Assembly (NCBI RefSeq): GCF_011759585.1
Contig: NZ_JAAOYV010000002.1
Location: 927,510 to 991,509, forward strand
Source: Frigoribacterium endophyticum
Lineage (GTDB): Bacteria > Actinomycetota > Actinomycetes > Actinomycetales > Microbacteriaceae
Direction of reading: 5' to 3'
DNA length: 64,000 nucleotides
Both the position numbers and the translations under genes were made by a program. Numbering within the stretch: the stretch's first letter is position 1; the number at the start of each line of letters is the position of its first letter. The notes below the pieces were generated by a model. The model was not told where the DNA came from. It made no database searches and was given only the letters and a program-made list of their open reading frames with translations. Of this stretch, positions 1 to 64,000 are shown piece after piece.

Positions 1-2678
<2,678 letters not shown>

Positions 2679-2727
2679 AATTCAGTCCCTTGTCAGAAAG
2701 ATTCGACGTGTCGTTGTGGGAGGGGGC

Positions 2728-5700
2728 TCAGATTTCGTCGACGTTCGACGACTCGAAGCGCGAGGAGATGTTGATGCCGAGCTCTTCGGCGGCACGGAAG
2801 ACCTCGTCGTCCGTGTCGCGCAGGCTGACCGTCTGGCCGTCGGCCGAGAGGACCTCGACGTTCAGGCAGAGCGACTGCATCTCCTTGATGAGGACCTTGA
2901 AGCTCTCCGGGATGCCGGGCTCCTGGATGTTCTCGCCCTTGACGATCGCCTCGTAGACCTTCACGCGGCCGAGGATGTCGTCGGACTTGATCGTCAGGAG
3001 CTCCTGCAGCGCGTAGGCGGCGCCGTAGGCCTCGAGGGCCCACACCTCCATCTCTCCGAAGCGCTGTCCGCCGAACTGCGCCTTACCACCCAGCGGCTGC
3101 TGCGTGATCATCGAGTAGGGGCCCGTCGACCGAGCGTGGATCTTGTCGTCGACGAGGTGGTGCAGCTTCAGGATGTACATGTACCCGACCGAGATGGGGT
3201 TCGGGAACGGCTCACCCGAACGACCGTCGAACAGGCGCGCCTTGCCGGACGAGCCGATCAGGCGGTCGCCGTCACGGGTCGGCAGGGTCGAGTCGAGGAG
3301 GCCCTCGATCTCGCGCTCGGCGGCACCGTCGAACACCGGGGTGGCGACCTTCGTGCCGGGAGCGGCGCTGAGCGCCTCCGGGGGCAGGTTCTTGGCCCAC
3401 TCCTGGACGCCCTCGACGTTCCAGCCCTGCGCGGCGATCCACCCGAGGTGGATCTCGAGCACCTGGCCGAAGTTCATTCGACCGGGGACGCCGAGCGGGT
3501 TGAGGATGATGTCGACCGGCGTGCCGTCCTCGAGGAAGGGCATGTCCTCCACGGGGAGGATCGTCGAGATGACGCCCTTGTTGCCGTGGCGGCCGGCGAG
3601 CTTGTCGCCCGCGGTGATCTTGCGCTTCTGGGCGATGAACACGACCACGCGCTGGTTGACGCCCGAGCCGAGCTCGTCGTCGCCGTCCTGCGAGTCGAAG
3701 ACCTTGACGCCGATGACCGTTCCCTGCTCGCCGTGGGGCACCTTCAGGGACGTGTCGCGGACCTCACGGCTCTTCTCGTTGAAGATCGCGCGCAGCAGGC
3801 GCTCCTCGGCGCTGAGCTCGGTCTCGCCCTTCGGCGTGACCTTGCCCACGAGGATGTCGCCGGGGCGGACCTCGGCGCCGATGCGGATGATGCCGCGCTC
3901 GTCGAGGTCGGCCAGCAGGTCCGGGCTGACGTTGGGGAGGTCACGGGTGATCTCCTCCTTGCCGAGCTTCGTGTCGCGGGCGTCGACCTCGTACTCCTCG
4001 ATGTGGATCGAGGAGAGCGTGTCGTCCTTGATGAGGTTCTGCGACAGGATCATCGCGTCCTCGTAGTTGTAGCCCTCCCACGGCATGAACGCGACGAGGA
4101 GGTTCTTGCCGAGCGCGAGCTCGCCGTTCTCCGTCGCCGGGCCGTCGGCGATGACCTCGCCGACCTCGATGCGCTGACCGGCGTCGACGATCACGCGGTG
4201 GTTGTAGCTGGCGCCCTGGTTCGAGCGGTCGAACTTGCGCAGGTAGTACTCCTGCGTGCCGCCCTCGTCGAGCTGGACCACGACCACGTCGGCCGAGACC
4301 TCGGTGACGACGCCCGCGGCGTCGGCGGTGACGACGTCACCGGCGTCGATCGCGGTGTAGCCCTCCATGCCGGTGCCGACCAGGGGGCTCTCGCTGCGGA
4401 CCAGCGGGACGGCCTGGCGCTGCATGTTGGCGCCCATGAGGGCGCGGTTCGCGTCGTCGTGCTCGAGGAACGGGATGAGCGAGGTCGCAACCGACACCAT
4501 CTGGCGCGGCGAGACGTCCATGTAGTCGACCTCGTCCTTGGCGACGAGCTCCACCTCGCCGCCCTTCTTGCGGACGAGCACCTTGTCGTCGACGAAGTCG
4601 AAGCCGTCGGTGAGGGGGGCGTTCGCCTGGGCGACGACGTAGTCGTCCTCCTCCGACGCGGTGAGGTAGTCGATCGTCGCGGTGACGTGACCGGCCTCGA
4701 CCCGGCGGTAGGGGGTCTCGATGAAGCCGAACGAGTTGATGCGCGCGAACGAGGCGAGCGAGCCGATCAGGCCGATGTTCGGGCCTTCCGGGGTCTCGAT
4801 CGGGCACATGCGGCCGTAGTGCGAGGGGTGCACGTCTCGCACCTCGACGCCGGCGCGCTCACGGGAGAGACCGCCCGGCCCGAGGGCCGAGAGGCGACGC
4901 TTGTGCGTCAGGCCCGAGAGCGGGTTGTTCTGGTCCATGAACTGCGACAGCTGCGAGGTGCCGAAGAACTCCTTGATCGCGGCGACGACGGGGCGCACGT
5001 TGATCAGGGTCTGCGGGGTGATCGCTTCGATGTCCTGGGTGGTCATGCGCTCGCGGACGACGCGCTCCATGCGGGAGAGACCGGTGCGGACCTGGTTCTG
5101 GATCAGCTCGCCGACCGCGCGGATGCGACGGTTGCCGAAGTGGTCGATGTCGTCGACGTCGAGGCGGAGCTCGACGGCGTTGCCGTCGCGCGTGCCGTCG
5201 ATGGTCTTCTCCTCGGCGTGCAGCGAGACGAGGTACTTGATCGTCGCGACGATGTCGTCGACGGTCAGGACCGAGTCGCCGAGGGGCGCGTCGATGCCGA
5301 GCTTGCGGTTGATCTTGTAGCGACCCACCTTCGCCAGGTCGTAGCGCTTCGGGTTGAAGTAGAAGTTGTCGAGGAGCGCACGCGCGGCCTCGGCCGCGAC
5401 CTGCTCGCCGGGACGGAGCTTGCGGTAGATGTCCTTGAGGGCCTCTTCCTTCGTGAGGATGGCGTCCTTCTCGAGGGTGGCCTCGATGGACGCGAAGCCC
5501 TTGAACTTCTCCGTGATCTCTTCGCTCGTCAGGCCGAGGGCCTTGAGGAAGACGGTGACGCTCTGCTTGCGCTTGCGGTCGATGCGGACGCCGACCTGGT
5601 CGCGCTTGTCGATCTCGAACTCGAGCCAGGCACCGCGGCTCGGGATGACGCGGGCCGAGTAGATGTCCTTGTCGGAGGTCTTGTCGGAGGCGCGCTCGAA

Positions 5701-6219
5701 GTAGACGCCGGGGCTGCGGACCAGCTGCGACACGACGACGCGCTCGGTGCCGTTGATGATGAACGTGCCGCGCTCGGTCATGAGCGGGAAGTCGCCCATG
5801 AACACGGTCTGCGTCTTGATCTCACCGGTGAGGTGGTTCATGAACTCGGCGTTGACGTAGAGGGGGGCGGCGTAGGTCTTGCCGCGCTCCTTGCACTCGT
5901 CGATCGAGTACTTGGGGTCTTCGAGCTCGGGCGCGGTGAACGACAGCTGCATCGTCTCGCCGAGGTCCTCGATCGGGGAGATCTCCTCGAAGATCTCCTC
6001 CAGGCCGGAGTGGAGGGCGAGGTCGGTGCGACCCTGCTCGGTGGCCTCGGCGAGGCGCTGCTTCCAGATGTCGTTGCCGACGAGCCAGTCGAAGCTCTCG
6101 GTCTGGAGCGCCAGGAGGTCGGGGACCGTCAGCGTGTCGGTGATCTTGGCGAACGAGAGGCGCGATGCGCCACGGCCGTTCTTGGGTGAGTTGGTGTTTG
6201 CGGTGTTCGCAGCAGCCAA
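2728..6219 (-). CDS. rpoB: DNA-directed RNA polymerase subunit beta
   Basis: Beta subunit of RNA polymerase, 1163 aa, normal length for actinobacteria. The rifampicin-pocket region reads [26 protein letters not shown], the wild-type susceptible-looking form, followed by the conserved [19 protein letters not shown] segment. The open frame continues upstream of the gene, but the start is taken as TTG at 6219 because GGAGG lies 8 nt before it and the protein then begins close to the usual conserved RLSFAKI block. It is transcribed towards rpoC from the promoter at 6432-6460, leaving a leader of about 205 nt. Unlike in many bacteria, rplJ/rplL are not directly upstream; a divergent gene is. Confidence 0.97.
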
Positions 6220-6431
6220 GGAAGTAACCTCCGTGGACCCCGTCGGGTCATCACTGTCGGACAGTATGAGTGAGTGGTTGAACGGCCCTCCCGGAGCCGT
6301 CGGGGCGTACAGTCCGAGGACCAGCCCGTTCCGACGACCGGACGCGCCCCCGCCGCGATATTCGGAGGCCGTCTCGAGGTGCGTCGTCGACCGCAATATG
6401 ACGACGGGACGCACGGGGAGCGCAAAGGTCA

Positions 6432-6460
6432 ATACTATGCAGCCGGGACACGCCTGGCAA
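6432..6460 (-). promoter_or_regulatory. Promoter of rpoBC
   Basis: On the minus strand TTGCCA (6460-6455) is followed after exactly 17 bp by TAGTAT (6437-6432), close to the housekeeping sigma consensus. The predicted start near 6425 gives a leader of about 205 nt before rpoB. No terminator-like or riboswitch-like fold was recognised in that leader. Confidence 0.8.
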
Positions 6461-6469
6461 GCCCTGTCG

Positions 6470-6498
6470 TTGACTCTCAGCGGAACCTTCGGTATAAC
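6470..6498 (+). promoter_or_regulatory. Promoter of the spermidine-synthase-like gene, divergent from rpoB
   Basis: TTGACT (6470-6475), a 17-bp spacer and TATAAC (6493-6498) form a near-consensus housekeeping promoter. The predicted start near 6505 leaves about 45 nt of leader. The -35 boxes of this promoter and the rpoB promoter are back to back, 9 bp apart, so the two polymerases would compete or be co-regulated. Confidence 0.75.
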
Positions 6499-6549
6499 GC
6501 GGGAGCGGCCCGTGTGTTCCCGCCCCCGAGGGGTGGGAAGCTGGGCCAC

Positions 6550-7407
6550 ATGGCTGCTGCGCACGACGACCCCTCCGGCGAGATCTCGATCGGCGCCGGC
6601 CTCGCCCGCGTCGACGAGGACCGCCACCGCCCCGGCGCGTTCACGCTCGTCGTCGACGGCACCCCGCAGTCGCACGTCGACCTCGACGACCCCACCCACC
6701 TCGCCTTCGAGTACGTGCGGCGCATCGGCCACGCCATCGACCTCCTGCCCGAGGGGCCGGTCACGGCGCTGCACCTCGGAGCCGGCGCGCTGACGCTGCC
6801 CCGCTACGTGGAGGCCACCCGCCCGGGGTCGCGACAGCAGGTGGTCGAGCTCGAGGCGGACCTGGTGGCGCTGGTGCGCGAGAAGCTGCCGCTGCCGAGG
6901 GGCGCCTCCATCAGGGTCCGCTACGGCGACGCCCGCGAGGTGATGCTGAAGCTCCCGGCCGGGCTGCGCGGCACGGTCGACCTGCTCGTCGTCGACGTCT
7001 TCGGCGGCTCGCGCATCCCCGCCCACGTGACCTCGCTCGAGTTCTACTCGGCCGCGGCGGAGTTCCTCTCCCCCACCGGCATGCTGATCGTCAACTCCGC
7101 CGACGGGGCCGGGCTCGCCTTCGCCCGCGGCCAGGCGTCGACGCTCTCCACGGTCTTCGACCACGTCGCCGCGGTCGCCGACCCGGCGACCCTCAAGGGC
7201 CGGCGGTTCGGCAACGTCGTGCTGATCGGCTCGCCGTCGCCGCTGCCGACCGACCGCATGCCGCGGCTCTACTCGTCGGACCCGCTGCCGGCCAAGGTCG
7301 TGCACGGCCGCGAGCTGCGCGACTTCGTCGCCGGCGCCCCCGTGGTCACCGACGCGACGGCGGTGCCGTCGCCCGAGCCGTCACGGAGCGTGTTCGGGGC
7401 GCGCTGA
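6550..7407 (+). CDS. Spermidine synthase-like methyltransferase-fold protein
   Basis: 285-aa protein with a Rossmann-type class I methyltransferase/spermidine synthase fold. Seen: [13 protein letters not shown] (motif I, AdoMet/dcAdoMet loop), the acidic [15 protein letters not shown] segment after strand 2, [11 protein letters not shown], and [24 protein letters not shown], which matches the gate/active-site Asp region of the family. Actinobacterial proteins of this type are often annotated spermidine synthase although substrate is unproven. ATG at 6550 is chosen because the coding character and the promoter at 6470-6498 both begin just upstream; the longer frame would start inside the promoter. 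It stands alone, divergent from rpoB and convergent with csrA. Confidence 0.8.
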
Positions 7408-7425
7408 CCGCGTGCCGCGGCGAGG

Positions 7426-7483
7426 CACCCCGTCTTCGCACGGGAACCCAGCCGCGGCGGGGTTCGCCTGCGAGAAGCGGGTG
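7426..7483. repeat. Dispersed double-hairpin repeat, copy 1 (degenerate)
   Basis: 58-bp element with an imperfect outer stem (CACCCCGTCTTCGCA against TGCGAGAAGCGGGTG) enclosing an inner GAACCC/GGGGTTC hairpin around GCCGCGGC. The layout matches the better preserved copies at 36054, 57918, 59091 and 59208. It lies between two convergent genes (spermidine-synthase-like and csrA), where it could end transcription from both sides. Confidence 0.6.
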
Positions 7484-7535
7484 TGTCACGAGCAGGGCAG
7501 GGGCGCAGGCGCCGGGCGCGCCGGGCGCGCGGCGG

Positions 7536-7784
7536 CTACTGGTCGGTGCGGGGCGCGGGGGCGCCGAGCGCGGCGCGGAGGCGGGCCTCGGCGTCGTCGG
7601 GGGCCGCGGCCGCCGCGACGTTGGCCTCGGAGACCGCCTGGACGACCTCCTCGCGCTGGATCTTCACGCCGCGGGGGGCGTCGATGCCGATGCGCACGCC
7701 CTCGCCCCGGGAGTCGAGGACGGTGATGACGATGTCGTCACCGATGAGGATCCGCTCCCCGACCTTGCGCGTCAACACCAGCAT
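7536..7784 (-). CDS. csrA: Carbon storage regulator CsrA, RNA-binding translational regulator
   Basis: 82-aa homodimeric RNA-binding protein; it represses translation by binding GGA-containing hairpins in mRNA leaders. Seen: MLVLTRKVGERILIGDDI at the N-terminus and VRIGIDAPRGVKIQREEV, which hold the residues that bind RNA in the family; the tail after residue 55 is Ala-rich and longer than usual. It is the last gene of flagellar block I, 31 bp after the flhF-like gene. In Gram-positive flagellated bacteria CsrA represses flagellin mRNA and is sequestered by FliW; fliW is present at 48618. Candidate targets are the leader hairpins at 19034, 31759, 35945 and 44362. Confidence 0.95.
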   Translation of the reverse strand: MLVLTRKVGERILIGDDIVITVLDSRGEGVRIGIDAPRGVKIQREEVVQAVSEANVAAAAAPDDAEARLRAALGAPAPRTDQ

Positions 7785-7815
7785 CGGGCCAGCTTAGCGA
7801 CGTGAGGGTCGCTGG

Positions 7816-8937
7816 CTACTCGCGCCACCCCACGGGCACGCCGAGCAGGTGCACCGTGCCGGGGGTCGCGGTGTCCTGCGCGCCGACGACCGCGACGGCC
7901 GCGACGGGCTGCACCGCGCGGACGGCCTCGACCCAGCGCGCCGTGTCGTCGTGCTTGCGGCCCACGTCTACCGCGACCCAGAGCTGGTCAGCGCCGATCG
8001 AGCGGAGCGCCTCGGGGGCGTCGTCGTCCCACGCGAGCGCGGTGACGACCGACGAGCCCTCGTGCACGCCGGTGGCCCGGGCGAGGATGGCGCTGCGGCG
8101 GTCGGAGACGTCGACCGAGCGCAGCCCGAACGCCGACGCCATCTGCGCCGCGACCCGGAACGCGTCGCCGGGGCGGCCCACCACGACGACGAGGTCGCCG
8201 GCGCCGCGCAGCAGCCCCGGAGCGGCCGGCAGGTCGGCCTGCCCGGCCGCGGCGAGCGCGGGCGACGTGGTGGCGGCGGCCGCGGCGAGGAACTCCGCGG
8301 CGGTGGTCAGCGGCCCCGGCCGGGCGTCGTCGGCGGCGGGGGCGACGACGGGGTCGACCGCGATGCCGTTGAAGGTGAAGTCGTCCATGATGTCGGCGAA
8401 CGCGTCGGTGCGGGTCGAGACGTCGGCCGGCGACGGGGCCGGCACCGCGCCTCCGGCGGTCGACGAGGAGGCGGTGGTCGCGCCCGCGGCGGAGGCGGCG
8501 GCCGCGGCGGCACGGGCGGCGCGACGGGGGCTGTCGACGGCGCCCGCGTCGGCGGCGCGCGGCAGCACGACGACCTCGGGCGCCGGGCGACGGCCGGCTC
8601 CCCCGCCGGCGAGCACCTCGTCGAAGGGGTCCCGCGCGGGCGAGGGGGCGGCGGCCGCGGCGCCGGGGCGGGCCCCGTCGTCGAAGCCGTCCGCCGCGTC
8701 GGCGTCGGCGAGGAGCGCCGCGATGCCCGCCCGCGAGGCGGGCTGCGTGATGGTCACCCGGGCGACCGGGCGGTCGGTGGCCGGGTCGGGCACCTCGACG
8801 GTCACCTCGTAGTGCTTGCGGGCGAACAGGCCGCCCACTCCCCCGACGGTGACCTTCTGGGCGGCGACGACCCGGGCGCCCGGCCCGTGCACCGCGCGTG
8901 CCTCGGCGGCGAGCTGCTCGAGCGACTCCCCGCTCAT
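7816..8937 (-). CDS. FlhF-like flagellar protein with degenerate GTP-binding loop
   Basis: 373 aa. The first 60 residues (SLEQLAAEARAVHGPGARVV...VGGLFARKHYEVTVEV) resemble the FlhF B domain. A long Ala/Pro/Asp-rich linker follows (about residues 90-230). The C-terminal part has the FlhF/SRP-GTPase alternation of strands and helices, but the place of the P-loop reads VVVVGRPGDAFRVAAQM, without GKT/S, so GTP binding is doubtful. It follows flhA, the usual flhF position. ATG at 8937 is preferred because AGGG lies 5 nt upstream; a GTG at 8955, overlapping the end of flhA, is the alternative. The FlhF assignment rests on position and N-terminal pattern and is moderate. Confidence 0.6.
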   Translation of the reverse strand: MSGESLEQLAAEARAVHGPGARVVAAQKVTVGGVGGLFARKHYEVTVEVPDPATDRPVARVTITQPASRAGIAALLADADAADGFDDGARPGAAAAAPSPARDPFDEVLAGGGAGRRPAPEVVVLPRAADAGAVDSPRRAARAAAAAASAAGATTASSSTAGGAVPAPSPADVSTRTDAFADIMDDFTFNGIAVDPVVAPAADDARPGPLTTAAEFLAAAAATTSPALAAAGQADLPAAPGLLRGAGDLVVVVGRPGDAFRVAAQMASAFGLRSVDVSDRRSAILARATGVHEGSSVVTALAWDDDAPEALRSIGADQLWVAVDVGRKHDDTARWVEAVRAVQPVAAVAVVGAQDTATPGTVHLLGVPVGWRE

Positions 8938-8956
8938 CTGCACCCTGCGCGCCACG

Positions 8957-11008
8957 TCAGGCCGCCGTGATCGGGTCGGCGGCGCGGACGACGCCGACGG
9001 TCTCGATGGTCGAGCCGGCGGCCGTGGCCTCCTGGTACGACAGCACCGGCAGGCCGTTCTGCTGCGCCGACACGAGCCGGTGGATGGCGGGGCGGAGCGC
9101 GGGCGCGCAGACGAGCACCGCGCTGAGGCCCTGGGCCTCGACGCTCGCGACCGAGTCGCGCAGCGAGCCGAGCACCTGCTCGACGCGGTGGCCGTCGAGC
9201 AGGATCTGCGTGCCCTGGTCGCTCGGCCGCAGCCCCTCGAGCATCGACTGCTCGAGGCCGGGGTCGATCATGATGACGCGCAGCACGGCCCCGTCGAGGT
9301 AGCGCGCGGTGAGCGCGGGCCCGAGGGAGGCGCGGGCGGCCTCGATCAGCCCCTCCGGGTCGGTCGACAGCTTGGCGCGGAGCGTCAGCCCCTCGCAGAT
9401 GCGCGCGAGGTCGTTGATCGGGATGCGCTCGGCGAGCAGGCCCTGCAGCACGCGCTGCAGCTCGGCCAGCGAGAGCATGCTCGGCATGAGGTCGTCGACG
9501 GCGGCGGCGTTGACCTGCTTCACGCCCTCGGTGAGCACGCGGACGTCCTCACGGCTGAGGAGGCGGGCGGCGTTGTCGCCGATGATCGACGAGAGGTGCG
9601 TGACGAGCACCGAGACGCGGTCGATCACGGTCGCGCCGGTCATCTCGGCGCTGTGGCGCATCTCGGCCGGCACCCACTTGCCGGCGAGGCCGAAGACGGG
9701 CTCGATCGTGACCGTGCCGGGCAGCGAGTCGAGCTGGTCGCCGAGGGCGAGCACCGAGCGGGCGGGCGCCTGGCCGCGGCCCGCCTCGACGCCGGCGATG
9801 CGGATCGAGTAGGTCGACGGCGGCAGGTCGACGCTGTCGCGCGTGCGGACGGGCGGCACGACGATGCCCATGTCGACGGCGATCTTGCGGCGCAGCGCCT
9901 TGACGCGGCCGAGCAGGTCGTCGGAGGCCCCGCTGACCATGTCGACGAGGTCGGGCGCGAGCAGGATCTCGAGGGCGTGGACGCGCATCTGCTCGAGGAG
10001 GTCCTCCGTGGTGTCGGTGGGGGCCGTGGGCGGGACCTCGGCCTCGAGGGCCGCCCGCGCCTCCTCGGCCTTGGCCTTCGTGCTGAGGCGCTGGGCGATG
10101 ATCAGCAGCGTCGCGCCGATGACGAGGAAGGGGATGATCGGCATGCCGGGGATGAACCCCATGCCGATGGCCGCGACGCCCGCGATGGCGATCGCGATGC
10201 GCGACTGCCCGAGCTGCGCCGCCGCCTGCGAGCCCATGTCGCTGTCGGCGCCCGAGCGGGTGACGATCATGCCGGTGCTGACCGCCATCAGCAGCGCGGG
10301 GATCTGCGTGACGAGGCCGTCGCCGATGGTCAGCAGGCCGTAGTGGCCGAGGGCGTCGGCGGGCTCCATGCCGTTCTGCAGCACGCCGATGGCGATGCCG
10401 CCGATGAGGTTGATGACGATGATCAGGATGCCCGCGATCGCGTCGCCCTTGACGAACTTCGACGCGCCGTCCATCGCGCCGTAGAAGTCGGCCTCGGCGC
10501 TGACGTCGGCGCGGCGCTGCTTGGCGACCTCGTCGGTGATCAGGCCCGCGTTCAGGTCGGCGTCGATGGCCATCTGCTTGCCGGGCATCGCGTCGAGGGT
10601 GAAGCGCGCGCCGACCTCGGCGACGCGCTCGGCGCCCTTGGTGACGACGACGAACTGGATGATGACGAGGATGCAGAAGATGACGGCGCCGATGATGATC
10701 GAGCCGCTCACCGCGACGTGCCCGAACGCCTCGATGACGTGGCCGGCGAAGCCCTCGCCGAGCACGAGCCGCGTCGACGCGACGTTGAGGCCGAGGCGGA
10801 ACAGCGTCGCGACGAGCAGCAGCGACGGGAAGACCGAGAAGTCGAGCGGCTTCTTCACGAAGAGCGTCGTCAGCAGGATCACCAGCGCGAGCAGGATGTT
10901 GCAGATGATCAGCACGTCGAGCATCGGGGCCGGCACGGGCACGACGAGCAGCAGCACGATCGCGACCACGCCGACGGGCACGGCGAGCTTGGGGAGTGTC
11001 TTCTTCAT
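8957..11008 (-). CDS. flhA: Flagellar biosynthesis protein FlhA (export gate)
   Basis: 683-aa inner-membrane export-gate subunit of the flagellar type III secretion apparatus; forms a nonameric ring beneath the FliPQR core. Seen: about eight transmembrane segments in the first 330 residues, the FHIPEP-family signature region FRLGLNVASTRLVL, then the PGKQMAIDADLNAGLI loop, and a large cytoplasmic domain. ATG at 11008 overlaps the flhB stop (TGATG) and has GGAGG upstream, so translation is probably coupled. Length and domain order are normal. Confidence 0.96.
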   Translation of the reverse strand: MKKTLPKLAVPVGVVAIVLLLVVPVPAPMLDVLIICNILLALVILLTTLFVKKPLDFSVFPSLLLVATLFRLGLNVASTRLVLGEGFAGHVIEAFGHVAVSGSIIIGAVIFCILVIIQFVVVTKGAERVAEVGARFTLDAMPGKQMAIDADLNAGLITDEVAKQRRADVSAEADFYGAMDGASKFVKGDAIAGILIIVINLIGGIAIGVLQNGMEPADALGHYGLLTIGDGLVTQIPALLMAVSTGMIVTRSGADSDMGSQAAAQLGQSRIAIAIAGVAAIGMGFIPGMPIIPFLVIGATLLIIAQRLSTKAKAEEARAALEAEVPPTAPTDTTEDLLEQMRVHALEILLAPDLVDMVSGASDDLLGRVKALRRKIAVDMGIVVPPVRTRDSVDLPPSTYSIRIAGVEAGRGQAPARSVLALGDQLDSLPGTVTIEPVFGLAGKWVPAEMRHSAEMTGATVIDRVSVLVTHLSSIIGDNAARLLSREDVRVLTEGVKQVNAAAVDDLMPSMLSLAELQRVLQGLLAERIPINDLARICEGLTLRAKLSTDPEGLIEAARASLGPALTARYLDGAVLRVIMIDPGLEQSMLEGLRPSDQGTQILLDGHRVEQVLGSLRDSVASVEAQGLSAVLVCAPALRPAIHRLVSAQQNGLPVLSYQEATAAGSTIETVGVVRAADPITAA

Positions 11009-12252
11009 CAGGCGGTTCCTCCGGTGACGGACGGACGGGGAGCAGTGGGGGCACCGGCCGGAGGCGCGGTGCGGGAGGCGGCGTCGCGCGCGACCCGCAG
11101 GCGGCGGGGCATCGCGTCGGCCTCGAGCGAGCCGGGCGTGAGCACGCCGGCGACCTCGTCGGGGGTGGTGGGGCGGGGGTTGGCGTGGGTGCCGGCGACG
11201 GCGGACGCCCCGCGGGCCTGGAGGGCCATCACGAAGGTCAGCACGCGCGCGACCGGCGTGTAGAGGTCGACCGGGATCTCGTCGCCGAGGCCGCAGGACG
11301 CGTGCAGGGCACGGGTCAGGGGGACGTCGCGGACGAGCGGCACGCCCGACTCCTCGGCGCGGGCACGGATCGCGGCGGCGACGGCGCCGGCGCCCTTGGC
11401 GACGACGCGGGGCGCCGACTTGCCGGGCTCGTAGCGGAGCGCGACGGCGTAGTCGGTCGGGTTGACCATGACGACGTCGGCGTCGACGATCGCGCCCATC
11501 ATGCGGTTGCGGCTCATGGCGAGCTGACGCGAGCGGCGCTGCGACTTGACCAGGGGGTCGCCGTCGCTGCTCTTGCTCTCGTCGCGCACCTCCTTCTTGG
11601 TCATGCGGGTCTTCTTGCGGTTGCGGCGCATGACGACGAAGACGTCGGCGGCGGCGAGCAGCAGCCCGGCCACGATCGCGGCGCGGAGCAGGATGCCCGT
11701 GCCGGCCTCGGCCTCGGCGAGCAGCGCGGAGACGCTGAGGCCGCCGCCGCTCATCAGCACGGGCATGAGGCCCTGGATGGCCATCCAGAGCACGACGCCG
11801 ACGACGGCGGTCTTGATCAGGGCCTTCGCGCCGTTCCAGAGGGCCTGGGTGCCGAAGGTGTTCTTGATGCCGTTGAGGAGGTTGAACTGCTCGTAGTTGC
11901 CGGTCATCCGCTTGATGTGGACGCCGCCCTGCACGATCGCGGTGACGAGCACGGCGACGCCGACGACGGCCAGCATGGGCGCGATGGTCGCCGCCATCGA
12001 CCCCACGCCGTCGCCGAGGAGGGCGACGACGGTCGTGTCGTCGGGGTGGCGGATGATCTCGCCGATCGAGAACAGCTGGTCGGTGCCGGCCTCGGCCCCG
12101 CGCTGGATGGTGCTCGGGATCATCACGGCGGCGGCGCCGACGCCGATCCACGCGCTGAGGTCCTGCGAGCGCGACAGCTGGCCCTTGGAGTGCACCTCCT
12201 TCATCCGCTTGTCGGTCGCGGCCTCGGTCTTCTCCCCGGAGTCGTCGGCCAC
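11008..12252 (-). CDS. flhB: Flagellar export switch protein FlhB
   Basis: 414-aa membrane protein that switches export specificity from hook to filament substrates through autocleavage of its cytoplasmic domain. Seen: N-terminal GEKTEAATDKRMKEVHSKGQ, four transmembrane segments, and a C-terminal domain with the cleavage site NPTDYAVALRY at residues 264-274. The family norm is NPTH; here the fourth residue is Asp267, while the cyclising Asn264 and Pro265 are kept. About 60 extra residues rich in Ala, Pro and Thr follow the usual end. GTG at 12252, 2 bp after the fliR stop. Confidence 0.95.
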   Translation of the reverse strand: MADDSGEKTEAATDKRMKEVHSKGQLSRSQDLSAWIGVGAAAVMIPSTIQRGAEAGTDQLFSIGEIIRHPDDTTVVALLGDGVGSMAATIAPMLAVVGVAVLVTAIVQGGVHIKRMTGNYEQFNLLNGIKNTFGTQALWNGAKALIKTAVVGVVLWMAIQGLMPVLMSGGGLSVSALLAEAEAGTGILLRAAIVAGLLLAAADVFVVMRRNRKKTRMTKKEVRDESKSSDGDPLVKSQRRSRQLAMSRNRMMGAIVDADVVMVNPTDYAVALRYEPGKSAPRVVAKGAGAVAAAIRARAEESGVPLVRDVPLTRALHASCGLGDEIPVDLYTPVARVLTFVMALQARGASAVAGTHANPRPTTPDEVAGVLTPGSLEADAMPRRLRVARDAASRTAPPAGAPTAPRPSVTGGTA

Positions 12253-12254
12253 GG

Positions 12255-13007
12255 CTACCCCACCCCCAGGAGCATCTTCGAGGCGTCGCCGGTCAGCGAG
12301 CGCACGACGCCGGGCAGGGCGAGGAAGACGCCGCCCGCGAGCATCACGGTCATCAGGATCTTGAGCGGGAAGCCCATCGCGTAGGCGTTGAGCGCGGGGG
12401 CGACGCGGCTGAGCAGGCCGAGCCCGACGTCGGCGAGGAAGAGCACGACGGCGAGGGGGCCGGCGATCTGCAGGGTCGCGAGGAACATCTGCGAGACGCC
12501 GTGCGCCATCATCTCGACCGGGCGGGAGAGGTCCATGCCGAGCCCGAGCGGGAACGCGTCGAACGAGCGGGTCAGCCCGCCGATCAGCAGCTGGTAGCCG
12601 CCGCTCGCGAACATCAGCGCCAGCGCCGTCATCTGGAAGAGGCGCGTGAACTGCGCGCCGTTCACCATCGACTGCGGGTCGAACGCCTGCGCGAGCGTGA
12701 ACCCGCCGAAGAGGTCGATCAGGCTGCCCGCGGCCTGCACGGCCGAGAACGCGAGGAACACCAGGAACCCCAGCACGCCGCCGACGACGACCTCGAGCAC
12801 GAGCGCCACGACGAACTGCCCGGTGGCGAGCGACTCGTACCCGGGTGTCACGCGCGGCGCGACGGCGAGGCCGAGGCCCACGCCGAGCATCGCCTTCACG
12901 CGGCCGGGGAAGGCCTTGTAGGAGAACGGCGGCGCGATGACGATGAACGCGGTCATGCGCACGGCGGCCAGCATCGTGGCCTCCAGCCAGCTGAGGTCGA
13001 GGGTCAC
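12255..13007 (-). CDS. fliR: Flagellar export protein FliR
   Basis: 250-aa hydrophobic protein of the FliPQR export channel. About six membrane-associated segments are visible; the conserved FAFSAVQAAGSLIDLFGGFTLAQAFDPQ-type region and the final FPLKILMTVMLAG motif are typical of FliR. Start GTG at 13007, 8 bp after the fliQ stop. It lies in the standard fliO-P-Q-R-flhB-flhA order. Confidence 0.95.
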   Translation of the reverse strand: MTLDLSWLEATMLAAVRMTAFIVIAPPFSYKAFPGRVKAMLGVGLGLAVAPRVTPGYESLATGQFVVALVLEVVVGGVLGFLVFLAFSAVQAAGSLIDLFGGFTLAQAFDPQSMVNGAQFTRLFQMTALALMFASGGYQLLIGGLTRSFDAFPLGLGMDLSRPVEMMAHGVSQMFLATLQIAGPLAVVLFLADVGLGLLSRVAPALNAYAMGFPLKILMTVMLAGGVFLALPGVVRSLTGDASKMLLGVG

Positions 13008-13015
13008 GGTCGGGC

Positions 13016-13291
13016 CTAGCCGCCGCTGAGGAGCTGCGGGATGCGGTCGAAGACGGCCGTCGTGAACGAGACCATCTCGGAGATCATCCAGTGCCCGCAG
13101 ACGATGAGGGCGACTCCCACCGCCACGGCCTTCGGCACGAACGAGAGGGTGACCTCCTGGATCTGGGTGATCGACTGCAGGAGCGAGATCGCGAAGCCGA
13201 CGACGAGGGAGGTGATGAGCACGGGGGCGGCGAGCTTGCCCGTGATGATCAGCGCCTGCATCGACAGGTCGAGGACGGCGTTGGAGTCCAT
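13016..13291 (-). CDS. fliQ: Flagellar export protein FliQ
   Basis: 91-aa two-helix membrane protein, normal size for FliQ. It packs around the FliP/FliR core of the export gate. Two hydrophobic segments flank the conserved loop SLLQSITQIQEVTLSFVPK. ATG at 13291 overlaps the fliP stop codon (ATGA), so expression is likely coupled. Confidence 0.95.
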   Translation of the reverse strand: MDSNAVLDLSMQALIITGKLAAPVLITSLVVGFAISLLQSITQIQEVTLSFVPKAVAVGVALIVCGHWMISEMVSFTTAVFDRIPQLLSGG

Positions 13292-14364
13292 CAGCTGCCC
13301 ACCTGGTAGCTCTCGATCAGGCTCGTGATGATGAGGCCCCAGCCGTCGACGAGCACGAACAGCAGGATCTTGAAGGGCAGCGAGATCATCACCGGCGGGA
13401 GCATCATCATGCCCATCGACATCAGCGCGGCGCTGACGACGAGGTCGATGACGAGGAAGGGGATGAAGATGACGAAGCCGATGATGAAGGCGGCGCGCAG
13501 CTCGCTGATCATGAACGACGGGATGAGCGTGAGCATCGGCACGTCGGCCTGGTCGGCGGGGTTCGGCTGGTCGGCAGAGCGGGTCATCAGCGCGAGGTCC
13601 TCCTCGCGGGTGTGCGCCAGCATGAACTCGCGGAGCGGCGCCGAGCCGGCGTCGATCGCGCCCTGCAGGTCGAGCTGGCCCGAGAGGTAGGGCTGCACGG
13701 CGTCGTCGTTGATGTGCCCCAGGATCGGCGCCATGATGAACAGGCTCAGGAAGAGCGCGAGCCCCGCGAGCACCTGGTTCGGCGGGATCGACGGCAGCGC
13801 AAGCGCGTTGCGGGTCATCGCCAGCACCACGAAGATCTTCGTGAACGACGTCATCATCAGCAGCAGCGCCGGCGCGACGCTCAGGAGCGTGATGCCGATC
13901 AGCGTGACGACCGCCTGGCTGGGCGTGCCGTCGGGGCCGGTGATGTCGATGTCGAGGCCGCCCGTGCCGGTGCCGTCGGTGACGGTCTGGTCGGTGTCGG
14001 TGTAGTCCGTCGGCGTGGTGCCGGCGGTGCCGTCCGTGCTGCCGACGGCGGGAGCGGTCGGGTCGACCGGCGCCGTCGGCGAGACGGGGGCGGGCGCCGG
14101 GGCGGCACTGGCGCTCTGGCCGATCAGCATCAGCAGCGCCGAGGCCACGACCATCGCCAGCAGGGCGACGACGACCGTGCGGGCGAGCCGGGTGTCGGCG
14201 AAGCGCACGGGGGCGGCGTCGATCGAGACGAAGCTGCTGCGGCGGGTGGGCCCGCCGGCGAGGGCACGGCCGCGCAGGCCGTCGTGCAGCGTCGGGGCGA
14301 GCCGCGCGACGAGCGCGGAGCCGAAGGAGGCGCGGGTCGGGCGGGCGAGGGAGGCGCGGGTCAT
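13291..14364 (-). CDS. fliP: Flagellar export protein FliP
   Basis: 357-aa core subunit of the export gate. The conserved part begins around residue 140 and contains LLMMTSFTKIFVVLAMTRNALALPSIPPNQVLAGLALFLS in pieces, and the C-terminal FIGFVIFIPFLVIDLVVSA and LPFKILLFVLVDGW. Unusually, about 60 residues precede the signal-like hydrophobic segment (TVVVALLAMVVASALLML), followed by a Thr/Asp/Pro-rich stretch; FliP normally starts with a cleaved signal peptide. ATG at 14364 overlaps the fliO stop (ATGA); a GTG at VSIDAAP, just before the hydrophobic segment, is an alternative giving the usual architecture. Confidence 0.93.
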   Translation of the reverse strand: MTRASLARPTRASFGSALVARLAPTLHDGLRGRALAGGPTRRSSFVSIDAAPVRFADTRLARTVVVALLAMVVASALLMLIGQSASAAPAPAPVSPTAPVDPTAPAVGSTDGTAGTTPTDYTDTDQTVTDGTGTGGLDIDITGPDGTPSQAVVTLIGITLLSVAPALLLMMTSFTKIFVVLAMTRNALALPSIPPNQVLAGLALFLSLFIMAPILGHINDDAVQPYLSGQLDLQGAIDAGSAPLREFMLAHTREEDLALMTRSADQPNPADQADVPMLTLIPSFMISELRAAFIIGFVIFIPFLVIDLVVSAALMSMGMMMLPPVMISLPFKILLFVLVDGWGLIITSLIESYQVGS

Positions 14365-15050
14365 CCGGCGCGTCCGGCCCGCAGGGCCGCGGCCGCCTGG
14401 CGCCACGTGCCGGGGGCGAGGATCGAGCCCTCGAGCGGGGTCGAGGCACGGCCGCGGCGGCGCTCTCGCGGGTCGCGCGGGGCGCGGGCGGCGGTGGCCG
14501 ACGCGGAGGCGACGGTCGCGGCGCGGCGGGCGGCACCGCGGGGGCGGAGGAGCTCGGGGGCCTGGACGGCGGCGGGGGCGACGGCAGCGGGGGCGACGGC
14601 GGCGACCGACGCGGCCGGGACGGCGGCCACGGGCAGCGGGGGCTGGGTGGCGAGGACGGCCTCGAACGACATCGGCGCGGGCGCGGGCACCACGGCGGGG
14701 GCCGGGGCGACGGCCGGGGCGATCGGGGTGACCCGCGCCTCCTGCGGGGCCGTCACGGGCGCGACCGGGGCCGGCACCAGCGCCAGCGGCGCGGGGCCGG
14801 GCACCTCGGCGGCCGAGAGCACCGTGACCGACGACTCGGTGACGCCGAGCACGAGGCGCTCGCCCTCGACGTCGACGACGACGACGCTGGCCTTGGCGCC
14901 GAGGCCCTGGCGGGCGACGACGGTGACCGGGGCGGCCGACTTGCCGGAGCCCCGGACGCCCTTGACGAGGCGCTTCTGCAGCACCCACAGCAGGGCGAGC
15001 ACGACGCCCAGCGAGAGGGCGACGCGCAGCGCGACGAAGAGCGTGTCCAC
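14361..15050 (-). CDS. fliO: Flagellar biosynthesis protein FliO
   Basis: 229-aa single-pass membrane protein that helps FliP oligomerise. One N-terminal transmembrane helix (LRVALSLGVVLALLWVLQ) is followed by the small FliO beta domain (VVARQGLGAKASVVVVDVEGE, LVLGVTESSVTVL) and a long Ala/Pro-rich cytoplasmic tail of about 130 residues that shows no motif. GTG at 15050, 3 bp after the fliN stop. Identity rests on topology plus position between fliN and fliP. Confidence 0.88.
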   Translation of the reverse strand: MDTLFVALRVALSLGVVLALLWVLQKRLVKGVRGSGKSAAPVTVVARQGLGAKASVVVVDVEGERLVLGVTESSVTVLSAAEVPGPAPLALVPAPVAPVTAPQEARVTPIAPAVAPAPAVVPAPAPMSFEAVLATQPPLPVAAVPAASVAAVAPAAVAPAAVQAPELLRPRGAARRAATVASASATAARAPRDPRERRRGRASTPLEGSILAPGTWRQAAAALRAGRAG

Positions 15051-15053
15051 CGG

Positions 15054-15785
15054 TCAGACCAGGCCGTCGGCGACGTCGAGGATCTTGGTGATGCGGACGG
15101 CGTAGTCCTGGTCGACGACGACGACCTCGCCGTGCGCGATCAGACGGCCGTTGAGCAGCACGTCGGCGGGGGCGCCGGCCGAGCGGTCGAGCTCGATGAC
15201 GGCGCCGGGCTCGAGGCCGAGCACGTCGCGCACCGACATGCGGGTGCGGCCGATCTCGACCGTGAGGGCCATCTCGACGTTGTTGATGCGGCCGAGGTTG
15301 CCGGCGACGGAGTCGAACAGGGGCGACGAGGAGGCGCGGGCCGGGCTCGACCCCACGGTGCCGCCTTCCCGGATGCGGATCGCGAACCAGCCGGCCGGCT
15401 GCCCCGCGGCGGTCAGGTCGAAGACCACCGTGTCGGGGTCGGCGAGCAGCGCGTCGGCGGGCTCGCGCCGGCTCTCGCCGAGCACGCCCACGCCGAGCAC
15501 GCCGGTCGCGGCCTCGAGGGCGGGGCGGAGCACGTCGCCGACGGAGACGAGGGGCGAGTCGGTGCCGGCGGCGGCGGTCAGCTGCTCCATGTCGACGAGC
15601 ACGAGCGCGGTGTCGGCCGAGACGGCGCCGACGAACGAGGTCATGACGACGCTCGACGCGGCCGTGCGGCGGCCCTGGGCGACGACGGCCTCGAGCGGCA
15701 CGGCACGGAGCGGCGACGGCGTCGGCAGCACGGAGACGAGCGCCTCCGCCGCGGCGGTGTGCAGGGTGATAGTCGTGCCGGTCAT
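15054..15785 (-). CDS. fliN: Flagellar motor switch protein FliN
   Basis: 243-aa C-ring protein. The C-terminal 75 residues form the SpoA domain: NNVEMALTVEIGRTRMSVRDVLGLEPGAVIELDR and VLLNGRLIAHGEVVVVDQDYAVRITKIL in pieces. The first 160 residues form an alpha/beta domain; extended FliN/FliY proteins of Gram-positives have a CheC-like domain here, but the CheC phosphatase residues are not recognisable. ATG at 15785 overlaps the fliM stop (ATGA). Confidence 0.93.
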   Translation of the reverse strand: MTGTTITLHTAAAEALVSVLPTPSPLRAVPLEAVVAQGRRTAASSVVMTSFVGAVSADTALVLVDMEQLTAAAGTDSPLVSVGDVLRPALEAATGVLGVGVLGESRREPADALLADPDTVVFDLTAAGQPAGWFAIRIREGGTVGSSPARASSSPLFDSVAGNLGRINNVEMALTVEIGRTRMSVRDVLGLEPGAVIELDRSAGAPADVLLNGRLIAHGEVVVVDQDYAVRITKILDVADGLV

Positions 15786-16747
15786 GAGGTTCCTTCTTCG
15801 GTGCCGGTCAGGGAGGTGGAGACGACGATGCCCGCGAGGCGCGAGCCGTTGGCCCCGACGGCGGCACGGCCGACGGACTGGCCGTCGACGGTGATCTCGA
15901 GCGGTCGCGAGCGCGGGTGCGGCAGGGGCAGCAGGTCGCCGACGGCGAGGCCCAGCACGACGCCGGGGCGCACGGAGGCGGGGGCCAGCTGGAGCGCGAC
16001 GCCCACCGGCACGGCGGCCAGCTGCGCGCCGAGCAGGCGACGGGCGTCCGCGGCGCCGACGGTCGGGTTCGACTCGCCGAGCTGGGGCAGCAGCACCTCG
16101 GCCGGGATGGCCACGGTGCCGAGGGCGGTGCGCTCGCCGACGCGGATCTCGAACGTCGCGACGATCATCAGGTCGGACTTCTGCGCCGCCTGGGCGAACT
16201 GCGAGTTGTACTGGAAGCCGCCGACCGAGACCGCGTCGACCAGCAGCGAGCCGAACGAGTAGCGGAGGTCGTCGAGCGCGTCCTCCATCAGGCGGCGCAC
16301 GAGCGCCTGCTCGACGGGCGAGAAGGTGCGGTCGGGCATCGCGTGCGGCTTCGAGGCGCCGAGCATGTGGCTGACCCAGCCGAGGGCGGCCGAGGTCGGG
16401 AACTGCACGACCGCCTTGGGGCCGACGCCCTCGAGCGGGCAGAGCACCATCGCCGTCGTGGCCGGCAGCGACGAGGCGTACTCGTCGTAGGTCAGCATCT
16501 GCACGTGCTCGCAGGTGACCTGCGAGAGCACGCGGACCTTGGCGGTCAGCTGCGTGCCCCACTGGCGCGCGAAGGTGTCGAAGGCGAGCTCGAGCACGCG
16601 CGAGTGCTCGCGGGCGAGCGTCGTCGGGCGGCGGAAGTCGTAGACCTCGACCTGGCGCGCCGAGCGAGCGACCGGCCCGGCGGCGGGCGCGGGGGCGGCG
16701 GGCACCGACGCGGGCGCGCTCGTCACGGCGGGGTCGAGGAGGGTCAC
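15782..16747 (-). CDS. fliM: Flagellar motor switch protein FliM
   Basis: 321-aa C-ring protein that links FliG to FliN. Seen: VEVYDFRRPTTLAREHSRVLELAF, the GPKAVVQFPTSAALGWVSHMLGA and FSPVEQALVRRLMEDAL regions of the FliM middle domain, then a SpoA domain. The normal N-terminal CheY-binding peptide (LSQxEIDALL) is absent: the first 30 residues are an Ala/Pro-rich stretch. GTG at 16747 lies only 2-3 nt from the start predicted by the promoter at 16756-16782, so the mRNA may be leaderless; no ribosome-binding site is seen. Confidence 0.93.
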   Translation of the reverse strand: MTLLDPAVTSAPASVPAAPAPAAGPVARSARQVEVYDFRRPTTLAREHSRVLELAFDTFARQWGTQLTAKVRVLSQVTCEHVQMLTYDEYASSLPATTAMVLCPLEGVGPKAVVQFPTSAALGWVSHMLGASKPHAMPDRTFSPVEQALVRRLMEDALDDLRYSFGSLLVDAVSVGGFQYNSQFAQAAQKSDLMIVATFEIRVGERTALGTVAIPAEVLLPQLGESNPTVGAADARRLLGAQLAAVPVGVALQLAPASVRPGVVLGLAVGDLLPLPHPRSRPLEITVDGQSVGRAAVGANGSRLAGIVVSTSLTGTEEGTS

Positions 16748-16755
16748 GGACGGAC

Positions 16756-16782
16756 CTATCGGCCCGTGCCGTCACCGCGTTA
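16756..16782 (-). promoter_or_regulatory. Flagellar sigma (FliA-type) promoter of fliM operon
   Basis: Minus strand TAAC (16782-16779), 15-bp spacer, GCCGATAG (16763-16756). Transcription should begin about 16749, two or three bases before the fliM GTG. It separates motAB from the fliM-csrA operon. Confidence 0.75.
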
Positions 16783-16793
16783 GAGGTGCGTCG

Positions 16794-17825
16794 TCAGTGA
16801 CCCCCGGACTGGGCCCCCTCGTCGTGCGACTCCTCTTTCTTCTCGGACTTCTTCTCGTCCTTCTTCTCCGTCGGGGCCGCGGCGGCCTCCGCGGGGGCCG
16901 CGGGCGCGACGGGCTCGGGGTTCCTGCCCGCGGTCACCGCGCCTCCCGCTGCCTCGGCCGCCTGCTCGAGCTTCGGCAGCAGGGCGCTGACGTCGTCGCT
17001 CTGGTTCGAGAGCACGACGATGTCGACCCGGCGGTTCGCCGCGAGGTCGGCGTCGGTGCTGCCCTGCACGAGCGGGCGCGACGAGCCGAAGCCGACGGCC
17101 TGGGCGTGCTCGACCGGCAGTCCACCGCGCTCGACGAGGTCGCGGAGCACCTGCGTCGCCCGGGCCGACGAGAGCTCCCAGTTCGTGGCGAACGGCGCCG
17201 TCGAGCTGCGCTGGTCGGCGTGCCCCTCGACCGACACGTCGTGCGAGCTGTCGCGGAGCACGGGCGCGATCGCGTCCATCACCCGGGTCGCCTCGCCGCT
17301 GAGGTCGGCGCTGTTCGTGCCGAAGAACGTCTCGGAGCCGACGAGCCGGACGGTCAGGCCGCGGGCGTCGGTCGCGAACTGCACGTCGGCGCTGAGGCCG
17401 GAGCCCTCGAGGTTGCCGGCGATGGCCTCCTTGATGGCGGTGAGGTCGTCGAGCTCGGACTGTGCCAGGGCCTGGGCCGCGGCCGCCTGCTCGGCGGTCT
17501 GGGCCTCGCCCGACGCTGCAGCCTTGCTCATGTCGGTCTCGTCGCCCTCCGAGTAGCCCTCGCCCTCCTCCGTCACGTCGCTCGCCGGCACCACGGTGCC
17601 CGAGGCGCTGTCGACCTTGCCGACGTCGGTCTGGCCGAAGCCCGTCGCGAGCGAGTTGCGGAGCGCGATGTACTTGTCCTGGTCGACGCTCGACATCGCG
17701 AACAGCACGATGAACATGCACATCAGCACGGTGACCATGTCCATGTACGAGGCGAGCCAGCGCTCGTCGGGGTGCTCCTCCTCGGCGTGGGCCTTCTTCT
17801 TCCGCCCGCCGCGGCTGCCGCTCAC
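16794..17825 (-). CDS. motB: Flagellar stator protein MotB
   Basis: 343-aa stator subunit. Seen: Lys-rich N-terminus, one transmembrane helix carrying the proton-binding Asp29 (SYMDMVTVLMCMFIVLFAMS), a linker with a possible plug, and an OmpA-type peptidoglycan-binding domain (VEGHADQRSS... SSARATQVLRDLVERGGLPVEHAQAVGFGSSRPL... NRRVDIVVL in pieces). The last 80 residues are Ala/Pro then Lys/Glu-rich, longer than usual. The Asp and the absence of sodium-type signatures suggest a proton motor. GTG at 17825 overlaps the motA stop. Confidence 0.95.
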   Translation of the reverse strand: MSGSRGGRKKKAHAEEEHPDERWLASYMDMVTVLMCMFIVLFAMSSVDQDKYIALRNSLATGFGQTDVGKVDSASGTVVPASDVTEEGEGYSEGDETDMSKAAASGEAQTAEQAAAAQALAQSELDDLTAIKEAIAGNLEGSGLSADVQFATDARGLTVRLVGSETFFGTNSADLSGEATRVMDAIAPVLRDSSHDVSVEGHADQRSSTAPFATNWELSSARATQVLRDLVERGGLPVEHAQAVGFGSSRPLVQGSTDADLAANRRVDIVVLSNQSDDVSALLPKLEQAAEAAGGAVTAGRNPEPVAPAAPAEAAAAPTEKKDEKKSEKKEESHDEGAQSGGH

Positions 17826-18649
17826 GCCGCGAGCCCCTGGTCGTCGGCGCCGGCCTTCGCCTTCGCCCCCTTGGCGCCGCCCTTGCCCTTGGCGTCGGTC
17901 AGGGCGTGGGTCGGCACCATGGCCTTGAGGCGCTCGCCGAGGAGGCGCGGCTGGCTGCCCGCCTGGACGGCCAGGACGCCCTCGATCAGCAGCGTCATGC
18001 GCGCCTCGTCGAGGTCGGCGAGCTTCTTGAGGCGGCCGGCGAACGGCAGCCAGAGGAAGTTCGCGCTGAGGAGGCCCCAGAGGGTCGCGACGAAGGCGGC
18101 CGCGATCAGCGGGCCGAGCTCGTCGGGCGACGCGAGGTTCTCGAGCACGTGGGTGAGGCTGACGACGGTGCCGATGATGCCGACGGTCGGGGCGTAGCCG
18201 CCGAGGCTGTTGAAGAACTTGCTCGCGGTGCGGTCGGCGGCGAGACGGGACTCCATCTCGTCCTCGAGCAGGATCCGCAGCTCCTCGCCGTCGGTGCCGT
18301 CGGCGATGTTCTGCAGCGCGCCCTTCATGAACTGGTCGGTCGACTTCTCGGCCTCGGCCTCGAGCGAGAGCAGGCCCTCGCTGCGCGCCTTCTCGGCGAG
18401 CGCCACGATCTCGTCGATGACCGACTGCGGCGGGATCACCTTGCCGGTGAACGCGTGCGGGATCTTCTTGAAGCTGAGCAGCGCGTCCTTGATCGTCGTG
18501 CCGGCGATGCCGACCGCGATGGTGGCGCCGAAGACGAGGAGCATCGGGGCCGGCAGCAGCAGGCCCTCGACGTGGACGCCCTCGAGCTTGATCATGCCGA
18601 AGAGGGCACCGAAGGCGAGCAGGATGCCGATGATGGTCGCGGGGTCCAC
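17822..18649 (-). CDS. motA: Flagellar stator protein MotA
   Basis: 275-aa proton-channel stator subunit. Four transmembrane segments with the large cytoplasmic loop between helices 2 and 3 (MKGALQNIADGTDGEELRILLEDEM), which normally bears the charged residues contacting FliG, and the signature GGYAPTVGIIGTVVSLTHVL. The C-terminus is a Lys/Gly/Ala tail (KGKGGAKGAKAKAG). GTG at 18649 directly follows the flbD stop. Confidence 0.95.
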   Translation of the reverse strand: MDPATIIGILLAFGALFGMIKLEGVHVEGLLLPAPMLLVFGATIAVGIAGTTIKDALLSFKKIPHAFTGKVIPPQSVIDEIVALAEKARSEGLLSLEAEAEKSTDQFMKGALQNIADGTDGEELRILLEDEMESRLAADRTASKFFNSLGGYAPTVGIIGTVVSLTHVLENLASPDELGPLIAAAFVATLWGLLSANFLWLPFAGRLKKLADLDEARMTLLIEGVLAVQAGSQPRLLGERLKAMVPTHALTDAKGKGGAKGAKAKAGADDQGLAA

Positions 18650-18650
18650 G

Positions 18651-19007
18651 TCAACGCTCCAGGGTGGTGGTCGCGGGGGCGGCGGTGGCCGTGGGGAAGG
18701 GCGAGACGAGGCCGGCGCCGCTCGAGCCGCTCGAGCCGCGGACGATGCCGAGCTGCGGGCCGGTCGACGTGCGCGAGCCGAGGGGCTGCGTCGCGGGGGC
18801 GGCGGCGTGCGGCTCGTCGTAGGCGATGGCGACGATGCGGGCGCGGTAGCGGGCGATCATCTCGATCACCTCGGCCATGGGCTCGGTGACGATGTACTTC
18901 GCCCCGTCGACCATGATCAGCGTCGTGTCGGGCGTCTCGTGGATCCGCTCGATCAGGTCTGGGTTGACAGCGAATCTGCTGTCGTTGAGTCGCGTGACGA
19001 CGATCAT
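18651..19007 (-). CDS. flbD: FlbD-family flagellar protein with extended tail
   Basis: 118 aa. Residues 1-65 (MIVVTRLNDSRFAVNPDLIERI, DTTLIMVDGAKYIVTEPMAEVIEMI) match the small FlbD family found next to motA in Gram-positive flagellar operons; biochemical role unknown. About 50 Ala/Ser/Thr-rich residues are added at the C-terminus. First gene of the flbD-motA-motB unit, preceded by a flagellar promoter (19086-19112) and a CsrA-type hairpin (19034-19052). Confidence 0.88.
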   Translation of the reverse strand: MIVVTRLNDSRFAVNPDLIERIHETPDTTLIMVDGAKYIVTEPMAEVIEMIARYRARIVAIAYDEPHAAAPATQPLGSRTSTGPQLGIVRGSSGSSGAGLVSPFPTATAAPATTTLER

Positions 19008-19033
19008 CGGCCCGTCCTAGGTCTGTGTTCTCC

Positions 19034-19052
19034 CGCCACCGTCCGTGGGGCG
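19034..19052 (-). promoter_or_regulatory. Candidate CsrA-binding hairpin in flbD leader
   Basis: In the flbD mRNA leader, CGCCCC and GGUGGCG pair with one bulged U around the loop ACGGAC. The loop is identical to that in the fliC leader hairpin at 44362. It lies about 30 nt before the flbD start. Confidence 0.5.
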
Positions 19053-19085
19053 AGCGAGCGCTCGTCCTGAGCTGCTCAGGGGGGA

Positions 19086-19112
19086 CTATCGGCCGGCGGC
19101 GGGCCGCCGTTA
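19086..19112 (-). promoter_or_regulatory. Flagellar sigma (FliA-type) promoter of flbD-motAB
   Basis: Minus strand TAAC (19112-19109), 15-bp spacer, GCCGATAG (19093-19086). The leader to flbD would be about 72 nt and contains the hairpin at 19034-19052. Confidence 0.75.
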
Positions 19113-19184
19113 GGCGGCGGCACCCGCGGTGTCCGCACTTCGGCGGACGCGCGCCGCGAGCGGCGCGTCGTCTCGTCGGCGCGG

Positions 19185-19241
19185 CGAGGTGCCCCGTCCT
19201 GGGCCCGCCGAGGTGTCGAGGGTCCAGGACGGGGCACCTCG
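19185..19241. repeat. Long perfect hairpin between divergent genes
   Basis: An 18-bp perfect inverted repeat, CGAGGTGCCCCGTCCTGG at 19185-19202 and its complement at 19224-19241, around a 21-nt loop that itself contains another CGAGGTG. It lies upstream of both flbD and the membrane-protein gene at 19324, so it is not in a normal terminator position. It marks the left edge of the accessory interval. The rest of 19008-19323 holds the flbD promoter and leader; no further gene is seen. Confidence 0.7.
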
Positions 19242-19323
19242 ACGCCCGCGGTCGCGGCGGAGACCGACCGATCGGTATGGTGTGTGGCACATATCAGTCG
19301 TGACCCCTCGGAAGAAGGCAACT

Positions 19324-19932
19324 GTGAGCCACTCGCACCCATCCCCCACGCCCCCCACTCCCGGAGCGACGCCCGGCGTCGTCGTGCACCGGCCGACCTG
19401 GGCGGCGTTCTGGGTCTCGGCGAAGACGCGTGCCCTCATCTTCGGGGCCGCGACGGTGTTCGTGGCGGTGCGCTCGGGCCCGTCGGGCCTCGTCGCCGTG
19501 GCGGTCGCCCTCGTCGTGGCCGGGGCCGGCTTCGCGGTGTTCCTGCGGACCGCGACGGTCACGGTCACGCCGACGTCGGTGAGCTACCGCCGTCTCGGCC
19601 GCACGAGCACGGTGGCGCTCGACGGGCGGCAGCGCGGCCTGCTCTGCATGATGGCCCAGGGCGTCCAGGGCATCCCGTGGCTCGGGGTCGTCGGCCCGGG
19701 CGGCGAACGCGTCGGCCTCAGCGGCGCCTACTTCGACGGCGCGGTGCTCGGCGACGTCGCCGCCCGCGCCGGCGTCACGGTCGTGCCGGCCGAGCAGCGC
19801 CTCACGGGGAAGGAGGCGCACGGCCTGGCCCCGGGGTCGGTGCCCGCCCTGCTGCACCGCCCCGCCCTCGTGGCGCTGATCGCGACTCCCGTGGTCGTCG
19901 GGGTGATCGCCGTCATCGCGATCCTTGCCTAG
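19324..19932 (+). CDS. Small membrane protein of unknown function (PH-like)
   Basis: 202 aa, function not recognised. Two adjacent hydrophobic segments near residues 25-65 (RALIFGAATVFVAV; GLVAVAVALVVAGAGFAVFL) are followed by a beta-rich region (VTVTPTSVSYRRLGRTSTVALDGRQRG in pieces) resembling the bacterial PH-like domains of small actinobacterial membrane proteins, and a final transmembrane helix (ALIATPVVVGVIAVIAIL). GTG at 19324 is chosen because GAAGG lies 5 nt upstream; the frame is open further upstream but that part overlaps the hairpin repeat and looks non-coding. Confidence 0.6.
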   Translation: MSHSHPSPTPPTPGATPGVVVHRPTWAAFWVSAKTRALIFGAATVFVAVRSGPSGLVAVAVALVVAGAGFAVFLRTATVTVTPTSVSYRRLGRTSTVALDGRQRGLLCMMAQGVQGIPWLGVVGPGGERVGLSGAYFDGAVLGDVAARAGVTVVPAEQRLTGKEAHGLAPGSVPALLHRPALVALIATPVVVGVIAVIAILA

Positions 19933-19957
19933 TGGTGCCACAGATGGGACCATCGAG

Positions 19958-20206
19958 ATGAAGGCTTCGTTGCGAAGGATCGTCGAGAGCATGCGGCGCA
20001 ACCCCGTCGACGTCAGGTTCACCGACCTCGAGAAGGTCTGCGACGGCGTCTTCGGTCCCCCTCGACGCAGGGGCGGCAGCCACGCGATCTACCGGACACC
20101 CTGGCGAGGAGACCCTCGGGTCAACATCCAGGACGATGCCGGCAGAGCGAAGGCCTACCAGGTCAAGCAGGTACTCGCAGCGATCGACGAGATGGAGTCA
20201 CGATGA
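19958..20206 (+). CDS. hicA: HicA-type toxin (mRNA interferase) of a toxin-antitoxin pair
   Basis: 82 aa. HicA toxins are small double-stranded-RNA-binding-fold proteins that cleave mRNA using one His. Seen: FTDLEKVCDGVFG helix, the GGSHAIYRTP strand with the predicted catalytic His42, RVNIQ, and a C-terminal helix KAYQVKQVLAAIDEM, the standard HicA order. The stop overlaps the start of the hicB-like gene (ATGA), as expected for a pair. ATG at 19958 gives a normal length; an upstream TTG would add 11 unlikely residues. Confidence 0.85.
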   Translation: MKASLRRIVESMRRNPVDVRFTDLEKVCDGVFGPPRRRGGSHAIYRTPWRGDPRVNIQDDAGRAKAYQVKQVLAAIDEMESR

Positions 20207-20550
20207 GCATCGTTCTCGACACCCCCGAGGTGCGGCACTACAGCTACGCGGTGGCCTGGTCTGCGGAGGACCAGGAGTACGCCGCCACGGTGGCGGAGTT
20301 CCCGTCGCTCTCGTGGCTCGACGCCGACCAAGACGCAGCCCTGACCGGGCTCCGCGGCCTCGTGGCCGACGTCGTCGACGATCTCGTCGCCTCCGGCGAA
20401 GACGTCCCGACACCGTTCGGAGAGCGACGCTTCAGCGGCGAGTTCCGTCTGAGGACGACGCCGGACGTGCACCGCGGCTTGACCATCGCCGCAGCTCGTC
20501 AGGGCGTCAGTCTCAACCGTTACGTGAACTCCCTGCTCACGCGCGACTGA
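20203..20550 (+). CDS. hicB: HicB-type antitoxin
   Basis: 115 aa. N-terminal HicB fold (YSYAVAWSAEDQEYAATVAEFPSLSWLDADQDAALTGL in pieces) with the typical E-F-P-S-L-S signature, then a C-terminal ribbon-helix-helix-like segment (RLRTTPDVHRGLTIAAARQGVSLNRYVNSLL) that would bind the operon promoter. It overlaps hicA by 4 bp. Expected to neutralise HicA and repress the pair. Confidence 0.87.
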   Translation: MSIVLDTPEVRHYSYAVAWSAEDQEYAATVAEFPSLSWLDADQDAALTGLRGLVADVVDDLVASGEDVPTPFGERRFSGEFRLRTTPDVHRGLTIAAARQGVSLNRYVNSLLTRD

Positions 20551-20639
20551 GGGCGCTCACTCAGAACGACGCACGCCCTCAGCCGAGCGACCACCCGGGC
20601 GCGGGCGAGGAGGCGCGGGCGGGCTGGCAGGATGTCCCG

Positions 20640-21473
20640 GTGACCGACACCCCCGCGAACGACGGCACGCGCGACGCCACCCCTGTCGCCCGTCCCTCCT
20701 CCCCCACCGCCGAGACCGCTGCCGAGACCGCTGCCGACGGCGCGACCACGCCCACCGGTGCGACGCCGACCTGGTCGACGCCCGAGTCGACCGGGCCGGA
20801 CGCCGCGCTGTCGCCCGACACGGCGACCCCGCTCGTCGACGACCCGGCCCTGACCGAGAACTCCGTGACGGTCGACGCCAACAAGCACACGCTCGCCGAG
20901 AACGTGATGGGGGTGGTGACGGGCGTCTTCATCGCCTCCTTCGGGCTGTTCCTGCTGAAGGAGAGCGGCTCGGTCTCGGGCGGCACCGCGGGCCTCGCCC
21001 TGCTGGTCAGCTACGCGACCGGGCTGTCGTTCGGGCTGCTCTTCCTGCTCGTCAACGTGCCGTTCTTCGCCCTCGCGCTCTGGAAGAAGGGAGTGGGCTT
21101 CACGCTCCGCACCGTGATGACCGTCGCGATGGTCTCGGCCTTCTCGTACCTGCACCCGGTCGCCCTCGGCATCGACCAGCTGAACCCCGTCTACGGCACC
21201 CTCGGCGGCAACCTGCTCGTGGGCGTCGGCCTGCTCATCCTCTTCCGCCACGGGGCGAGCCTCGGCGGCATCAACATCCTCGCCCTGATCCTCCAGGAGA
21301 AGGTCGGCTGGCGCGCGGGCTACGTGCAGATGGTGATCGACGTCGCCATCGTGCTCTTCTCGCTCACCGTCGTCTCGCCCTGGGTCGTGCTCGTCTCGGC
21401 CGCGGGCGCCGTCGTGCTCAACCTCGTGCTCGCCCTGAACCACAAGCAGGGGCGGTACCTCGGGCGGACGTGA
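20640..21473 (+). CDS. YitT-family membrane protein
   Basis: 277 aa. The first 75 residues are a Thr/Ala/Pro-rich cytoplasmic stretch; then five or six transmembrane segments with the YitT/DUF161 pattern: GVVTGVFIASFGLFLLKESGSVSGGTAGLALLVSYATGLSFG and GASLGGINILALILQEKVGWRAGYVQMVIDV in pieces. Function of the family is unknown; transport is suspected. The usual C-terminal cytoplasmic DUF2179 domain is missing, so this is the short form. GTG at 20640 follows AGGATG. Convergent with the glycosyltransferase gene. Confidence 0.8.
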   Translation: MTDTPANDGTRDATPVARPSSPTAETAAETAADGATTPTGATPTWSTPESTGPDAALSPDTATPLVDDPALTENSVTVDANKHTLAENVMGVVTGVFIASFGLFLLKESGSVSGGTAGLALLVSYATGLSFGLLFLLVNVPFFALALWKKGVGFTLRTVMTVAMVSAFSYLHPVALGIDQLNPVYGTLGGNLLVGVGLLILFRHGASLGGINILALILQEKVGWRAGYVQMVIDVAIVLFSLTVVSPWVVLVSAAGAVVLNLVLALNHKQGRYLGRT

Positions 21474-21494
21474 GCCGCGGAGCGCCCTGGCGGC

Positions 21495-22754
21495 CTACGG
21501 CGCCCAGAGCGTCCAGAGGAGCACGACCGCGACGGCCTGGAGCACCACGCTGGCGACGATCGTGACGACCACGCGCCTCCTCGTGGCCGACAGCTGCGCG
21601 TCGGCGAAGAGCGGCGACAGCGGCAGCAGCATGCGGAAGCTGCTCTGCTGCGGCAGGAACACCGCCACCAGGTAGGCGACGTAGCCGATCGTGTACGTCT
21701 GCAGCTCGAGCCCCAGCCGACCCGAGCGCCTCACGAGCCCGACGGCCAGGACGGCGATCAGCACCGCCGCGGCGACCACCCCGAGCCACCCGCCCATCGC
21801 CGCCCCGAACCGGAACCACGGCGTGAACGGCACGAAGCCGTCCGACCCGATGTAGTCGCGCCACCACGACGACTCGGTGGCGAAGTAGCCGTCGCGCTCG
21901 CCCGTGACGAGCGCGACGACGACCGGCCAGGCGAAGCCGGCCGCCGTGACGACGAGGCCCGCCGCCCAGATGCGCACGTGCTCGGCGACGGGCTCCCGCT
22001 CGCGGCGCACGAGCCGCACCAGCCAGGTCAGGCCGAGCGCCGCCGACAGCGCGAGGGCCCCGGGGTGCGCGAACGCCGCCAGCACCCCGAAGACCGCGAA
22101 CCAGAGCCACCGCCGGGCCGTCATCGCGAGCAGCGCCGCGAACATCAGCAGCAGGAACAGGCTCTCGGCGTAGGGCACCTGCAGCACGAACGACATCGGC
22201 GAGACCGTGAAGAAGACGGCGCCCCAGAAGGAGGCGCGGGCCCCGAAGCGCCGGAGCATCAGCCGGTGGAGCACCAGCGTCGCGCCCGCCCCGGCGAGCG
22301 TCGCGACGACGAGCGCGCCGACCAGCCAGCTGCCGCCGACCACCGGCGCGACGAGCTTCACGACCGCGGGGAAGAGCGGCATGAACGCCCAGGCGTTCTT
22401 CACGACCTGGCCCTCGTCGTTCCGCGGCAGCTCCGTCGGGTAGCCGCGCTCGGAGATCTCGGCGTAGAACCGGGCGTCCCACGACGAGAGGTAGCCGGCG
22501 AAGCCGGGGCCGCCGTCGTGCTGCGCCCAGCTCGAGGTCGCGGTCAGGGCGTACGTCGCCCCGAGCAGCACGGTGCTGAGCAGGCGCGCGAGGGCGTAGA
22601 CGGCGAGGAGGCGGAGGGCCGTCGCGAGGGCGCTGGCGGTCGGCGCGGGCCGGGCCGCCGGAGCGGCGTCGAGGCTGAGGGCGGGGCCTGGGCCGGGGCC
22701 TGGGCCTGGGCCGGAGGCGGGCGGCGTGCGGTGCGCCTCCGTCCCGGTGCTCAT
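21495..22754 (-). CDS. PIG-V-like membrane mannosyltransferase-family protein
   Basis: 419 aa, around ten transmembrane helices. After a Pro/Gly-rich N-terminus the first loop contains YLSSWDARFYAEISERGYP, matching the WDxxxY acidic-loop motif of PIG-V/GT-C glycosyltransferases, then NAWAFMPLFPAVVKL. Actinobacterial PIG-V homologues use polyprenyl-phosphate mannose to modify cell-envelope glycans; the substrate here is unknown. ATG at 22754. It is divergent from the reverse transcriptase gene. Confidence 0.78.
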   Translation of the reverse strand: MSTGTEAHRTPPASGPGPGPGPGPALSLDAAPAARPAPTASALATALRLLAVYALARLLSTVLLGATYALTATSSWAQHDGGPGFAGYLSSWDARFYAEISERGYPTELPRNDEGQVVKNAWAFMPLFPAVVKLVAPVVGGSWLVGALVVATLAGAGATLVLHRLMLRRFGARASFWGAVFFTVSPMSFVLQVPYAESLFLLLMFAALLAMTARRWLWFAVFGVLAAFAHPGALALSAALGLTWLVRLVRREREPVAEHVRIWAAGLVVTAAGFAWPVVVALVTGERDGYFATESSWWRDYIGSDGFVPFTPWFRFGAAMGGWLGVVAAAVLIAVLAVGLVRRSGRLGLELQTYTIGYVAYLVAVFLPQQSSFRMLLPLSPLFADAQLSATRRRVVVTIVASVVLQAVAVVLLWTLWAP

Positions 22755-22827
22755 CTCCCTTGTCTACGCACCGGGCCCTGGGAGGCCGGCTCCCGCGTAC
22801 CCCGCCGGCCCCGGCGCCGGCCTCCGT

Positions 22828-22916
22828 CCGCGAAGAACCCCGTTCCGTTCACCGAACCCCGGCAGAACGGGGTGCGGTGAACGGAACGGGGTTCGTCCGG
22901 GCCGAGCAGGCGCGGC
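22828..22916. repeat. 89-bp hairpin repeat, left copy flanking the reverse transcriptase
   Basis: Perfect 19-bp stem, GAACCCCGTTCCGTTCACC (22835-22853) against its complement (22876-22894), around a 22-nt loop that contains its own ACCCC/GGGGT mini-stem. The same 89 bp recur at 24756-24844 in the same orientation with only about five differences. The copy sits in the divergent gap between the glycosyltransferase and the RT gene. The gap 22755-22827 before it shows nothing recognisable. Confidence 0.9.
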
Positions 22917-23254
22917 TCGTCATCCGCCGGGAGGAGGCGGGGCCGGACGCGGGGCCGCTACGGTGGCCGCGTGCGACGACGGGGCGGCGAGGCGGGTGCT
23001 CCACGCGCTGGATCACCCTCTCCGGGGCAACCCCGGGGCACGCAGTTCGACCACGGCACCGCTCCCCGAGCCGACCACCGCGCTGCGCGCGGAGACCGGC
23101 CCGGACCGACGCACGAGTCGCCGGCCCGTCGCCGCACGCCTCCGCACCCCGTCGTGGTCGGGCTGACCCGGGCGGTCCGCGCGCGCACCGGCGGGCGCCC
23201 GGAGGCCCGCGCGACGCCCTGCGACCCCGGTGGACGTCAGGCCCGGGGAGTCAC
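22917..23254 (+). other. Leader of the reverse transcriptase gene; candidate retron ncRNA location
   Basis: 338 bp without a convincing gene. Retrons place the msr-msd RNA directly upstream of the RT gene. Small strong hairpins are visible, for example CCGGGG-CAA-CCCCGG near 23023-23037 and CCGCGC-TGC-GCGCGG near 23086, but no standard msr/msd pattern with a1/a2 repeats and priming G could be fixed by eye. The RT reading frame is open through this stretch, so an N-terminal extension cannot be fully excluded, but its composition is not protein-like. Confidence 0.35.
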
Positions 23255-24688
23255 GTGACCGCCCGAGCAGACGCCGTCGCCACGGGCCTCGCCCACGCGA
23301 TGCTCGCGGCCCCCGCCTGGACGGAGGCCGCCCTCGTCGCGGCCTGCGCGGCGGCGCTGGGGCCGGCCGCGGAGCTCTCGACGACCTTCCACCACGACGC
23401 CGACCCCGGCGACGGAGGCCTGCGGGACGACGGCTCGCGCGACGACGGGCCCCACGACGACGGCCCACCGCACCCCTGGCTGCCGGGGCTGGCCCACGAG
23501 GCGCTCCGCGCGTTCCCCCGGGCCCCGCACGACGAGCCCCGGCTGCTCGCGGAGGTGCTGCACACCTCCGGCGCCCTGGGCCGGGGGCGGGCCCGCGCGG
23601 CCGCGCAGGGCGCCTCGCTGCGGATCGTCCGGGTCGCGGTCGTGACGACGCCGACGCGGGCGGCCGACCCGCGACTCCGGCGCCTGGGGTCGGTGGCCGA
23701 CCTCGCCGCCCTGCTGCACCTCACGGTCGGCGAGCTCGACTGGTTCGCCGACGTGCGGCACTGGAACCGGCGGCACGCCTCGGGCCCGCTGCAGCACCAC
23801 CGGTACGAGTGGCGCACCCGCCCCGGCCGCACACCGCGGCTGCTCGAGGTGCCGGGCCACCGCCTCCGCGACCTGCAGCGCGTCGCGCTCGACGAGGTGC
23901 TGGCCGCCGTGCCGCTGCACGACGCCGCCCACGGCTTCGTGCCGGGCCGCAGCGCCGTCACGGGCGCCGCCGTGCACACCGGCGCCGAGGTCGTCGTCGC
24001 GCTCGACCTGCGCTCGTTCTTCGCCCGCGTCGGCGCCGGCCGCGTGTACGGCGCGCTCCGCCGCGAGGGGCTGCCGGAGGCCGTCGCCCACGTGCTCACC
24101 GGGCTCACGACGACCTCGGTGCCGCCGGCCGTGCTCTCGGCGATGCCGCCGGGCGGCGACCCCTCCGAGCGCGCGGCGCTGCGCCGGGCCCTGGCCCTGC
24201 CGCACCTCGCCCAGGGCGCCCCGACCTCGCCCGCGCTCGCCAACGTCGCCTCCAGGAGGCTCGACTCACGGCTCGCGGGCTGGGCCGCCGCCGCGGGCGC
24301 CCGCTACACGCGCTACGCCGACGACCTGACGTTCAGCGGCGGCCCCGGGGTCGCCGCCCGGAGCGACGCCTTCGTGCGGGGCGTCGGCCGCGTCGTCGCC
24401 GACGAGGGGCACGAGCTGAACCCGCACAAGACGCGGGTGCGCGGGGCCGCGACACGGCAGACCGTCACCGGGATCGTCGTGAACGAGCACGTGACCGTGA
24501 CCCGCACCTCCTACGACGCCCTCCGGGCCCTGCTGCACAACGCGGAGCGCACGGGGCTCGAGGCGCAGAACAGGGCCGGCGTGCCGGAGTTCCGGGCCCA
24601 CTTGGAGGGGCGGATCGGCTGGGTCGAGCAGCTGCACCCGGCCCGCGGGGCGCGGCTGCGCGAGCTGCTCGCGCGCGTGCCGCGCTGA
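23255..24688 (+). CDS. Retron-type reverse transcriptase
   Basis: 477 aa RNA-directed DNA polymerase. Seen: an N-terminal part with a DDG-rich linker (about residues 50-70); the retron-like pre-RT segment LGELDWFADVRHWNRR-type region with HHRYEWRTRPGRTPRLLEVPGHRLRDLQR in pieces; AAHGFVPGRS; GAAVH at 237-241 in the place of the retron NAxxH motif; the first catalytic Asp251 in ALDLRSFF; QGAPTSPALAN from Gln320; the catalytic box YADD at 354-357; and VTG at 404-406, the retron region-Y motif. GTG at 23255 is chosen because GGGGAG lies 4 nt upstream. No maturase or endonuclease domain follows. No obvious effector gene adjoins it. Confidence 0.88.
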   Translation: MTARADAVATGLAHAMLAAPAWTEAALVAACAAALGPAAELSTTFHHDADPGDGGLRDDGSRDDGPHDDGPPHPWLPGLAHEALRAFPRAPHDEPRLLAEVLHTSGALGRGRARAAAQGASLRIVRVAVVTTPTRAADPRLRRLGSVADLAALLHLTVGELDWFADVRHWNRRHASGPLQHHRYEWRTRPGRTPRLLEVPGHRLRDLQRVALDEVLAAVPLHDAAHGFVPGRSAVTGAAVHTGAEVVVALDLRSFFARVGAGRVYGALRREGLPEAVAHVLTGLTTTSVPPAVLSAMPPGGDPSERAALRRALALPHLAQGAPTSPALANVASRRLDSRLAGWAAAAGARYTRYADDLTFSGGPGVAARSDAFVRGVGRVVADEGHELNPHKTRVRGAATRQTVTGIVVNEHVTVTRTSYDALRALLHNAERTGLEAQNRAGVPEFRAHLEGRIGWVEQLHPARGARLRELLARVPR

Positions 24689-24755
24689 GCGGGTGCGGTG
24701 CGGTGCGGCTGGGCACCCGGCCCGCCGCCGTGCAGCCGCGCCGCCGGCCCCCGCA

Positions 24756-24844
24756 CCGCGAGGAACCCCGTTCCGTTCACCGAGCCCCGGCAGAACGGGG
24801 TGCGGTGAACGGAACGGGGTTCGTCGGCGCCGAGCAGGCGCGGC
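24756..24844. repeat. 89-bp hairpin repeat, right copy flanking the reverse transcriptase
   Basis: Direct, nearly identical copy of 22828-22916. Stem arms 24763-24781 and 24804-24822 (19 bp, perfect). It lies between the convergent ends of the RT gene and flgE, 15 bp from the flgE stop, so it could end transcription from both sides. The shared sequence continues to GCCGAGCAGGCGCGGC beyond the hairpin. Confidence 0.9.
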
Positions 24845-24859
24845 GCGGCGCGCGTCTAG

Positions 24860-26032
24860 CTAGCGCTTCAGGTTCGTGAGCTCCTGCAGCACCTCGTCGG
24901 AGGTGGTGATGATGCGCGCGTTCGCCTGGAAGCCGCGCTGCGCGACGATCAGGTTGGTGAACTCCTGCGAGAGGTCGACGTTGCTCATCTCGAGCGTGCC
25001 GCTCGAGAGCGAGCCGACGCCGGGCGAGCCGGGGATGCCGAGCGCGGCGCCGCCCGAGTTGGCCGTGGCGCGGTAGCCCGACGCCCCCGCCTTCTCGAGG
25101 CCGCCGGGGTTGGTGAAGGTGGCGAGCGCGATGCGGCCGAGGGCGAGCGACTCGCCGTTGCTGAACTGGCCGACGAGCGTGCCGTCCTTCGAGAGGGTGA
25201 AGCCCTGCAGCGTGCCCGCCTCGCGGCCGTTCTGGTCGGTGACCGCGACGGTGTTGAGCTGCGCGAAGCCGGTGATCTTCGACAGGTCGACGGTGATGCC
25301 GTCGACGACCATCGAGCCGGCGCCGACCTGCGCGCCGTCCTGGAAGGCGAGGGTCGTGTTGCCGCCCGCGCCCGAGCCGTCGGTGCCGACGACGTTCCAG
25401 CCGCCCGCCGTGCGCGTGAACGACAGCGTCAGGGTCTTCTCCGTGCCGAAGGCGTCGTAGACCTTCGTGTCGCGCGTCAGCGTCGAGCCGACGGCGGTCT
25501 CGGAGGGGAGGTTGCCGGCCACGTTCGCGGCGGTGGTCGCCGTGGCGGGGGCCGCGCCGTTGAGGGGCAGCGTGATGTCGCCGATCGCGCCGCCGTCGTT
25601 GACGACGCCGTCCGCGGCCGAGTAGCCCTGCACGATCTTGCCGTCGGCCGACACGAGGCGGCCGTCGGCGTCGAAGTCGAAGGCGCCGGCGCGCGTGTAG
25701 AGGGTGTCGTTGCCGAGGCGGGTGACGAAGAAGCCGTCGCCCGAGATCATCAGGTCGGTCGCCTTGCCGGTGGCCTGGGCCGAGCCCTGCGCGAAGTTGG
25801 TCGAGATGCCCGCGACCTGCACGCCGAGGCCGACCTGGGCGGGGTTGGTGCCGCCGATGCCGGTCTGCGGCCCGCCGGCGCCCTGGGTCATCTGCGACAG
25901 GGTGTCCTGGAACTGCGTGGTCGAGGCCTTGAAGCCCGCGGTGTTGACGTTGGCGATGTTGTTGCCGGTCACGTCGAGCATCGTCTGGTGCGAACGGAGG
26001 CCCGAGATGCCGGAGTAGAGGGAGCGGAGCAT
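24860..26032 (-). CDS. flgE: Flagellar hook protein FlgE
   Basis: 390-aa hook subunit. Seen: N-terminal SGISGLRSHQTMLDVTGNNIANVNTAGFK motif in pieces, GDGFFVTRLGNDTLYTRAGAFDFDADG core, and the C-terminal LSQEFTNLIVAQRGFQANARIITTSDEVLQEL helix common to rod/hook proteins. ATG at 26032 with AAAGG 8 nt upstream. Last gene of the fliH-flgE unit. No flgF or flgG is present in the window, so this protein may also serve part of the rod. Confidence 0.95.
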   Translation of the reverse strand: MLRSLYSGISGLRSHQTMLDVTGNNIANVNTAGFKASTTQFQDTLSQMTQGAGGPQTGIGGTNPAQVGLGVQVAGISTNFAQGSAQATGKATDLMISGDGFFVTRLGNDTLYTRAGAFDFDADGRLVSADGKIVQGYSAADGVVNDGGAIGDITLPLNGAAPATATTAANVAGNLPSETAVGSTLTRDTKVYDAFGTEKTLTLSFTRTAGGWNVVGTDGSGAGGNTTLAFQDGAQVGAGSMVVDGITVDLSKITGFAQLNTVAVTDQNGREAGTLQGFTLSKDGTLVGQFSNGESLALGRIALATFTNPGGLEKAGASGYRATANSGGAALGIPGSPGVGSLSSGTLEMSNVDLSQEFTNLIVAQRGFQANARIITTSDEVLQELTNLKR

Positions 26033-26117
26033 GGCAGCTGCCTTTCAGGGAGCATGAGGGAGGCGCGTCCTGCGCGGGGAGACCGGTCGCGTCCTGCAGC
26101 CGGTGTGGTGCGGGGAG

Positions 26118-26579
26118 CTACGGGGCGGTGGGAGCGGTCGGGGAGGTCGGCGCGGTGATGCCCGAGATGAGGTCGAGGGCGACCTCCTTCCCGGCGACGG
26201 TGACCTTGGGCACGGAGTCGGCGAACGAGACGCTGGTCGCGGTGCCGGTGACGCTCTTGCCGTCGGCTCCGGTGTAGCTGACCTGCTGGCCGACGAGGTT
26301 CGAGGCCGCGATGCGCATCTGCAGCGAGAAGCCCTCGTTCGCGGTGGTGGTCTGGTTCGTGACCTGCTCCATCATCGCGAGCTGCGTGGTCTGCGAGATC
26401 ATCGCGTTCGTGTCCATCGGCGACGACGGGTCCTGGTTCTTCAGCTGCGTGACGAGCAGCTTCATGAAGATCTCGCTGTCCATGGTCTGCTTCGGGGCGC
26501 GGCCGGCGCTGGCGGCGGCCATCGCGGCGGCCTGCGTGGCCGGGTCGACGGTTCCGGAGATCTGGTCGATGGAGGGCAT
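26118..26579 (-). CDS. flgD: Hook-assembly scaffold protein FlgD
   Basis: 153-aa hook cap protein. Diagnostic stretch: FMKLLVTQLKNQDPSSPMDTNAMISQTTQLAMMEQV in pieces (residues 38-75), then LQMRIAASNLVGQQVSYTG. The longer FlgD C-terminal Ig-like domains are absent, as in many Gram-positives. ATG at 26579, 58 bp after fliK; the open frame extends into fliK and is not coding there. Confidence 0.92.
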   Translation of the reverse strand: MPSIDQISGTVDPATQAAAMAAASAGRAPKQTMDSEIFMKLLVTQLKNQDPSSPMDTNAMISQTTQLAMMEQVTNQTTTANEGFSLQMRIAASNLVGQQVSYTGADGKSVTGTATSVSFADSVPKVTVAGKEVALDLISGITAPTSPTAPTAP

Positions 26580-26637
26580 GTGACGGGACTTCCTGGTCGG
26601 GGTCGTGAGGTCGAGGGGAGGCGGCGGGCGCGGTCGG

Positions 26638-28398
26638 TCAGGCGAGCACGTCGAGCGAGGTGACGGGCCCCGAGGAGGCGCGGTGCACGCCGTCCGCGCG
26701 GGCGGCGGCCCCGAGGCCGGTGCCGGAGCGCCGCAGCCGCTCGTCGTCGGGCGCCCGCCCGGCGGCGCCGTCGCCCCGGCCGTCGCGCTCGCCGGCTCCG
26801 GCGGCCGCGCCGCGGTCGTCGGACGGGGCGTTCTGGCCGGAGAGGTCGATGCTCGCCTGCACCCCCGAGCCGCCGAGGTCACGGCGCAGGTCGGGCAGGA
26901 TCGCCCGGACCGCCTCGCGCCCGGCGTCGGACGCCGCGAACATCTCGACGTGCATGCCGTGCGCGCCCACGTGGGCGCGGACGGTCACCGGCCCGAGGGC
27001 CTCCGGGCTGACGCTGACGGTCACGACGTGGGTGCCGGGGCCGGCGGCGGCCAGCGAGAAGAGCGGGCGGTGCAGCTGCGGGGTGAGCGAGGGCGCCGGG
27101 GCCGACGGGGCCGCGGCCGGGGCGGGCGTGGCCGCGACGGTCGCGCTCGGGCCGGAGGCGGGGGTCACGACCGGGACGGCGAGGAGGGCGGCGGGCCCGG
27201 TGGCCGCGCCGGGGTCGGCCGGGGCCGGGACGGCCGGGACGGCCGTGCTGCCCGTGGCGGAGCTCGACGCGGCAGGGCCGGCCGGGGCCGCCGCGGGCGC
27301 GGCGAGGTCGGGCGTCGTCGACGTCACGATGACGGGCGCGGAGGCGATGGCCGCTCCGACGGGACCGCCCGCGGCCACGGGGTCGCCGGTCGTCACCGGG
27401 GAGGCGGGCGCCGACGCCGGTGCGACAGCCGTGGCGGACGCGGCCGCGGCCGCGCTCGTGCCCGCCGTGGGGGCGGCAGGCGCCGATGCGACGAGGCCCG
27501 GCAGGGCCGGGGTCGACGCGGACACGGCGGGGGAAGGGACGGAGGCGGCGGCCGGTGCGGAGACGCCGGTCGCGTCGCCGGGGGAACCCGCGGTGACGCC
27601 GAGGGCGGCCCCGGAGCGACCAGCAGCGCCGGAGGCGTCCGGGACGACGGGGCTGGTGCGCTCCGACGTCGCCGTCGCCGCGGCGAGGACCGTCGCGGTA
27701 CCGGACAGCGTGCCGCTCACCGACGGCACGACGGCGAGGGCGGGGTCGACGACGGTGGTCGCGGGGGCGGCCGTCGGCACGGCCTCGGGCGACGGCGCAC
27801 CGATCGTCGAGGGTGCCGCACCGAGCCACTGCGCGGCCGCGGCGAGGACGGCCGTCGGGAGCGGACCCGACGGGGCCGGGACGGCGGGGCCGCCGGCCGT
27901 CGGGTCGGCGGGGGCGGCCGGGACGGCTGCGCCGGTCGAGTCGCCCGAAGGGTCGACAGCTCCCGCGGCATCGTCGTCCGCCGCGGGAGCGGTCTCGCTC
28001 CGCGCTGATCCACTCCGGAGCGGATCAGCGACCCCGGCGGGCGTCGCGCCTGTGCCGGGGGCGTCGCCGATGCGCGTCGGGGCCGGGGCACGGTCGTCCG
28101 CGCCGGCGGGGCGAGCGGGGTGCGGCTGGACCCGCGACTCCCCCGCGGCCTCGCGCGTCAGCCGGGCGGCGGCCGCCCGGGTGGCGACGACGTCACGGGC
28201 GGCGCCGGCGTCGCGCGACGAGCCAGCGTCACGCGACGACCCGGCGTCACGGGCCGAGCTCATCGCCGCGCCGAAGGCGCCGAGCGCAGCCGCGCCCGAG
28301 GAGGGGACGGCGCCCGAGCCGAGCCCGGCGGCGCGACCCGACGCGGGCAGCACCGACGGCGCCGGCGGAGCGGACGGCAGCGTGCGGAGCCCGCTCAC
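26638..28398 (-). CDS. fliK: Flagellar hook-length control protein FliK
   Basis: 586 aa, dominated by a very Ala/Pro/Thr/Gly-rich low-complexity region (about residues 1-440) that is expected to be disordered and act as the molecular ruler. Near the start RDAGSSRDAGSSRDAG is a short tandem repeat. The C-terminal Flg_hook domain follows: LFSLAAAGPGTHVVTVSVSPEALGPVTVRAHVGAHGMHVEMFA in pieces, contacting FlhB. GTG at 28398 overlaps the stop of the NlpC/P60 gene. Confidence 0.88.
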   Translation of the reverse strand: MSGLRTLPSAPPAPSVLPASGRAAGLGSGAVPSSGAAALGAFGAAMSSARDAGSSRDAGSSRDAGAARDVVATRAAAARLTREAAGESRVQPHPARPAGADDRAPAPTRIGDAPGTGATPAGVADPLRSGSARSETAPAADDDAAGAVDPSGDSTGAAVPAAPADPTAGGPAVPAPSGPLPTAVLAAAAQWLGAAPSTIGAPSPEAVPTAAPATTVVDPALAVVPSVSGTLSGTATVLAAATATSERTSPVVPDASGAAGRSGAALGVTAGSPGDATGVSAPAAASVPSPAVSASTPALPGLVASAPAAPTAGTSAAAAASATAVAPASAPASPVTTGDPVAAGGPVGAAIASAPVIVTSTTPDLAAPAAAPAGPAASSSATGSTAVPAVPAPADPGAATGPAALLAVPVVTPASGPSATVAATPAPAAAPSAPAPSLTPQLHRPLFSLAAAGPGTHVVTVSVSPEALGPVTVRAHVGAHGMHVEMFAASDAGREAVRAILPDLRRDLGGSGVQASIDLSGQNAPSDDRGAAAGAGERDGRGDGAAGRAPDDERLRRSGTGLGAAARADGVHRASSGPVTSLDVLA

Positions 28399-29144
28399 GA
28401 CGCCGCTCCCGAGCGCATGAGCTGCTGCAGCTGCGCGGTCATCAGGTCGACGTTCTGCACGGAGCCGGCGGCGGCCGCCGCGGCGCCGACCGACGACACC
28501 GGCGCGGTGCCGGCCGTCGCGGGCACGACGCGGCGGATCGTCGCGAGGTCGGAGTCCTTGTACCAGTTGTTCACGATCTGCACGTCCTTGCCGGGGCGCG
28601 GGGCGTGCAGCACCTTGCCGTCGCCGAGCCAGATCACGATGTGCCCCTCGCCCTTCGGCACGAGCAGGTCGCCCGGCTTCGCCTCGGCGAGCGACGGCAC
28701 CTCGGCGCCCATGTCGGCCTGGTCGGGCACGACGCGGGGCATGGCGACCCCGAGGTCGGCGAACACGCGCTGCACGAGCCCGGAGCAGTCCATGCCGCTC
28801 GCGTCCTCGCCGCCGAAGACGTAGGGCACGCCCAGGTACTTCTTCGCGGTCTCGACGACGTCGGGGCCGGTCGCCCCGCTGCCCGAGGCCACGGCGCCCT
28901 TCACGGCGTCGACGGAGGCGGTGGTCGAGAGCGAGCCCGCGCCGGCGGCCGACGAGGCGGCCGGGGTCGCGCCGGTGCCGGCGAGCGCGTCGGCGAAGGC
29001 GCCGGCGGACGCGGCGGACGCGCCGGTGCCGGTGCCGGCCGCGGCGGCGCCGCCGAGCAGCGCGGCCGCCCCGCCGGTGCGGAGCTGGGCGATCTGGCTC
29101 TGGATGTCCTGGATGCGTGACAGGACCTCGGTCACGGGGCTCAC
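28395..29144 (-). CDS. NlpC/P60 peptidoglycan endopeptidase of the flagellar cluster
   Basis: 249 aa. N-terminal short helix (EVLSRIQDIQSQIAQL), Ala/Gly-rich linker, then an NlpC/P60 domain from about residue 95: KYLGVPYVFGGEDASGMDCSG with catalytic Cys120, GEGHIVIWLG with His168, and a third polar residue His180. Such enzymes cut peptide stems in peptidoglycan. Lying between fliJ and fliK, it likely replaces the FlgJ muramidase that opens the wall for the rod. No signal peptide is visible, so export through the flagellar apparatus is plausible (inference). GTG at 29144 has GGAGG 6 nt upstream and overlaps the fliJ stop. Confidence 0.88.
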   Translation of the reverse strand: MSPVTEVLSRIQDIQSQIAQLRTGGAAALLGGAAAAGTGTGASAASAGAFADALAGTGATPAASSAAGAGSLSTTASVDAVKGAVASGSGATGPDVVETAKKYLGVPYVFGGEDASGMDCSGLVQRVFADLGVAMPRVVPDQADMGAEVPSLAEAKPGDLLVPKGEGHIVIWLGDGKVLHAPRPGKDVQIVNNWYKDSDLATIRRVVPATAGTAPVSSVGAAAAAAGSVQNVDLMTAQLQQLMRSGAAS

Positions 29145-29629
29145 GAGCGTCCTCCGGGAGGGGTCGAGGGGGAAGGCGGGAAGGGCGGGGGAGTCGCGGT
29201 GCCGGCGGCCGGGGCTGGCGGCGCCCACGACTGCGTCGCGATCTCGTCGAGGGCGACCTGCTCGTCGTGCAGGTCCTCGGCGGCGGAGAGCACCGCGTGC
29301 TTCACCTCCAGCTTCTCGAGCCCGATGGCGGCACGGCGGGCCTCGCCGAACGCGGCCTGGGCCTCGGCGGCCTCGGCCTGGCGGCGCTGCGTGACGGCGT
29401 CGAGCTCGGCGAGCATGCCCCGGGTCGAGGCGCGCGACGCGGCGACCGCGCTGAGCATGGCCGCGTCGGTGATGGCCACGGGGCCGTCGTCGAGCGTGCG
29501 CCGCGCCGCGAGCCGCGCGTCGGCGGCCGTCCGCAGGCGGCCGTTCGCGTCGGCGAGGCGGCCGGCCGCGATGTCCTGCTGCGCGTGGCGGAGCCGGAGC
29601 AGGCCCGCGAGGGAGAAGGAGCGGGCCAT
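29141..29629 (-). CDS. fliJ: Flagellar export protein FliJ
   Basis: 162-aa coiled-coil protein, stalk of the FliHIJ export ATPase. Begins FSLAGLLRLRHAQQDIAAGRLADANGRLR, typical of FliJ, followed by long Ala/Arg/Glu-rich helices and a Pro-rich tail. ATG at 29629 overlaps the fliI stop (TGATG) with GGAGG upstream. Sequence conservation in this family is low, so identity leans on helix pattern and gene order. Confidence 0.85.
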   Translation of the reverse strand: MARSFSLAGLLRLRHAQQDIAAGRLADANGRLRTAADARLAARRTLDDGPVAITDAAMLSAVAASRASTRGMLAELDAVTQRRQAEAAEAQAAFGEARRAAIGLEKLEVKHAVLSAAEDLHDEQVALDEIATQSWAPPAPAAGTATPPPFPPSPSTPPGGRS

Positions 29630-31032
29630 CAGGCACCTCCGAGTCGAGCGGTGAGCTGGGCCAGGCGTCCCCACGACTCGGCCGAGGGGGCCTGGTCGTC
29701 CATGGCCTGCTGGAGGAAGGCGTCGATGGAGCCCTGGTGGTCGACGGCCGCGTCGACGAGCGGGTTCGTGCCGCGCTGGTACGCGCCCACGTCGAGCAGG
29801 TCCTGCGCGGCACGGCGGGCGGCCATGACCTTGCGGAGGCTCGTCGCCGCGGCGCGCTGGGCCGGAGTGGTGACCTTCGAGGCGACGCGCGAGACCGAGC
29901 CGAGGGCGTCGACGGACGGGAAGTGGCCGGTCACCGCGAGCTTCCGGTCGAGCACGACGTGCCCGTCGAGGATGCTCCGCGCGGCGTCGGCGATCGGCTC
30001 GTTGTGGTCGTCGCCGTCGACGAGCACCGTGTAGAGGCCCGTCACGGAGCCGACGCGGTCGGTGCCGGCGCGCTCGAGCAGCTCGGCGAGCACCGAGAAG
30101 GTCGACGGCGGGTAGCCGCGGGTGGCCGGGGGCTCGCCCACCGAGAGGCCGATCTCGCGCTGCGCCATGGCCACGCGGGTCAGCGAGTCCATCATCAGCA
30201 CGACGTCGGCGCCCTCGTCGCGGAACGACTCCGCGATGCGGGTCGCGACGAACGCGGCGCGCAGCCGCATCAGGGCCGGCTCGTCGCTGGTCGAGACGAC
30301 GACGATCGAGCGCGCGAGGCCCTCGGGCCCGAGGTCGTCCTCGAGGAACTCCCGCACCTCCCTGCCGCGCTCGCCGACGAGGGCGACGACGCTGACCTGG
30401 GCGTCCGTGCCGCGGGCGATCATCGAGAGCAGCGACGACTTGCCGACGCCCGAGCCCGCGAAGAGCCCGACGCGCTGGCCGCGGCCGACGGTGGTGAGGG
30501 TGTCGAGCACGCGCACGCCGAGCTGCAGGGGCGTGTCGATGCGGGCCCGGTGCATGGCGGAGGGGGTCTCGTGGTGCAGGCCGACGAGGTCGACCGGACG
30601 GCCGTCGGGGCGGCGCAGCGGGCCCTTGCCGTCGATCGGGCGGCCGAGGCCGTCGAGCACGCGGCCGAAGAGGCCGGCGCCGGTCGGCACGAGCAGCGGG
30701 CGGCCCGTGGAGCGGGCGGGCGTGCCCGCGGTGACGCCGGTCAGTCGACCGAGCGGCATGCAGCGGAGGCCCTCGGGGGTGGTCGCGACGACCTCCGCGA
30801 GGGTGGCGCCCGGAGCGCCGGGGCCGGCGGAGTCGCCGACGGTGACGACGTCGCCCACGGCGGCGTCGAGCCCCTGGACGGTGAGGCCGAGGCCCACGGC
30901 GCTGACGACGCGCCCCACGCGCTGCGGGCGGGCGGCGACGCGGGCGGCCGCGACGCGCGCGCCGAGGTGGGCGGCGAACGGGTCGCCGGTGCGCTCGGCG
31001 GAGAGGTCGAGGGGAGTCGCGGTGAGGGTCAC
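29629..31032 (-). CDS. fliI: Flagellum-specific ATPase FliI
   Basis: 467-aa hexameric export ATPase related to F1-beta. Walker A GSGVGKS at 193-199; Walker B region DVVLMMDSLTRVAMAQREIGLSVGEPP in pieces; GYPPSTFSVLAELLERAG is the family signature. GTG at 31032 overlaps the fliH stop. Normal length and full motif set. Confidence 0.97.
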   Translation of the reverse strand: MTLTATPLDLSAERTGDPFAAHLGARVAAARVAARPQRVGRVVSAVGLGLTVQGLDAAVGDVVTVGDSAGPGAPGATLAEVVATTPEGLRCMPLGRLTGVTAGTPARSTGRPLLVPTGAGLFGRVLDGLGRPIDGKGPLRRPDGRPVDLVGLHHETPSAMHRARIDTPLQLGVRVLDTLTTVGRGQRVGLFAGSGVGKSSLLSMIARGTDAQVSVVALVGERGREVREFLEDDLGPEGLARSIVVVSTSDEPALMRLRAAFVATRIAESFRDEGADVVLMMDSLTRVAMAQREIGLSVGEPPATRGYPPSTFSVLAELLERAGTDRVGSVTGLYTVLVDGDDHNEPIADAARSILDGHVVLDRKLAVTGHFPSVDALGSVSRVASKVTTPAQRAAATSLRKVMAARRAAQDLLDVGAYQRGTNPLVDAAVDHQGSIDAFLQQAMDDQAPSAESWGRLAQLTARLGGA

Positions 31033-31715
31033 GAGGCCACCTCGTCGCCGTCGCCGAGCAGCGCCGTGCGTGCCCGGCCGAGCGCCGTCGACAGCCGGGC
31101 GTCGACCAGGCCGGTGGGCAGGTCGGCCTCGGCGTCGCCGGGGCGGAGCGACGGGTCGGCGACGACCTCGACGCCGGCCGAGCGGGCGGCGTCGGCGACG
31201 AGGGAGGCGTCTGCCGGGTACAGGCGCACCCGCACGACGACGGAGGGGTCGAGGCCGTCGAGGGCCCGGGCGAGGGCGGCGCGGGCCGTGCGGCCCCCGC
31301 GCGGGTCGCCGTCGCGCGAGCGCTCGGAGGCGGCGACCTCGTAGCCGACCACCGCGGAGGCGAGGTCCAGCGCGGTCGCGACCAGCGCCTCCTCGGCCTC
31401 GTGCAGCACGGGCACGACGCGCTCCTCGAGGGCGCGGCCGGCGGCCGCCAGGGCCGTGAGGGAGGCGGCGGTCGCCTCCTGCAGGCGCGCCAGCGCGTCC
31501 GCGTGCTCGGCCTCGAGCACGGCTCGACGGGCCGTCAGCTCGCGGTCGGCGGCCCGGAGCCCGGCGGCGTAGCCCGCGGCGTGGCCTGAGGCCTCGGCAC
31601 GCGTGCGGCGCTCGACGTCGGGGTCGGCCTGGTCGGTCGCACGGGCACCGGTGAGCGACGGGTACACGAGGCGCGAGAAGGCGTCCTGGGCGGACGGGGC
31701 GTCCGGTCGGGACAT
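31029..31715 (-). CDS. fliH: Flagellar assembly protein FliH
   Basis: 228-aa regulator of FliI. Ala/Arg/Glu-rich coiled coil (residues 40-120) followed by the FliH C-terminal alpha/beta domain (VVVRVRLYPADASLV, VEVVADPSLRPGDAEADLPTGLVDARL). ATG at 31715 is chosen; no strong ribosome-binding site precedes it, in keeping with a leader controlled by other signals. It starts a new transcript: promoter at 31805-31831, CsrA-type hairpins at 31759-31797. Confidence 0.85.
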   Translation of the reverse strand: MSRPDAPSAQDAFSRLVYPSLTGARATDQADPDVERRTRAEASGHAAGYAAGLRAADRELTARRAVLEAEHADALARLQEATAASLTALAAAGRALEERVVPVLHEAEEALVATALDLASAVVGYEVAASERSRDGDPRGGRTARAALARALDGLDPSVVVRVRLYPADASLVADAARSAGVEVVADPSLRPGDAEADLPTGLVDARLSTALGRARTALLGDGDEVAS

Positions 31716-31758
31716 CACGGGATCGAGCACAGAGCAGCCGTTCGACGGTGGGGAGTGC

Positions 31759-31797
31759 GGCCGATCCGTGGCCAGGGAGGTGAGCGATCCGTGCTCA
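31759..31797 (-). promoter_or_regulatory. Two candidate CsrA-binding hairpins in fliH leader
   Basis: In the mRNA: UGAGC-ACGGAUC-GCUCA (31797-31781) and GGCC-ACGGAUC-GGCC (31773-31759). Both loops are identical, ACGGAUC. The same pair, with nearly the same spacing, is found in the flgB leader at 35945-35983, while surrounding bases differ. Confidence 0.55.
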
Positions 31798-31804
31798 GCT
31801 GCGA

Positions 31805-31831
31805 CTCTCGGCGGCCGCGCGGGGGGCGTTA
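31805..31831 (-). promoter_or_regulatory. Flagellar sigma (FliA-type) promoter of fliH operon
   Basis: Minus strand TAAC (31831-31828), 15-bp spacer, GCCGAGAG (31812-31805); the T of the usual GCCGATAG is G here. Leader to fliH about 83 nt. Confidence 0.65.
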
Positions 31832-31940
31832 GCGCTCGCCCCGAAGGGGGGCCGGGCCGCCGGCCGCCGGCGGAGAACGAGAGGGATCCGGCGCGGAGCA
31901 CCGGGGACGCCGCGATCCCGGGGCCGCCGCCGGCCGATCA

Positions 31941-31956
31941 CTCTCAAATTTGAGAG
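31941..31956. promoter_or_regulatory. AT-rich palindrome, candidate operator, copy 1
   Basis: CTCTCAAATTTGAGAG, a perfect 16-bp palindrome preceded by CA, in an otherwise extremely GC-rich gap between fliG and fliH. The second copy lies 71 bp away. Its base composition and symmetry suggest a dimeric repressor or activator site; no regulator can be named. Confidence 0.6.
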
Positions 31957-32011
31957 AGAGGGCTGCCGAGGGCGGGCGGGCGCCGCGGGGGGGGGCGGCC
32001 GGGCTACGCGC

Positions 32012-32031
32012 CACTCTCAAATTTGAGAGTG
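32012..32031. promoter_or_regulatory. AT-rich palindrome, candidate operator, copy 2
   Basis: A perfect 20-bp palindrome containing the same CTCTCAAATTTGAGAG core as copy 1, ending 22 bp before the fliG stop codon. The 71-bp centre-to-centre distance is close to seven helical turns, so two dimers could sit on the same face. Except for these, the fliH promoter and the leader hairpins, the gap 31716-32053 shows nothing. Confidence 0.6.
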
Positions 32032-32053
32032 ATCCGCCGCGGCGCGGGCGGGG

Positions 32054-33112
32054 CTAGTCGACGAGGGCGTCCTCGTCGGCGCGGTGCACCGTGATGGCGC
32101 CCTGGGCCTCGAGCTCGCGGATGGCGCGCACGACCTCGGCCCGCGCCTCCTCTACCTGCGACTTGCGCACCGGGCCCATCGACTGCAGCTCGTCGTCGAG
32201 CAGCTCGCGGTTGCGCTCGGAGACGTTGCCCCGGATGACCTCGGTGACGGCGGCGAGCGCGCCCTTCATGGCGGTCGCCAGCACGGCGGCGTCGATGCCG
32301 CGGAGCACCTGCTGGATGTCGCGCGACTCGAGCTTGACGATGTCCTCGAAGGTCAGCATGCGCGAGCGGACCTCCTCGGCGAGCGCCGGGTCGCGCTCGT
32401 CGAGGCCGTCGAGCAGGGCGCGCTCGGTGGCGCTGTCGCTGCGGTTGATGATCTCGACCAGGGGCTGGATGCCGCCGACGACCTCGACCTGCTCGCGCGG
32501 CGCGACGACGGCGCCGGCCCGCACCTTGAGGGTGGTCGCGACGATGCCGACGGCCTCCGGGGTCGCGGTGCCCATCGTGGCGATGGCCTGGGCGACGTCG
32601 GCGCGCACCTCGACGTCGAGCCCGGCCAGCACGGCGGAGGCCTGCTGCGGCCGGAGGTGCGCGAGCACGAGGGCGATGGTCTGCGGCAGCTCGCCGTCGA
32701 GCAGGGTGATGACCTGGCCCGGGTCGGCCTCGTCGAGGAACTCGAAGCTCTTCCCCATCGCGTTCGAGGCGAGGCGCTCCATCACGCCGGCGGCGCGCTC
32801 GGAGCCGAACGAGGCCTCGAGCAGGCCGACGGCGACGTCGTGGCCGCCGCGGCGCTGGTAGCGGCCGCTGACGCTGAGGTCGTGGAACTCCGCGACGGCC
32901 GACTCGGCCACCGCGGGGTCGACGCGGCGCAGCCGGACGATCTCGGCGGTGATCTCCTCCGCCTCCTCCTCGCTGAACTGCTTCATCACGGTGGCGGCGC
33001 GGGTCTGCTCCATCTGCATGAGGATCACCGCGACCTTCTGCGCACCGGTCAGGGGGGCGCCGCCCGCACCGGGGGCGGCGGTGCCGAGCCCGGCCAGGGG
33101 CACCAGGCTCAC
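32054..33112 (-). CDS. fliG: Flagellar motor switch protein FliG
   Basis: 352-aa rotor protein that receives torque from MotA. Seen: LTGAQKVAVILMQMEQTRAATVMKQFSEEEAEEITAEI in pieces at the N-terminus, EHPQ-like motif degenerated to DGELPQTIALVLAHLRPQQASAVL, and the C-terminal torque helix region with charged residues (SRMLTFEDIVKLESRDIQQVLR). GTG at 33112 overlaps the fliF stop. Length normal. Confidence 0.95.
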   Translation of the reverse strand: MSLVPLAGLGTAAPGAGGAPLTGAQKVAVILMQMEQTRAATVMKQFSEEEAEEITAEIVRLRRVDPAVAESAVAEFHDLSVSGRYQRRGGHDVAVGLLEASFGSERAAGVMERLASNAMGKSFEFLDEADPGQVITLLDGELPQTIALVLAHLRPQQASAVLAGLDVEVRADVAQAIATMGTATPEAVGIVATTLKVRAGAVVAPREQVEVVGGIQPLVEIINRSDSATERALLDGLDERDPALAEEVRSRMLTFEDIVKLESRDIQQVLRGIDAAVLATAMKGALAAVTEVIRGNVSERNRELLDDELQSMGPVRKSQVEEARAEVVRAIRELEAQGAITVHRADEDALVD

Positions 33113-34797
33113 GAGCCGACCCGCTGGTCCATCAGGCCGCGCAGCAGCTCGGCGGTCTTCTCCGGGTCGCGCTCGGCGAGGGCGTCGATCTCGGCGCGCT
33201 TGCGCTCGGCCGACACGTGCTCGGGCGAGGGCTCGGGGGCGTCGACGCTGAGCAGCTGGGTGGGCGCGTCGTCGCCGAGCATGCGGCGGCCGGAGGCGCC
33301 GGCGTCGCCGAGGTCGAGCGGCACCGTGGCGTCCCAGGTCTGGGCCGGGGCGCCGGCGCTCAGCTCGCCGAGGTCGATCTCCTCCCGGGCCTGGCGGCGG
33401 CTGCGCTTCGCGAAGACGATCATCGCGACGATGATCGCCAGGGCGATCGCGCTGACGATGCCGACGGTGCGGACGGTGCTCCACATCGCGGCGTCCGCGG
33501 CGGCGGCGTCGGCGGCGGCGAGCGCCTCCTTCGCGGCGTCGGCGCCCGAGGTGTCGAAGTCGACCAGGGCGACCTGCACGTCGTCGCCGCGGGCCGCGTC
33601 GATGCCGGCCGCGGCCGTGACAAGGTCGTTGATGCTCTGCAGGTTGACGTTCTTCGCCGCGTTCGCGTCGAGGGCGACCGAGACGGTCTGTCGGCTGACG
33701 CCTCCCGAGGGCACGCTCATCGTCTCGGTGGTCTTGTCGACAGCGTTGTTCTTCGTCGCCGACTCGTTGACGTAGCCGTCGTCGCCCGCGGCGCCGCCGG
33801 CGGCGGTGCCGCCCGCGGTCGCGGTGTTGTTCGGCACGGCGATGTTGTCGGGGCCGAGCACGCCCGTCGCCCCGGTGCCGCCGGCCCCGGCGGCTCCCGC
33901 TCCGTACTGCTCGGTGGTGCTCGACTCGCTGAGAGCGATCGGGCCCGTGGTGGGCTGCGAGAACGACTCGGTGACGCGGGTTCCGGCGTCCTGGTCGAGG
34001 TCGGCGGCGACCACGACCGACGAGTTGCCGACGCCCACCACCTTGTCGAGCATCGCCTGCACCGACGACTGGACCTTGGTCTCGTAGTCGCCCGCCTGGT
34101 CGCCCGCGCCTCCCACGGCCCCGGTGCCGATCTGCGAGAGCACGGCCCCCGAGGCGTCGGTGACGGCGACGTCAGTGGTCTTCATGCCCTCGACGGAGGC
34201 GCTGGTCAGGTTCACGATCGCCTGCACCTGCTGGTCGGTGAGGGTCGCGCCGCCCTGCGTCTCGACGAAGACGGAGGCCGTCGGGTCCTTCTGCTCGGAG
34301 ACGAAGACGCTCTCCTCCGGCACCGCGAGCTGCACGCTCGCGGTCTTCACGCCCTTCATCGCCATGATCGTCTTGGCGAGTTCGCCCTCGATGGCGCGCT
34401 TGTAGGTGACGTCCTGCTGGAACTCCGACGAGGTGACGCCCATGGTGTCGAGCAGCGAGTAGCCGCCCTCGCCGTTCGTCGACGGCAGCCCCGCCGCGGC
34501 CGCGGTGAGGCGCTCCTGGTAGACGCTCTCCTCCGGCACGAGGATCGTCTGGCCGCCGGCCGTCAGCTGGTACGGCACGCCGTCGGCCTTGAGCTGCTCG
34601 ACGATGGCGCTCGCGTCGACCGGGTCGATGCCGCTGAACAGCGGGGTGTAGGTCGGCTTCGTCAGCCAGCTCGTCAGCGCGAACGCGCCGAGCGCGAGGG
34701 CCGCGACGAGGATGACGACGATGGTCTTCTGGGCGACCGAGAAGCCGGCCAGGGTGGCGCGCAGCTTGTCGAGCGTGCCCTTCAGTGCGGTGGGCAT
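33109..34797 (-). CDS. fliF: Flagellar MS-ring protein FliF
   Basis: 562-aa membrane ring protein, base of the motor. Two transmembrane helices (VAQKTIVVILVAALALGAFAL near residue 25; VRTVGIVSAIALAIIVAMIVF near 445), with the ring-building domains between (YTPLFSGIDPVDASAIVEQLKADGVPYQL, KRAIEGELAKTIMAMKGVKTASVQLAVPEESVF in pieces). The C-terminus (ERDPEKTAELLRGLMDQR) is the FliG-binding peptide. ATG at 34797 overlaps the fliE stop. Confidence 0.96.
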   Translation of the reverse strand: MPTALKGTLDKLRATLAGFSVAQKTIVVILVAALALGAFALTSWLTKPTYTPLFSGIDPVDASAIVEQLKADGVPYQLTAGGQTILVPEESVYQERLTAAAAGLPSTNGEGGYSLLDTMGVTSSEFQQDVTYKRAIEGELAKTIMAMKGVKTASVQLAVPEESVFVSEQKDPTASVFVETQGGATLTDQQVQAIVNLTSASVEGMKTTDVAVTDASGAVLSQIGTGAVGGAGDQAGDYETKVQSSVQAMLDKVVGVGNSSVVVAADLDQDAGTRVTESFSQPTTGPIALSESSTTEQYGAGAAGAGGTGATGVLGPDNIAVPNNTATAGGTAAGGAAGDDGYVNESATKNNAVDKTTETMSVPSGGVSRQTVSVALDANAAKNVNLQSINDLVTAAAGIDAARGDDVQVALVDFDTSGADAAKEALAAADAAAADAAMWSTVRTVGIVSAIALAIIVAMIVFAKRSRRQAREEIDLGELSAGAPAQTWDATVPLDLGDAGASGRRMLGDDAPTQLLSVDAPEPSPEHVSAERKRAEIDALAERDPEKTAELLRGLMDQRVGS

Positions 34798-35162
34798 CAG
34801 GCCTGCATCCTCATGATCTCGGTGAAGGCGTCGACGGCCTTGTTGCGGACGGCGCTGACCAGCTCGAGGGTGACCTGGGCGCGCGTGGCGGCGATGGTGG
34901 CGTCGTGGATGTCGGTGAGGTCGCCGGTGACGGCCTTCACGGCGAGGGTCTTGGCCTCGCCCTGCAGCTGCTGGAGGCCCTCGACGGCGCCGACCATGCT
35001 CGCGCCGAAGGTCGCGCCGGAGGCGGTGGGCGCCCCGGCCACGCCGGTCACGTCGGCGACGCCGCCGGCCCCGCCCGCGCCTCCCGCCTGCATCAGCGAC
35101 GACACGTCGGCGTAGCCGGACGGCTGAACGGCTCCGAGAGCCGGGATCCCTGCGACAGGCAT
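34797..35162 (-). CDS. fliE: Flagellar hook-basal body protein FliE
   Basis: 121-aa rod adapter between the MS ring and FlgB. The conserved C-terminal part (VKAVTGDLTDIHDATIAATRAQVTLELVSAVRNKAVDAFTEIMRM in pieces) is clear; the first 50 residues are Gly/Ala-rich. ATG at 35162 overlaps the flgC stop. Confidence 0.92.
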   Translation of the reverse strand: MPVAGIPALGAVQPSGYADVSSLMQAGGAGGAGGVADVTGVAGAPTASGATFGASMVGAVEGLQQLQGEAKTLAVKAVTGDLTDIHDATIAATRAQVTLELVSAVRNKAVDAFTEIMRMQA

Positions 35163-35557
35163 CAGCCACGTCCGATCTGTAGTGCGGCCTCGTAGGCCGT
35201 CTTGGCACGGTCGACGACAGCGGCGTTGGCCTGGTAGCCGCGCTGCGCCATGATCAGGTCGCCCATCTGGGCGCCGAGGTCGATGTCGGGCATCCGGACG
35301 TAGCCCTCGGCGTCGGCCAGGGGGTGGTCGGGGAGGTACGTGACGCGGCCGGCCTCGCTGCCGTAGCGGTCGGCACGGACGAAGACGCCGGAGGTGCCGG
35401 CGCCCTCCTGCACCTCGACGTAGCGGGCCTGGAAGGCGGTGTCGTCCATCGACTTGACGGTGTTGACGTTGGCGATGTTGTCGGAGACGGCGTCGAGCCA
35501 CTTGCGGTGGACGGTGAGGCCGGTGCTCGCGATGCCGATCGCGTCGAAGGCGGGCAT
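35162..35557 (-). CDS. flgC: Flagellar basal-body rod protein FlgC
   Basis: 131-aa proximal rod protein. N-terminal FDAIGIASTGLTVHRKWLDAVSDNIANVNT and C-terminal MPDIDLGAQMGDLIMAQRGYQANAAVVDRAK, the standard rod-protein termini, with the FlgC-type central YVEVQE region. ATG at 35557 overlaps the flgB stop. Confidence 0.95.
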   Translation of the reverse strand: MPAFDAIGIASTGLTVHRKWLDAVSDNIANVNTVKSMDDTAFQARYVEVQEGAGTSGVFVRADRYGSEAGRVTYLPDHPLADAEGYVRMPDIDLGAQMGDLIMAQRGYQANAAVVDRAKTAYEAALQIGRG

Positions 35558-35901
35558 CAGCTCGTCCGGAACGCGGCGCGCACGGCCGTCAGCTCGGAGT
35601 TCATCGCCTGCGTGGCGAACTGGTAGCGGAGCACCGTGTCGACGTTCGAGAGCGTCTCGGTGTCGAGGTTGACGTTGTTGCCGTCGAGCCGCGTCGGCTC
35701 GAGCGACCGGCTCGTGGTCGCGCCGACGGCCCCGCTGCCCTGCGAGACGGAGCGGCCGAGGGCCTCCTCGAACGCCACCCGCTTGGCCTGGTAGCCGGGG
35801 GTGTTCACGTTCGCGATGTTGGCGGCGATGGTCTTCTGGCGCAGCGAGAGGCCGTCGAGGGCGCTCTGCAGGGCGGCCTGGGTCACGGATTCGAGGGGCA
35901 T
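35557..35901 (-). CDS. flgB: Flagellar basal-body rod protein FlgB
   Basis: 114-aa proximal rod protein, normal length. Contains LDGLSLRQKTIAANIANVNTPGYQAKRVAFEEAL in pieces and LRYQFATQAMNSELTAVRAAF near the end. First gene of the flgB-flgC-fliE-fliF-fliG transcript; the promoter is at 35991-36017 and the leader of about 83 nt contains two CsrA-type hairpins. ATG at 35901. Confidence 0.94.
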   Translation of the reverse strand: MPLESVTQAALQSALDGLSLRQKTIAANIANVNTPGYQAKRVAFEEALGRSVSQGSGAVGATTSRSLEPTRLDGNNVNLDTETLSNVDTVLRYQFATQAMNSELTAVRAAFRTS

Positions 35902-35944
35902 GCACGTTCCAGGGGTCTCGTGTCTCCGTGTCAGGGAGACGAGG

Positions 35945-35983
35945 GGCCGATCCGTGGCCGGGGTGTCGAGCGATCCGTGCTCA
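35945..35983 (-). promoter_or_regulatory. Two candidate CsrA-binding hairpins in flgB leader
   Basis: In the mRNA: UGAGC-ACGGAUC-GCUCG (35983-35967, one U-G pair) and GGCC-ACGGAUC-GGCC (35959-35945). Loops and second stem are identical to those of the fliH leader. A further CACGGAG lies nearer the start codon. Confidence 0.55.
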
Positions 35984-35990
35984 GGGCGCT

Positions 35991-36017
35991 CTATCGGCGG
36001 TGCACGGGGGTGCGTAA
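35991..36017 (-). promoter_or_regulatory. Flagellar sigma (FliA-type) promoter of flgB operon
   Basis: Minus strand TTAC (36017-36014), 15-bp spacer, GCCGATAG (35998-35991). Confidence 0.7.
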
Positions 36018-36053
36018 GCTCACGCCCCCGGAGTGGGGGCTCCGCGTCGACAC

Positions 36054-36109
36054 ACCACGTCCTCGCACGCGAACCACGCCGCGGCGTGGTTCGTCTGCGA
36101 GGACGTGGT
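36054..36109. repeat. Dispersed double-hairpin repeat, copy 2 (best preserved)
   Basis: Outer stem ACCACGTCCTCGCA (36054-36067) with perfect complement at 36096-36109; inner perfect 24-bp palindrome at 36070-36093 centred on GCCGCGGC. It lies between the flgB promoter and the 3' end of the response-regulator gene, 48 bp past its stop, where it could act as terminator. Confidence 0.8.
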
Positions 36110-36156
36110 TCTCCTCGACGGTCGGGAGGCGAGCAGCGCGGGAGGCGCGGGTCGGG

Positions 36157-36876
36157 TCAGGCGCGGAGGTAGCGGTGCTCGGGCCGGCCGGCCGACCCGT
36201 AGCGGAGCTGCATGGCGAGGTGGCCGTCGGCGGCGAGGGAGGCCAGGTACCGCTGGGCGGTCGCCCGGCTGACCCCGACCTGGTCGGCGACCTCGGCGGC
36301 GCTGAGCTCGGCGGCGGAGGCGACCACCGCCTCCAGCACGGCCTGCTCCGTCGCCGAGCGCGACCGCGACGACGCCCGCGCGTCGCCGGAGTGCAGGATG
36401 CGCTGCGCGCGCTCGACCGCCTCCTGGTCGACGCCGCCGCGCTCGCCGGCGCCCCGCCCGGCTGCGCCGCCGCCCTGCTCGGGCCCGTGGTCGTCGAGCA
36501 CGTGCTCGAAGCGCCGGTAGGCCCGCAGCCGCTCGTCGAGCAGCTCGGCCGCGAAGGGCTTGATCAGGTAGGCGAGCGCCCCGCGGCGGAGGGCGGTGCG
36601 CACCGTCGACGGGTCGGAGGCCGCGCTGAGCACGAAGGCGTCGACGTCGAGCTCGCGCAGCAGGTCGAGCCCGCTGCCGTCGGGCAGGTAGAGGTCGAGC
36701 AGCACGAGGTCGACCGGCTGCTCGGCCAGGGCCCGGCGGGCGGCCGCGACCGTGCCGACCGGGGGCAGGGCCCGGAAGCCGTCCTGCGCGTCGACCCGCG
36801 CGCGGTGCACGTCGGCGACCCAGAAGTCGTCGTCGACGACGAGCACGGTCAGCGGGGAGGCGGGCGTGGCGGTCAC
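36157..36876 (-). CDS. Citrate/C4-dicarboxylate-type response regulator (CitB/DcuR-like)
   Basis: 239 aa. Receiver domain residues 8-125 with acidic pocket VVDDDF, phospho-acceptor Asp61 (LVLLDLYLPDG), and the switch Ser/Lys positions (LSAASD; LIKPF). The C-terminal part has a helix-turn-helix (LSAAEVADQVGVSRATAQRYLASL) like CitB/DctR regulators. The linker is Gly/Ala-rich. GTG at 36876 overlaps the kinase stop. It probably controls the transporter gene at 38954. Confidence 0.9.
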   Translation of the reverse strand: MTATPASPLTVLVVDDDFWVADVHRARVDAQDGFRALPPVGTVAAARRALAEQPVDLVLLDLYLPDGSGLDLLRELDVDAFVLSAASDPSTVRTALRRGALAYLIKPFAAELLDERLRAYRRFEHVLDDHGPEQGGGAAGRGAGERGGVDQEAVERAQRILHSGDARASSRSRSATEQAVLEAVVASAAELSAAEVADQVGVSRATAQRYLASLAADGHLAMQLRYGSAGRPEHRYLRA

Positions 36877-38741
36877 GAGGTGCTCCTGGAGGGGTCGGGG
36901 CGGCCGGCGAGGCCGGGGGCGGGCGGCACCGCGCCGACGGGCGGCACCGCGCCGGCGGGCTGCACCGTGCCGACGGGCTGCACCGCACCGACGAGCCGGG
37001 CGCAGAAGACGGCGCCGTGGCCGTCGCCGCCGGGCGAGCCGAGCCAGACGTCGCCGCCGCGGCGACGCGCGGTGTCGCGCGACAGGGGCAGCCCGAAGCC
37101 GAGGCCGTGCACGGGGTCGTGCCCCGCGCCTCCCCCGGGCTCGCCGTCGTCGGCCTGCGACGGGCCGGGCACGTCGCGGCGGCGCTCGAAGAGCCGCTCG
37201 GGCCGCGCGACCCCGTCGCCGGAGTCCATCACCGAGAGGTGCAGGTCGGGGCCGTCGTCGAGCAGCTCGACCTCCACCCAGGCCGGCGTCGTGCGGCCCG
37301 CGACGGCGGCGCGCACCGCGTTGTCGACCAGGTTGCCGAGCACCGTCGTCACGTCTCCCGCCTCGACCACCTGCCCCGCGACGAGCGTCTCGGGGCCGAG
37401 CTGCAGCAGCACGCCGCGCTCCGCCGCCTCGACGCCCTTGGCGCCGACGAAGGCCTGGAGGTACGGCTCGGCGAGCCGGTCGGCGTGCTTCACCGGGTAG
37501 CGCAGCGGCCCGTGCTCGAGCACGTCGGCGAGGTAGCCCTTCGCCTGCTCCACCCGCCCGATCTCGAGCAGGCCGGCGACGGCGTGCAGCCGGTTCGCGA
37601 ACTCGTGGCGCTGCGCGCGCAGCGCCGTCGTCATCGCGCCCACCGCGTCGAGCCGGCGGGTCAGCGCCTCGACGGCCGTGCGGTCGCGCAGCACGGCGAC
37701 GCGGCCGAGGTCGACGCCCTCGCGGGCCACCGGGCGCACGTCGACGATGAGCACCCGGGGGCCGACGACCAGCGTCGTGCCCGCGGGCCCGAGCGACCCC
37801 GCCGAGGGCGACCCCGAGGAGGCGCGGGCCGGGTCGAGCAGGTCGGCCAGCTCCCCCGGCAGCTCCAGCTCCGCGAGCGCCCGACCCACGACGTCGTCGC
37901 CCGCCGAGCCGAGCGCCAGCAGCTGCGCCGCCTGCTCGTTGCAGACGCTGACGCGGCCCTCCCGGTCGACCGCGAGCACCCCCTCCCCCACACCGCCGAG
38001 CACGGCCTGCTGGTTCTGCACCAGGGTCGCGAGGTCGTCGGGCTGGAGGCCCAGCGTGAGACGGTCGAGGCGACGGCGGATGAGCACCGACGCGACCACG
38101 CCGAGCAGGAGCGCGAGGGCCGCGACGCCGACCACCGGCAGGGAATCGCGCGCGACGGTGTCGTAGACACGGGCGGGGGCGTAGCCGACGCTGACCTCGC
38201 CGACGACGACCGGGCGCTCGCCGGGGGCCGCGTCGGGGGCGAAGACCGGCACCTTCGCGCGGGCGGAGTCACCGAGCGTGCCGCGCTCCCACGACACGGT
38301 CTCCTCGCCGCGGAGCGCCGCGTCGGGGCTCGTGCTGACGCGCTCGCCGATGCGGTCGGGCTCGGGGTGGGCGAGGCGGACGCCGCGGTCGTCGGTGACG
38401 ACGACGAAGAGGGCGCCGGTGCGCTGCTGCACCGACGAGGCCGTGAGCTGCAGCGGGCCCTCGGCGAGCGCCTCCTCGTCCAGGGCGGTGCCGTCGACGC
38501 TGAGGGTGGCGACCTCGCGGCGCACGTCGCCGTCGGCCGCGACGCTCTGCGCGACGGCGAGGGCGGTCGACTCGGCCTCGTGGGCCAGACGCTGCACGGC
38601 GACGCCGACGAACACGGCGGTGGTGAGCAGCACGACGGCGGTGACGACGGCCAGCTGCAGCAGCAGCACCTCGGTCGCGAACCGGCGCCGCGGCCGCGGC
38701 GGTCGGGCGCGGGCGCTCCGGGGTGAGCTGTCGTCGGTCAC
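36873..38741 (-). CDS. Citrate/C4-dicarboxylate-type sensor histidine kinase (CitA/DcuS-like)
   Basis: 622 aa. Transmembrane helix 1 near residues 24-46, periplasmic PAS-like sensor to about 195 (LFVVVTDDRGVRLAHPEPDRIGERV is the CitA/DcuS-type core with a ligand-binding HPxPxRIG pattern), helix 2 near 202-222, cytoplasmic PAS (about 245-350), dimerisation helix with phospho-acceptor His379 in AQRHEFANRLH, and ATPase with NLVDNAVRAA and a GLGFGLPLSRD box. The tail has VGTVQPAG/AVPPVG repeats. GTG at 38741; no good ribosome-binding site. Ligand (citrate or a C4-dicarboxylate) is inferred from the neighbour. Confidence 0.88.
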   Translation of the reverse strand: MTDDSSPRSARARPPRPRRRFATEVLLLQLAVVTAVVLLTTAVFVGVAVQRLAHEAESTALAVAQSVAADGDVRREVATLSVDGTALDEEALAEGPLQLTASSVQQRTGALFVVVTDDRGVRLAHPEPDRIGERVSTSPDAALRGEETVSWERGTLGDSARAKVPVFAPDAAPGERPVVVGEVSVGYAPARVYDTVARDSLPVVGVAALALLLGVVASVLIRRRLDRLTLGLQPDDLATLVQNQQAVLGGVGEGVLAVDREGRVSVCNEQAAQLLALGSAGDDVVGRALAELELPGELADLLDPARASSGSPSAGSLGPAGTTLVVGPRVLIVDVRPVAREGVDLGRVAVLRDRTAVEALTRRLDAVGAMTTALRAQRHEFANRLHAVAGLLEIGRVEQAKGYLADVLEHGPLRYPVKHADRLAEPYLQAFVGAKGVEAAERGVLLQLGPETLVAGQVVEAGDVTTVLGNLVDNAVRAAVAGRTTPAWVEVELLDDGPDLHLSVMDSGDGVARPERLFERRRDVPGPSQADDGEPGGGAGHDPVHGLGFGLPLSRDTARRRGGDVWLGSPGGDGHGAVFCARLVGAVQPVGTVQPAGAVPPVGAVPPAPGLAGRPDPSRSTS

Positions 38742-38953
38742 GAGCGTCAGCGTAACCGGGGCCGGGGAGGCGCGTGAGCAGAACGAGCAGAACGCCGACA
38801 ACGTGCGGAACGGCTCCAACGCGCAGAAGCGCGACGCGCCTCCGACCTGGCCGCTAGCGTGCCCGGACGCGCCGCGCACCCGACCGGCCTGCCCCCTCGG
38901 GGGCGGTGACGACGGGCCGGCCCACCGACACGCTCACGGACGAAGGAGTCCCG

Positions 38954-40456
38954 ATGCTCGTACTGCTCGGCTATCTGATGATCCTCACCTTCATGGTGCT
39001 GATCATGACGAAGCGGCTCTCGCCGATGCTCGCGCTGATCATGGTGCCGACGATCTTCGGCCTCTTCGCCGGCGCGGGGCTCGGCATCGGCGACATGGTG
39101 ATCGAGGCGGTCGGCGACCTCGCCCCGACCGCGGCCCTGCTGATGTTCGCGATCATGTACTTCGGGCTGATGATCGACGTCGGCCTGTTCGACCCGCTGG
39201 TGCGGCTCATCCTCCGCGCGACCGGCAACGACCCCGCGAAGGTCGTGCTCGGCACCGCCCTGCTGGCCGGGGCCGTCTCGCTCGACGGCGACGGCTCGAC
39301 CACCTTCATCGTGACGACGGCGGCCATGCTGCCGATCTACCTGCGGCTCGGCATGAGCCCGGTCGTGCTGACCTGCGTCGCCGGCCTGATCAACGGCACG
39401 CTGAACATCGTGCCCTGGGGCGGGCCGACCGTCCGCGCCGCGGCGGCGCTCAACGTCTCGCCGTCGGAGATCTTCGTGCCCCTCGTGCCGTCGCTCGTCG
39501 CCGGCCTCGTCATCGCGTTCGCCTTCGCCTGGCTGCTCGGGCTGCGTGAGCGGAAGCGCCTCGGCGGCAGCGTCTCGCTCGACACCGCGGCCGTCGCCGT
39601 GCCCCTCTCGAAGGCGATGGCGAACGCCGGGGCCGGCGTCGCCGAGGGCCGCGGCGTGTCGATGTTCACCAGCCCGACCGTGGCCCTCGGGCTGCGCGGC
39701 GGCCGCGCCGACGGGTCGCGGGCCGACGCCCCCGGGGAGCGCGCCGTCGACAACGCCGGCACGGGCCTGTCGGAGAACGGCACCCCCGGCGTCGGCACGA
39801 TGGCCGACACCATGCTCGACCCGACCCGCGAGACGCTGCGCCCGCGGCTGATCTGGTTCAATCTCGTGCTGACGGTCGCCGTGATGGTGCTGCTCGTGCT
39901 CGACCTCTTCCCGCTCGCCTACGTCTTCATGGTGGGCTCCGCGATCGCGCTGCTCGTCAACTTCCCGAAGGTGAAGCAGCAGACGGCCGAGATCGTCGCC
40001 CACGCGCCGAGCATCGTCGGCGTCGTCTCGATGGTGTTCGCCGCGGCCGTGCTGATCGGCGTGCTGAACGGCACCGGCATGGTCAGCGCCATGGCCGACT
40101 GGCTCGTCGACGTCATCCCCGACGCGATGGGGCCGTACCTCGCCGTCATCACGGGCCTGCTGAGCCTGCCGCTCACCTTCTTCATGAGCAACGACGCCTT
40201 CTACTTCGGCATCCTCCCCGTGCTCGCCGAGAGCGCCTCCGCGTTCGGCATCGAGCCCGTCGAGATGGCCCGCGCCTCGGTGATCGGCCAGCCGGTGCAC
40301 CTGCAGAGCCCGCTCGTGCCGGCCATCCTGCTGCTCGTCAGCCTCGCGAACGTCAACCTCGGCGACCACCACAAGAAGGTGCTCTGGAGGGCGGCCGTGG
40401 TGTCGGTCGTGATGCTCGTCGTCGCGGTCGTCGTCGGCGTCATCCCCTGGGGCTGA
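38954..40456 (+). CDS. CitMHS-family citrate-metal symporter
   Basis: 500 aa, about twelve membrane segments. Family signatures: MFAIMYFGLMIDVGLFDPLVRLILR, the loop AVSLDGDGSTTFIVTTAAMLPIY, VPWGGPTVRAAAAL, and near the end FFMSNDAFYFGILPVLAE and GQPVHLQSPLVPA. CitM-type proteins import citrate complexed with divalent metals. A hydrophilic loop of about 90 residues (around 215-305) is longer than usual. ATG at 38954 has GGAG 6 nt upstream. Divergent from the CitA/CitB-like pair that probably regulates it; the 211-bp gap holds no clear promoter. Confidence 0.9.
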   Translation: MLVLLGYLMILTFMVLIMTKRLSPMLALIMVPTIFGLFAGAGLGIGDMVIEAVGDLAPTAALLMFAIMYFGLMIDVGLFDPLVRLILRATGNDPAKVVLGTALLAGAVSLDGDGSTTFIVTTAAMLPIYLRLGMSPVVLTCVAGLINGTLNIVPWGGPTVRAAAALNVSPSEIFVPLVPSLVAGLVIAFAFAWLLGLRERKRLGGSVSLDTAAVAVPLSKAMANAGAGVAEGRGVSMFTSPTVALGLRGGRADGSRADAPGERAVDNAGTGLSENGTPGVGTMADTMLDPTRETLRPRLIWFNLVLTVAVMVLLVLDLFPLAYVFMVGSAIALLVNFPKVKQQTAEIVAHAPSIVGVVSMVFAAAVLIGVLNGTGMVSAMADWLVDVIPDAMGPYLAVITGLLSLPLTFFMSNDAFYFGILPVLAESASAFGIEPVEMARASVIGQPVHLQSPLVPAILLLVSLANVNLGDHHKKVLWRAAVVSVVMLVVAVVVGVIPWG

Positions 40457-40473
40457 CGCGTCGGCACCTTACG

Positions 40474-40529
40474 CGAGTGGTCACGGACTGCTGCTCCCGG
40501 CGACGGGAGGGGCAGTTCGTGACCACTCG
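40474..40529. terminator. Bidirectional terminator-like double hairpin after citrate transporter
   Basis: 18-bp outer stem CGAGTGGTCACGGACTGC (40474-40491) with its complement at 40512-40529 (one G-U pair), enclosing CTCCCG-GCGA-CGGGAG. It lies between convergent genes; no U tract follows, as is common in high-GC actinobacteria. Confidence 0.65.
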
Positions 40530-40563
40530 GCCGTGGGGGCGGGGGTCGGGGGGGGTGCGGGCG

Positions 40564-40977
40564 TCAGCCCGTGGCGTCGAGGTAGACCGGGCGCTCGGGC
40601 TGGTGCGAGGCCTCGACGGTGCGCACGACCTCGAGGTGCCGCAGCACGACGAGGCGCGCGTCGTCGATCTGGGCCAGGGCGTCGCGCTGGGCCGCGGCGA
40701 CGGCGGCCGCGCGGTCGGCGAGCTCCGCCGGCAGCGGCCCGAGGCCCGTCGGCGGCGTCCACGATAGGAGGCGCGGGGCCGAGTCGTCGAGGCCCGCCCC
40801 GCCGGTCGCGTCGACGGTCAGCGCGAGGGCCTCGAGCTCGTCGAGGGCGGCGGCCCACCCGGCGTGCGCGAGCACGTCGGTGTCGGCGACGGCCGCCGGC
40901 GCCTCAGCGGGGAGCACGTCGGTGTCGGCGACGGCCGCCGGCGCCTCAGCGGGGAGCACGTCGGCCTCAGGCGACAC
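40564..40977 (-). CDS. Protein of unknown function in fliT position, with tandem repeat
   Basis: 137 aa. It overlaps fliS by 11 bp and is the last gene of the fliC-fliD-fliS series, where many bacteria have the FliD chaperone FliT. The C-terminal 60 residues are predicted helical (LPAELADRAAAVAAAQRDALAQIDDARLVVLRHLEVV in pieces), as in FliT, but no specific signature is visible. Residues 6-33 are two exact copies of DVLPAEAPAAVADT, from a 42-bp tandem duplication. GTG at 40977. FliT-like role is inference from position. Confidence 0.55.
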   Translation of the reverse strand: MSPEADVLPAEAPAAVADTDVLPAEAPAAVADTDVLAHAGWAAALDELEALALTVDATGGAGLDDSAPRLLSWTPPTGLGPLPAELADRAAAVAAAQRDALAQIDDARLVVLRHLEVVRTVEASHQPERPVYLDATG

Positions 40978-41560
40978 CGAGCGCTCCGCCGAGCGACGAC
41001 GAGGAGGCGATGGTGGCGCCGTAGCCGGAGGTGGCGCTGCCGAACGCGGCGACCCCCGCCGGCTGCGGCAGGCCGGCCCCGGGCACCGCGGCGCCCGGCG
41101 AGGCGGGAGCCGGCAGCGGGACGCCCGCCGCGCCTCCGGCCTGCAGCGACGCCGCGGCGTCGTGCCAGGCCTGGCGGAGCGGGTCGAGCAGGCCGACGAC
41201 CTCGCGGGTCAGCTCGACGTCGTGGTGCACGTTCGCGTTGACGAGCGCGGTCGAGGTGTAGCCGTAGAGCGCGAGCAGCCCCTCGCCGCCGTCCCAGACG
41301 TCGACCTTGAGCGACGACGACAGCTCGGCGACGATCGCCTGCGCGTGCAGCAGCTGCTCGGCGGCGGTGCCCCAGTCGGCGACGAGCTGCGCCGCCTCGG
41401 CGCGGCCGAGGTCGAGCATGAGGCGGTCGTAGAGCATCGTGACGAGCTGCACGGGCGTCGCCGAGAGCACCGCCTCGGCGTTGTACTGGGCACGCTGACG
41501 CTGCGCGACGGCGGTGGGCCGGGGGGCGGCGGCGAAGGCCGCGAAGGAGGAGGCGTCCAT
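40967..41560 (-). CDS. fliS: Flagellin chaperone FliS
   Basis: 197 aa. FliS core from about residue 20: YNAEAVLSATPVQLVTMLYDRLMLDLGRAE, then helices with SSLKVDVWDGGEGLLALYGYTSTALVNANVHHD in pieces. A 50-residue Ala/Gly/Pro-rich C-terminal tail is added to the normal 130-residue protein. It binds flagellin and prevents premature polymerisation. ATG at 41560, 2 bp after the fliD stop. Confidence 0.93.
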   Translation of the reverse strand: MDASSFAAFAAAPRPTAVAQRQRAQYNAEAVLSATPVQLVTMLYDRLMLDLGRAEAAQLVADWGTAAEQLLHAQAIVAELSSSLKVDVWDGGEGLLALYGYTSTALVNANVHHDVELTREVVGLLDPLRQAWHDAAASLQAGGAAGVPLPAPASPGAAVPGAGLPQPAGVAAFGSATSGYGATIASSSSLGGALGVA

Positions 41561-41562
41561 GG

Positions 41563-42957
41563 TCACTTCGTCTGGGCGGTGAGGGAGGCGACCTGGCTGC
41601 TGAGCCAGGTCGACTGCGAGTTGAGGTTGCTGAGCGTGACCTCGAGGTTCGAGTACACCGTCTGCAGGGTCGCGCGGCGGGTGGCGAGCCGGAGGTCCCA
41701 GTCGGCGATGCGGCCGCCGAGGTCCTTGACGACCGACTGCTGGCCGGTGATCACGGTCGTGAGCGTGCCCGAGGCCTTGTCGGAGGCGCTGCTCGCGGCC
41801 TTCGCGATGCGGTCGGCCAGCGTGCTCAGCATCGACTGGGTGCCGACGGGGTCGGCGGCGAGCGCCGCGGAGAACTTGTCGGCGTCGTACGAGAACGAGC
41901 CGTCCTTCTGGATCACGACGCCGATCGTCGAGGGCGACTTGCCGCCGATCGGCTGCGAGGCCGCCGACTGGAGCGCCTGCTGCACGGCCCGGACCGACGA
42001 CTCGCCGGTGTAGGCCCCGCCCTTGACGGTGGTGTTGCCGGTCGCGCCCGTCGTCGACGTGGTGGCCTGGCCGGCGGTGATCGCGCCGAGCACGGCCGTG
42101 AGGCTCGAGACGAGCCCCGAGGCGACCTTGCCGGCGGCGGTCGCGTCGCGTCCGATCATGATCGTGACCGGGGCGGCGGCCCCGACGGCGGCGGCGGTCA
42201 CGTCGACGGAGACGCCGGGCAGCAGATCCGTGAACGTGTTGGAGGCGCTGGTCACCACCTGCTCGGCGGCGGTGCCCGCGTAGAGGGTCAGCGAGGCGTC
42301 GCGCGCCGTCTTGACGACGGCGGCGCCGGGCTCGGCGAGGAGGTCGGGGGCCGTGCCGGCCGTCGTCTCGGCCGCGGTGCCGCGGTGCACGGCGAAGTCG
42401 CCGGTCGCGCCCGAGGTGGCCGAGGTGAGCTGCAGCCGGTAGACGGCGGCGCCGGACGCGTCCTTGCCGACGGGCACCTTCACGGCCTTGACGCCGGCGG
42501 CGGAGTCGTTGACGGCCTTCACGACGTCGTCGAGGGACGAGGAGGCGGCGGTCACCTCGGTCTGCTTCCCGGCGCTCGAGGTGAAGGTCAGCGTCGCCGG
42601 GCTCGTGGGCCAGGCGGTCATCGCGGCCGTGACCGCGGTCTTCGCCTGCGCCGTGGCGCCGACGGTGAACTCGATGCTGCCCGAGGCGGCGCCGGCCGCG
42701 GCCTTCGCGGTGACGGCGGTCGAGCTGCTCGTGGCGGTGAAGAGGTCGATCGAGCCGGGCTTCGCGGCGGTCGTGGCCGTGGTCGCGAGGGCGGCGACCT
42801 GGGCGTTCAGCGTCTGCATCGACGTGACGAACGAGTTGGCCGCGGTGACCTTGTTCTTCAGGAGCGTCTGGGGCGTCGCCTCGATCGACATCAGCGAGTT
42901 GATCAGCGACGTGGTGTCGAGGCCGCTCGCGAGGCCGTCGATGCCGAGGTTCGCCAT
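41563..42957 (-). CDS. fliD: Flagellar filament cap protein FliD
   Basis: 464-aa filament cap. Begins LGIDGLASGLDTTSLINSLMSIEATPQTLLKNKV, the FliD N-terminal motif; C-terminal domain with IGVVIQKDGSFSYDADKFSAALAADP and the terminal coiled coil GGRIADWDLRLATRRATLQTVYSNLE in pieces. Middle domain is Ala/Thr-rich. ATG at 42957. No flagellar promoter is visible directly upstream, so it is probably transcribed by readthrough from fliC past the hairpin at 43012. Confidence 0.95.
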   Translation of the reverse strand: MANLGIDGLASGLDTTSLINSLMSIEATPQTLLKNKVTAANSFVTSMQTLNAQVAALATTATTAAKPGSIDLFTATSSSTAVTAKAAAGAASGSIEFTVGATAQAKTAVTAAMTAWPTSPATLTFTSSAGKQTEVTAASSSLDDVVKAVNDSAAGVKAVKVPVGKDASGAAVYRLQLTSATSGATGDFAVHRGTAAETTAGTAPDLLAEPGAAVVKTARDASLTLYAGTAAEQVVTSASNTFTDLLPGVSVDVTAAAVGAAAPVTIMIGRDATAAGKVASGLVSSLTAVLGAITAGQATTSTTGATGNTTVKGGAYTGESSVRAVQQALQSAASQPIGGKSPSTIGVVIQKDGSFSYDADKFSAALAADPVGTQSMLSTLADRIAKAASSASDKASGTLTTVITGQQSVVKDLGGRIADWDLRLATRRATLQTVYSNLEVTLSNLNSQSTWLSSQVASLTAQTK

Positions 42958-43011
42958 GGTGGTGCCTCTCGCGGTGGGGATCGGGCGGGTGGGGCGGGGT
43001 GGAGAGCGTCG

Positions 43012-43067
43012 GGTGCGCGACCGGCGCGCTCGGGGGGAGAGGATCAGCTGCTCCCCCGTCGCGCACC
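43012..43067 (-). terminator. Terminator-like hairpin between fliC and fliD
   Basis: Outer arms GGTGCGCGAC (43012-43021) and GTCGCGCACC (43058-43067), inner arms GGGGGAG (43033-43039) and CTCCCCC (43051-43057), with an 11-nt bulge on one side. It may reduce readthrough from strongly expressed fliC into fliD-fliS. Confidence 0.5.
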
Positions 43068-43159
43068 GGTCACGCGCCCGACCAGGGTGGTGCTCGGCGC
43101 CTGCTGGGATCAGGCGTCGGGCCGGTCGCCGACGAGTCGGTGACCGTGTCGCCCGCCGA

Positions 43160-44329
43160 CTAGCGGAGGAGCGACAGGACGCCCTGGGTGCTCTGGTTCG
43201 CCTGCGCGAGCATCGCCGTGCCGGCCTGGCTCAGGATGTTCGAGCGGGTGTACTTGACCATCTCCTGCGCCATGTCGGTGTCGCGGATGCGCGACTCGGC
43301 CGCGGTCAGGTTCTCCTTCGCCACGTTCGTCACGTTGATCGCGTGCTCGAAGCGGTTCTGCACGGCACCGAGCTCCGAGCGGGCCGTGGAGACCGTCTGG
43401 ATCTGGGCGTCGATCAGCTTGATGGAGGCCTGGGCGTTGTCGGCCGTGTCGAACTTGAGGCCACCGGTGGTGGTGGCTCCGGCAGTGCCCGCGACGACGC
43501 CGGTGCCGGCGTCGTCGGCGACGCTGACGGCGCCGCCGTTGTTGGCGGTGACGACGATGCCGGTGCCGGCGCCGTTGGCGTCCTTGGTCACGGAGACCGA
43601 GAAGTTGGCCGAGAAGGCCGCGTCCTTGGTCAGCGCGTCCGCGTAGCCCTGCACGCTGTCGAACTTGCCGGCAGCACCGAGGTCGGCCGTCTTGATCGTC
43701 TTGGTCTCGCTGCCGCTGGTGACGCTGAACGTCTGGACGCCCGCGATGTCGGCCGGGGCGGCGACCGTGAAGGACGAGCCCGTGGTGCCGAGGTCGCCAC
43801 CGGTGAGGTTGTTCGCGATGGCCGAGACGTTCGCCTTCGACAGGTCGACCGTGATCTGGCTGTCCGCACCGCTGTTGGCGCCGACCTGGAACTTGAGGGC
43901 GGTGTTGCTGCCGTCGAGCAGGTTGGTGCCGTTGAAGTTCGTCGACGCCGAGATGCGCGTCAGCTCCTTCTGCAGGGCCCCGACCTCGGTCGTGATCGCC
44001 TTGCGCGAGTCGGCGTTGTTCGAGTCGTTGCCGGCCTGCACGGCGAGGTCACGCATGCGCTGCAGGATCGAGTGGGTCTCGGTGAGGCCACCCTCAGCGG
44101 TCTGGACGACGGAGATGCCGTCCTGGGCGTTGCGCGCGGCCACCGTCAGTCCGCCGACCTGCGAGCGCAGGCCCTCGGAGATCGAGAGGCCGGCCGCGTC
44201 GTCAGCGGCACGGTTGATGCGGAGGCCCGACGAGAGCTTCTCGAGGCTCTTCGACAGGTCGTTCTGCGTGGCGTTCAGGTTGCGGTACGTGTTGTTCGCA
44301 GCGAGGTTGGTGTTGATCTGCATGCCCAT
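43160..44329 (-). CDS. fliC: Flagellin
   Basis: 389-aa filament subunit. N-terminal D0/D1: MQINTNLAANNTYRNLNATQNDLSKSLEKLSSGLRINRAADDAAGLSI in pieces; C-terminal ARSELGAVQNRFEHAINVTNVAKENLTAAESRIRDTDMAQEMV in pieces, ending LSLLR. The central 160 residues are a variable domain with Gly/Thr/Asn. ATG at 44329 with GAGGA just upstream; Met3 is an alternative. The leader carries a CsrA-type hairpin and a GGA in the ribosome-binding site, so translation is likely CsrA-controlled. Confidence 0.97.
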   Translation of the reverse strand: MGMQINTNLAANNTYRNLNATQNDLSKSLEKLSSGLRINRAADDAAGLSISEGLRSQVGGLTVAARNAQDGISVVQTAEGGLTETHSILQRMRDLAVQAGNDSNNADSRKAITTEVGALQKELTRISASTNFNGTNLLDGSNTALKFQVGANSGADSQITVDLSKANVSAIANNLTGGDLGTTGSSFTVAAPADIAGVQTFSVTSGSETKTIKTADLGAAGKFDSVQGYADALTKDAAFSANFSVSVTKDANGAGTGIVVTANNGGAVSVADDAGTGVVAGTAGATTTGGLKFDTADNAQASIKLIDAQIQTVSTARSELGAVQNRFEHAINVTNVAKENLTAAESRIRDTDMAQEMVKYTRSNILSQAGTAMLAQANQSTQGVLSLLR

Positions 44330-44361
44330 GGTGTTTCCTCTTCCGTGACTGGGTGGTGTTC

Positions 44362-44383
44362 GTCAGCCCGTCCGTGGGCTGAC
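44362..44383 (-). promoter_or_regulatory. Candidate CsrA-binding hairpin in fliC leader
   Basis: Perfect 8-bp stem GUCAGCCC/GGGCUGAC with the loop ACGGAC, beginning almost at the predicted 5' end of the mRNA. A second GGA lies in the ribosome-binding site (GAGGA, about 44336-44340). The arrangement of one hairpin site plus one site on the ribosome-binding site is that of the Bacillus hag leader. Confidence 0.65.
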
Positions 44384-44391
44384 ACCGGCTA

Positions 44392-44418
44392 CTGTCGGCC
44401 GGCTGCCGGTGGTCGTTA
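44392..44418 (-). promoter_or_regulatory. Flagellar sigma (FliA-type) promoter of fliC
   Basis: Minus strand TAAC (44418-44415), 15-bp spacer, GCCGACAG (44399-44392). Predicted start near 44385. Confidence 0.75.
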
Positions 44419-44446
44419 GCGACCTCCGGAAGTTTTCTGGGGCCGC

Positions 44447-45277
44447 CTACACGGCGGCGCTGAAGCCCTCCGTGGCGGGCTCGCGCATGGCGCGGGCGAT
44501 GCCGACGGCGGCGTTGGTGGCGACGCGCGACAGGTAGGCGCTGCGGCGCGCGGGCGCGGTCTTCGAGACCGGCACGAACTCGGCCGCCTCGTCGTCGGAG
44601 TAGTGCGCCGCCAGGGCGTCGCGCAGCAGGCGGACGGCCTCGGTGCGCTGCTGCGAGACGGCGCTGTGGGTGATGCCGAGCTCGTCGGCGATCTCGGTGA
44701 CCGTGCGGTCGCCGAAGTAGACGCCCTCGACGATGAGGCGCATCCGCTCGGGCAGCGCCTCGACGGCGGCGCGCACGTAGCGGCTGCGCTCCGCGGCGAG
44801 CAGCTGCTCGCCGGGCAGGGGCACGTCGGCGGCGAGGTGGTCGGCGACGGTGTCGTCGAGGCTAGAGACGGTCCGCGCCGCGTCGGTGAGGGCTGCGGTC
44901 GCGGTCTGGCGGTCGACCCCGAGGGCACCGGCGATCTCGTCGACCGAGGGGGCGCGCCCCAGCGACGCGCTCAGCGCCTCCTGCACGGCCAGGGTCTCCT
45001 TGATGCGCTTGCGGGTGCCGCGGCTCGCCCAGTCGCCCGAGCGCATGTCGTCGGCGAACGCGCCGACGACGCGGGTGCGAGCGTAGGCGCCGAACGGGAT
45101 GCCGAGCGTGGGGTCGAAGGCCTCGGCGGCCTGCACGAGGGCGACCGCGCCGACGCTGGCGAGGTCGTCGCGCGAGAGGTGCGTGGCCCGTGAGCAGACC
45201 TCGGAGACGAGGTAGCCGACGAGGGGCAGGTTCTCGACGACGAGGGCGTCGCGGGTGGCGCGGTCGGTGCGGTTCAT
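44447..45277 (-). CDS. fliA: Flagellar sigma factor (FliA/SigD/WhiG type)
   Basis: 276-aa sigma-70-family factor lacking region 1. Region 2: NLPLVGYLVSEVCSRATHLSRDDLASVGAVALVQAAEAFDPTLGIPFGAYARTRVVGAFADDMRS in pieces; region 3: RKRIKETLAVQEALSASLGRAPSVDEIAGALGV; region 4: ALPERMRLIVEGVYFGDRTVTEIADELGITHSAVSQQRTEAVRLLR in pieces. A 50-residue tail is added. It would direct polymerase to the TAAC-N15-GCCGATAG promoters listed here. ATG at 45277; its own promoter was not recognised. No FlgM anti-sigma gene is visible in the window. Confidence 0.93.
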   Translation of the reverse strand: MNRTDRATRDALVVENLPLVGYLVSEVCSRATHLSRDDLASVGAVALVQAAEAFDPTLGIPFGAYARTRVVGAFADDMRSGDWASRGTRKRIKETLAVQEALSASLGRAPSVDEIAGALGVDRQTATAALTDAARTVSSLDDTVADHLAADVPLPGEQLLAAERSRYVRAAVEALPERMRLIVEGVYFGDRTVTEIADELGITHSAVSQQRTEAVRLLRDALAAHYSDDEAAEFVPVSKTAPARRSAYLSRVATNAAVGIARAMREPATEGFSAAV

Positions 45278-45758
45278 TCACTTGCTCCCAGCAAGAGGGG
45301 CCTGCGGGGGCAGGCACGTCCGAGGTGTTCCAGGGCGCGACGAACAGCCCTCTGATCAGGGCTGTCTCGATCCGTCACGCTGCCTGCCCCGTGAGGGGCG
45401 CGGCGGTGGTGGTACGAGGTGGGGCGGGCGGTGCTGCAGGCCCCGGATCGAGTCCGTGGCCCGGCGTGTCGATGTGGCCCGCCGTGCACCAGCAACGCTA
45501 TCGACGCGCGGTGGGCGGGTGGGGGCCGCGCTGTCCCCAGAGCGGGGGCGCGCCTGTCACGTCTCCGGGGGGGGCCTCGCCGGAGGTGCCCCCCGAGCTG
45601 GGGTGGAACGCCCCTTCCGCCGACCCCCGCCGACCCTGTAGGGCCGACCGCACGACATCGTCCGGCCCCGCGCCTAACGCGCCACCGGGGCGGGCCGATA
45701 GTCCCCGCTGAAGAGGACGTCACCGCTCCTCGACCACACCCGACCACAGGAGACCGAC
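45278..45758. other. Divergent gap between fliA and flgN
   Basis: 481 bp without a supported gene. It holds the flgN promoter (45675-45701) and a small hairpin ACAGCCCT-CTGATC-AGGGCTGT at 45350-45371 near the fliA side that could be an operator or leader element of fliA. The frames open here look like composition artefacts. Confidence 0.5.
45675..45701 (+). promoter_or_regulatory. Flagellar sigma (FliA-type) promoter of flgN-flgK-flgL-fliW
   Basis: TAAC (45675-45678), 15-bp spacer, GCCGATAG (45694-45701). Leader to flgN about 50 nt; no ACGGA hairpin in this leader. Confidence 0.75.
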
Positions 45759-46289
45759 ATGGGAGCGAACGAGCTGTCCGCTCTGCTCTGGCGAGAGCGC
45801 GAGCTCCTCGAGCTGCTCACCTTCAAGCTCGAGGAGGAGCAGCTGCTGCTCACCGCGGGCCGGACCCGCTGGGTCGACCACGCCACGCGCGAGGTCGAGC
45901 AGGTGCTCGACCGCCTCCGCGAGGCGGGGCTCGCCCGCAGCGTCGAGGTCTCGAGCGTCGCCCAGGAGTGGGGCACCGACGAGGAGGCGCCCCTGCGCGA
46001 CATCATCGCCGCGGCTCCCGCAGGCCCCTGGGGCGAGATCTTCACGGCCCACCTCCGCTCCATGACCGACCTCACCGCGCGCATCGCGCAGCTGCGGGAC
46101 GAGAACGAGCGCTTCCTCCGTGCCGCCGCCCGGGCCACGCAGGAGACCCTCGCCACGGCGGCCGACGCCGCCGCCGGCAGCATCTACGACGCGAGCGGCT
46201 CCGTGGGGGCCGGCGCCCCCGGTCGCCGCGGCGGACCGGCCGGCGCGACCACCGCCTCCGGCGGGCACCTCTTCGACGGGAGGCTGTGA
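45759..46289 (+). CDS. flgN: FlgN-family chaperone for hook-filament junction proteins
   Basis: 176-aa helical protein. LSALLWRERELLELLTFKLEEEQLLLTAGRTRWVDHATREVE in pieces is the FlgN pattern; the C-terminus is Gly/Ala-rich. FlgN carries FlgK and FlgL to the export gate, and both follow immediately. ATG at 45759 with AGGAGA upstream. Confidence 0.87.
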   Translation: MGANELSALLWRERELLELLTFKLEEEQLLLTAGRTRWVDHATREVEQVLDRLREAGLARSVEVSSVAQEWGTDEEAPLRDIIAAAPAGPWGEIFTAHLRSMTDLTARIAQLRDENERFLRAAARATQETLATAADAAAGSIYDASGSVGAGAPGRRGGPAGATTASGGHLFDGRL

Positions 46290-46291
46290 CC

Positions 46292-47728
46292 GTGGCCAGC
46301 ACCTTCGGCGGGCTCAGCACCGCCTACACCGGCCTCGTCGCCGCCCGCACCGGGCTCGACGTCACCGGCCAGAACATCGCCAACGTCAACACCGAGGGCT
46401 ACACCCGCCAGCGCGTGGGGCAGTCGTCGGTGGAGGCGCCGGCCCGCGTGGGGCTCTACAGCTCCGGCGTCGTCGCCGGCCAGGGCGTCTCGGTCGACGC
46501 GATCGCCCGCCTCGGCGACCAGGTGGTCGACGGCCAGGTGCGCGGCACCGCCGCCGCCGCCGGCTACCAGTCGGTGCGCGCCTCCGCCCTGTCGACCCTC
46601 GAGGAGTCGCTCGGGGAGCCCAGCGGGACCGGGATCGCCGCCCAGCTGGGCCAGTTCTGGAACGCCTGGAGCGACCTCGGCAACCACCCCGGCGAGACCG
46701 GCCCCGCGGCCGTGCTGCTCGGGCAGGCGACCACCCTGGCCGGCAGCCTCGCCAGCGGCTGGAAGGCCGTCGACGACCAGTGGAGCGCCGTGCGCGGCCA
46801 GGCCGACTCGCTCGCCGGGCAGATCAACAGCGCCGCGACGCAGGTCGCCGACCTCAACGACCGCATCCGCACCGCCACCCAGCAGGGCGTCAGCGCGAAC
46901 GAGATGATCGACGCCCGCTCGCGCCTCACCGAGAAGATCGCGTCGCTCGCCGGCGGCACCGTCCGCGACGCGGGCGACGGCACGGTGGACGTGCTCGTCG
47001 GCGGCAACGCACTCGTCAGCGGCACGACCGCCCGCAGCATCGTCGTCACCGGGGAGCACTCGATGACGACGGCCGCCGCCGGCGGTGCGGCGTCCGTGGG
47101 CCTCGCGTGGAGCCACCGCCCCGGCGACGCGATCGCCCTCGACGGCGGCAGCCTCGCCGGCGCCGTCTCGCTGCTCGCCCCGGCCGCCAGCGACGGCCGC
47201 GGCGGGGCCATCGCCCAGGCCGCGGCGTCGTACGACGCCCTCGCCAGCCAGCTCGCGACCCAGGTCAACGCCGTGCACGCCACGGGCGTCACGGCCGACG
47301 GCTCGCCCGGCGGCGCCTTCTTCGGCCAGACCGCGGGCGTCTCCGCGGCGCGCGGCCTCACCGTGCTGCCGACCAGCGCCGCGACCATCGCCTCGCGCTC
47401 GGCCACCGGCGGCGCGCTCGACGGCTCGATCGCCCAGGCGGTCTCGCAGGTCGGCGTGGGCACCGGCTCGCCCGACCGCACCTGGTCGACGATCGTCGCC
47501 GGCGTCGGCGCCGCGTCGCAGACCGAGTCGGCGCAGTCGACGCTGACCGACCTCGCCGCGACGTCGGCGAAGTCGCGCCAGCTCAGCGGCGCCGGCGTCA
47601 GCCTCGACGAGGAGAACGTGAACCTGCTCAGCTACCAGCACGCCTACCAGGGAGCCGCACGAGTGATGACCGCCATCGACGAGATGCTCGACACGCTGAT
47701 CAACGGCATGGGCCGGGTCGGGAGGTAG
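46292..47728 (+). CDS. flgK: Flagellar hook-associated protein FlgK
   Basis: 478-aa hook-filament junction protein. N-terminal GLSTAYTGLVAARTGLDVTGQNIANVNTEGYTRQRV in pieces; C-terminal GVSLDEENVNLLSYQHAYQGAARVMTAIDEMLDTLIN in pieces. GTG at 46292 is preferred because GGGAGG lies 8 nt upstream; another GTG at 46286 overlaps the flgN stop. Confidence 0.95.
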   Translation: MASTFGGLSTAYTGLVAARTGLDVTGQNIANVNTEGYTRQRVGQSSVEAPARVGLYSSGVVAGQGVSVDAIARLGDQVVDGQVRGTAAAAGYQSVRASALSTLEESLGEPSGTGIAAQLGQFWNAWSDLGNHPGETGPAAVLLGQATTLAGSLASGWKAVDDQWSAVRGQADSLAGQINSAATQVADLNDRIRTATQQGVSANEMIDARSRLTEKIASLAGGTVRDAGDGTVDVLVGGNALVSGTTARSIVVTGEHSMTTAAAGGAASVGLAWSHRPGDAIALDGGSLAGAVSLLAPAASDGRGGAIAQAAASYDALASQLATQVNAVHATGVTADGSPGGAFFGQTAGVSAARGLTVLPTSAATIASRSATGGALDGSIAQAVSQVGVGTGSPDRTWSTIVAGVGAASQTESAQSTLTDLAATSAKSRQLSGAGVSLDEENVNLLSYQHAYQGAARVMTAIDEMLDTLINGMGRVGR

Positions 47729-47733
47729 GGGCG

Positions 47734-48621
47734 ATGCTGACCCGTGTGACGAACCAGATGACCGCGCTGCGGTCGCAGGAGCACCTGCAGGCCGGGGCCA
47801 CCCGCCTCGCCCAGATGCAGGACAGGGCGTCGAGCCTGAAGGCCATCTCCGTGCCCTCCGACGACCCGACCGGCACCGCCGAGGCGCTGCGCGTCAAGGC
47901 CCTCCAGTCGGCCGCCGCCCAGCACAGCCGCAACGTCGACGACGGCTCCGGCTGGCTGAACACCGCCGACAGCGCCCTCACCGCCGCCGACTCCGTGCTC
48001 GCCAAGGTGCGGCAGCTGACCGTGCAGGGCGCCAACGAAGGGGCGCTCTCCCAGGACGCCCGGAACGCCATCGCGACCGAGATCAGCGGCCTCCGTGCCG
48101 ACCTGCTCGCCGACGCCAACGCCAGCTACGCCGGCCGCAGCGTCTTCGCCGGCACCTCCGACGCGGGCGTCGCCTTCCGGCCCGACGCGACCTTCACCGG
48201 CGTCGCGGGCGCCGCGGTCACCCGCCGCGTCGGCCCCGAGACCACCGTCCGGGTCGACGCCGACGGCGCCGCCGCGTTCGGCTCCGGCGACGACTCGGTC
48301 TTCGCCCTCCTCGACCGCATCGCCACCGACCTCCGGGCCGGCACCACCGGCATCGCCGGCCACCTCACCGCCATCGACACCCGCGTCAGCGCGCTGCGCG
48401 GCGTCCAGTCGGACATCGGCGCCCGCCATTCCCAGCTGCTGAGAGCGCAGGACACACTCATGGACACCTCCGTCACGCTGGAGGCCCAGCGCTCCGGCCT
48501 CGAGGACCTCGACCTGGGGCGGGCCGTGCTCGACCTCAAGCTCCAGGACAACTCGTACCAGGCGGCCCTCGCGGTCACGGCCAAGGTGCTGCAGACGTCG
48601 CTGATGGACTTCCTCCGATGA
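47734..48621 (+). CDS. flgL: Flagellar hook-associated protein FlgL
   Basis: 295-aa junction protein related to flagellin. N-terminal TRVTNQMTALRSQEHLQAGATRLAQMQDRASSLKAISVPSDDP in pieces and C-terminal LDLGRAVLDLKLQDNSYQAALAVTAKVLQTSLMDFL. ATG at 47734 with GGAGG upstream, 5 bp after flgK. The stop overlaps the fliW start. Confidence 0.94.
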   Translation: MLTRVTNQMTALRSQEHLQAGATRLAQMQDRASSLKAISVPSDDPTGTAEALRVKALQSAAAQHSRNVDDGSGWLNTADSALTAADSVLAKVRQLTVQGANEGALSQDARNAIATEISGLRADLLADANASYAGRSVFAGTSDAGVAFRPDATFTGVAGAAVTRRVGPETTVRVDADGAAAFGSGDDSVFALLDRIATDLRAGTTGIAGHLTAIDTRVSALRGVQSDIGARHSQLLRAQDTLMDTSVTLEAQRSGLEDLDLGRAVLDLKLQDNSYQAALAVTAKVLQTSLMDFLR

Positions 48622-49022
48622 GCGCCGTGACGACGACGGTGACCTTCACCGCGCCTCCCTTCGGCCTCGAGCCGGCCGTCGACTTCGTGCTCGACGACAT
48701 CGACGGGGCCGTCGGGCTGCACGCCCTCCGCGCCGTCGACCCCGCGACCCGCGAGATCGACGCCTCCGTGCGCCTCTTCGTGCTCGACGCCGCCGTGCAC
48801 CTGCCCGACTACTCGCCGGTGCTGACCGACGAGCAGACGTCCGCGCTCGACCTCCGCTCGGCCGACGAGGCCCTGCTGCTCGTCGTCGCGACGCCGGCCG
48901 AGACGGGCATGACCGTCAACCTGCTCGCCCCGGTCGTCGTCAACGGCCGCACGGGATCGGGCACCCAGCTCATCCTCGAGGGCCAGGACTGGCCGCTGCG
49001 CGCGGAGCTCGCCGCGCGCTGA
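48618..49022 (+). CDS. fliW: Flagellar assembly factor FliW (CsrA antagonist)
   Basis: 134-aa beta-barrel protein. FliW binds flagellin and CsrA alternately, releasing CsrA repression when flagellin is exported. Seen: FGLEPAVDFVLDDIDGAVGLHALRAVD, PATREIDASVRLFVLDAAVHLPDYSPVLTDEQ and VNLLAPVVVNGRTGSGTQLILEGQDWPLRAEL in pieces. ATG overlaps the flgL stop. Its partner csrA lies 41 kb away at the other end of the cluster. Confidence 0.94.
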   Translation: MSAVTTTVTFTAPPFGLEPAVDFVLDDIDGAVGLHALRAVDPATREIDASVRLFVLDAAVHLPDYSPVLTDEQTSALDLRSADEALLLVVATPAETGMTVNLLAPVVVNGRTGSGTQLILEGQDWPLRAELAAR

Positions 49023-49146
49023 CCCCGCCGCCGCCCGTGCGCGGCCCGTCCGCGGCCTGTCCGCGGGCGGAGGCGACGATCCCTCGCTCGTCACGGTCGT
49101 GCAACGATGCGCCCCACGTGTCGCCTCCGTCGTGTCTGATGGAGCG

Positions 49147-50370
49147 ATGGAGGCGCGGAGCACGACGACGAGGCGCCCCCGGCCCCGACGCCTCGCGCTC
49201 GGCGCCGCGGGGCTGGCGATCGTCGTCGCCGCGGGCCTGGCCGCCTGCACGGGCGGCGACTCCGGGGCGGGCTCGGCCGACGCCTCCCGCTCGGCCTCCG
49301 GCAGCGCCTCGGCCCCCGTCACCACCGACCGCGGGCCCGCGCCGGCCGCCCGTGCCGCGGCCACCGGCGCGGTGCGCGTCGCGCCGGGCGCCGAGCCCAC
49401 CGACGTCGTCACGGGCCTCGACTCCCCCTGGTCGGTCGTCCGGCTCGACAGCGGCTCGTCGTTCGTCAGCCTGCGCGACACCGGCCGCGTGGTCGAGCTG
49501 ACCGCCGACGGCGACGTGCGCGACGTCGCCGAGATCGACGGGGTCGTGCACCAGGGCGAGGGCGGCCTGCTCGGGCTCGCCGTGCTCGCGGGCTCGCCGT
49601 CGTACCTCTACGCCTACGCGACCACCGACTCCGACAACCGCGTGCTGCGGGCCCCGATCACCGGCACGGCGGGCTCCTACGGGCTCGGCCCGGTCGAGGA
49701 GGTGCTCACGGGCGTGCCGAAGGCGTCCAACCACGACGGCGGCCGCCTGGCCTTCGGCCCCGACGGCATGCTCTACGTCACGACGGGTGACGCGAACCGG
49801 GGCGACGAGGCGCGCGACCCCGACTCGCTCGCGGGCAAGATCCTGCGCCTGTCGCCCACCGGCGACGTGCCCACCGACAACCCGATGCCCGGGTCGCCCG
49901 TCTACACGCTCGGCCACCGCAACCCGCAGGGCATCGCCTGGGACGGCTGGGGCTCGATGTGGGCCGCCGAGTTCGGGCAGGACCGCTGGGACGAGCTCAA
50001 CGCCGTCAGCCCCGGCGGCGACTACGGCTGGCCCGACGTGGAGGGCACGGCCCCGTCGTCCGACACGCTCGCGCCCGTGCTGCAGTGGGGCACCGACGAC
50101 GCGAGCCCGAGCGGCCTGACCGCCGTAGGCTCGACCCTCTTCCTCGCCGGGCTCGGCGGCGAGCGCCTGTTCGAGATCCAGGTGCCCGAGGCGGGGGTGG
50201 CCACCGCGACCGAGCGCTTCGCCGGCGACGACTCGCTCGGGCGCGTGCGCGACGTGCTGCCGGGGCCCGACGGCACGCTCTGGCTCGTGACGAACAACAC
50301 CGACGGCCGCGGCGACCTGCGCGCCGGCGACGACCGGATCGTCAGCGTGCCGCTCTCGACCCTGGGCTGA
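49147..50370 (+). CDS. PQQ-dependent aldose sugar dehydrogenase-like lipoprotein
   Basis: 407 aa. N-terminal Arg-rich signal with lipobox LAAC (Cys34), then a six-bladed beta-propeller of the soluble glucose dehydrogenase family: GLDSPWSVVRLDSG, VHQGEGGLLGLAVL, NHDGGRLAFGPDGMLYVTTGDANRGDEARDPDSLAGKILRL and GHRNPQGIAWDGWGSMWAAEFGQDRWDELNAV in pieces, including the catalytic His and PQQ-contact Arg/Asn/Gly pattern. Substrate unknown. ATG at 49147. Confidence 0.88.
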   Translation: MEARSTTTRRPRPRRLALGAAGLAIVVAAGLAACTGGDSGAGSADASRSASGSASAPVTTDRGPAPAARAAATGAVRVAPGAEPTDVVTGLDSPWSVVRLDSGSSFVSLRDTGRVVELTADGDVRDVAEIDGVVHQGEGGLLGLAVLAGSPSYLYAYATTDSDNRVLRAPITGTAGSYGLGPVEEVLTGVPKASNHDGGRLAFGPDGMLYVTTGDANRGDEARDPDSLAGKILRLSPTGDVPTDNPMPGSPVYTLGHRNPQGIAWDGWGSMWAAEFGQDRWDELNAVSPGGDYGWPDVEGTAPSSDTLAPVLQWGTDDASPSGLTAVGSTLFLAGLGGERLFEIQVPEAGVATATERFAGDDSLGRVRDVLPGPDGTLWLVTNNTDGRGDLRAGDDRIVSVPLSTLG

Positions 50371-50460
50371 CGCGGGCGGCCGCGCGGTCTCGGACGGAGT
50401 CGCGTGTCGCGTGCGCGGCGGACGGCCAGTTCCGCACACCGGCGGTTACCCTCGTACTCG

Positions 50461-51573
50461 ATGAGCCAGCACGACCCCTCCCTCGGATCAGCCTCCGGCA
50501 GCGCCCGCCCCGGCAGCGCCTCGGAGGGCCGCGCGCGCCCCGACAGCTCCGCCTCCGGCTTCGACCCGGTCAGCCTGCGCACGGCCGTCGACGTCGGCGC
50601 CGCCGAGGCCCGGCTCGCCGCCCTCGGGCAGAGCCGCAGCACCTCCGCCCTCGGCGAGCGCGCCGACCTGCTGCGGACGCTGGGCCGCCTCGACGAGGCC
50701 CTCGCGATCGCGGAGGAGGCCTTCCGCCTCGCCCACTTCACCGGCGACCGCGCCGACTCGACCGCCGCGCGCATCCGCCGCGCCCACGTCCTCCGCGAGC
50801 AGGGCAAGCTCGAGCGGGCCCTGAACGACCTGCACACCAGCCGCATCACCGCCTCGACGGAAGAGTGGCGCGACCTCGAGACCGCCGCCGCCGAGCTCGA
50901 GGGCTACACGCTCTTCGACCTGGGCCGTCACGACGAGGCGCAGGAGGCCCTGCAGCAGGCCGTCGTCGCCTTCGAGGCCACCGGCGCCCCGCGCGACCGC
51001 GTCGAGGCCCTCCGCCGCGCGGTCGAGGGCGTGCTCCGGGCGTACCTCTCGGGCACCGGGCCGATCGAGCCGGTCAGCGCCCCCGCACCCGCCGACGTCC
51101 CGGCCGCGTCCGCGGCCGCCGCGCCGGCTCCCGCGGCCGGCCCTGTGTCGGATGTCGACGCGCGCCCCGGCGACACCAACCCCGTCGACCTCTCCCGCCC
51201 CTCCGACGCCCTGGTGCCGACCACGGCGCCCGTCCCCGACGAGCGACCCGCGGCTGTCGCCCCGGGCTCGGCCCCGGCCGGCTCGTGGCGCCCCAGCCAG
51301 CCCGCACCGGCGGGCGACCCCCAGCCGGAGCTGCCGCCGCGCGCCGACGCCGGCCTGTGGAGCAAGATCTCCGGCCTCGCCGCCAACGCCTCGGCGCACC
51401 GTGAGCGCACCGAGCGGGCCGAGCGCGCCGCCCGCGGCGACGGGCGCGGCGACGCACGGGCCGACGGCTCGCGCGACGACGAGCCGCGTCGTGGCACCAC
51501 CGGCGTGACCGGCGTGGTCGACGGGCTGCCCCGTGACGACCAGCCGACGACGTGGCCGTTCCCTCGCCGCTGA
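50461..51573 (+). CDS. Tetratricopeptide-repeat protein, function unknown
   Basis: 370 aa. Residues 45-200 form TPR-like helix pairs (ERADLLRTLGRLDEALAIAEEAFRLA; RIRRAHVLREQGKLERALNDLHTSR; ELEGYTLFDLGRHDEAQEALQQAVVAF in pieces). The remainder is Pro/Ala-rich with an Arg/Asp-rich end. No signal peptide. ATG at 50461. It precedes the SprT-like gene by 21 bp and may be cotranscribed. Confidence 0.75.
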   Translation: MSQHDPSLGSASGSARPGSASEGRARPDSSASGFDPVSLRTAVDVGAAEARLAALGQSRSTSALGERADLLRTLGRLDEALAIAEEAFRLAHFTGDRADSTAARIRRAHVLREQGKLERALNDLHTSRITASTEEWRDLETAAAELEGYTLFDLGRHDEAQEALQQAVVAFEATGAPRDRVEALRRAVEGVLRAYLSGTGPIEPVSAPAPADVPAASAAAAPAPAAGPVSDVDARPGDTNPVDLSRPSDALVPTTAPVPDERPAAVAPGSAPAGSWRPSQPAPAGDPQPELPPRADAGLWSKISGLAANASAHRERTERAERAARGDGRGDARADGSRDDEPRRGTTGVTGVVDGLPRDDQPTTWPFPRR

Positions 51574-51594
51574 CCCGCGCCTCCTGACCCTCCC

Positions 51595-52050
51595 GTGGCC
51601 GACCTCGACCGGGTGCGGCGCTGGGCCGACGCGCTCATCGCCCTGCACCTCGACCCCGCGGTGTGGAGCTTCGCCTTCGACGCGGCCAAGACCCGCGCGG
51701 GGCTCTGCAACTACACGGCGAAGCGGATCTCGGTGTCGCGGCACCTCGCCGGCCGGTACGAGGACGACGAGATCCACCAGGTGCTGCTGCACGAGGTCGC
51801 CCACGCGATCGCCGGGGCGCGGGCAGGCCACGGTCCCCGCTGGCGGGCCACCGCCGCCGAGCTGGGCTACGTCGGCGGCCGGCTGCACGACGGTGCCGTC
51901 GCCACCGAGCTGGCGCCGTGGGTGGGGGTCTGCCCCGCGGGCCACGAGCACCACCGCTACCGCCGGCCGACCAAGGTGCTGACCTGCGGCCGGTGCGCCC
52001 GGAGCTACGACCCCGCTCACGTGATCACCTGGACGAAGCGCGAGGTCTGA
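51595..52050 (+). CDS. SprT-like zinc metalloprotease-domain protein
   Basis: 151 aa. SprT-like fold with the HEVAH motif at 66-70 and a C-terminal zinc ribbon (VCPAGHEHHRYRRPTK, TCGRCARSYD). Homologues are linked to DNA-protein crosslink handling in eukaryotes; bacterial role unknown. GTG at 51595 follows the TPR gene. Confidence 0.88.
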   Translation: MADLDRVRRWADALIALHLDPAVWSFAFDAAKTRAGLCNYTAKRISVSRHLAGRYEDDEIHQVLLHEVAHAIAGARAGHGPRWRATAAELGYVGGRLHDGAVATELAPWVGVCPAGHEHHRYRRPTKVLTCGRCARSYDPAHVITWTKREV

Positions 52051-52082
52051 GCCGCGGCGGCGACACCGCCTAGGGTGGTCAG

Positions 52083-52724
52083 GTGACTGGTCAGTGGCTG
52101 CGTTCCGACACGGGCACCCCGTGGTTCTTCGACTCGGGGGCGCTCAGCCTCGACTTCGCGTACCTCGGCGGGTTCCGGGCCGGCTCGCGGCTCGGCCCCG
52201 AGTCGGGCTTCGCGCTGCCGGCCGACGGGTCGGTGCCGTGGGACGGCCTGCTGCTCACCGCCGACCTCGACGACTGGGTCGCCGAGCGCTGGCCCGGCGT
52301 GGGGGCCGCCGCCTCCGACCGCGAGCTGGCCGACGCCCGCGCCCTGCGCGACGCCGTCGCCCGCCTCGCCGTCGCCGCGACGGACGCGACGTCGCCCGAC
52401 CCCGACGACGTCGACACCCTCAACCTGTTCGCGGCAACCCCCGACGTGCCGCCGACCCTCGCGGGGGGCCGACGCCAGGCGGGTGCGGGGCGGCTGCGGC
52501 TGGGTCAGGCCCTGGCCTCCGTCGCGCGCGACGCCGTCCGCCTCCTCGACGAGGTCGGGTTCGGCGGCGGTGACGACTCGCGCCTCCGGCGCTGCTCGAA
52601 CCCCGAGTGCGGCCTCGTCTACCGCGACGAGTCACGGGGGCGCAGCCGGCGGTGGTGCTCGATGCAGCGCTGCGGCAACCGGGCCAAGGTGCGGGCGCAC
52701 CGGGCCCGTCTCGCCGCGGGCTGA
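52083..52724 (+). CDS. CGNR zinc-finger / ABATE-domain transcriptional regulator
   Basis: 213 aa. N-terminal ABATE-like domain (FFDSGALSLDFAYLGGF; ELADARALRDAVARL) and the C-terminal CGNR zinc finger: RRCSNPECGLVYRDESRGRSRRWCSMQRCGNRAKVRAHRAR in pieces. Family members are stress-response DNA-binding proteins. GTG at 52083. Confidence 0.88.
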   Translation: MTGQWLRSDTGTPWFFDSGALSLDFAYLGGFRAGSRLGPESGFALPADGSVPWDGLLLTADLDDWVAERWPGVGAAASDRELADARALRDAVARLAVAATDATSPDPDDVDTLNLFAATPDVPPTLAGGRRQAGAGRLRLGQALASVARDAVRLLDEVGFGGGDDSRLRRCSNPECGLVYRDESRGRSRRWCSMQRCGNRAKVRAHRARLAAG

Positions 52725-52742
52725 CGCTGCCGGGACACGGCA

Positions 52743-52812
52743 GTGCGGCGGGTCGCCGTCCTCCCGCGCGGGCCATCGCTGACCCGCCGGGGAGGACGGC
52801 GACCCGCCGCAC
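52743..52812. terminator. Long perfect hairpin between convergent genes
   Basis: 23-bp perfect stem: 52743-52765 (GTGCGGCGGGTCGCCGTCCT...) with its complement at 52790-52812, around a 24-nt loop having a GCGGG/CCCGC mini-stem. Ends both the CGNR gene and the DUF427 gene. Confidence 0.7.
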
Positions 52813-52824
52813 CGGTCAGATCGT

Positions 52825-53130
52825 CTACTCGACGACCTGCACGTCCTTCCAGAACGCGACGTAGCCCGAGTAGTCCTGGCCCACGCGCTCGAACGACGTG
52901 GGGATCGGGGTCGGGTAGCTCCACGCGCGGTCCTGCAGCAGGGTGTCGCCCGACTTCACGCTGAAGTACTGGGTGTCGCCCTTCCACGGGCAGTGGTACT
53001 GCGTCGGGCTCTCGGTGAGCAGCCCGGCGTCCACGCTCGCGGGCGGGAAGTACCAGTTGCCCTCGATCGAGATCAGGTCGCTCTTCGGGGCCTCGGCCAC
53101 CACGGTGCCGTCGCTCAGCACTGCCTTCAT
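52825..53130 (-). CDS. DUF427-domain protein
   Basis: 101 aa, one DUF427 beta-tent domain: EGNWYFPPASVDAGLLTESPTQYHCPWKGDTQYFSV in pieces, with conserved Tyr, Cys and Trp, then AWSYPTPIP and VAFWKD. Function unknown. ATG at 53130. Confidence 0.9.
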   Translation of the reverse strand: MKAVLSDGTVVAEAPKSDLISIEGNWYFPPASVDAGLLTESPTQYHCPWKGDTQYFSVKSGDTLLQDRAWSYPTPIPTSFERVGQDYSGYVAFWKDVQVVE

Positions 53131-53191
53131 CGTTCCTCCTCTGGGGTCCGTCCGGGCCCGGCCGGCTCGGCCCGGCCCGTCGAGGTGAACG

Positions 53192-53758
53192 CTACGCCCG
53201 CGCGCGCTCTTCCCCGACGACGCGCAGCGGCTGCTCAGGGGCCCGGGCGGCCGCGACGGCGTCGGCCCGGCCGGCGCCGGCCAACTCGGCCGCGGAGACG
53301 GAGGCGCTGAGCAGGTGGGCGGACGCGCGCCGCAGCGAGACGGCCGCCGCGCAGACGAGCGCGGCCTCGGGCGACGAGAAGTCGACCCCGGCCGCGGCGA
53401 GCGCGTCGACGACGGCCCCGGCGGCCAGCTGGTCCTCCCCGGCGGGGCGGAACCCGTCGTCGTCGACCGACCCGGCCGCCACCACGGCCACGACCGCGCG
53501 GTCGCCCCGGCGGGACTGCCGGTCGAGCACGTGCCGGGCGACGTCGTCGGCGGCGGAGGCGGCGGTCACCGACAGCAGGTCGGCCCCGTCGTCGACGAGG
53601 TCCGCCACCCGGTCGAGCACCTCGGCGCGCGCGAGGAGGCCGTGCCCGTCGAGCACGTCGACGACGACCACGACGTGGGCGCCCGCCACGACGCGGGCCG
53701 CGCCCGGGACGCCGTGGTCGAACCGGACCTGGTACTTCTGCTGCTGGGGCTCGCTCAC
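53192..53758 (-). CDS. 2-phosphosulfolactate phosphatase-like (ComB) protein
   Basis: 188 aa, shorter than classical ComB (about 240). YQVRFDHGVPGAARVVAGAHVVVVVDVLDG matches the N-terminal strand and Asp of ComB-family phosphatases; DFSSPEAALVCAAAVSLR fits the C-terminal core. The acid is probably Asp in the VVVDVL strand. True substrate in actinobacteria unknown. ATG at 53758. Confidence 0.65.
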   Translation of the reverse strand: MSEPQQQKYQVRFDHGVPGAARVVAGAHVVVVVDVLDGHGLLARAEVLDRVADLVDDGADLLSVTAASAADDVARHVLDRQSRRGDRAVVAVVAAGSVDDDGFRPAGEDQLAAGAVVDALAAAGVDFSSPEAALVCAAAVSLRRASAHLLSASVSAAELAGAGRADAVAAARAPEQPLRVVGEERARA

Positions 53759-53916
53759 CCGTCGAGGCTACGTCGGGGGCGGGCGCGGGTCGCGGGTGTT
53801 GCGGCGCGTTACGCGGGCGGCTGTGGGGCGACGGGGGGCGGGGCGGGGCGACGGGGGCGGAGCGGCTGCGGTCGCGGGGCGGGGCCTGCCCAGCACCGGG
53901 GGTGCACACTCGACCC

Positions 53917-54408
53917 ATGCACGTGCAGCTCAAGATCCGCCTCGCCTGCCCCGTCGACGCCGCCGCCGACGCGCTGCGCGACCCCGCCGTCATGGTCGCG
54001 GTGACGAAGCCCCTCGTCGTCTACCGCTCGGAGGAGCCGGGCGGGTTCCCGCACCGCTGGGACGAGGAGGCGCACCCGGTCTCCGCGCGCATCCTCGGCC
54101 TGGCCTCGCTGGGGCACACGCACGTCGACCTCGACTGGCAGGAGCGTGACGGGGCCTGGATCCAGCGCGACACCGGGCGCGGCACCTCGGGCCAGTTCGC
54201 CTCGATGCGCATCGACCACCGCATGGCCGTCTCCCCGATCGGCGACGGCGAGACGCTGCTGCGCGACCGCCTCGTCTTCCACGCCGGTCCGGTCGGCGTG
54301 CTGCTCTGGCCCGGGCTGTGGGCCGTCTGGCAGTGGCGGGCGCTGCGCATGAAGCAGCTGGCGCCGACCTGGCGCACGCCGGACGCGCACCCGCGCCACG
54401 CGGGCTGA
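53917..54408 (+). CDS. SRPBCC/START-fold-like protein, function unknown
   Basis: 163 aa. Alternating strands (MHVQLKIRLACPVDAAADALRD start, HTHVDLDWQERDGAWIQRDTGRG, MRIDHRMAVSPIGDGETLLRDRLVFHAG) and a C-terminal helix (LWPGLWAVWQWRALRMKQLAP) fit a polyketide-cyclase/START-like fold. Assignment rests on pattern only. ATG at 53917 rather than the GTG 15 nt upstream. Confidence 0.55.
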   Translation: MHVQLKIRLACPVDAAADALRDPAVMVAVTKPLVVYRSEEPGGFPHRWDEEAHPVSARILGLASLGHTHVDLDWQERDGAWIQRDTGRGTSGQFASMRIDHRMAVSPIGDGETLLRDRLVFHAGPVGVLLWPGLWAVWQWRALRMKQLAPTWRTPDAHPRHAG

Positions 54409-54437
54409 GCGCCGGGCGCGCGCCCGGCGCGCTCAGC
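54404..54437. terminator. Bidirectional terminator-like palindrome
   Basis: GCTGAGCG and CCGGGCGC pair with GCGCCCGG and CGCTCAGC, leaving a 2-nt bulge; the left arm includes the stop codon of the START-like gene. Convergent with the lipoprotein gene. Confidence 0.55.
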
Positions 54438-54465
54438 GCCGCGCGGGTGCCGTCCGGGCCGAGCG

Positions 54466-54807
54466 TCAGCCCTTCGGCTCGTCGTCCACGACGACCGACA
54501 CCGTGTACTCGCCGTCGTCCTGCCCCTCGGTCGAGATGGTCGAGACCGAGTCGTAGAGCACGTCGTAGCCGGGAGTGTTGACGTCGCAGTGCACCTCGTC
54601 GCCGTCGACCACGGGCACCGCCTCGTCGCCGCAGTCGACGTCGGGACGCGTGCCGACCTCCTGCTCGAGGGCGTCGGCGACCGCCGTGGCGAAGGCGTCC
54701 GCCGACACCGTGGGCGACACGGAGGCCGAGGCGCTGCAGCCGACGACCCCCAGGGCGAGGGCGGCCGCGACGAGGGCGGTGCTGGTGACGGTGCGGACTG
54801 TGCTCAT
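54466..54807 (-). CDS. DUF4333-type lipoprotein
   Basis: 113 aa. Lipoprotein signal with LGVVGC (Cys24), then a small domain with two Cys (VDCGDEAV and VHCDVN) and GQDDGEYTVSVVV, as in the actinobacterial DUF4333 family. Function unknown. ATG at 54807. Confidence 0.8.
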   Translation of the reverse strand: MSTVRTVTSTALVAAALALGVVGCSASASVSPTVSADAFATAVADALEQEVGTRPDVDCGDEAVPVVDGDEVHCDVNTPGYDVLYDSVSTISTEGQDDGEYTVSVVVDDEPKG

Positions 54808-54920
54808 GGTTCCCCCTGTGCGGGAGGCACGCCGGTCGTCCCCCCGGTGTCGAGCTTGCCACGGACGGTGGGAGGCACGTTCCCGGTCGACGAGGAGGGC
54901 CCGGGTCTAGCGTCGAGCCG

Positions 54921-55592
54921 GTGACCGACCCGACCCGCGACTCCTCGACCCCCACCGCCTCCCCCGTCTCCACCGTCGACTCGGGGCTCGACCTCGCGGC
55001 CTGGCGGCGGACCATCCACGGGCTCTACCGGCAGGTGCGCGAGGCGACCGACCTGGCGGCGGCCCACGACCTGTGGCGGCGCACCCGTGACGAGCTCTTC
55101 GCGACGAACCCCGTCACGCCGCTCCTGCCGGAGGACCGCCCCGTCTTCACCGGCCTGCCGACCGCGCCGTACGACCCGGCCTGGCGGTTCGAGGTGCCGA
55201 TCACGCCCGCCGAGCCGCACCGCATGACCGTGACGACCGGCACCGACGGCGACGTGCCCTTCGACCGCGTGGGCCTGGTCGACGTGCCCGGGGTCGGCAG
55301 CCTCGACGTCTGGCGCCTGCGCTCGTACGGCGGCGGCCTCTTCGTGCCCGTCGGCGACGCCCTGGCCGGGAAGCCCGGCGGCACCTACGGCGGAGGCCGC
55401 TACCTCGTCGACACCGTCAAGGGCGCCGACCTCGGCCCGGGCTCCGAGCCCGGCTCGATCGTGCTCGACTTCAACTTCGCCTACAACCCGAGCTGCGCGT
55501 ACGACCCGGCCTGGGCCTGCCCGCTCGCGCAGCCGGGCAACCGCGTGGCCGTGGAGATCCCGGTGGGCGAGAGGTACCACGGGGCGCACTGA
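54921..55592 (+). CDS. DUF1684-domain protein
   Basis: 223 aa. Family signatures: ATDLAAAHDLWRRTRDELFATNP, then RFEVPITPAEP, GRYLVDTVKGAD, LDFNFAYNPSCAYDPAWACPLAQPGNRVAVEIPVGER in pieces. No signal peptide; function unknown. GTG at 54921. Confidence 0.9.
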   Translation: MTDPTRDSSTPTASPVSTVDSGLDLAAWRRTIHGLYRQVREATDLAAAHDLWRRTRDELFATNPVTPLLPEDRPVFTGLPTAPYDPAWRFEVPITPAEPHRMTVTTGTDGDVPFDRVGLVDVPGVGSLDVWRLRSYGGGLFVPVGDALAGKPGGTYGGGRYLVDTVKGADLGPGSEPGSIVLDFNFAYNPSCAYDPAWACPLAQPGNRVAVEIPVGERYHGAH

Positions 55593-55673
55593 CGTCGGCG
55601 CGGTGGGCCCGCCGTCCCGAGCCGGGGTCGAGGTGATCGCCCGACGCCTGTCGCGCTCGGCGGCCTCAGCCGC

Positions 55674-55950
55674 TAGACTGGGACCACTTGTGGATCGATC
55701 CGTTCGGTCCCCTGCGTCGTAGCACGCCCCTCCCCGCCTCCCGACCTGGCACACACCCAGGCACCCAGCAGGCGCGCGAAGCTCACTCTGCGGCGAAACG
55801 ATCGTGCACACCTGCACCGTCGCCACACCTCGAGCCCGGCTACGACAGCCGCTCTCCGGCTCTGCACCGCCCTGCCGTCCGCGCCCTGCGCAGACGTCGC
55901 GGCCGTCCGCAGCCCGGCCCGGCTCGACACCCTGCCCCTGAAAGGCACGC
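55674..55950 (+). promoter_or_regulatory. Candidate promoter and long leader of the DEAD-box helicase
   Basis: TAGACT at 55674-55679 looks like a -10 box (no clear -35). The following ~270 nt upstream of the helicase hold a GGGACC/GGTCCC hairpin at about 55680-55712 and little coding character. Long 5' leaders are typical of cold-induced, autoregulated DEAD-box helicase genes. The part 55593-55673 shows nothing further. Confidence 0.45.
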
Positions 55951-57792
55951 ATGTCCACCACGCTCCCCGTCACCGACGTCGCCGACGCCCCCACCGCCTC
56001 CTTCGCCTCGCTCGGCGTCCCGGCCCCGATCGTCGCCGCCCTCGCGAAGGACGGCAAGGAGAACGCCTTCCCGATCCAGATCGACACGCTGCCCGACACC
56101 CTCGGCGGCCGTGACGTGCTCGGCCGCGGCAAGACCGGCTCGGGCAAGACCCTCGCCTTCTCCATCCCGATGGCCGCGCGCCTCGGCGGCGCGCTGGCCG
56201 GCGGCGCCCGTCGCGCCGGTCGCCCCCTGGGCCTCGTGCTCGCCCCGACCCGCGAGCTCGCCACCCAGATCGACGCCGTGCTGGCCCCGCTCGCCGCGGC
56301 CTACGGCATGCGCACCACCACGATCTTCGGCGGCGTCTCGCAGAACCGCCAGGTGCAGGCCCTCAAGGCCGGCGTCGACATCGTCATCGCGTGCCCCGGC
56401 CGCCTCGAGGACCTCATGAAGCAGGGCTTCATCAAGCTCGACGCCGTCGAGGTCACCGTGCTCGACGAGGCCGACCACATGGCCGACCTGGGCTTCCTGC
56501 CCGGCGTCACCCGCATCATGAAGGCCACCCCGAACGACGGCCAGCGACTGCTCTTCAGCGCGACCCTCGACAACGGCGTCGACAAGCTGGTCAAGCAGTT
56601 CCTCCACAACGAGGTGCTGCACTCGGTCGACGAGGCGAACTCGCCCGTCGCCAAGATGACCCACCACGTCTTCGAGACCGAGTCGCTCGACACCAAGAAG
56701 GCGCTCGTCGAGAAGCTCGCCTCGGGCAAGGGCCGCCGCATCCTCTTCATGCGCACTAAGCACCACGCGAAGAAGCTCGCCAAGCAGCTCACCGACTCGG
56801 GCATCCCCGCCGTCGACCTGCACGGCAACCTCTCGCAGCCGCAGCGCGACCGCAACCTCGCCGCCTTCCAGGACGGCTCGGCCCGCGTGCTCGTCGCCAC
56901 CGACGTCGCCGCCCGCGGCGTGCACGTCGACGACATCGAGCTCGTGATCCACGTCGACCCGCCGACCGAGCACAAGGCGTACCTGCACCGCTCGGGCCGC
57001 ACCGCCCGCGCCGGTGCCGAGGGCGACGTCGTCACCCTCGTCATCCCCAGCCAGAAGCGCGACGTCGCCCAGCTGATGAAGAAGGCCGACATCCGCCCCA
57101 CCATCACGTCGGTCACCCCGTCGTCGCCCGAGGTCGCCGCGCTCGTCGGCGAGGTCGCCGCGTACGTGAAGCCGGCCCCCCGTGCCGCCGTGCAGCAGCA
57201 GGGCGGCGGTGGCGGCGGTCGCTCGCAGGGCGCCAACGCCCAGCGCAAGCGTGCCGCCCGTCAGGACAGCCAGGGCAACCCGATCGCCCGCGCCGACCGC
57301 TCGGGTCGCCCCGCGGCGGCCGGTGCCGGTGCCGGCGGCGGACGGTCCGGAGGCGCGGGTCGCGGCTCCGAGGCCGGTCGCGGCGGTGCCGGTGCGGGTC
57401 GCTCCGGCGGCTCGCGTCAGGGCTCCGGCCAGGGCTCGCGCGACGGCGGCTCGCGCCGCGACGCCGCGCCCCGGGGCGGCGCCTCGACCTTCTACTCGAC
57501 CGAGTCGGGCCGCGGCGCCGTGACGCCCGTGCGCGAGGACTCGCGCGACGAGGCTCGCGGCACCCGCCAGACCGGGCGCCGTGCGCAGAGCGACGGCGGC
57601 CAGAGCCGCACCAACGCGGTGCGCAACGACCAGGCCGACTTCGCCGCCTCGCAGGGCCAGCGCTCCGGCGGCGGCGCCGGCGGCGGCTCGCGCCGTGCGT
57701 CCTCCGACGGCGGTCGCCCCGGCGGCCTCAAGGTCGGCGGCCTCGTCGGCGGCAAGCCGCGCGGCGGCGGCGGCCAGCGCGGCGGTCGCTGA
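55951..57792 (+). CDS. DEAD-box ATP-dependent RNA helicase
   Basis: 613 aa. Q-motif region FASLGVPAPIVAAL...PIQ, motif I GKTGSGKT at 60-67, PTRELATQ, CPGRLEDL, DEAD in VLDEADHM, SAT in LFSATL, then helicase C domain with HGNLSQPQRDR, VLVATDVAARGVHV and HRSGRTARAG. The last 190 residues are a Gly/Arg/Ser-rich RNA-binding tail. RhlE-like. ATG at 55951. Confidence 0.95.
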   Translation: MSTTLPVTDVADAPTASFASLGVPAPIVAALAKDGKENAFPIQIDTLPDTLGGRDVLGRGKTGSGKTLAFSIPMAARLGGALAGGARRAGRPLGLVLAPTRELATQIDAVLAPLAAAYGMRTTTIFGGVSQNRQVQALKAGVDIVIACPGRLEDLMKQGFIKLDAVEVTVLDEADHMADLGFLPGVTRIMKATPNDGQRLLFSATLDNGVDKLVKQFLHNEVLHSVDEANSPVAKMTHHVFETESLDTKKALVEKLASGKGRRILFMRTKHHAKKLAKQLTDSGIPAVDLHGNLSQPQRDRNLAAFQDGSARVLVATDVAARGVHVDDIELVIHVDPPTEHKAYLHRSGRTARAGAEGDVVTLVIPSQKRDVAQLMKKADIRPTITSVTPSSPEVAALVGEVAAYVKPAPRAAVQQQGGGGGGRSQGANAQRKRAARQDSQGNPIARADRSGRPAAAGAGAGGGRSGGAGRGSEAGRGGAGAGRSGGSRQGSGQGSRDGGSRRDAAPRGGASTFYSTESGRGAVTPVREDSRDEARGTRQTGRRAQSDGGQSRTNAVRNDQADFAASQGQRSGGGAGGGSRRASSDGGRPGGLKVGGLVGGKPRGGGGQRGGR

Positions 57793-57839
57793 GCCACCAG
57801 CTCGACTCTCGTCTCGCTGACGCACCCGCATCACCTCGG

Positions 57840-57889
57840 GCCCCGCTCCGGGCGCGCACCCTCCCCGGGTGCCGCGCCCAGGGCGGGGC
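57840..57889 (+). terminator. Terminator of the DEAD-box helicase
   Basis: Imperfect outer stem GCCCCGCTCCGGGCGC / GCGCCCAGGGCGGGGC enclosing GCACCC-TCCCC-GGGTGC, followed by TTCGTCGTCG. Confidence 0.6.
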
Positions 57890-57917
57890 TTCGTCGTCGC
57901 CGCTCCGCGCGCGGCGG

Positions 57918-57985
57918 ATGACGAACCACGTTCTCGCCCTCGAACCACGCCGCGGCCTGGTTCCGGTGCGAAGACCTGGTTCATC
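57918..57985. repeat. Dispersed double-hairpin repeat, copy 3
   Basis: Outer arms beginning GATGACGAACCACG and ending CTGGTTCATC, inner CGAACCACGCCGCGGCCTGGTTCC. Lies between the convergent helicase and AbiEi-like genes and touches the stop codon of the latter. Confidence 0.65.
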
Positions 57986-58970
57986 ACCGCCTACTGGCGA
58001 CGGGCATGACGCCTGCGTCGGCGAGGGTGAGCGCCAGTTGGCGCGGGTCGTTGACGGTCGACCAGTCCCAGCGGGCGAAGCCCGAGACCTCAGGCAACGC
58101 GCGGATGCGGTCCTCGCGTTTCTTCTCCTCGATCTTGACCTGATCCAGGCTGCGCCCGGAGCGCCGGGCCAGCTCGAAGTACTTCATCGCCCCGTCGAAC
58201 TCGCCGACGACCCCGAGCCCCGGCCACCAGAAGTCCACCCGGCCGATGAATCCGCGCCTGTCCCAGAACTCCTTCTGCAGTTGCGGGAGAGGAACCCCGA
58301 TCTCGACCATGACGACCCGGCTCAGCGACTCGCCCGGCGACTCGGACGAAGCGTCTGCCAGGTCGAGGGCGAGCAGCGCTCTGCGCCGTCCGACCAGAGG
58401 CGCGCCCTCCACGGCGGCCCGGAGCGCGGCGTCGTCGAAGGCACCCTGACGCAGACCGTGGTCGAGCGCGACCACGGAGGAGCGGAGGTCGTCGAGACGA
58501 GCGGTGTCCGTGGCGGCCCGGAGAGGCCTCACGACCCGCAGCCCGTCGACCGAGCCGACCTCCTCGTCTGCGAGCGGGGCGCCGTGGCGGACGACCAGCG
58601 AGGTCGTCTGGGTCGTCCGACGTGCGCGGTGGATGACGTGCGTGCGCGACGGCATGGGCGCGAGCAGGGGGAACCCGTGCACGGCGAGCGCAGATCGATG
58701 CGACACGACGAGGTCGGCGCTCGACCGCGCGACGGTCGCGCGCACGACGACGGCGTGCCGCTGCTCGGGCGACGCACGGGACCACGCCGTCGCGGCGACG
58801 TAAGTGCCCGGTGCGACCCGCACCAGCTCGCCCCGCTCCGCGGCCCTCCGGAGCGCCCGATCGTCACGGCCCGCGGAGACGATCGACGAGCGGTGGATGA
58901 GCGTGCCGACGAGCGGCTCGGGTGGGGTGGCGACGGGCGAGGGCCGCAGGAGCGGAGGAGCAGGAGTCAT
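57984..58970 (-). CDS. AbiEi-like N-terminal domain fused to a nuclease-like (DUF559/Vsr-type) domain
   Basis: 328 aa. Residues 25-130 resemble the AbiEi antitoxin-type N-terminal module (LRRAAERGELVRVAPGTYV winged helix; VSHRSALAVHGFPLL). The C-terminus (SESPGESLSRVVMVEIGVPLPQLQKEF, GRVDFWWPGLGVVGEFDG, MKYF in pieces) has the D-x(n)-ExDGxxK pattern of PD-(D/E)xK nucleases. No toxin partner (AbiEii) adjoins it. Such proteins are common in actinobacteria without known role. ATG at 58970. Confidence 0.7.
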   Translation of the reverse strand: MTPAPPLLRPSPVATPPEPLVGTLIHRSSIVSAGRDDRALRRAAERGELVRVAPGTYVAATAWSRASPEQRHAVVVRATVARSSADLVVSHRSALAVHGFPLLAPMPSRTHVIHRARRTTQTTSLVVRHGAPLADEEVGSVDGLRVVRPLRAATDTARLDDLRSSVVALDHGLRQGAFDDAALRAAVEGAPLVGRRRALLALDLADASSESPGESLSRVVMVEIGVPLPQLQKEFWDRRGFIGRVDFWWPGLGVVGEFDGAMKYFELARRSGRSLDQVKIEEKKREDRIRALPEVSGFARWDWSTVNDPRQLALTLADAGVMPVASRR

Positions 58971-59090
58971 GCCGACGAGAGTGTCGCCGACTGCGCACGG
59001 TCAGGACTGGCGGCGAAGCCGTCTGTGGACGCCCGACCCGCGACTCCCCCTGTGGAGGACGGCGACGATCGCGTCGCACCCCCGACGGGG

Positions 59091-59150
59091 GCACCACGTT
59101 CTCGCAGCCGAACCAGGCCGCGGCGTGGTTCCCGTGCGAAGAAGTGGTGC
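59091..59150. repeat. Dispersed double-hairpin repeat, copy 4
   Basis: 60 bp: outer arms GCACCACGTTCTCGC (59091-59105) and GCGAAGAAGTGGTGC (59136-59150), inner GAACCAGGCCGCGGCGTGGTTC. Nearly identical to copy 5, 57 bp away. The gap 58971-59300 contains only these two copies. Confidence 0.8.
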
Positions 59151-59207
59151 GACCGACGGGCGACGGCCGTGGACGGGCGGGCGGGCGGGCGCGGAGCGGA
59201 GAGCGAG

Positions 59208-59267
59208 GCACCACGTTCTCGCCACCGAACCAGGCCGCGGCGTGGTTCCCGTGCGAAGAAGTGGTGC
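59208..59267. repeat. Dispersed double-hairpin repeat, copy 5
   Basis: 60 bp with the same arms and inner palindrome as copy 4; only the 4-nt joint AGCC/CACC differs. Located 34 bp before the stop codon of the Nudix-like gene on its 3' side. Confidence 0.8.
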
Positions 59268-59300
59268 CTGACGGGTCGCGGGCCGGGCGCGCGGCGGGCG

Positions 59301-59843
59301 CTAGTGCAGGGCGCCGACGGAGGCGAGCGCGGAGCGGAGCAGCGCGCCGCGGCCGCCCTCCATCTCGTCGGCGACCTCGGGGCTCGCCGCCTGGTGCGGC
59401 GTCAGCCAGGTGAGCTCGAGCGCGTCCTGGCGCGGCTCGCAGGTGCCCGTCACCGGCACGACGTAGGCGAGCGACACCGCGTGCTGGCGGGCGTCGGTGT
59501 ACACCGACGAGCCCGGCAGCGGGAAGTACTCGGCGACCTGGAACGGCACCGGCGACGGCGGCAGCTGCGGGAACGCCATCGGCCCGAGGTCCTTCTCGAG
59601 GTGGCGGAACAGCGCGGTGCGCAGGCTCTCGCCGTACATCACGCGGCCCGACACGAGCATGCGCGACATCTCGCCCTCCGGCGACGCCCGCAGCAGCACG
59701 CCGACCTCGGTGACGATGCCCATGCCGTCGACCCGCACCGGCACGGCCTCGACGTAGAGGATGGGCAGCCGCTGGCGGATCGAGTGCAGCTCCTCCTCGG
59801 ACAGCCAGCCGGGATTGGGGTCGGGGGTCTGCACGGAGCTCAT
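59301..59843 (-). CDS. Nudix-fold DUF4916 protein
   Basis: 180 aa. LSEEELHSIRQRLPILYVEAVPVRVDGMGIVTEVGVLLR in pieces and GRVMYGESLRTALFRHLEKDLGPMAFPQLPPSPVPFQVAEYFP are typical of the actinobacterial DUF4916/Nudix family; a complete GX5EX7REUXEEXGU box is not present, so hydrolase activity is doubtful. ATG at 59843. Confidence 0.85.
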   Translation of the reverse strand: MSSVQTPDPNPGWLSEEELHSIRQRLPILYVEAVPVRVDGMGIVTEVGVLLRASPEGEMSRMLVSGRVMYGESLRTALFRHLEKDLGPMAFPQLPPSPVPFQVAEYFPLPGSSVYTDARQHAVSLAYVVPVTGTCEPRQDALELTWLTPHQAASPEVADEMEGGRGALLRSALASVGALH

Positions 59844-60057
59844 GGCCCATGTCTACAGGCAGCGCGCGGCGCCCGGGCGACGAAACGCTAGGGGCGAACA
59901 CGCCGACGACCGCCGGGCGCCGGGCGGGCACGCCCCGAGGTGGGCGCGGCGAGACGGTGCGGAGCGACCCCACGAGGCGAGGCGAGCCAGGGCGAGGCAC
60001 GACGAGCGGAGCACGAGGAGGCGCGCCCCGTGACGCCCCGCTGGCTAGGCTCGGCGC

Positions 60058-60927
60058 ATGGTCACCATCGATGCCGCCCTCGTCCGCTGGTCCACCGACG
60101 AGGCCGAGCGTGCCGGCCGCCCGTTGCTCGTGCTGCTGCACGGCGTCGGGTCGCACGAGGGCGACCTGATCGGGCTGGCTCCGTACCTGCCCCGTGACCT
60201 GGCGATCGCCTCCCTCCGGGCTCCGCTGCCGCACGGCGACGGGCACTCCTGGTACCCGCTCGCGCTGCCCGGCTCGCCCGAGCCCGGCCCGGTCGACGAG
60301 GCCGCGGAAGCGGTGCTCGCGTGGGTCGACTCGCTCGGCGACGCGCACCCGTCGGTGGCCCTGCTCGGCTTCTCGCAGGGGGGTTCGCTGACGCTGCAGC
60401 TGCTGCGCCACGCCCCCGAGCGCTTCGCCTGGGCGGCCGTGCTCGCGGGCTTCGTCGTGCCCGACGACTCGGAGGCCACGTCGCGTCGTGACGCCGAGCT
60501 CGCGCGGGTCCGCCCCGACGTCTTCTGGGGCCGCGGCGACGTCGACGCGGTCATCCCGCTCGACGCCGTGCAGCGCACCGCCGACTGGCTCGCCGCCCAC
60601 GCCGACGTCGAGGAGACCGTCTACCCCGGCCTCGCCCACGGCATCAGCCAGGAGGAGCTCGACGACCTCAACGCCTTCATCTCGCGCGTGACCAACCCGC
60701 TGGCCGGCCTCGACCCGGACACTCTCGACAGCGACAGGGACAGCGACGTCGCGGTGACCGACCGCGACGCACCCGACCGCGCGGCCGCACCCGCACCCGC
60801 ACCCACGGCCCCCGCGGCCGCAGCGCCCGAGACGGCCCCCGACGCCACCACGACCTCCGACGCCGACACCCTCGCCGTCGACGCCGGCCGGCGCATCGGC
60901 ACCGTCGACGACCCCGCCGTCCGCTAG
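60058..60927 (+). CDS. Alpha/beta-hydrolase (phospholipase/carboxylesterase family)
   Basis: 289 aa. LLVLLHGVGSHEGDLIGLAPYL (oxyanion HG), nucleophile Ser106 in GFSQGG, acid Asp160/162 in WGRGDVDAVIP and His193 in YPGLAHGIS give a full triad. The last 80 residues are an Asp/Ala/Thr/Pro-rich tail absent from normal family members. ATG at 60058. The SIMPL-domain gene follows by 13 bp. Confidence 0.87.
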   Translation: MVTIDAALVRWSTDEAERAGRPLLVLLHGVGSHEGDLIGLAPYLPRDLAIASLRAPLPHGDGHSWYPLALPGSPEPGPVDEAAEAVLAWVDSLGDAHPSVALLGFSQGGSLTLQLLRHAPERFAWAAVLAGFVVPDDSEATSRRDAELARVRPDVFWGRGDVDAVIPLDAVQRTADWLAAHADVEETVYPGLAHGISQEELDDLNAFISRVTNPLAGLDPDTLDSDRDSDVAVTDRDAPDRAAAPAPAPTAPAAAAPETAPDATTTSDADTLAVDAGRRIGTVDDPAVR

Positions 60928-60940
60928 GCGGGAGCGCCCC

Positions 60941-61618
60941 GTGGTCACGATCTCCGTCACCGGCACAGCGACGCACCGGCACCGGGCCGAGCGCGGCACC
61001 GTGCGCCTCGGGCTGGCGAGGGAGGGCGCCGACCGCGAGCAGGTCCTCCGCGACAGCGTCGCCCTGCACGACCGGGTGACCGCCGAGGCCACCGTGCACC
61101 GCCGCCAGGGCGCCGCGACCTGGTGGAGCGCCGACGACGTCACCGTGGGGCCCGTGCCCGGTGCCTGGCAGGAGGACGGCACCCGCGCCTCCACCGGGCT
61201 GGTCCGCTCGCGGTCGACGGTCGCCGTGCGGTTCTCCGACGTCGCCGTGCTCGCCCGCTGGGTCGCGGGGATCGCCGCCCTCGAGGGGGTCGCCGTCGAG
61301 GGCGTCGAGTGGTCGCTGAGCCACGACCGCCGGCCCGAGGTCGACCGCGCGGCGCGGGTCGCCGCGGTCGCCGACGCCGTCGTCCGCGCGGTCGACTACG
61401 CCGACGCCCTCGGGCTCGGCACTCCGACCCTGCGGTCGCTCTGGGAGCCGGGGCTGCGCCCGGGTGCCGGAGGCGCGGGCGCGGCGGGCGGACCGGCCCT
61501 GTTCGCGCGCGCCGCGTCCCCGTCCTCGGCCGACGACGGCTCGCTGGCGTTCGCGCTCGTGCCCGCCGACGTCGAGGTGCACGCCGAGGTCAGCGCGGAC
61601 TTCGTCGCGGAGGGCTGA
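60941..61618 (+). CDS. SIMPL-domain (DUF541) protein
   Basis: 225 aa. Begins VTISVTGTATHRHRAERGTVRLGLAREG, then STVAVRFSDVAVLARWVAGIAAL and GVEWSLSHDRRPEVDRAARVAAVADAV, as in SIMPL/DUF541 proteins. No signal peptide, unlike many relatives. Probably cotranscribed with the hydrolase. GTG at 60941 with GGGAG upstream. Confidence 0.82.
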   Translation: MVTISVTGTATHRHRAERGTVRLGLAREGADREQVLRDSVALHDRVTAEATVHRRQGAATWWSADDVTVGPVPGAWQEDGTRASTGLVRSRSTVAVRFSDVAVLARWVAGIAALEGVAVEGVEWSLSHDRRPEVDRAARVAAVADAVVRAVDYADALGLGTPTLRSLWEPGLRPGAGGAGAAGGPALFARAASPSSADDGSLAFALVPADVEVHAEVSADFVAEG

Positions 61619-61630
61619 GGCCCCCGCCCG

Positions 61631-62431
61631 CTACACGCTCCGCCAGCTGTCGTCCTGCAGGTGCGACCCCGCCTGCGGGCCCATCTGCAGCATGCCGCCG
61701 TCGACGGCCCAGGAGGCGCCCGTCACGTACCCGGCGGCGGGTGACGCCAGGAAGGTGATCACCGACGCGATCTCCCACGCGTCGCCGGGACGCCCGAGCG
61801 GGATGCCCGGCCGGTCGACCCCCGTCGGGTCGACGTCGGTCTGGCCGGTCATCGGCGTCGCGATCTCGCCCGGGGCGACGGCGTTGACCGTGATCCCGTC
61901 CCGACCGAGCTCGAGGGCCATCGTCTTGAGCAGCCCGCCGAGGCCGTGCTTGGCGGCGTCGTAGGCCGCCGACCCGACCCGCGGCTGGTGCTCGTGCACG
62001 CTCGTCACGCCGATCAGGCGGCCGCCCCGGCCCGCGGCGACCATGCGGCGCGCGGCCCGTTGCAGGCAGACGAAGGCGCCGTCGAGGTCGGCGGAGACGA
62101 CCCGTCGCCACTCGGCCAGGGACATGTCGACGACGAGCTCGGAGGCGCCGGTGCCGGCGTTGGACACGAAGACGTCGAGGCCGCCGAGCCGGTCGGCCAG
62201 CTCGTCGACCACGTCGCCGCAGCGCTCGAGGTCGGTCGTGTCGAGCTGCGCGACGTGGGCGGTGCGCCCGTGCGAGCGGACCTCCTCGGCCGTGGCCTCG
62301 GCCCCGGCCTCGTCGTCGAGCCAGGTGACGCCGACGTCGAGCCCGGCGACGGCGAGGGCGACGGCGGTCGCCCGGCCGATGCCCGAGTCGGATCCGGTGA
62401 CGATGGCGTGCTGCGGGGTGAAGGGGGGCAC
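61631..62431 (-). CDS. Short-chain dehydrogenase/reductase (SDR)
   Basis: 266-aa NAD(P)-dependent oxidoreductase. TGSDSGIG at 12-19, NAG in VSNAGTGA, catalytic Ser in VTSVHEHQ and YDAAK, and the C-terminal NAVAPGEIATPMT. Substrate unknown. GTG at 62431 is preferred (AGAGGA upstream); the frame extends further but into the repeat-rich gap. Confidence 0.92.
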   Translation of the reverse strand: MPPFTPQHAIVTGSDSGIGRATAVALAVAGLDVGVTWLDDEAGAEATAEEVRSHGRTAHVAQLDTTDLERCGDVVDELADRLGGLDVFVSNAGTGASELVVDMSLAEWRRVVSADLDGAFVCLQRAARRMVAAGRGGRLIGVTSVHEHQPRVGSAAYDAAKHGLGGLLKTMALELGRDGITVNAVAPGEIATPMTGQTDVDPTGVDRPGIPLGRPGDAWEIASVITFLASPAAGYVTGASWAVDGGMLQMGPQAGSHLQDDSWRSV

Positions 62432-62600
62432 GGCGGTCCTCTCGACGTCGGTGGCGGTGAGGTGCCGGCGGGAGGCTGCCCCTCCCGCCGGCTCCTGCGA
62501 CGCTAGGCCGGAGTCGCGGGTCGGGTCGGGCCTTGACAGCCGCCTCCCCGAGGTGGCAGCGCGGGCACCGAGCGGCTGGCGTGGCCCCAGGGCCCCCACC

Positions 62601-62676
62601 GCGCCTCCCCGGGGCCCGCGGCGGTGCGCGCCGCCCGCGCGCCTCCCCGGGGCCCGCGGCGGTGCGCGCCGCCCGC
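62601..62676. repeat. 38-bp tandem duplication
   Basis: Two exact copies, 62601-62638 and 62639-62676, each beginning GCGCCTCCCCGGGGCC and holding GGCGGTGCGCGCCGCC, a small palindrome. A partial third GCGCCTCC follows. Related GGCGGTGCGCGCCGCC also occurs at about 63940. Located between the SDR and GNAT genes. Confidence 0.85.
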
Positions 62677-62686
62677 ACCGCGCCTC

Positions 62687-63913
62687 CTACCGGGCCGGCA
62701 GCTGCTTGCTCCAGACTCCCTCGTGCTCGAGCGGGACGAAGCCGACGGCCTCGTTCACGTCGAGCATCGGGCGGTTCTCCTCCGCGTTGAAGGTGATGAC
62801 GGCGGGGTGCCCCGGGCGCTCGGCGGTGAGGAGGTCGGTGGTCGCGACCTTGAGCAGCCAGCCGAGCCGGTGCCCGCGGTGCTCGCGCAGCACCAGGGTG
62901 TCCTGCTGGAAGGCGGGCGACGCGAGGTCGGCCGGGGCCGCCAGCTGGCTGAAGCCGACCAGGTGCCCCGACGGCACGTGCTCGACGACGGCCGTGAAGC
63001 GGGTGCGGGGGCCGGCGAGCGCGAGCTCCTCCTCGTCGCGGAAGCGCTCGGCCGTCCAGACGTCCTCGGGCTCGGGCACGCCGCCCGCGGGGGCGTCGGT
63101 GCTCATGCGCGTCTCGAGCAGGGCCAGGTCGACGAGCCAGCGCTCGGGCGAGCGCCCGACCCACGAGTGCAGCCGGTAGTCGTCACCGGCGGAGGCGCGG
63201 GCCCGGTCGCGGATCTCGCCCAGCGCCTCCTCGTCCGGCGGCAGCGCGAGGCGGCTGCAGCGCATCACCTGGCCGAGCTGCCACCCGCGGCCGCGCAGGA
63301 ACCGCACCTCGACGTTCGTCGCGGGCACCGAGCCGGCGCCGGTCGGCGGGGTCAGCCGGGGCTCGCCGTCGCCCCGCGACCGCACGTAGGCGATCAGCTG
63401 GGTGCGCCCCTCGGCGGCGGCGAGCGCCTCGAGGTGGTCGGCGAGCACGGTGCCGAAGCCGCGACGGCCGACCTCGGGCAGCACGCAGACGTCGAGCCAC
63501 GCGGTGCCGGCGGCGTCGCCGGAGCGCCGCGTCTCGTAGTCGCCGACCGCGACGACGACGCCGTTCTCGCGGAGGACGAACCGGCGGCGGTCGGACCACG
63601 TCGTGTCGAGGTAGCCGGTGAGCAGCTCGGCGGGGCTCCACGAGAGCTCGTCGCTGCCGACGGCGGCGCGCCGGACGGCGTTCTCGACCTCGACCGACTC
63701 GACGAAGTCGGCGGCGTCGGGCGCGTCGATGCTCGCCGGGACGACGACCTGCTCGACGACGGCACCGGTGTGGGGGTGCGTGGTGCGGACGGTCGCCGCG
63801 GCGGTGCCGCCGGCGGTGTCGACGGTGCCCGCGGGGGTGTCGACGGGGATGCCGGCGGGGATGCCGCCGGGGCGGGGCCCGGTCGGCTCGGGGGTGCTGG
63901 TGCTGGGGGTCAT
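62687..63913 (-). CDS. Double GNAT-domain acetyltransferase-like protein
   Basis: 408 aa. First GNAT-like half: VVVAVGDYETRRSGDAAGTAWLDVCVLPEVGRRGFGTVLADHLEALA in pieces; second half: RFTAVVEHVPSGHLVGFSQL, QQDTLVLREHRGHRLGWLLKVATTDLL, with the R/Q-x-x-G-x-G/A acetyl-CoA loop (EHRGHRLGWLL). N-terminal 50 residues are Thr/Gly/Pro-rich. Resembles the mycothiol-acetyltransferase-like two-domain family; substrate unknown. ATG at 63913. Beyond it, 63914-64000 shows no gene. Confidence 0.82.
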   Translation of the reverse strand: MTPSTSTPEPTGPRPGGIPAGIPVDTPAGTVDTAGGTAAATVRTTHPHTGAVVEQVVVPASIDAPDAADFVESVEVENAVRRAAVGSDELSWSPAELLTGYLDTTWSDRRRFVLRENGVVVAVGDYETRRSGDAAGTAWLDVCVLPEVGRRGFGTVLADHLEALAAAEGRTQLIAYVRSRGDGEPRLTPPTGAGSVPATNVEVRFLRGRGWQLGQVMRCSRLALPPDEEALGEIRDRARASAGDDYRLHSWVGRSPERWLVDLALLETRMSTDAPAGGVPEPEDVWTAERFRDEEELALAGPRTRFTAVVEHVPSGHLVGFSQLAAPADLASPAFQQDTLVLREHRGHRLGWLLKVATTDLLTAERPGHPAVITFNAEENRPMLDVNEAVGFVPLEHEGVWSKQLPAR

Positions 63914-64000
63914 GTCGGCCCTCGGCCGCAGGGGCGTGCGGCGGTGCGCGCCGCCCGGTGGGCAGCCGACCAGACTAACGCGTCCGGTGCGCGGAGTCGA

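Follow-up and report, generated by a model that had tools for sequence, protein, structure and literature searches.

Control of the flagellum by CsrA and its antagonist FliW is, in Gram-positive bacteria, best known for flagellin. Precedents for CsrA targets include hag of Bacillus subtilis and flhDC of Escherichia coli (PMC7652899) and flaA of Campylobacter jejuni (PMC4894983), and in the flhDC leader CsrA is described as shielding the 5′ end of the mRNA from RNase E (PMC7652899). Many other flagellar mRNAs of C. jejuni are also described as binding CsrA (PMC4894983), and thus CsrA acting beyond flagellin is not in itself new. A report on Kineococcus radiotolerans placed csrA in actinobacterial flagellar clusters and proposed that the Shine-Dalgarno region of flagellin holds a CsrA site resembling that of hag (PMC2587704); as presented there, the site agrees with one hag site at 9 of 12 bases, and neither a flgB element nor a comparative test is given (PMC2587704). 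Finally, the TwoAYGGAY RNA (RF01731), whose name denotes two hairpins with AYGGAY-like loops, has been proposed to bind CsrA, possibly as an sRNA of Clostridia (PMC4333381).

The flagellar cluster of Frigoribacterium described here resembles hag and flaA in its flagellin half, with an ANGGA hairpin upstream, a second ANGGA at the Shine-Dalgarno site, a sigma-28-like promoter, and csrA and fliW in the genome. Only that half matches; a pair of hairpins in the leader of flgB is extra. This pair is reminiscent of flhDC, in that an early flagellar mRNA has two candidate sites of CsrA type close to its 5′ end (PMC7652899), but flhDC is a master regulator gene, whereas flgB opens the rod operon and its mRNA 5′ end is predicted. 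The pair also resembles RF01731 in having two hairpins with AYGGAY-like loops, but this model of 168 positions found no match in the window (at the gathering threshold), in the flgB leader (E ≤ 10) or at 20 loci (E ≤ 0.1); a search of 27 genomes at E ≤ 1 found none either, and carries little weight alone since control genomes gave none. Membership of a described RNA family was rejected, there being no relevant Rfam match, and so was a sponge RNA of the CsrB/RsmZ type, as the sites sit in mRNA leaders with one or two hairpins each. The flgB pair is an element separate from the fliC architecture, without an Rfam match among the models tried.

Hairpins and promoters in the flagellar cluster

The window, by which we mean the whole 64 kb stretch of DNA analysed, was scanned on both strands for stems of at least 4 Watson-Crick pairs closing a loop of exactly ACGGAC or ACGGATC. 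Five perfect stem-loops were found against about 0.33 expected, one in the fliC leader and two each in the flgB and fliH leaders, and flbD has a bulged one, bearing out the initial annotation, which had read a family of such hairpins in these four leaders. All sites lie on the minus strand, the sense strand for all four genes, and ACGGATC ranks top for over-representation among 7-base loops in the window, tied with its own reverse complement. As the motif was chosen from the very sequence tested, the enrichment (P 2e-5) is a post hoc value, and it is relatives that provide an independent test. By eye, an ACGGAC at 40483 belongs to one arm of an extended inverted repeat. The features of the fliC and flgB leaders, the remaining promoters and the regulators are as follows.

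44392–44418, minus strand: sigma-28-like promoter of fliC
44361–44384, minus strand: fliC leader hairpin, core UCAGCCC-ACGGAC-GGGCUGA, loop at 44370–44375
44342–44346, minus strand: ACGGA at the Shine-Dalgarno site of fliC, a second ANGGA 29 nt away from that of the hairpin
43160–44329, minus strand: fliC (flagellin), best matches to flagellin models, below curated cut-offs
35991–36017, minus strand: sigma-28-like promoter of the flgB operon, TTACG-N14-GCCGATAG, from a pattern search of the genome itself
35968–35982, minus strand: flgB leader hairpin 1, GAGC-ACGGAUC-GCUC, loop at 35972–35978
35945–35959, minus strand: flgB leader hairpin 2, GGCC-ACGGAUC-GGCC, loop at 35949–35955
35557–35901, minus strand: flgB (TIGR01396, 83 bits)
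31805–31831, minus strand: sigma-28-like promoter of fliH, from the same pattern search
19086–19112, minus strand: sigma-28-like promoter of flbD, from the same pattern search
7536–7784, minus strand: csrA, the sole match in the genome
48618–49022, plus strand: fliW, CsrA antagonist family (PF02623)
44447–45277, minus strand: sigma factor of the FliA/WhiG family (TIGR02479, below the curated cut-off)

One sigma-28-like promoter type (TWACG-N14-GCCGAnAG) precedes all four leaders; this shared promoter, the fliC Shine-Dalgarno ANGGA and a second flbD hairpin (gctc-AGGAC-gagc) were absent from the first reading. The gene run headed by flgB is read as flgB-flgC-fliE-fliF-fliG, where the later names rest on the order of open reading frames. 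The CsrA of the window can be aligned to CsrA/RsmE chains of solved structures and retains the LTR and REE motifs.

The initial annotation extended CsrA control from flagellin to the rod, export and motor operons. The extension holds for the rod operon, widely in the class, and falls short at two other promoters of the window, as neither the flgN-flgK-flgL-fliW leader nor the fliM promoter, which looks leaderless, has such a hairpin. In relatives, a strict ANGGA hairpin scan of flgN leaders gave 1 of 31, no excess over shuffled leaders. Among leaders of sigma-factor genes it gave 4 of 36 (best of 200 shuffles, 3), but the antisense strand gave 5, and they were not counted.

The fliC and flgB leaders in relatives

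CsrA sites are recognized by a GGA in a hairpin loop, typically as ANGGA, by loops that stay fixed while stems covary, and by pairs of sites at a distance that one CsrA dimer can bridge. In fliC, A[CT]GGA[TCA] closed by CC/GG occurs in 40/40 family genomes (the site was located via the CC before the loop; all 40 passed, yet those bases were selected for). The strict hairpin scan recovers 31 of the 40, against 0.86 in shuffled leaders and 0/40 on the antisense strand. Stem covariation is 0.295 versus 0.164, a value reached by none of 500 shuffles, so that in fliC the arms clearly change with pairing kept. A second ANGGA lies at −20 to −5 of the fliC start, the Shine-Dalgarno site, in all 40 genomes, 23–41 nt from the first and mostly 27–33, within dimer-bridging distance. 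One family genome (G035) is absent from these counts, having no fliC in its 20-kb stretch, with its fliW about 61 kb away. Beyond the family, 20 of 25 class fliC leaders carry the hairpin in the strict scan (shuffled 0.71); these are 25 of 30 loci, with one omitted as incomplete (L129) and four as weak matches (L143–L146). In this layout fliC looks like a CsrA target of the hag/flaA type, in which a CsrA dimer would bridge the upstream hairpin and the Shine-Dalgarno ANGGA and block the ribosome.

The flgB pair is present in 41/41 family genomes read, with loop ANGGA in hairpin 2 of all 41 and in hairpin 1 of 40, the one exception (G066) having AGGA, so the constancy of loops relative to stems that the initial annotation had anticipated is borne out. 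Strict ANGGA hairpins number at least one in 41/41 leaders and at least two in 40/41 (shuffled means 1.07 and 0.0; antisense 1/41), and chance or base composition as their source is ruled out by the shuffle and antisense controls. Hairpin 2 was located via GGCCA-N-GGA, which all 41 leaders passed, yet those bases were thereby selected for. In the class, the strict scan finds at least one hairpin in 27 of 31 flgB leaders and two in 19 (shuffled 0.9 and 0.0), and the two sites of the flgB pair are spaced 21–28 nt apart, again at bridging distance. Covariation is weaker than in fliC: hairpin 1 shows 13 two-sided changes, 9 of them in the outermost pair, itself unpaired in 19/40 leaders, and hairpin 2 shows none within the family, where its arms are nearly constant, and changes with pairing kept between families. 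An alignment with differing loop lengths (A4) was left out of all counts.

By themselves, the flgB leaders fold with moderate strength. Given a 5′ margin of 12 nt, P exceeds 0.5 for hairpin 1 in 32 of 41 leaders and for hairpin 2 in 22; with a 20-nt margin the numbers are 26 and 13. The Frigoribacterium leader has a competing GAGCG/CGCUC pairing if those bases are transcribed. Hairpin 1 starts 8 nt past the −10 element in 28/39 and 61/76 leaders, and the pair thus apparently lies at the 5′ end of the mRNA.

Inverted repeats whose spacing from the −10 hardly varies could also be expected of operator dyads for a transcription factor acting just past the promoter, and the nearly constant arms of flgB hairpin 2 within the family would fit a DNA site. 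What is best conserved, however, is the non-palindromic centre on the sense strand, which the antisense strand offers in only 1/41 flgB and 0/40 fliC leaders; the arms change with pairing kept in fliC, in flgB between families and in flbD across a bulge; and in fliC the same loop is carried on unrelated arms. A DNA operator is therefore most improbable.

Co-occurrence with csrA and the proposed control

Across 249 family genomes, csrA and flgB occur in an identical set of 77, and in a class sample of 296 genomes csrA was found in 37, flgB in 36 and both in 34. Because csrA is lost along with flgB, the shared distribution does not mark csrA out from the other flagellar genes. Of 72 genomes in which FliW was sought, namely 38 of the 77 from the family and 34 from the class, 69 had it, and G352, G481 and G271 did not.

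A covariance model of the flgB pair with 48 positions (R1) scores at least 36.9 bits adjoining flgB in 75 of the 77 csrA-bearing family genomes, including 34/36 outside the training set, and can be used to find the element elsewhere. At 80 named loci, R1 matches upstream of flgB in all 80 (28.5–62.6 bits), and a leader scan recovers the pair in 78, failing where the leader exceeds the stretch scanned (L160) and where hairpin 2 is mismatched (L206). Among the 172 family genomes without csrA, 41 have an R1 match at E ≤ 0.01, weak in all except one (G203), the only one above 28 bits; its match of 33.9 bits was rejected, as it sits in apparently coding sequence, presumably leuS-like. Exceptions to the flgB pair are G185, which has lost hairpin 1, G177, without a strong R1 match, and G278, with none upstream of flgB. 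Across the class Actinomycetes, the flgB and fliC patterns both recur in the majority of the flagellated genomes sampled, where the flgB pair stands at the head of the rod operon. Among 29 genomes with flgB loci outside the class, csrA is present in 26 and the pair in 3, and csrA therefore does not require the pair.

That csrA goes missing together with flgB, and occurs outside the class without the pair, is also what one would see if the hairpins bound some other protein or merely stabilized the 5′ end, csrA and the flagellum being lost together. This is very unlikely, since the loop is the ANGGA motif published for CsrA (PMC4894983), plain stability would not fix a loop, and the fliC layout equals that of known CsrA targets. 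From their motif, pairing, conservation, placement relative to the promoter and co-occurrence with csrA, all directly analysed, the hairpins are very probably sites at which CsrA, antagonized by FliW, binds the leaders of flagellar mRNAs transcribed with sigma-28; this confidence attaches to the sites and excludes the direction of control at flgB.

Since the flgB pair is apparently 5′-terminal and in most family members no ANGGA accompanies it at the ribosome site, we infer that one CsrA dimer may clamp the 5′ end of the mRNA, as it may also at the Frigoribacterium fliH copy. By analogy with flhDC in E. coli, the likeliest effect would be on mRNA lifetime through 5′-end protection, a suggestion made tentatively. 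Binding of flagellin to FliW, as flagellin accumulates, would free CsrA, which would stop flagellin synthesis while the rod and export mRNAs were spared or favoured. A general scheme for Actinomycetes, in which a sigma-28-like promoter type is common to early and late genes, CsrA sets the order of assembly post-transcriptionally with opposite outcomes, by a stabilizing clamp at flgB and a ribosome-site block at fliC, and FliW reports the progress of the filament, is conceivable but doubtful. More broadly, the conserved hairpins suggest that flagellum building is controlled post-transcriptionally at more steps than the filament, with one small RNA-binding protein as the candidate regulator of both early and late genes, acting on leaders of different design.

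It is quite possible that CsrA binds the flgB pair and instead represses translation of the rod operon as at fliC, by ribosome block or by restructuring the leader, in keeping with its description mostly as a repressor (PMC7652899). A third ANGGA lies beside the flgB start in four genomes (G303, G394, G455 and G499), and as many as 17 of the 41 family leaders have a plain GGA at −20 to −5 of the start, so a weaker contact at the ribosome site is possible. On the other side, an ANGGA at that position is found in just 2 of the 41 (both among those 17) versus 40/40 for fliC, and the second flgB loop lies 31–63 nt before the start, a distance that, like the start codons of relatives in general, is extrapolated from tblastn.

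Copies and variants at fliH and flbD

The elements of the fliH and flbD leaders are listed below.

31781–31797, minus strand: hairpin 1 of the fliH leader, copied from its flgB counterpart, loop at 31786–31792, R1 match
31758–31774, minus strand: hairpin 2 of the fliH leader, copied from its flgB counterpart, loop at 31763–31769, R1 match
31029–31730, minus strand: fliH (PF02108, 30 bits)
19060–19072, minus strand: flbD leader hairpin GCUC-AGGAC-GAGC
19034–19052, minus strand: flbD leader hairpin, loop ACGGAC at 19041–19046, CGCCCC-ACGGAC-GG(U)GGCG with a 1-nt bulge, read by eye
18651–19007, minus strand: flbD (PF06289)

In the window the stems of the fliH leader are identical to both flgB stems. 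The proposed fliH start is a GTG at 31730, and its opening codons (VLDPV) resemble those of FlgB; FlgB-like N-termini (MLESV, MLDSV, MLDPA, MPDPV) recur in the 6 named loci translated in addition to the window. With a similar promoter, both hairpins and a FlgB-like N-terminus, independent recruitment at fliH is unlikely, and the fliH pair is a Frigoribacterium genus-level duplicate of the flgB promoter-leader cassette. As a copy, it does not count with flgB as two independent cases, which removes one of the further cases put forward in the initial annotation.

A separate copy of the cassette stands ahead of a FliJ-like gene in G069. Such copying, together with a paired site that mostly lacks a ribosome-site ANGGA, could suggest that the flgB leader serves chiefly to titrate CsrA as a decoy, with transcription of the rod operon thereby relieving repression of fliC; titration of CsrA by flaA mRNA is described in C. 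jejuni (PMC4894983). Each leader, however, holds sites for one dimer only, and a decoy would not seem to need sites that invariably accompany flgB in cis; the decoy reading is unlikely, and the 5′-end clamp is preferred to it.

At flbD, the sites are related and more variable. The ACGGAC hairpin escapes a perfect-stem scan because of its 1-nt bulge, and the additional copy that had been reported at 19034 is this same site. A strict scan found ANGGA hairpins in 4 of 35 family leaders, equal to the best of 200 shuffles; with a 5-nt AGGA[ACT] loop added, 15 of 35 were found against a shuffled 1.0 (maximum 5), the motif having been widened after inspection. Within the genus, the bulged hairpin is retained in 5/5 leaders read, the window included.

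Candidate CsrA sites in the flagellar cluster

The flagellar cluster in the window, part of a genome of 3.32 Mb (G000, contig C2, 927510-991509), encodes both CsrA and FliW, as the initial annotation had stated, along with a FliA/WhiG-family sigma factor and flagellin. The features referred to here are:

7536-7784, minus strand, csrA, within the flagellar cluster
48618-49022, plus strand, fliW, within the flagellar cluster
16747-16782, minus strand, fliM promoter and start region (FliM by PF02154)
TWACG-N13-15-GCCGAKAG promoter sites, upstream of fliM, flbD, fliH, flgB and flgN

The genome has five matches to the promoter pattern, all of them inside the window, and the fliC promoter is of the same type but with GCCGACAG.

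A scan of both strands for ACGGAC or ACGGATC loops on stems of four or more Watson-Crick pairs returned five sites, all on the sense strand and in the fliC, flgB and fliH leaders, against a chance expectation of about 0.33 (estimated from the word count and the window's hairpin rate). The flbD leader holds a sixth hairpin of this loop type, its stem interrupted by a one-base bulge; the family of hairpins described for these four leaders is confirmed. The proposal that rod, export and motor operons would also be controlled is supported in part by where the candidate sites lie: the hairpins are present at flgB, fliH and flbD, and the window scan found none with these loops downstream of the fliM promoter or, after the promoter, in the leader of flgN, the first gene of the flgN-flgK-flgL-fliW run. 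About 8 nt lie between the end of the sigma-28-like fliM promoter and the GTG codon, and with the start codon so near the -10 element the fliM mRNA is probably leaderless; the fliM promoters of G004 and G091, two other sampled genomes, have the same appearance. The stretch 36157-40456, which separates the flgB operon from the fliD/fliC part of the cluster, holds genes for a CitMHS citrate transporter and for a two-component pair resembling DcuS/DcuR.

Conservation of the flgB pair and the fliC leader

Among 249 genomes of the family Microbacteriaceae, G000 included, csrA was found in 77 and flgB in exactly the same 77 (G177 counts for flgB by a below-cut-off FlgB match only); such co-occurrence by itself does not separate csrA from other flagellar genes. 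Flagellar stretches were fetched for 40 of the other 76 genomes, giving 41 flgB leaders with the window, and all 41 contain two hairpins, typically gagc-ANGGAYN-gctc (hairpin 1, upstream) and ggcc-ANGGAYN-ggcc (hairpin 2), whose loops start 21-28 nt apart. ANGGA in a hairpin loop is the published CsrA motif (PMC4894983). The loop bases A, G, G and A are invariant and the second position is mainly C, otherwise T, G or A, the exception to ANGGA being hairpin 1 of G066, with the loop AGGA. A strict scan for ANGGA loops on perfect stems in the 100 nt upstream of flgB found at least one in 41/41 leaders and two in 40/41, whereas shuffling gave on average 1.07 and 0.0, and the antisense strand 1/41. 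Distances to start codons, here and at fliC, refer to starts extrapolated from tblastn matches. Folding of isolated leaders was moderate and sensitive to the assumed 5′ end.

At fliC, a hairpin of the form CC-A[CT]GGA[TCA]-GG lies 40-53 nt upstream of the start in all 40 family genomes with the fliC start in reach, and 31 of the 40 pass the strict scan (shuffled 0.86). Its stem shows two-sided changes in 6 of 9 pairs, with a covariation score of 0.295 versus 0.164 when shuffled (0 of 500 shuffles reach 0.295) and no more than 0.096 when partners are slid. The prediction of a constant loop on a variable stem in relatives is thus borne out for the loops of both leaders and for the fliC stem, but covariation at flgB is weak within the family: 9 of its 13 two-sided cells belong to an outer base pair that does not form in 19/40, and hairpin 2 has no two-sided change.

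A 48-position covariance model of the flgB pair (R1), trained on the 41 leaders and run against all 249 family genomes, found matches of at least 36.9 bits beside flgB in 75 of the 77 genomes with csrA, including 34 of the 36 outside the training set; it gave no such match in G177, an assembly of about 200 contigs, or in G185, whose hairpin 1 is decayed. Of the 172 csrA-negative genomes, 41 gave a match at E≤0.01, the best of which (33.9 bits) lies in apparently coding sequence, the others among the matches listed being below 28 bits. R1 also matched upstream of flgB (28.5-62.6 bits) in 80/80 named loci, the best 80 of 545 by FlgB alignment, several of which are training genomes under their names; they include Curtobacterium, Cryobacterium, Leifsonia, Arthrobacter, Sinomonas, Planctomonas and Terrabacter. 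A regular-expression search, run as a separate check, found the pair in 78/80. In one such locus, L160 (Frigoribacterium sp. CFBP 13712), GCAGCA/GCACGCA repeats at about 9835-10000 lengthen the stretch of leader that runs from hairpin 2 to the flgB start.

In 296 genomes of the class Actinomycetes, csrA was found in 37, flgB in 36 and both in 34, with csrA lacking flgB in G256, G352 and G481, and flgB lacking csrA in G271 (80% complete) and G280 (a weak match). Strict hairpins were present in 27 of 31 flgB leaders outside the family, two of them in 19 (shuffled 0.9 and 0.0), and in 20 of 25 fliC leaders (shuffled 0.71). A looser scan admitting other GGA loops and 3-bp stems raised the paired flgB count to 30/31, the shuffle control applying to the strict scan only; G278 had no hairpin even by the looser scan. 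Hairpin 2 stems vary among families while the loop is constant (GGCC/GGCC, CGCC/GGCG, GCCG/CGGC, GCCA/UGGC, AGCGCC/GGCGCU). Since other classes of the phylum, with loci for 29 of 49 genomes, have the pair in just 3/29 flgB leaders despite csrA in 26/29 genomes, the pair is, among the sampled genomes, largely confined to Actinomycetes. The other-class leaders with paired ANGGA hairpins are L259, L263 and L260, from families f69 and f84.

Possible roles of CsrA at fliC and flgB

The window's CsrA can be aligned with CsrA and RsmE-type chains in solved structures. It has kept the REE motif as well as the MLxLTR start, and its C-terminal extension is covered by the alignment to the CsrA of entry 5dmb, a FliW complex; entry 2jpp is an RNA complex. 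FliW was detected in 69 of 72 genomes tried.

In addition to its upstream hairpin, the fliC leader has ANGGA at -12 to -18, the Shine-Dalgarno site, in 40/40 family genomes, which is the hag/flaA layout. CsrA represses hag by ribosome exclusion (PMC7652899), and because of this second site CsrA bound at fliC would be expected to exclude the ribosome and repress flagellin likewise. This flagellin part is not new, having been proposed for Kineococcus in a 2008 genome paper that notes csrA in the flagellar cluster and, at the Shine-Dalgarno sequence of flagellin, a site like that of hag (PMC2587704); CsrA and FliW are also on the list of proteins looked for in a 2023 survey of flagella in actinobacteria (PMC10746217). 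No description of the paired flgB element was found at title and abstract level in the CsrA/FliW and actinobacterial flagella literature, a scope outside which the Actinoplanes flagellar-cluster paper lies.

Translational repression at flgB as well is only a little less likely than the mRNA-lifetime effect favoured below. GGA does occur between -20 and -5 of the start in 17/41 leaders, but ANGGA in only 2/41. The distance from the -10 element to the start of hairpin 1 is 8 nt in 28 of 39 leaders and in 61 of 76 named loci, which places the hairpin near the expected first base of the flgB mRNA. CsrA bound at two sites close to the 5′ end of flhDC mRNA protects the message from RNase E (PMC7652899); the flgB pair resembles this arrangement, except that its sites are predicted from sequence. 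The scarcity of ANGGA at the ribosome site, the apparent 5′ position and the flhDC-like layout lead us to favour, tentatively, an effect of CsrA on mRNA lifetime, also over titration of CsrA by the leader, which we consider unlikely.

The fliH copy and the flbD leaders

In Frigoribacterium, the fliH leader repeats a flgB-type promoter and both hairpins, followed in the fliH frame by codons like the start of FlgB: FliH N-termini read MLESVM, MLDSVM, MLDPA or MPDPV (VLDPVM from the GTG at 31730 in the window), and FlgB in many relatives has LESVT after the first codon. The five Frigoribacterium genomes in the family sample, that of the window among them, all have the second R1 match, at fliH, as do 11 of 12 Frigoribacterium loci with FlgB identity of at least 85% (85-96%), the contig of the twelfth (L157) ending before the fliH region. 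Two Frigoribacterium-labelled MAGs with 74-75% FlgB identity (L192, L223) have the flgB match only. G069 carries a separate copy with its own promoter upstream of a FliJ-like gene (L061:6415-6462; PF02050 below cut-off). These repeats suggest that the element moves as a cassette of promoter and leader, and flgB and fliH, initially counted as two cases, seem to share one origin, with fliH the copy.

The flbD leaders of the genus (5/5, window included, by eye) pair the bulged ACGGAC hairpin with one having an AGGAC loop, and in G218 the outer stem of the bulged hairpin shows a C-G to U-A change. Across 35 family leaders, 20 have neither an ANGGA nor an AGGA[ACT] hairpin, and 15 have one or the other (shuffled 1.0, antisense 0), on stems unrelated to one another, e.g., gctc/gagc, gcac/gtgc, gcgc/gcgc and ggccc/gggcc.

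Between fliG and the fliH promoter, two perfect, operator-like palindromes, CTCTCAAATTTGAGAG, lie 73 bp apart at 31943-31954 and 32016-32027; AAATTT is the window's most over-represented 6-base loop.
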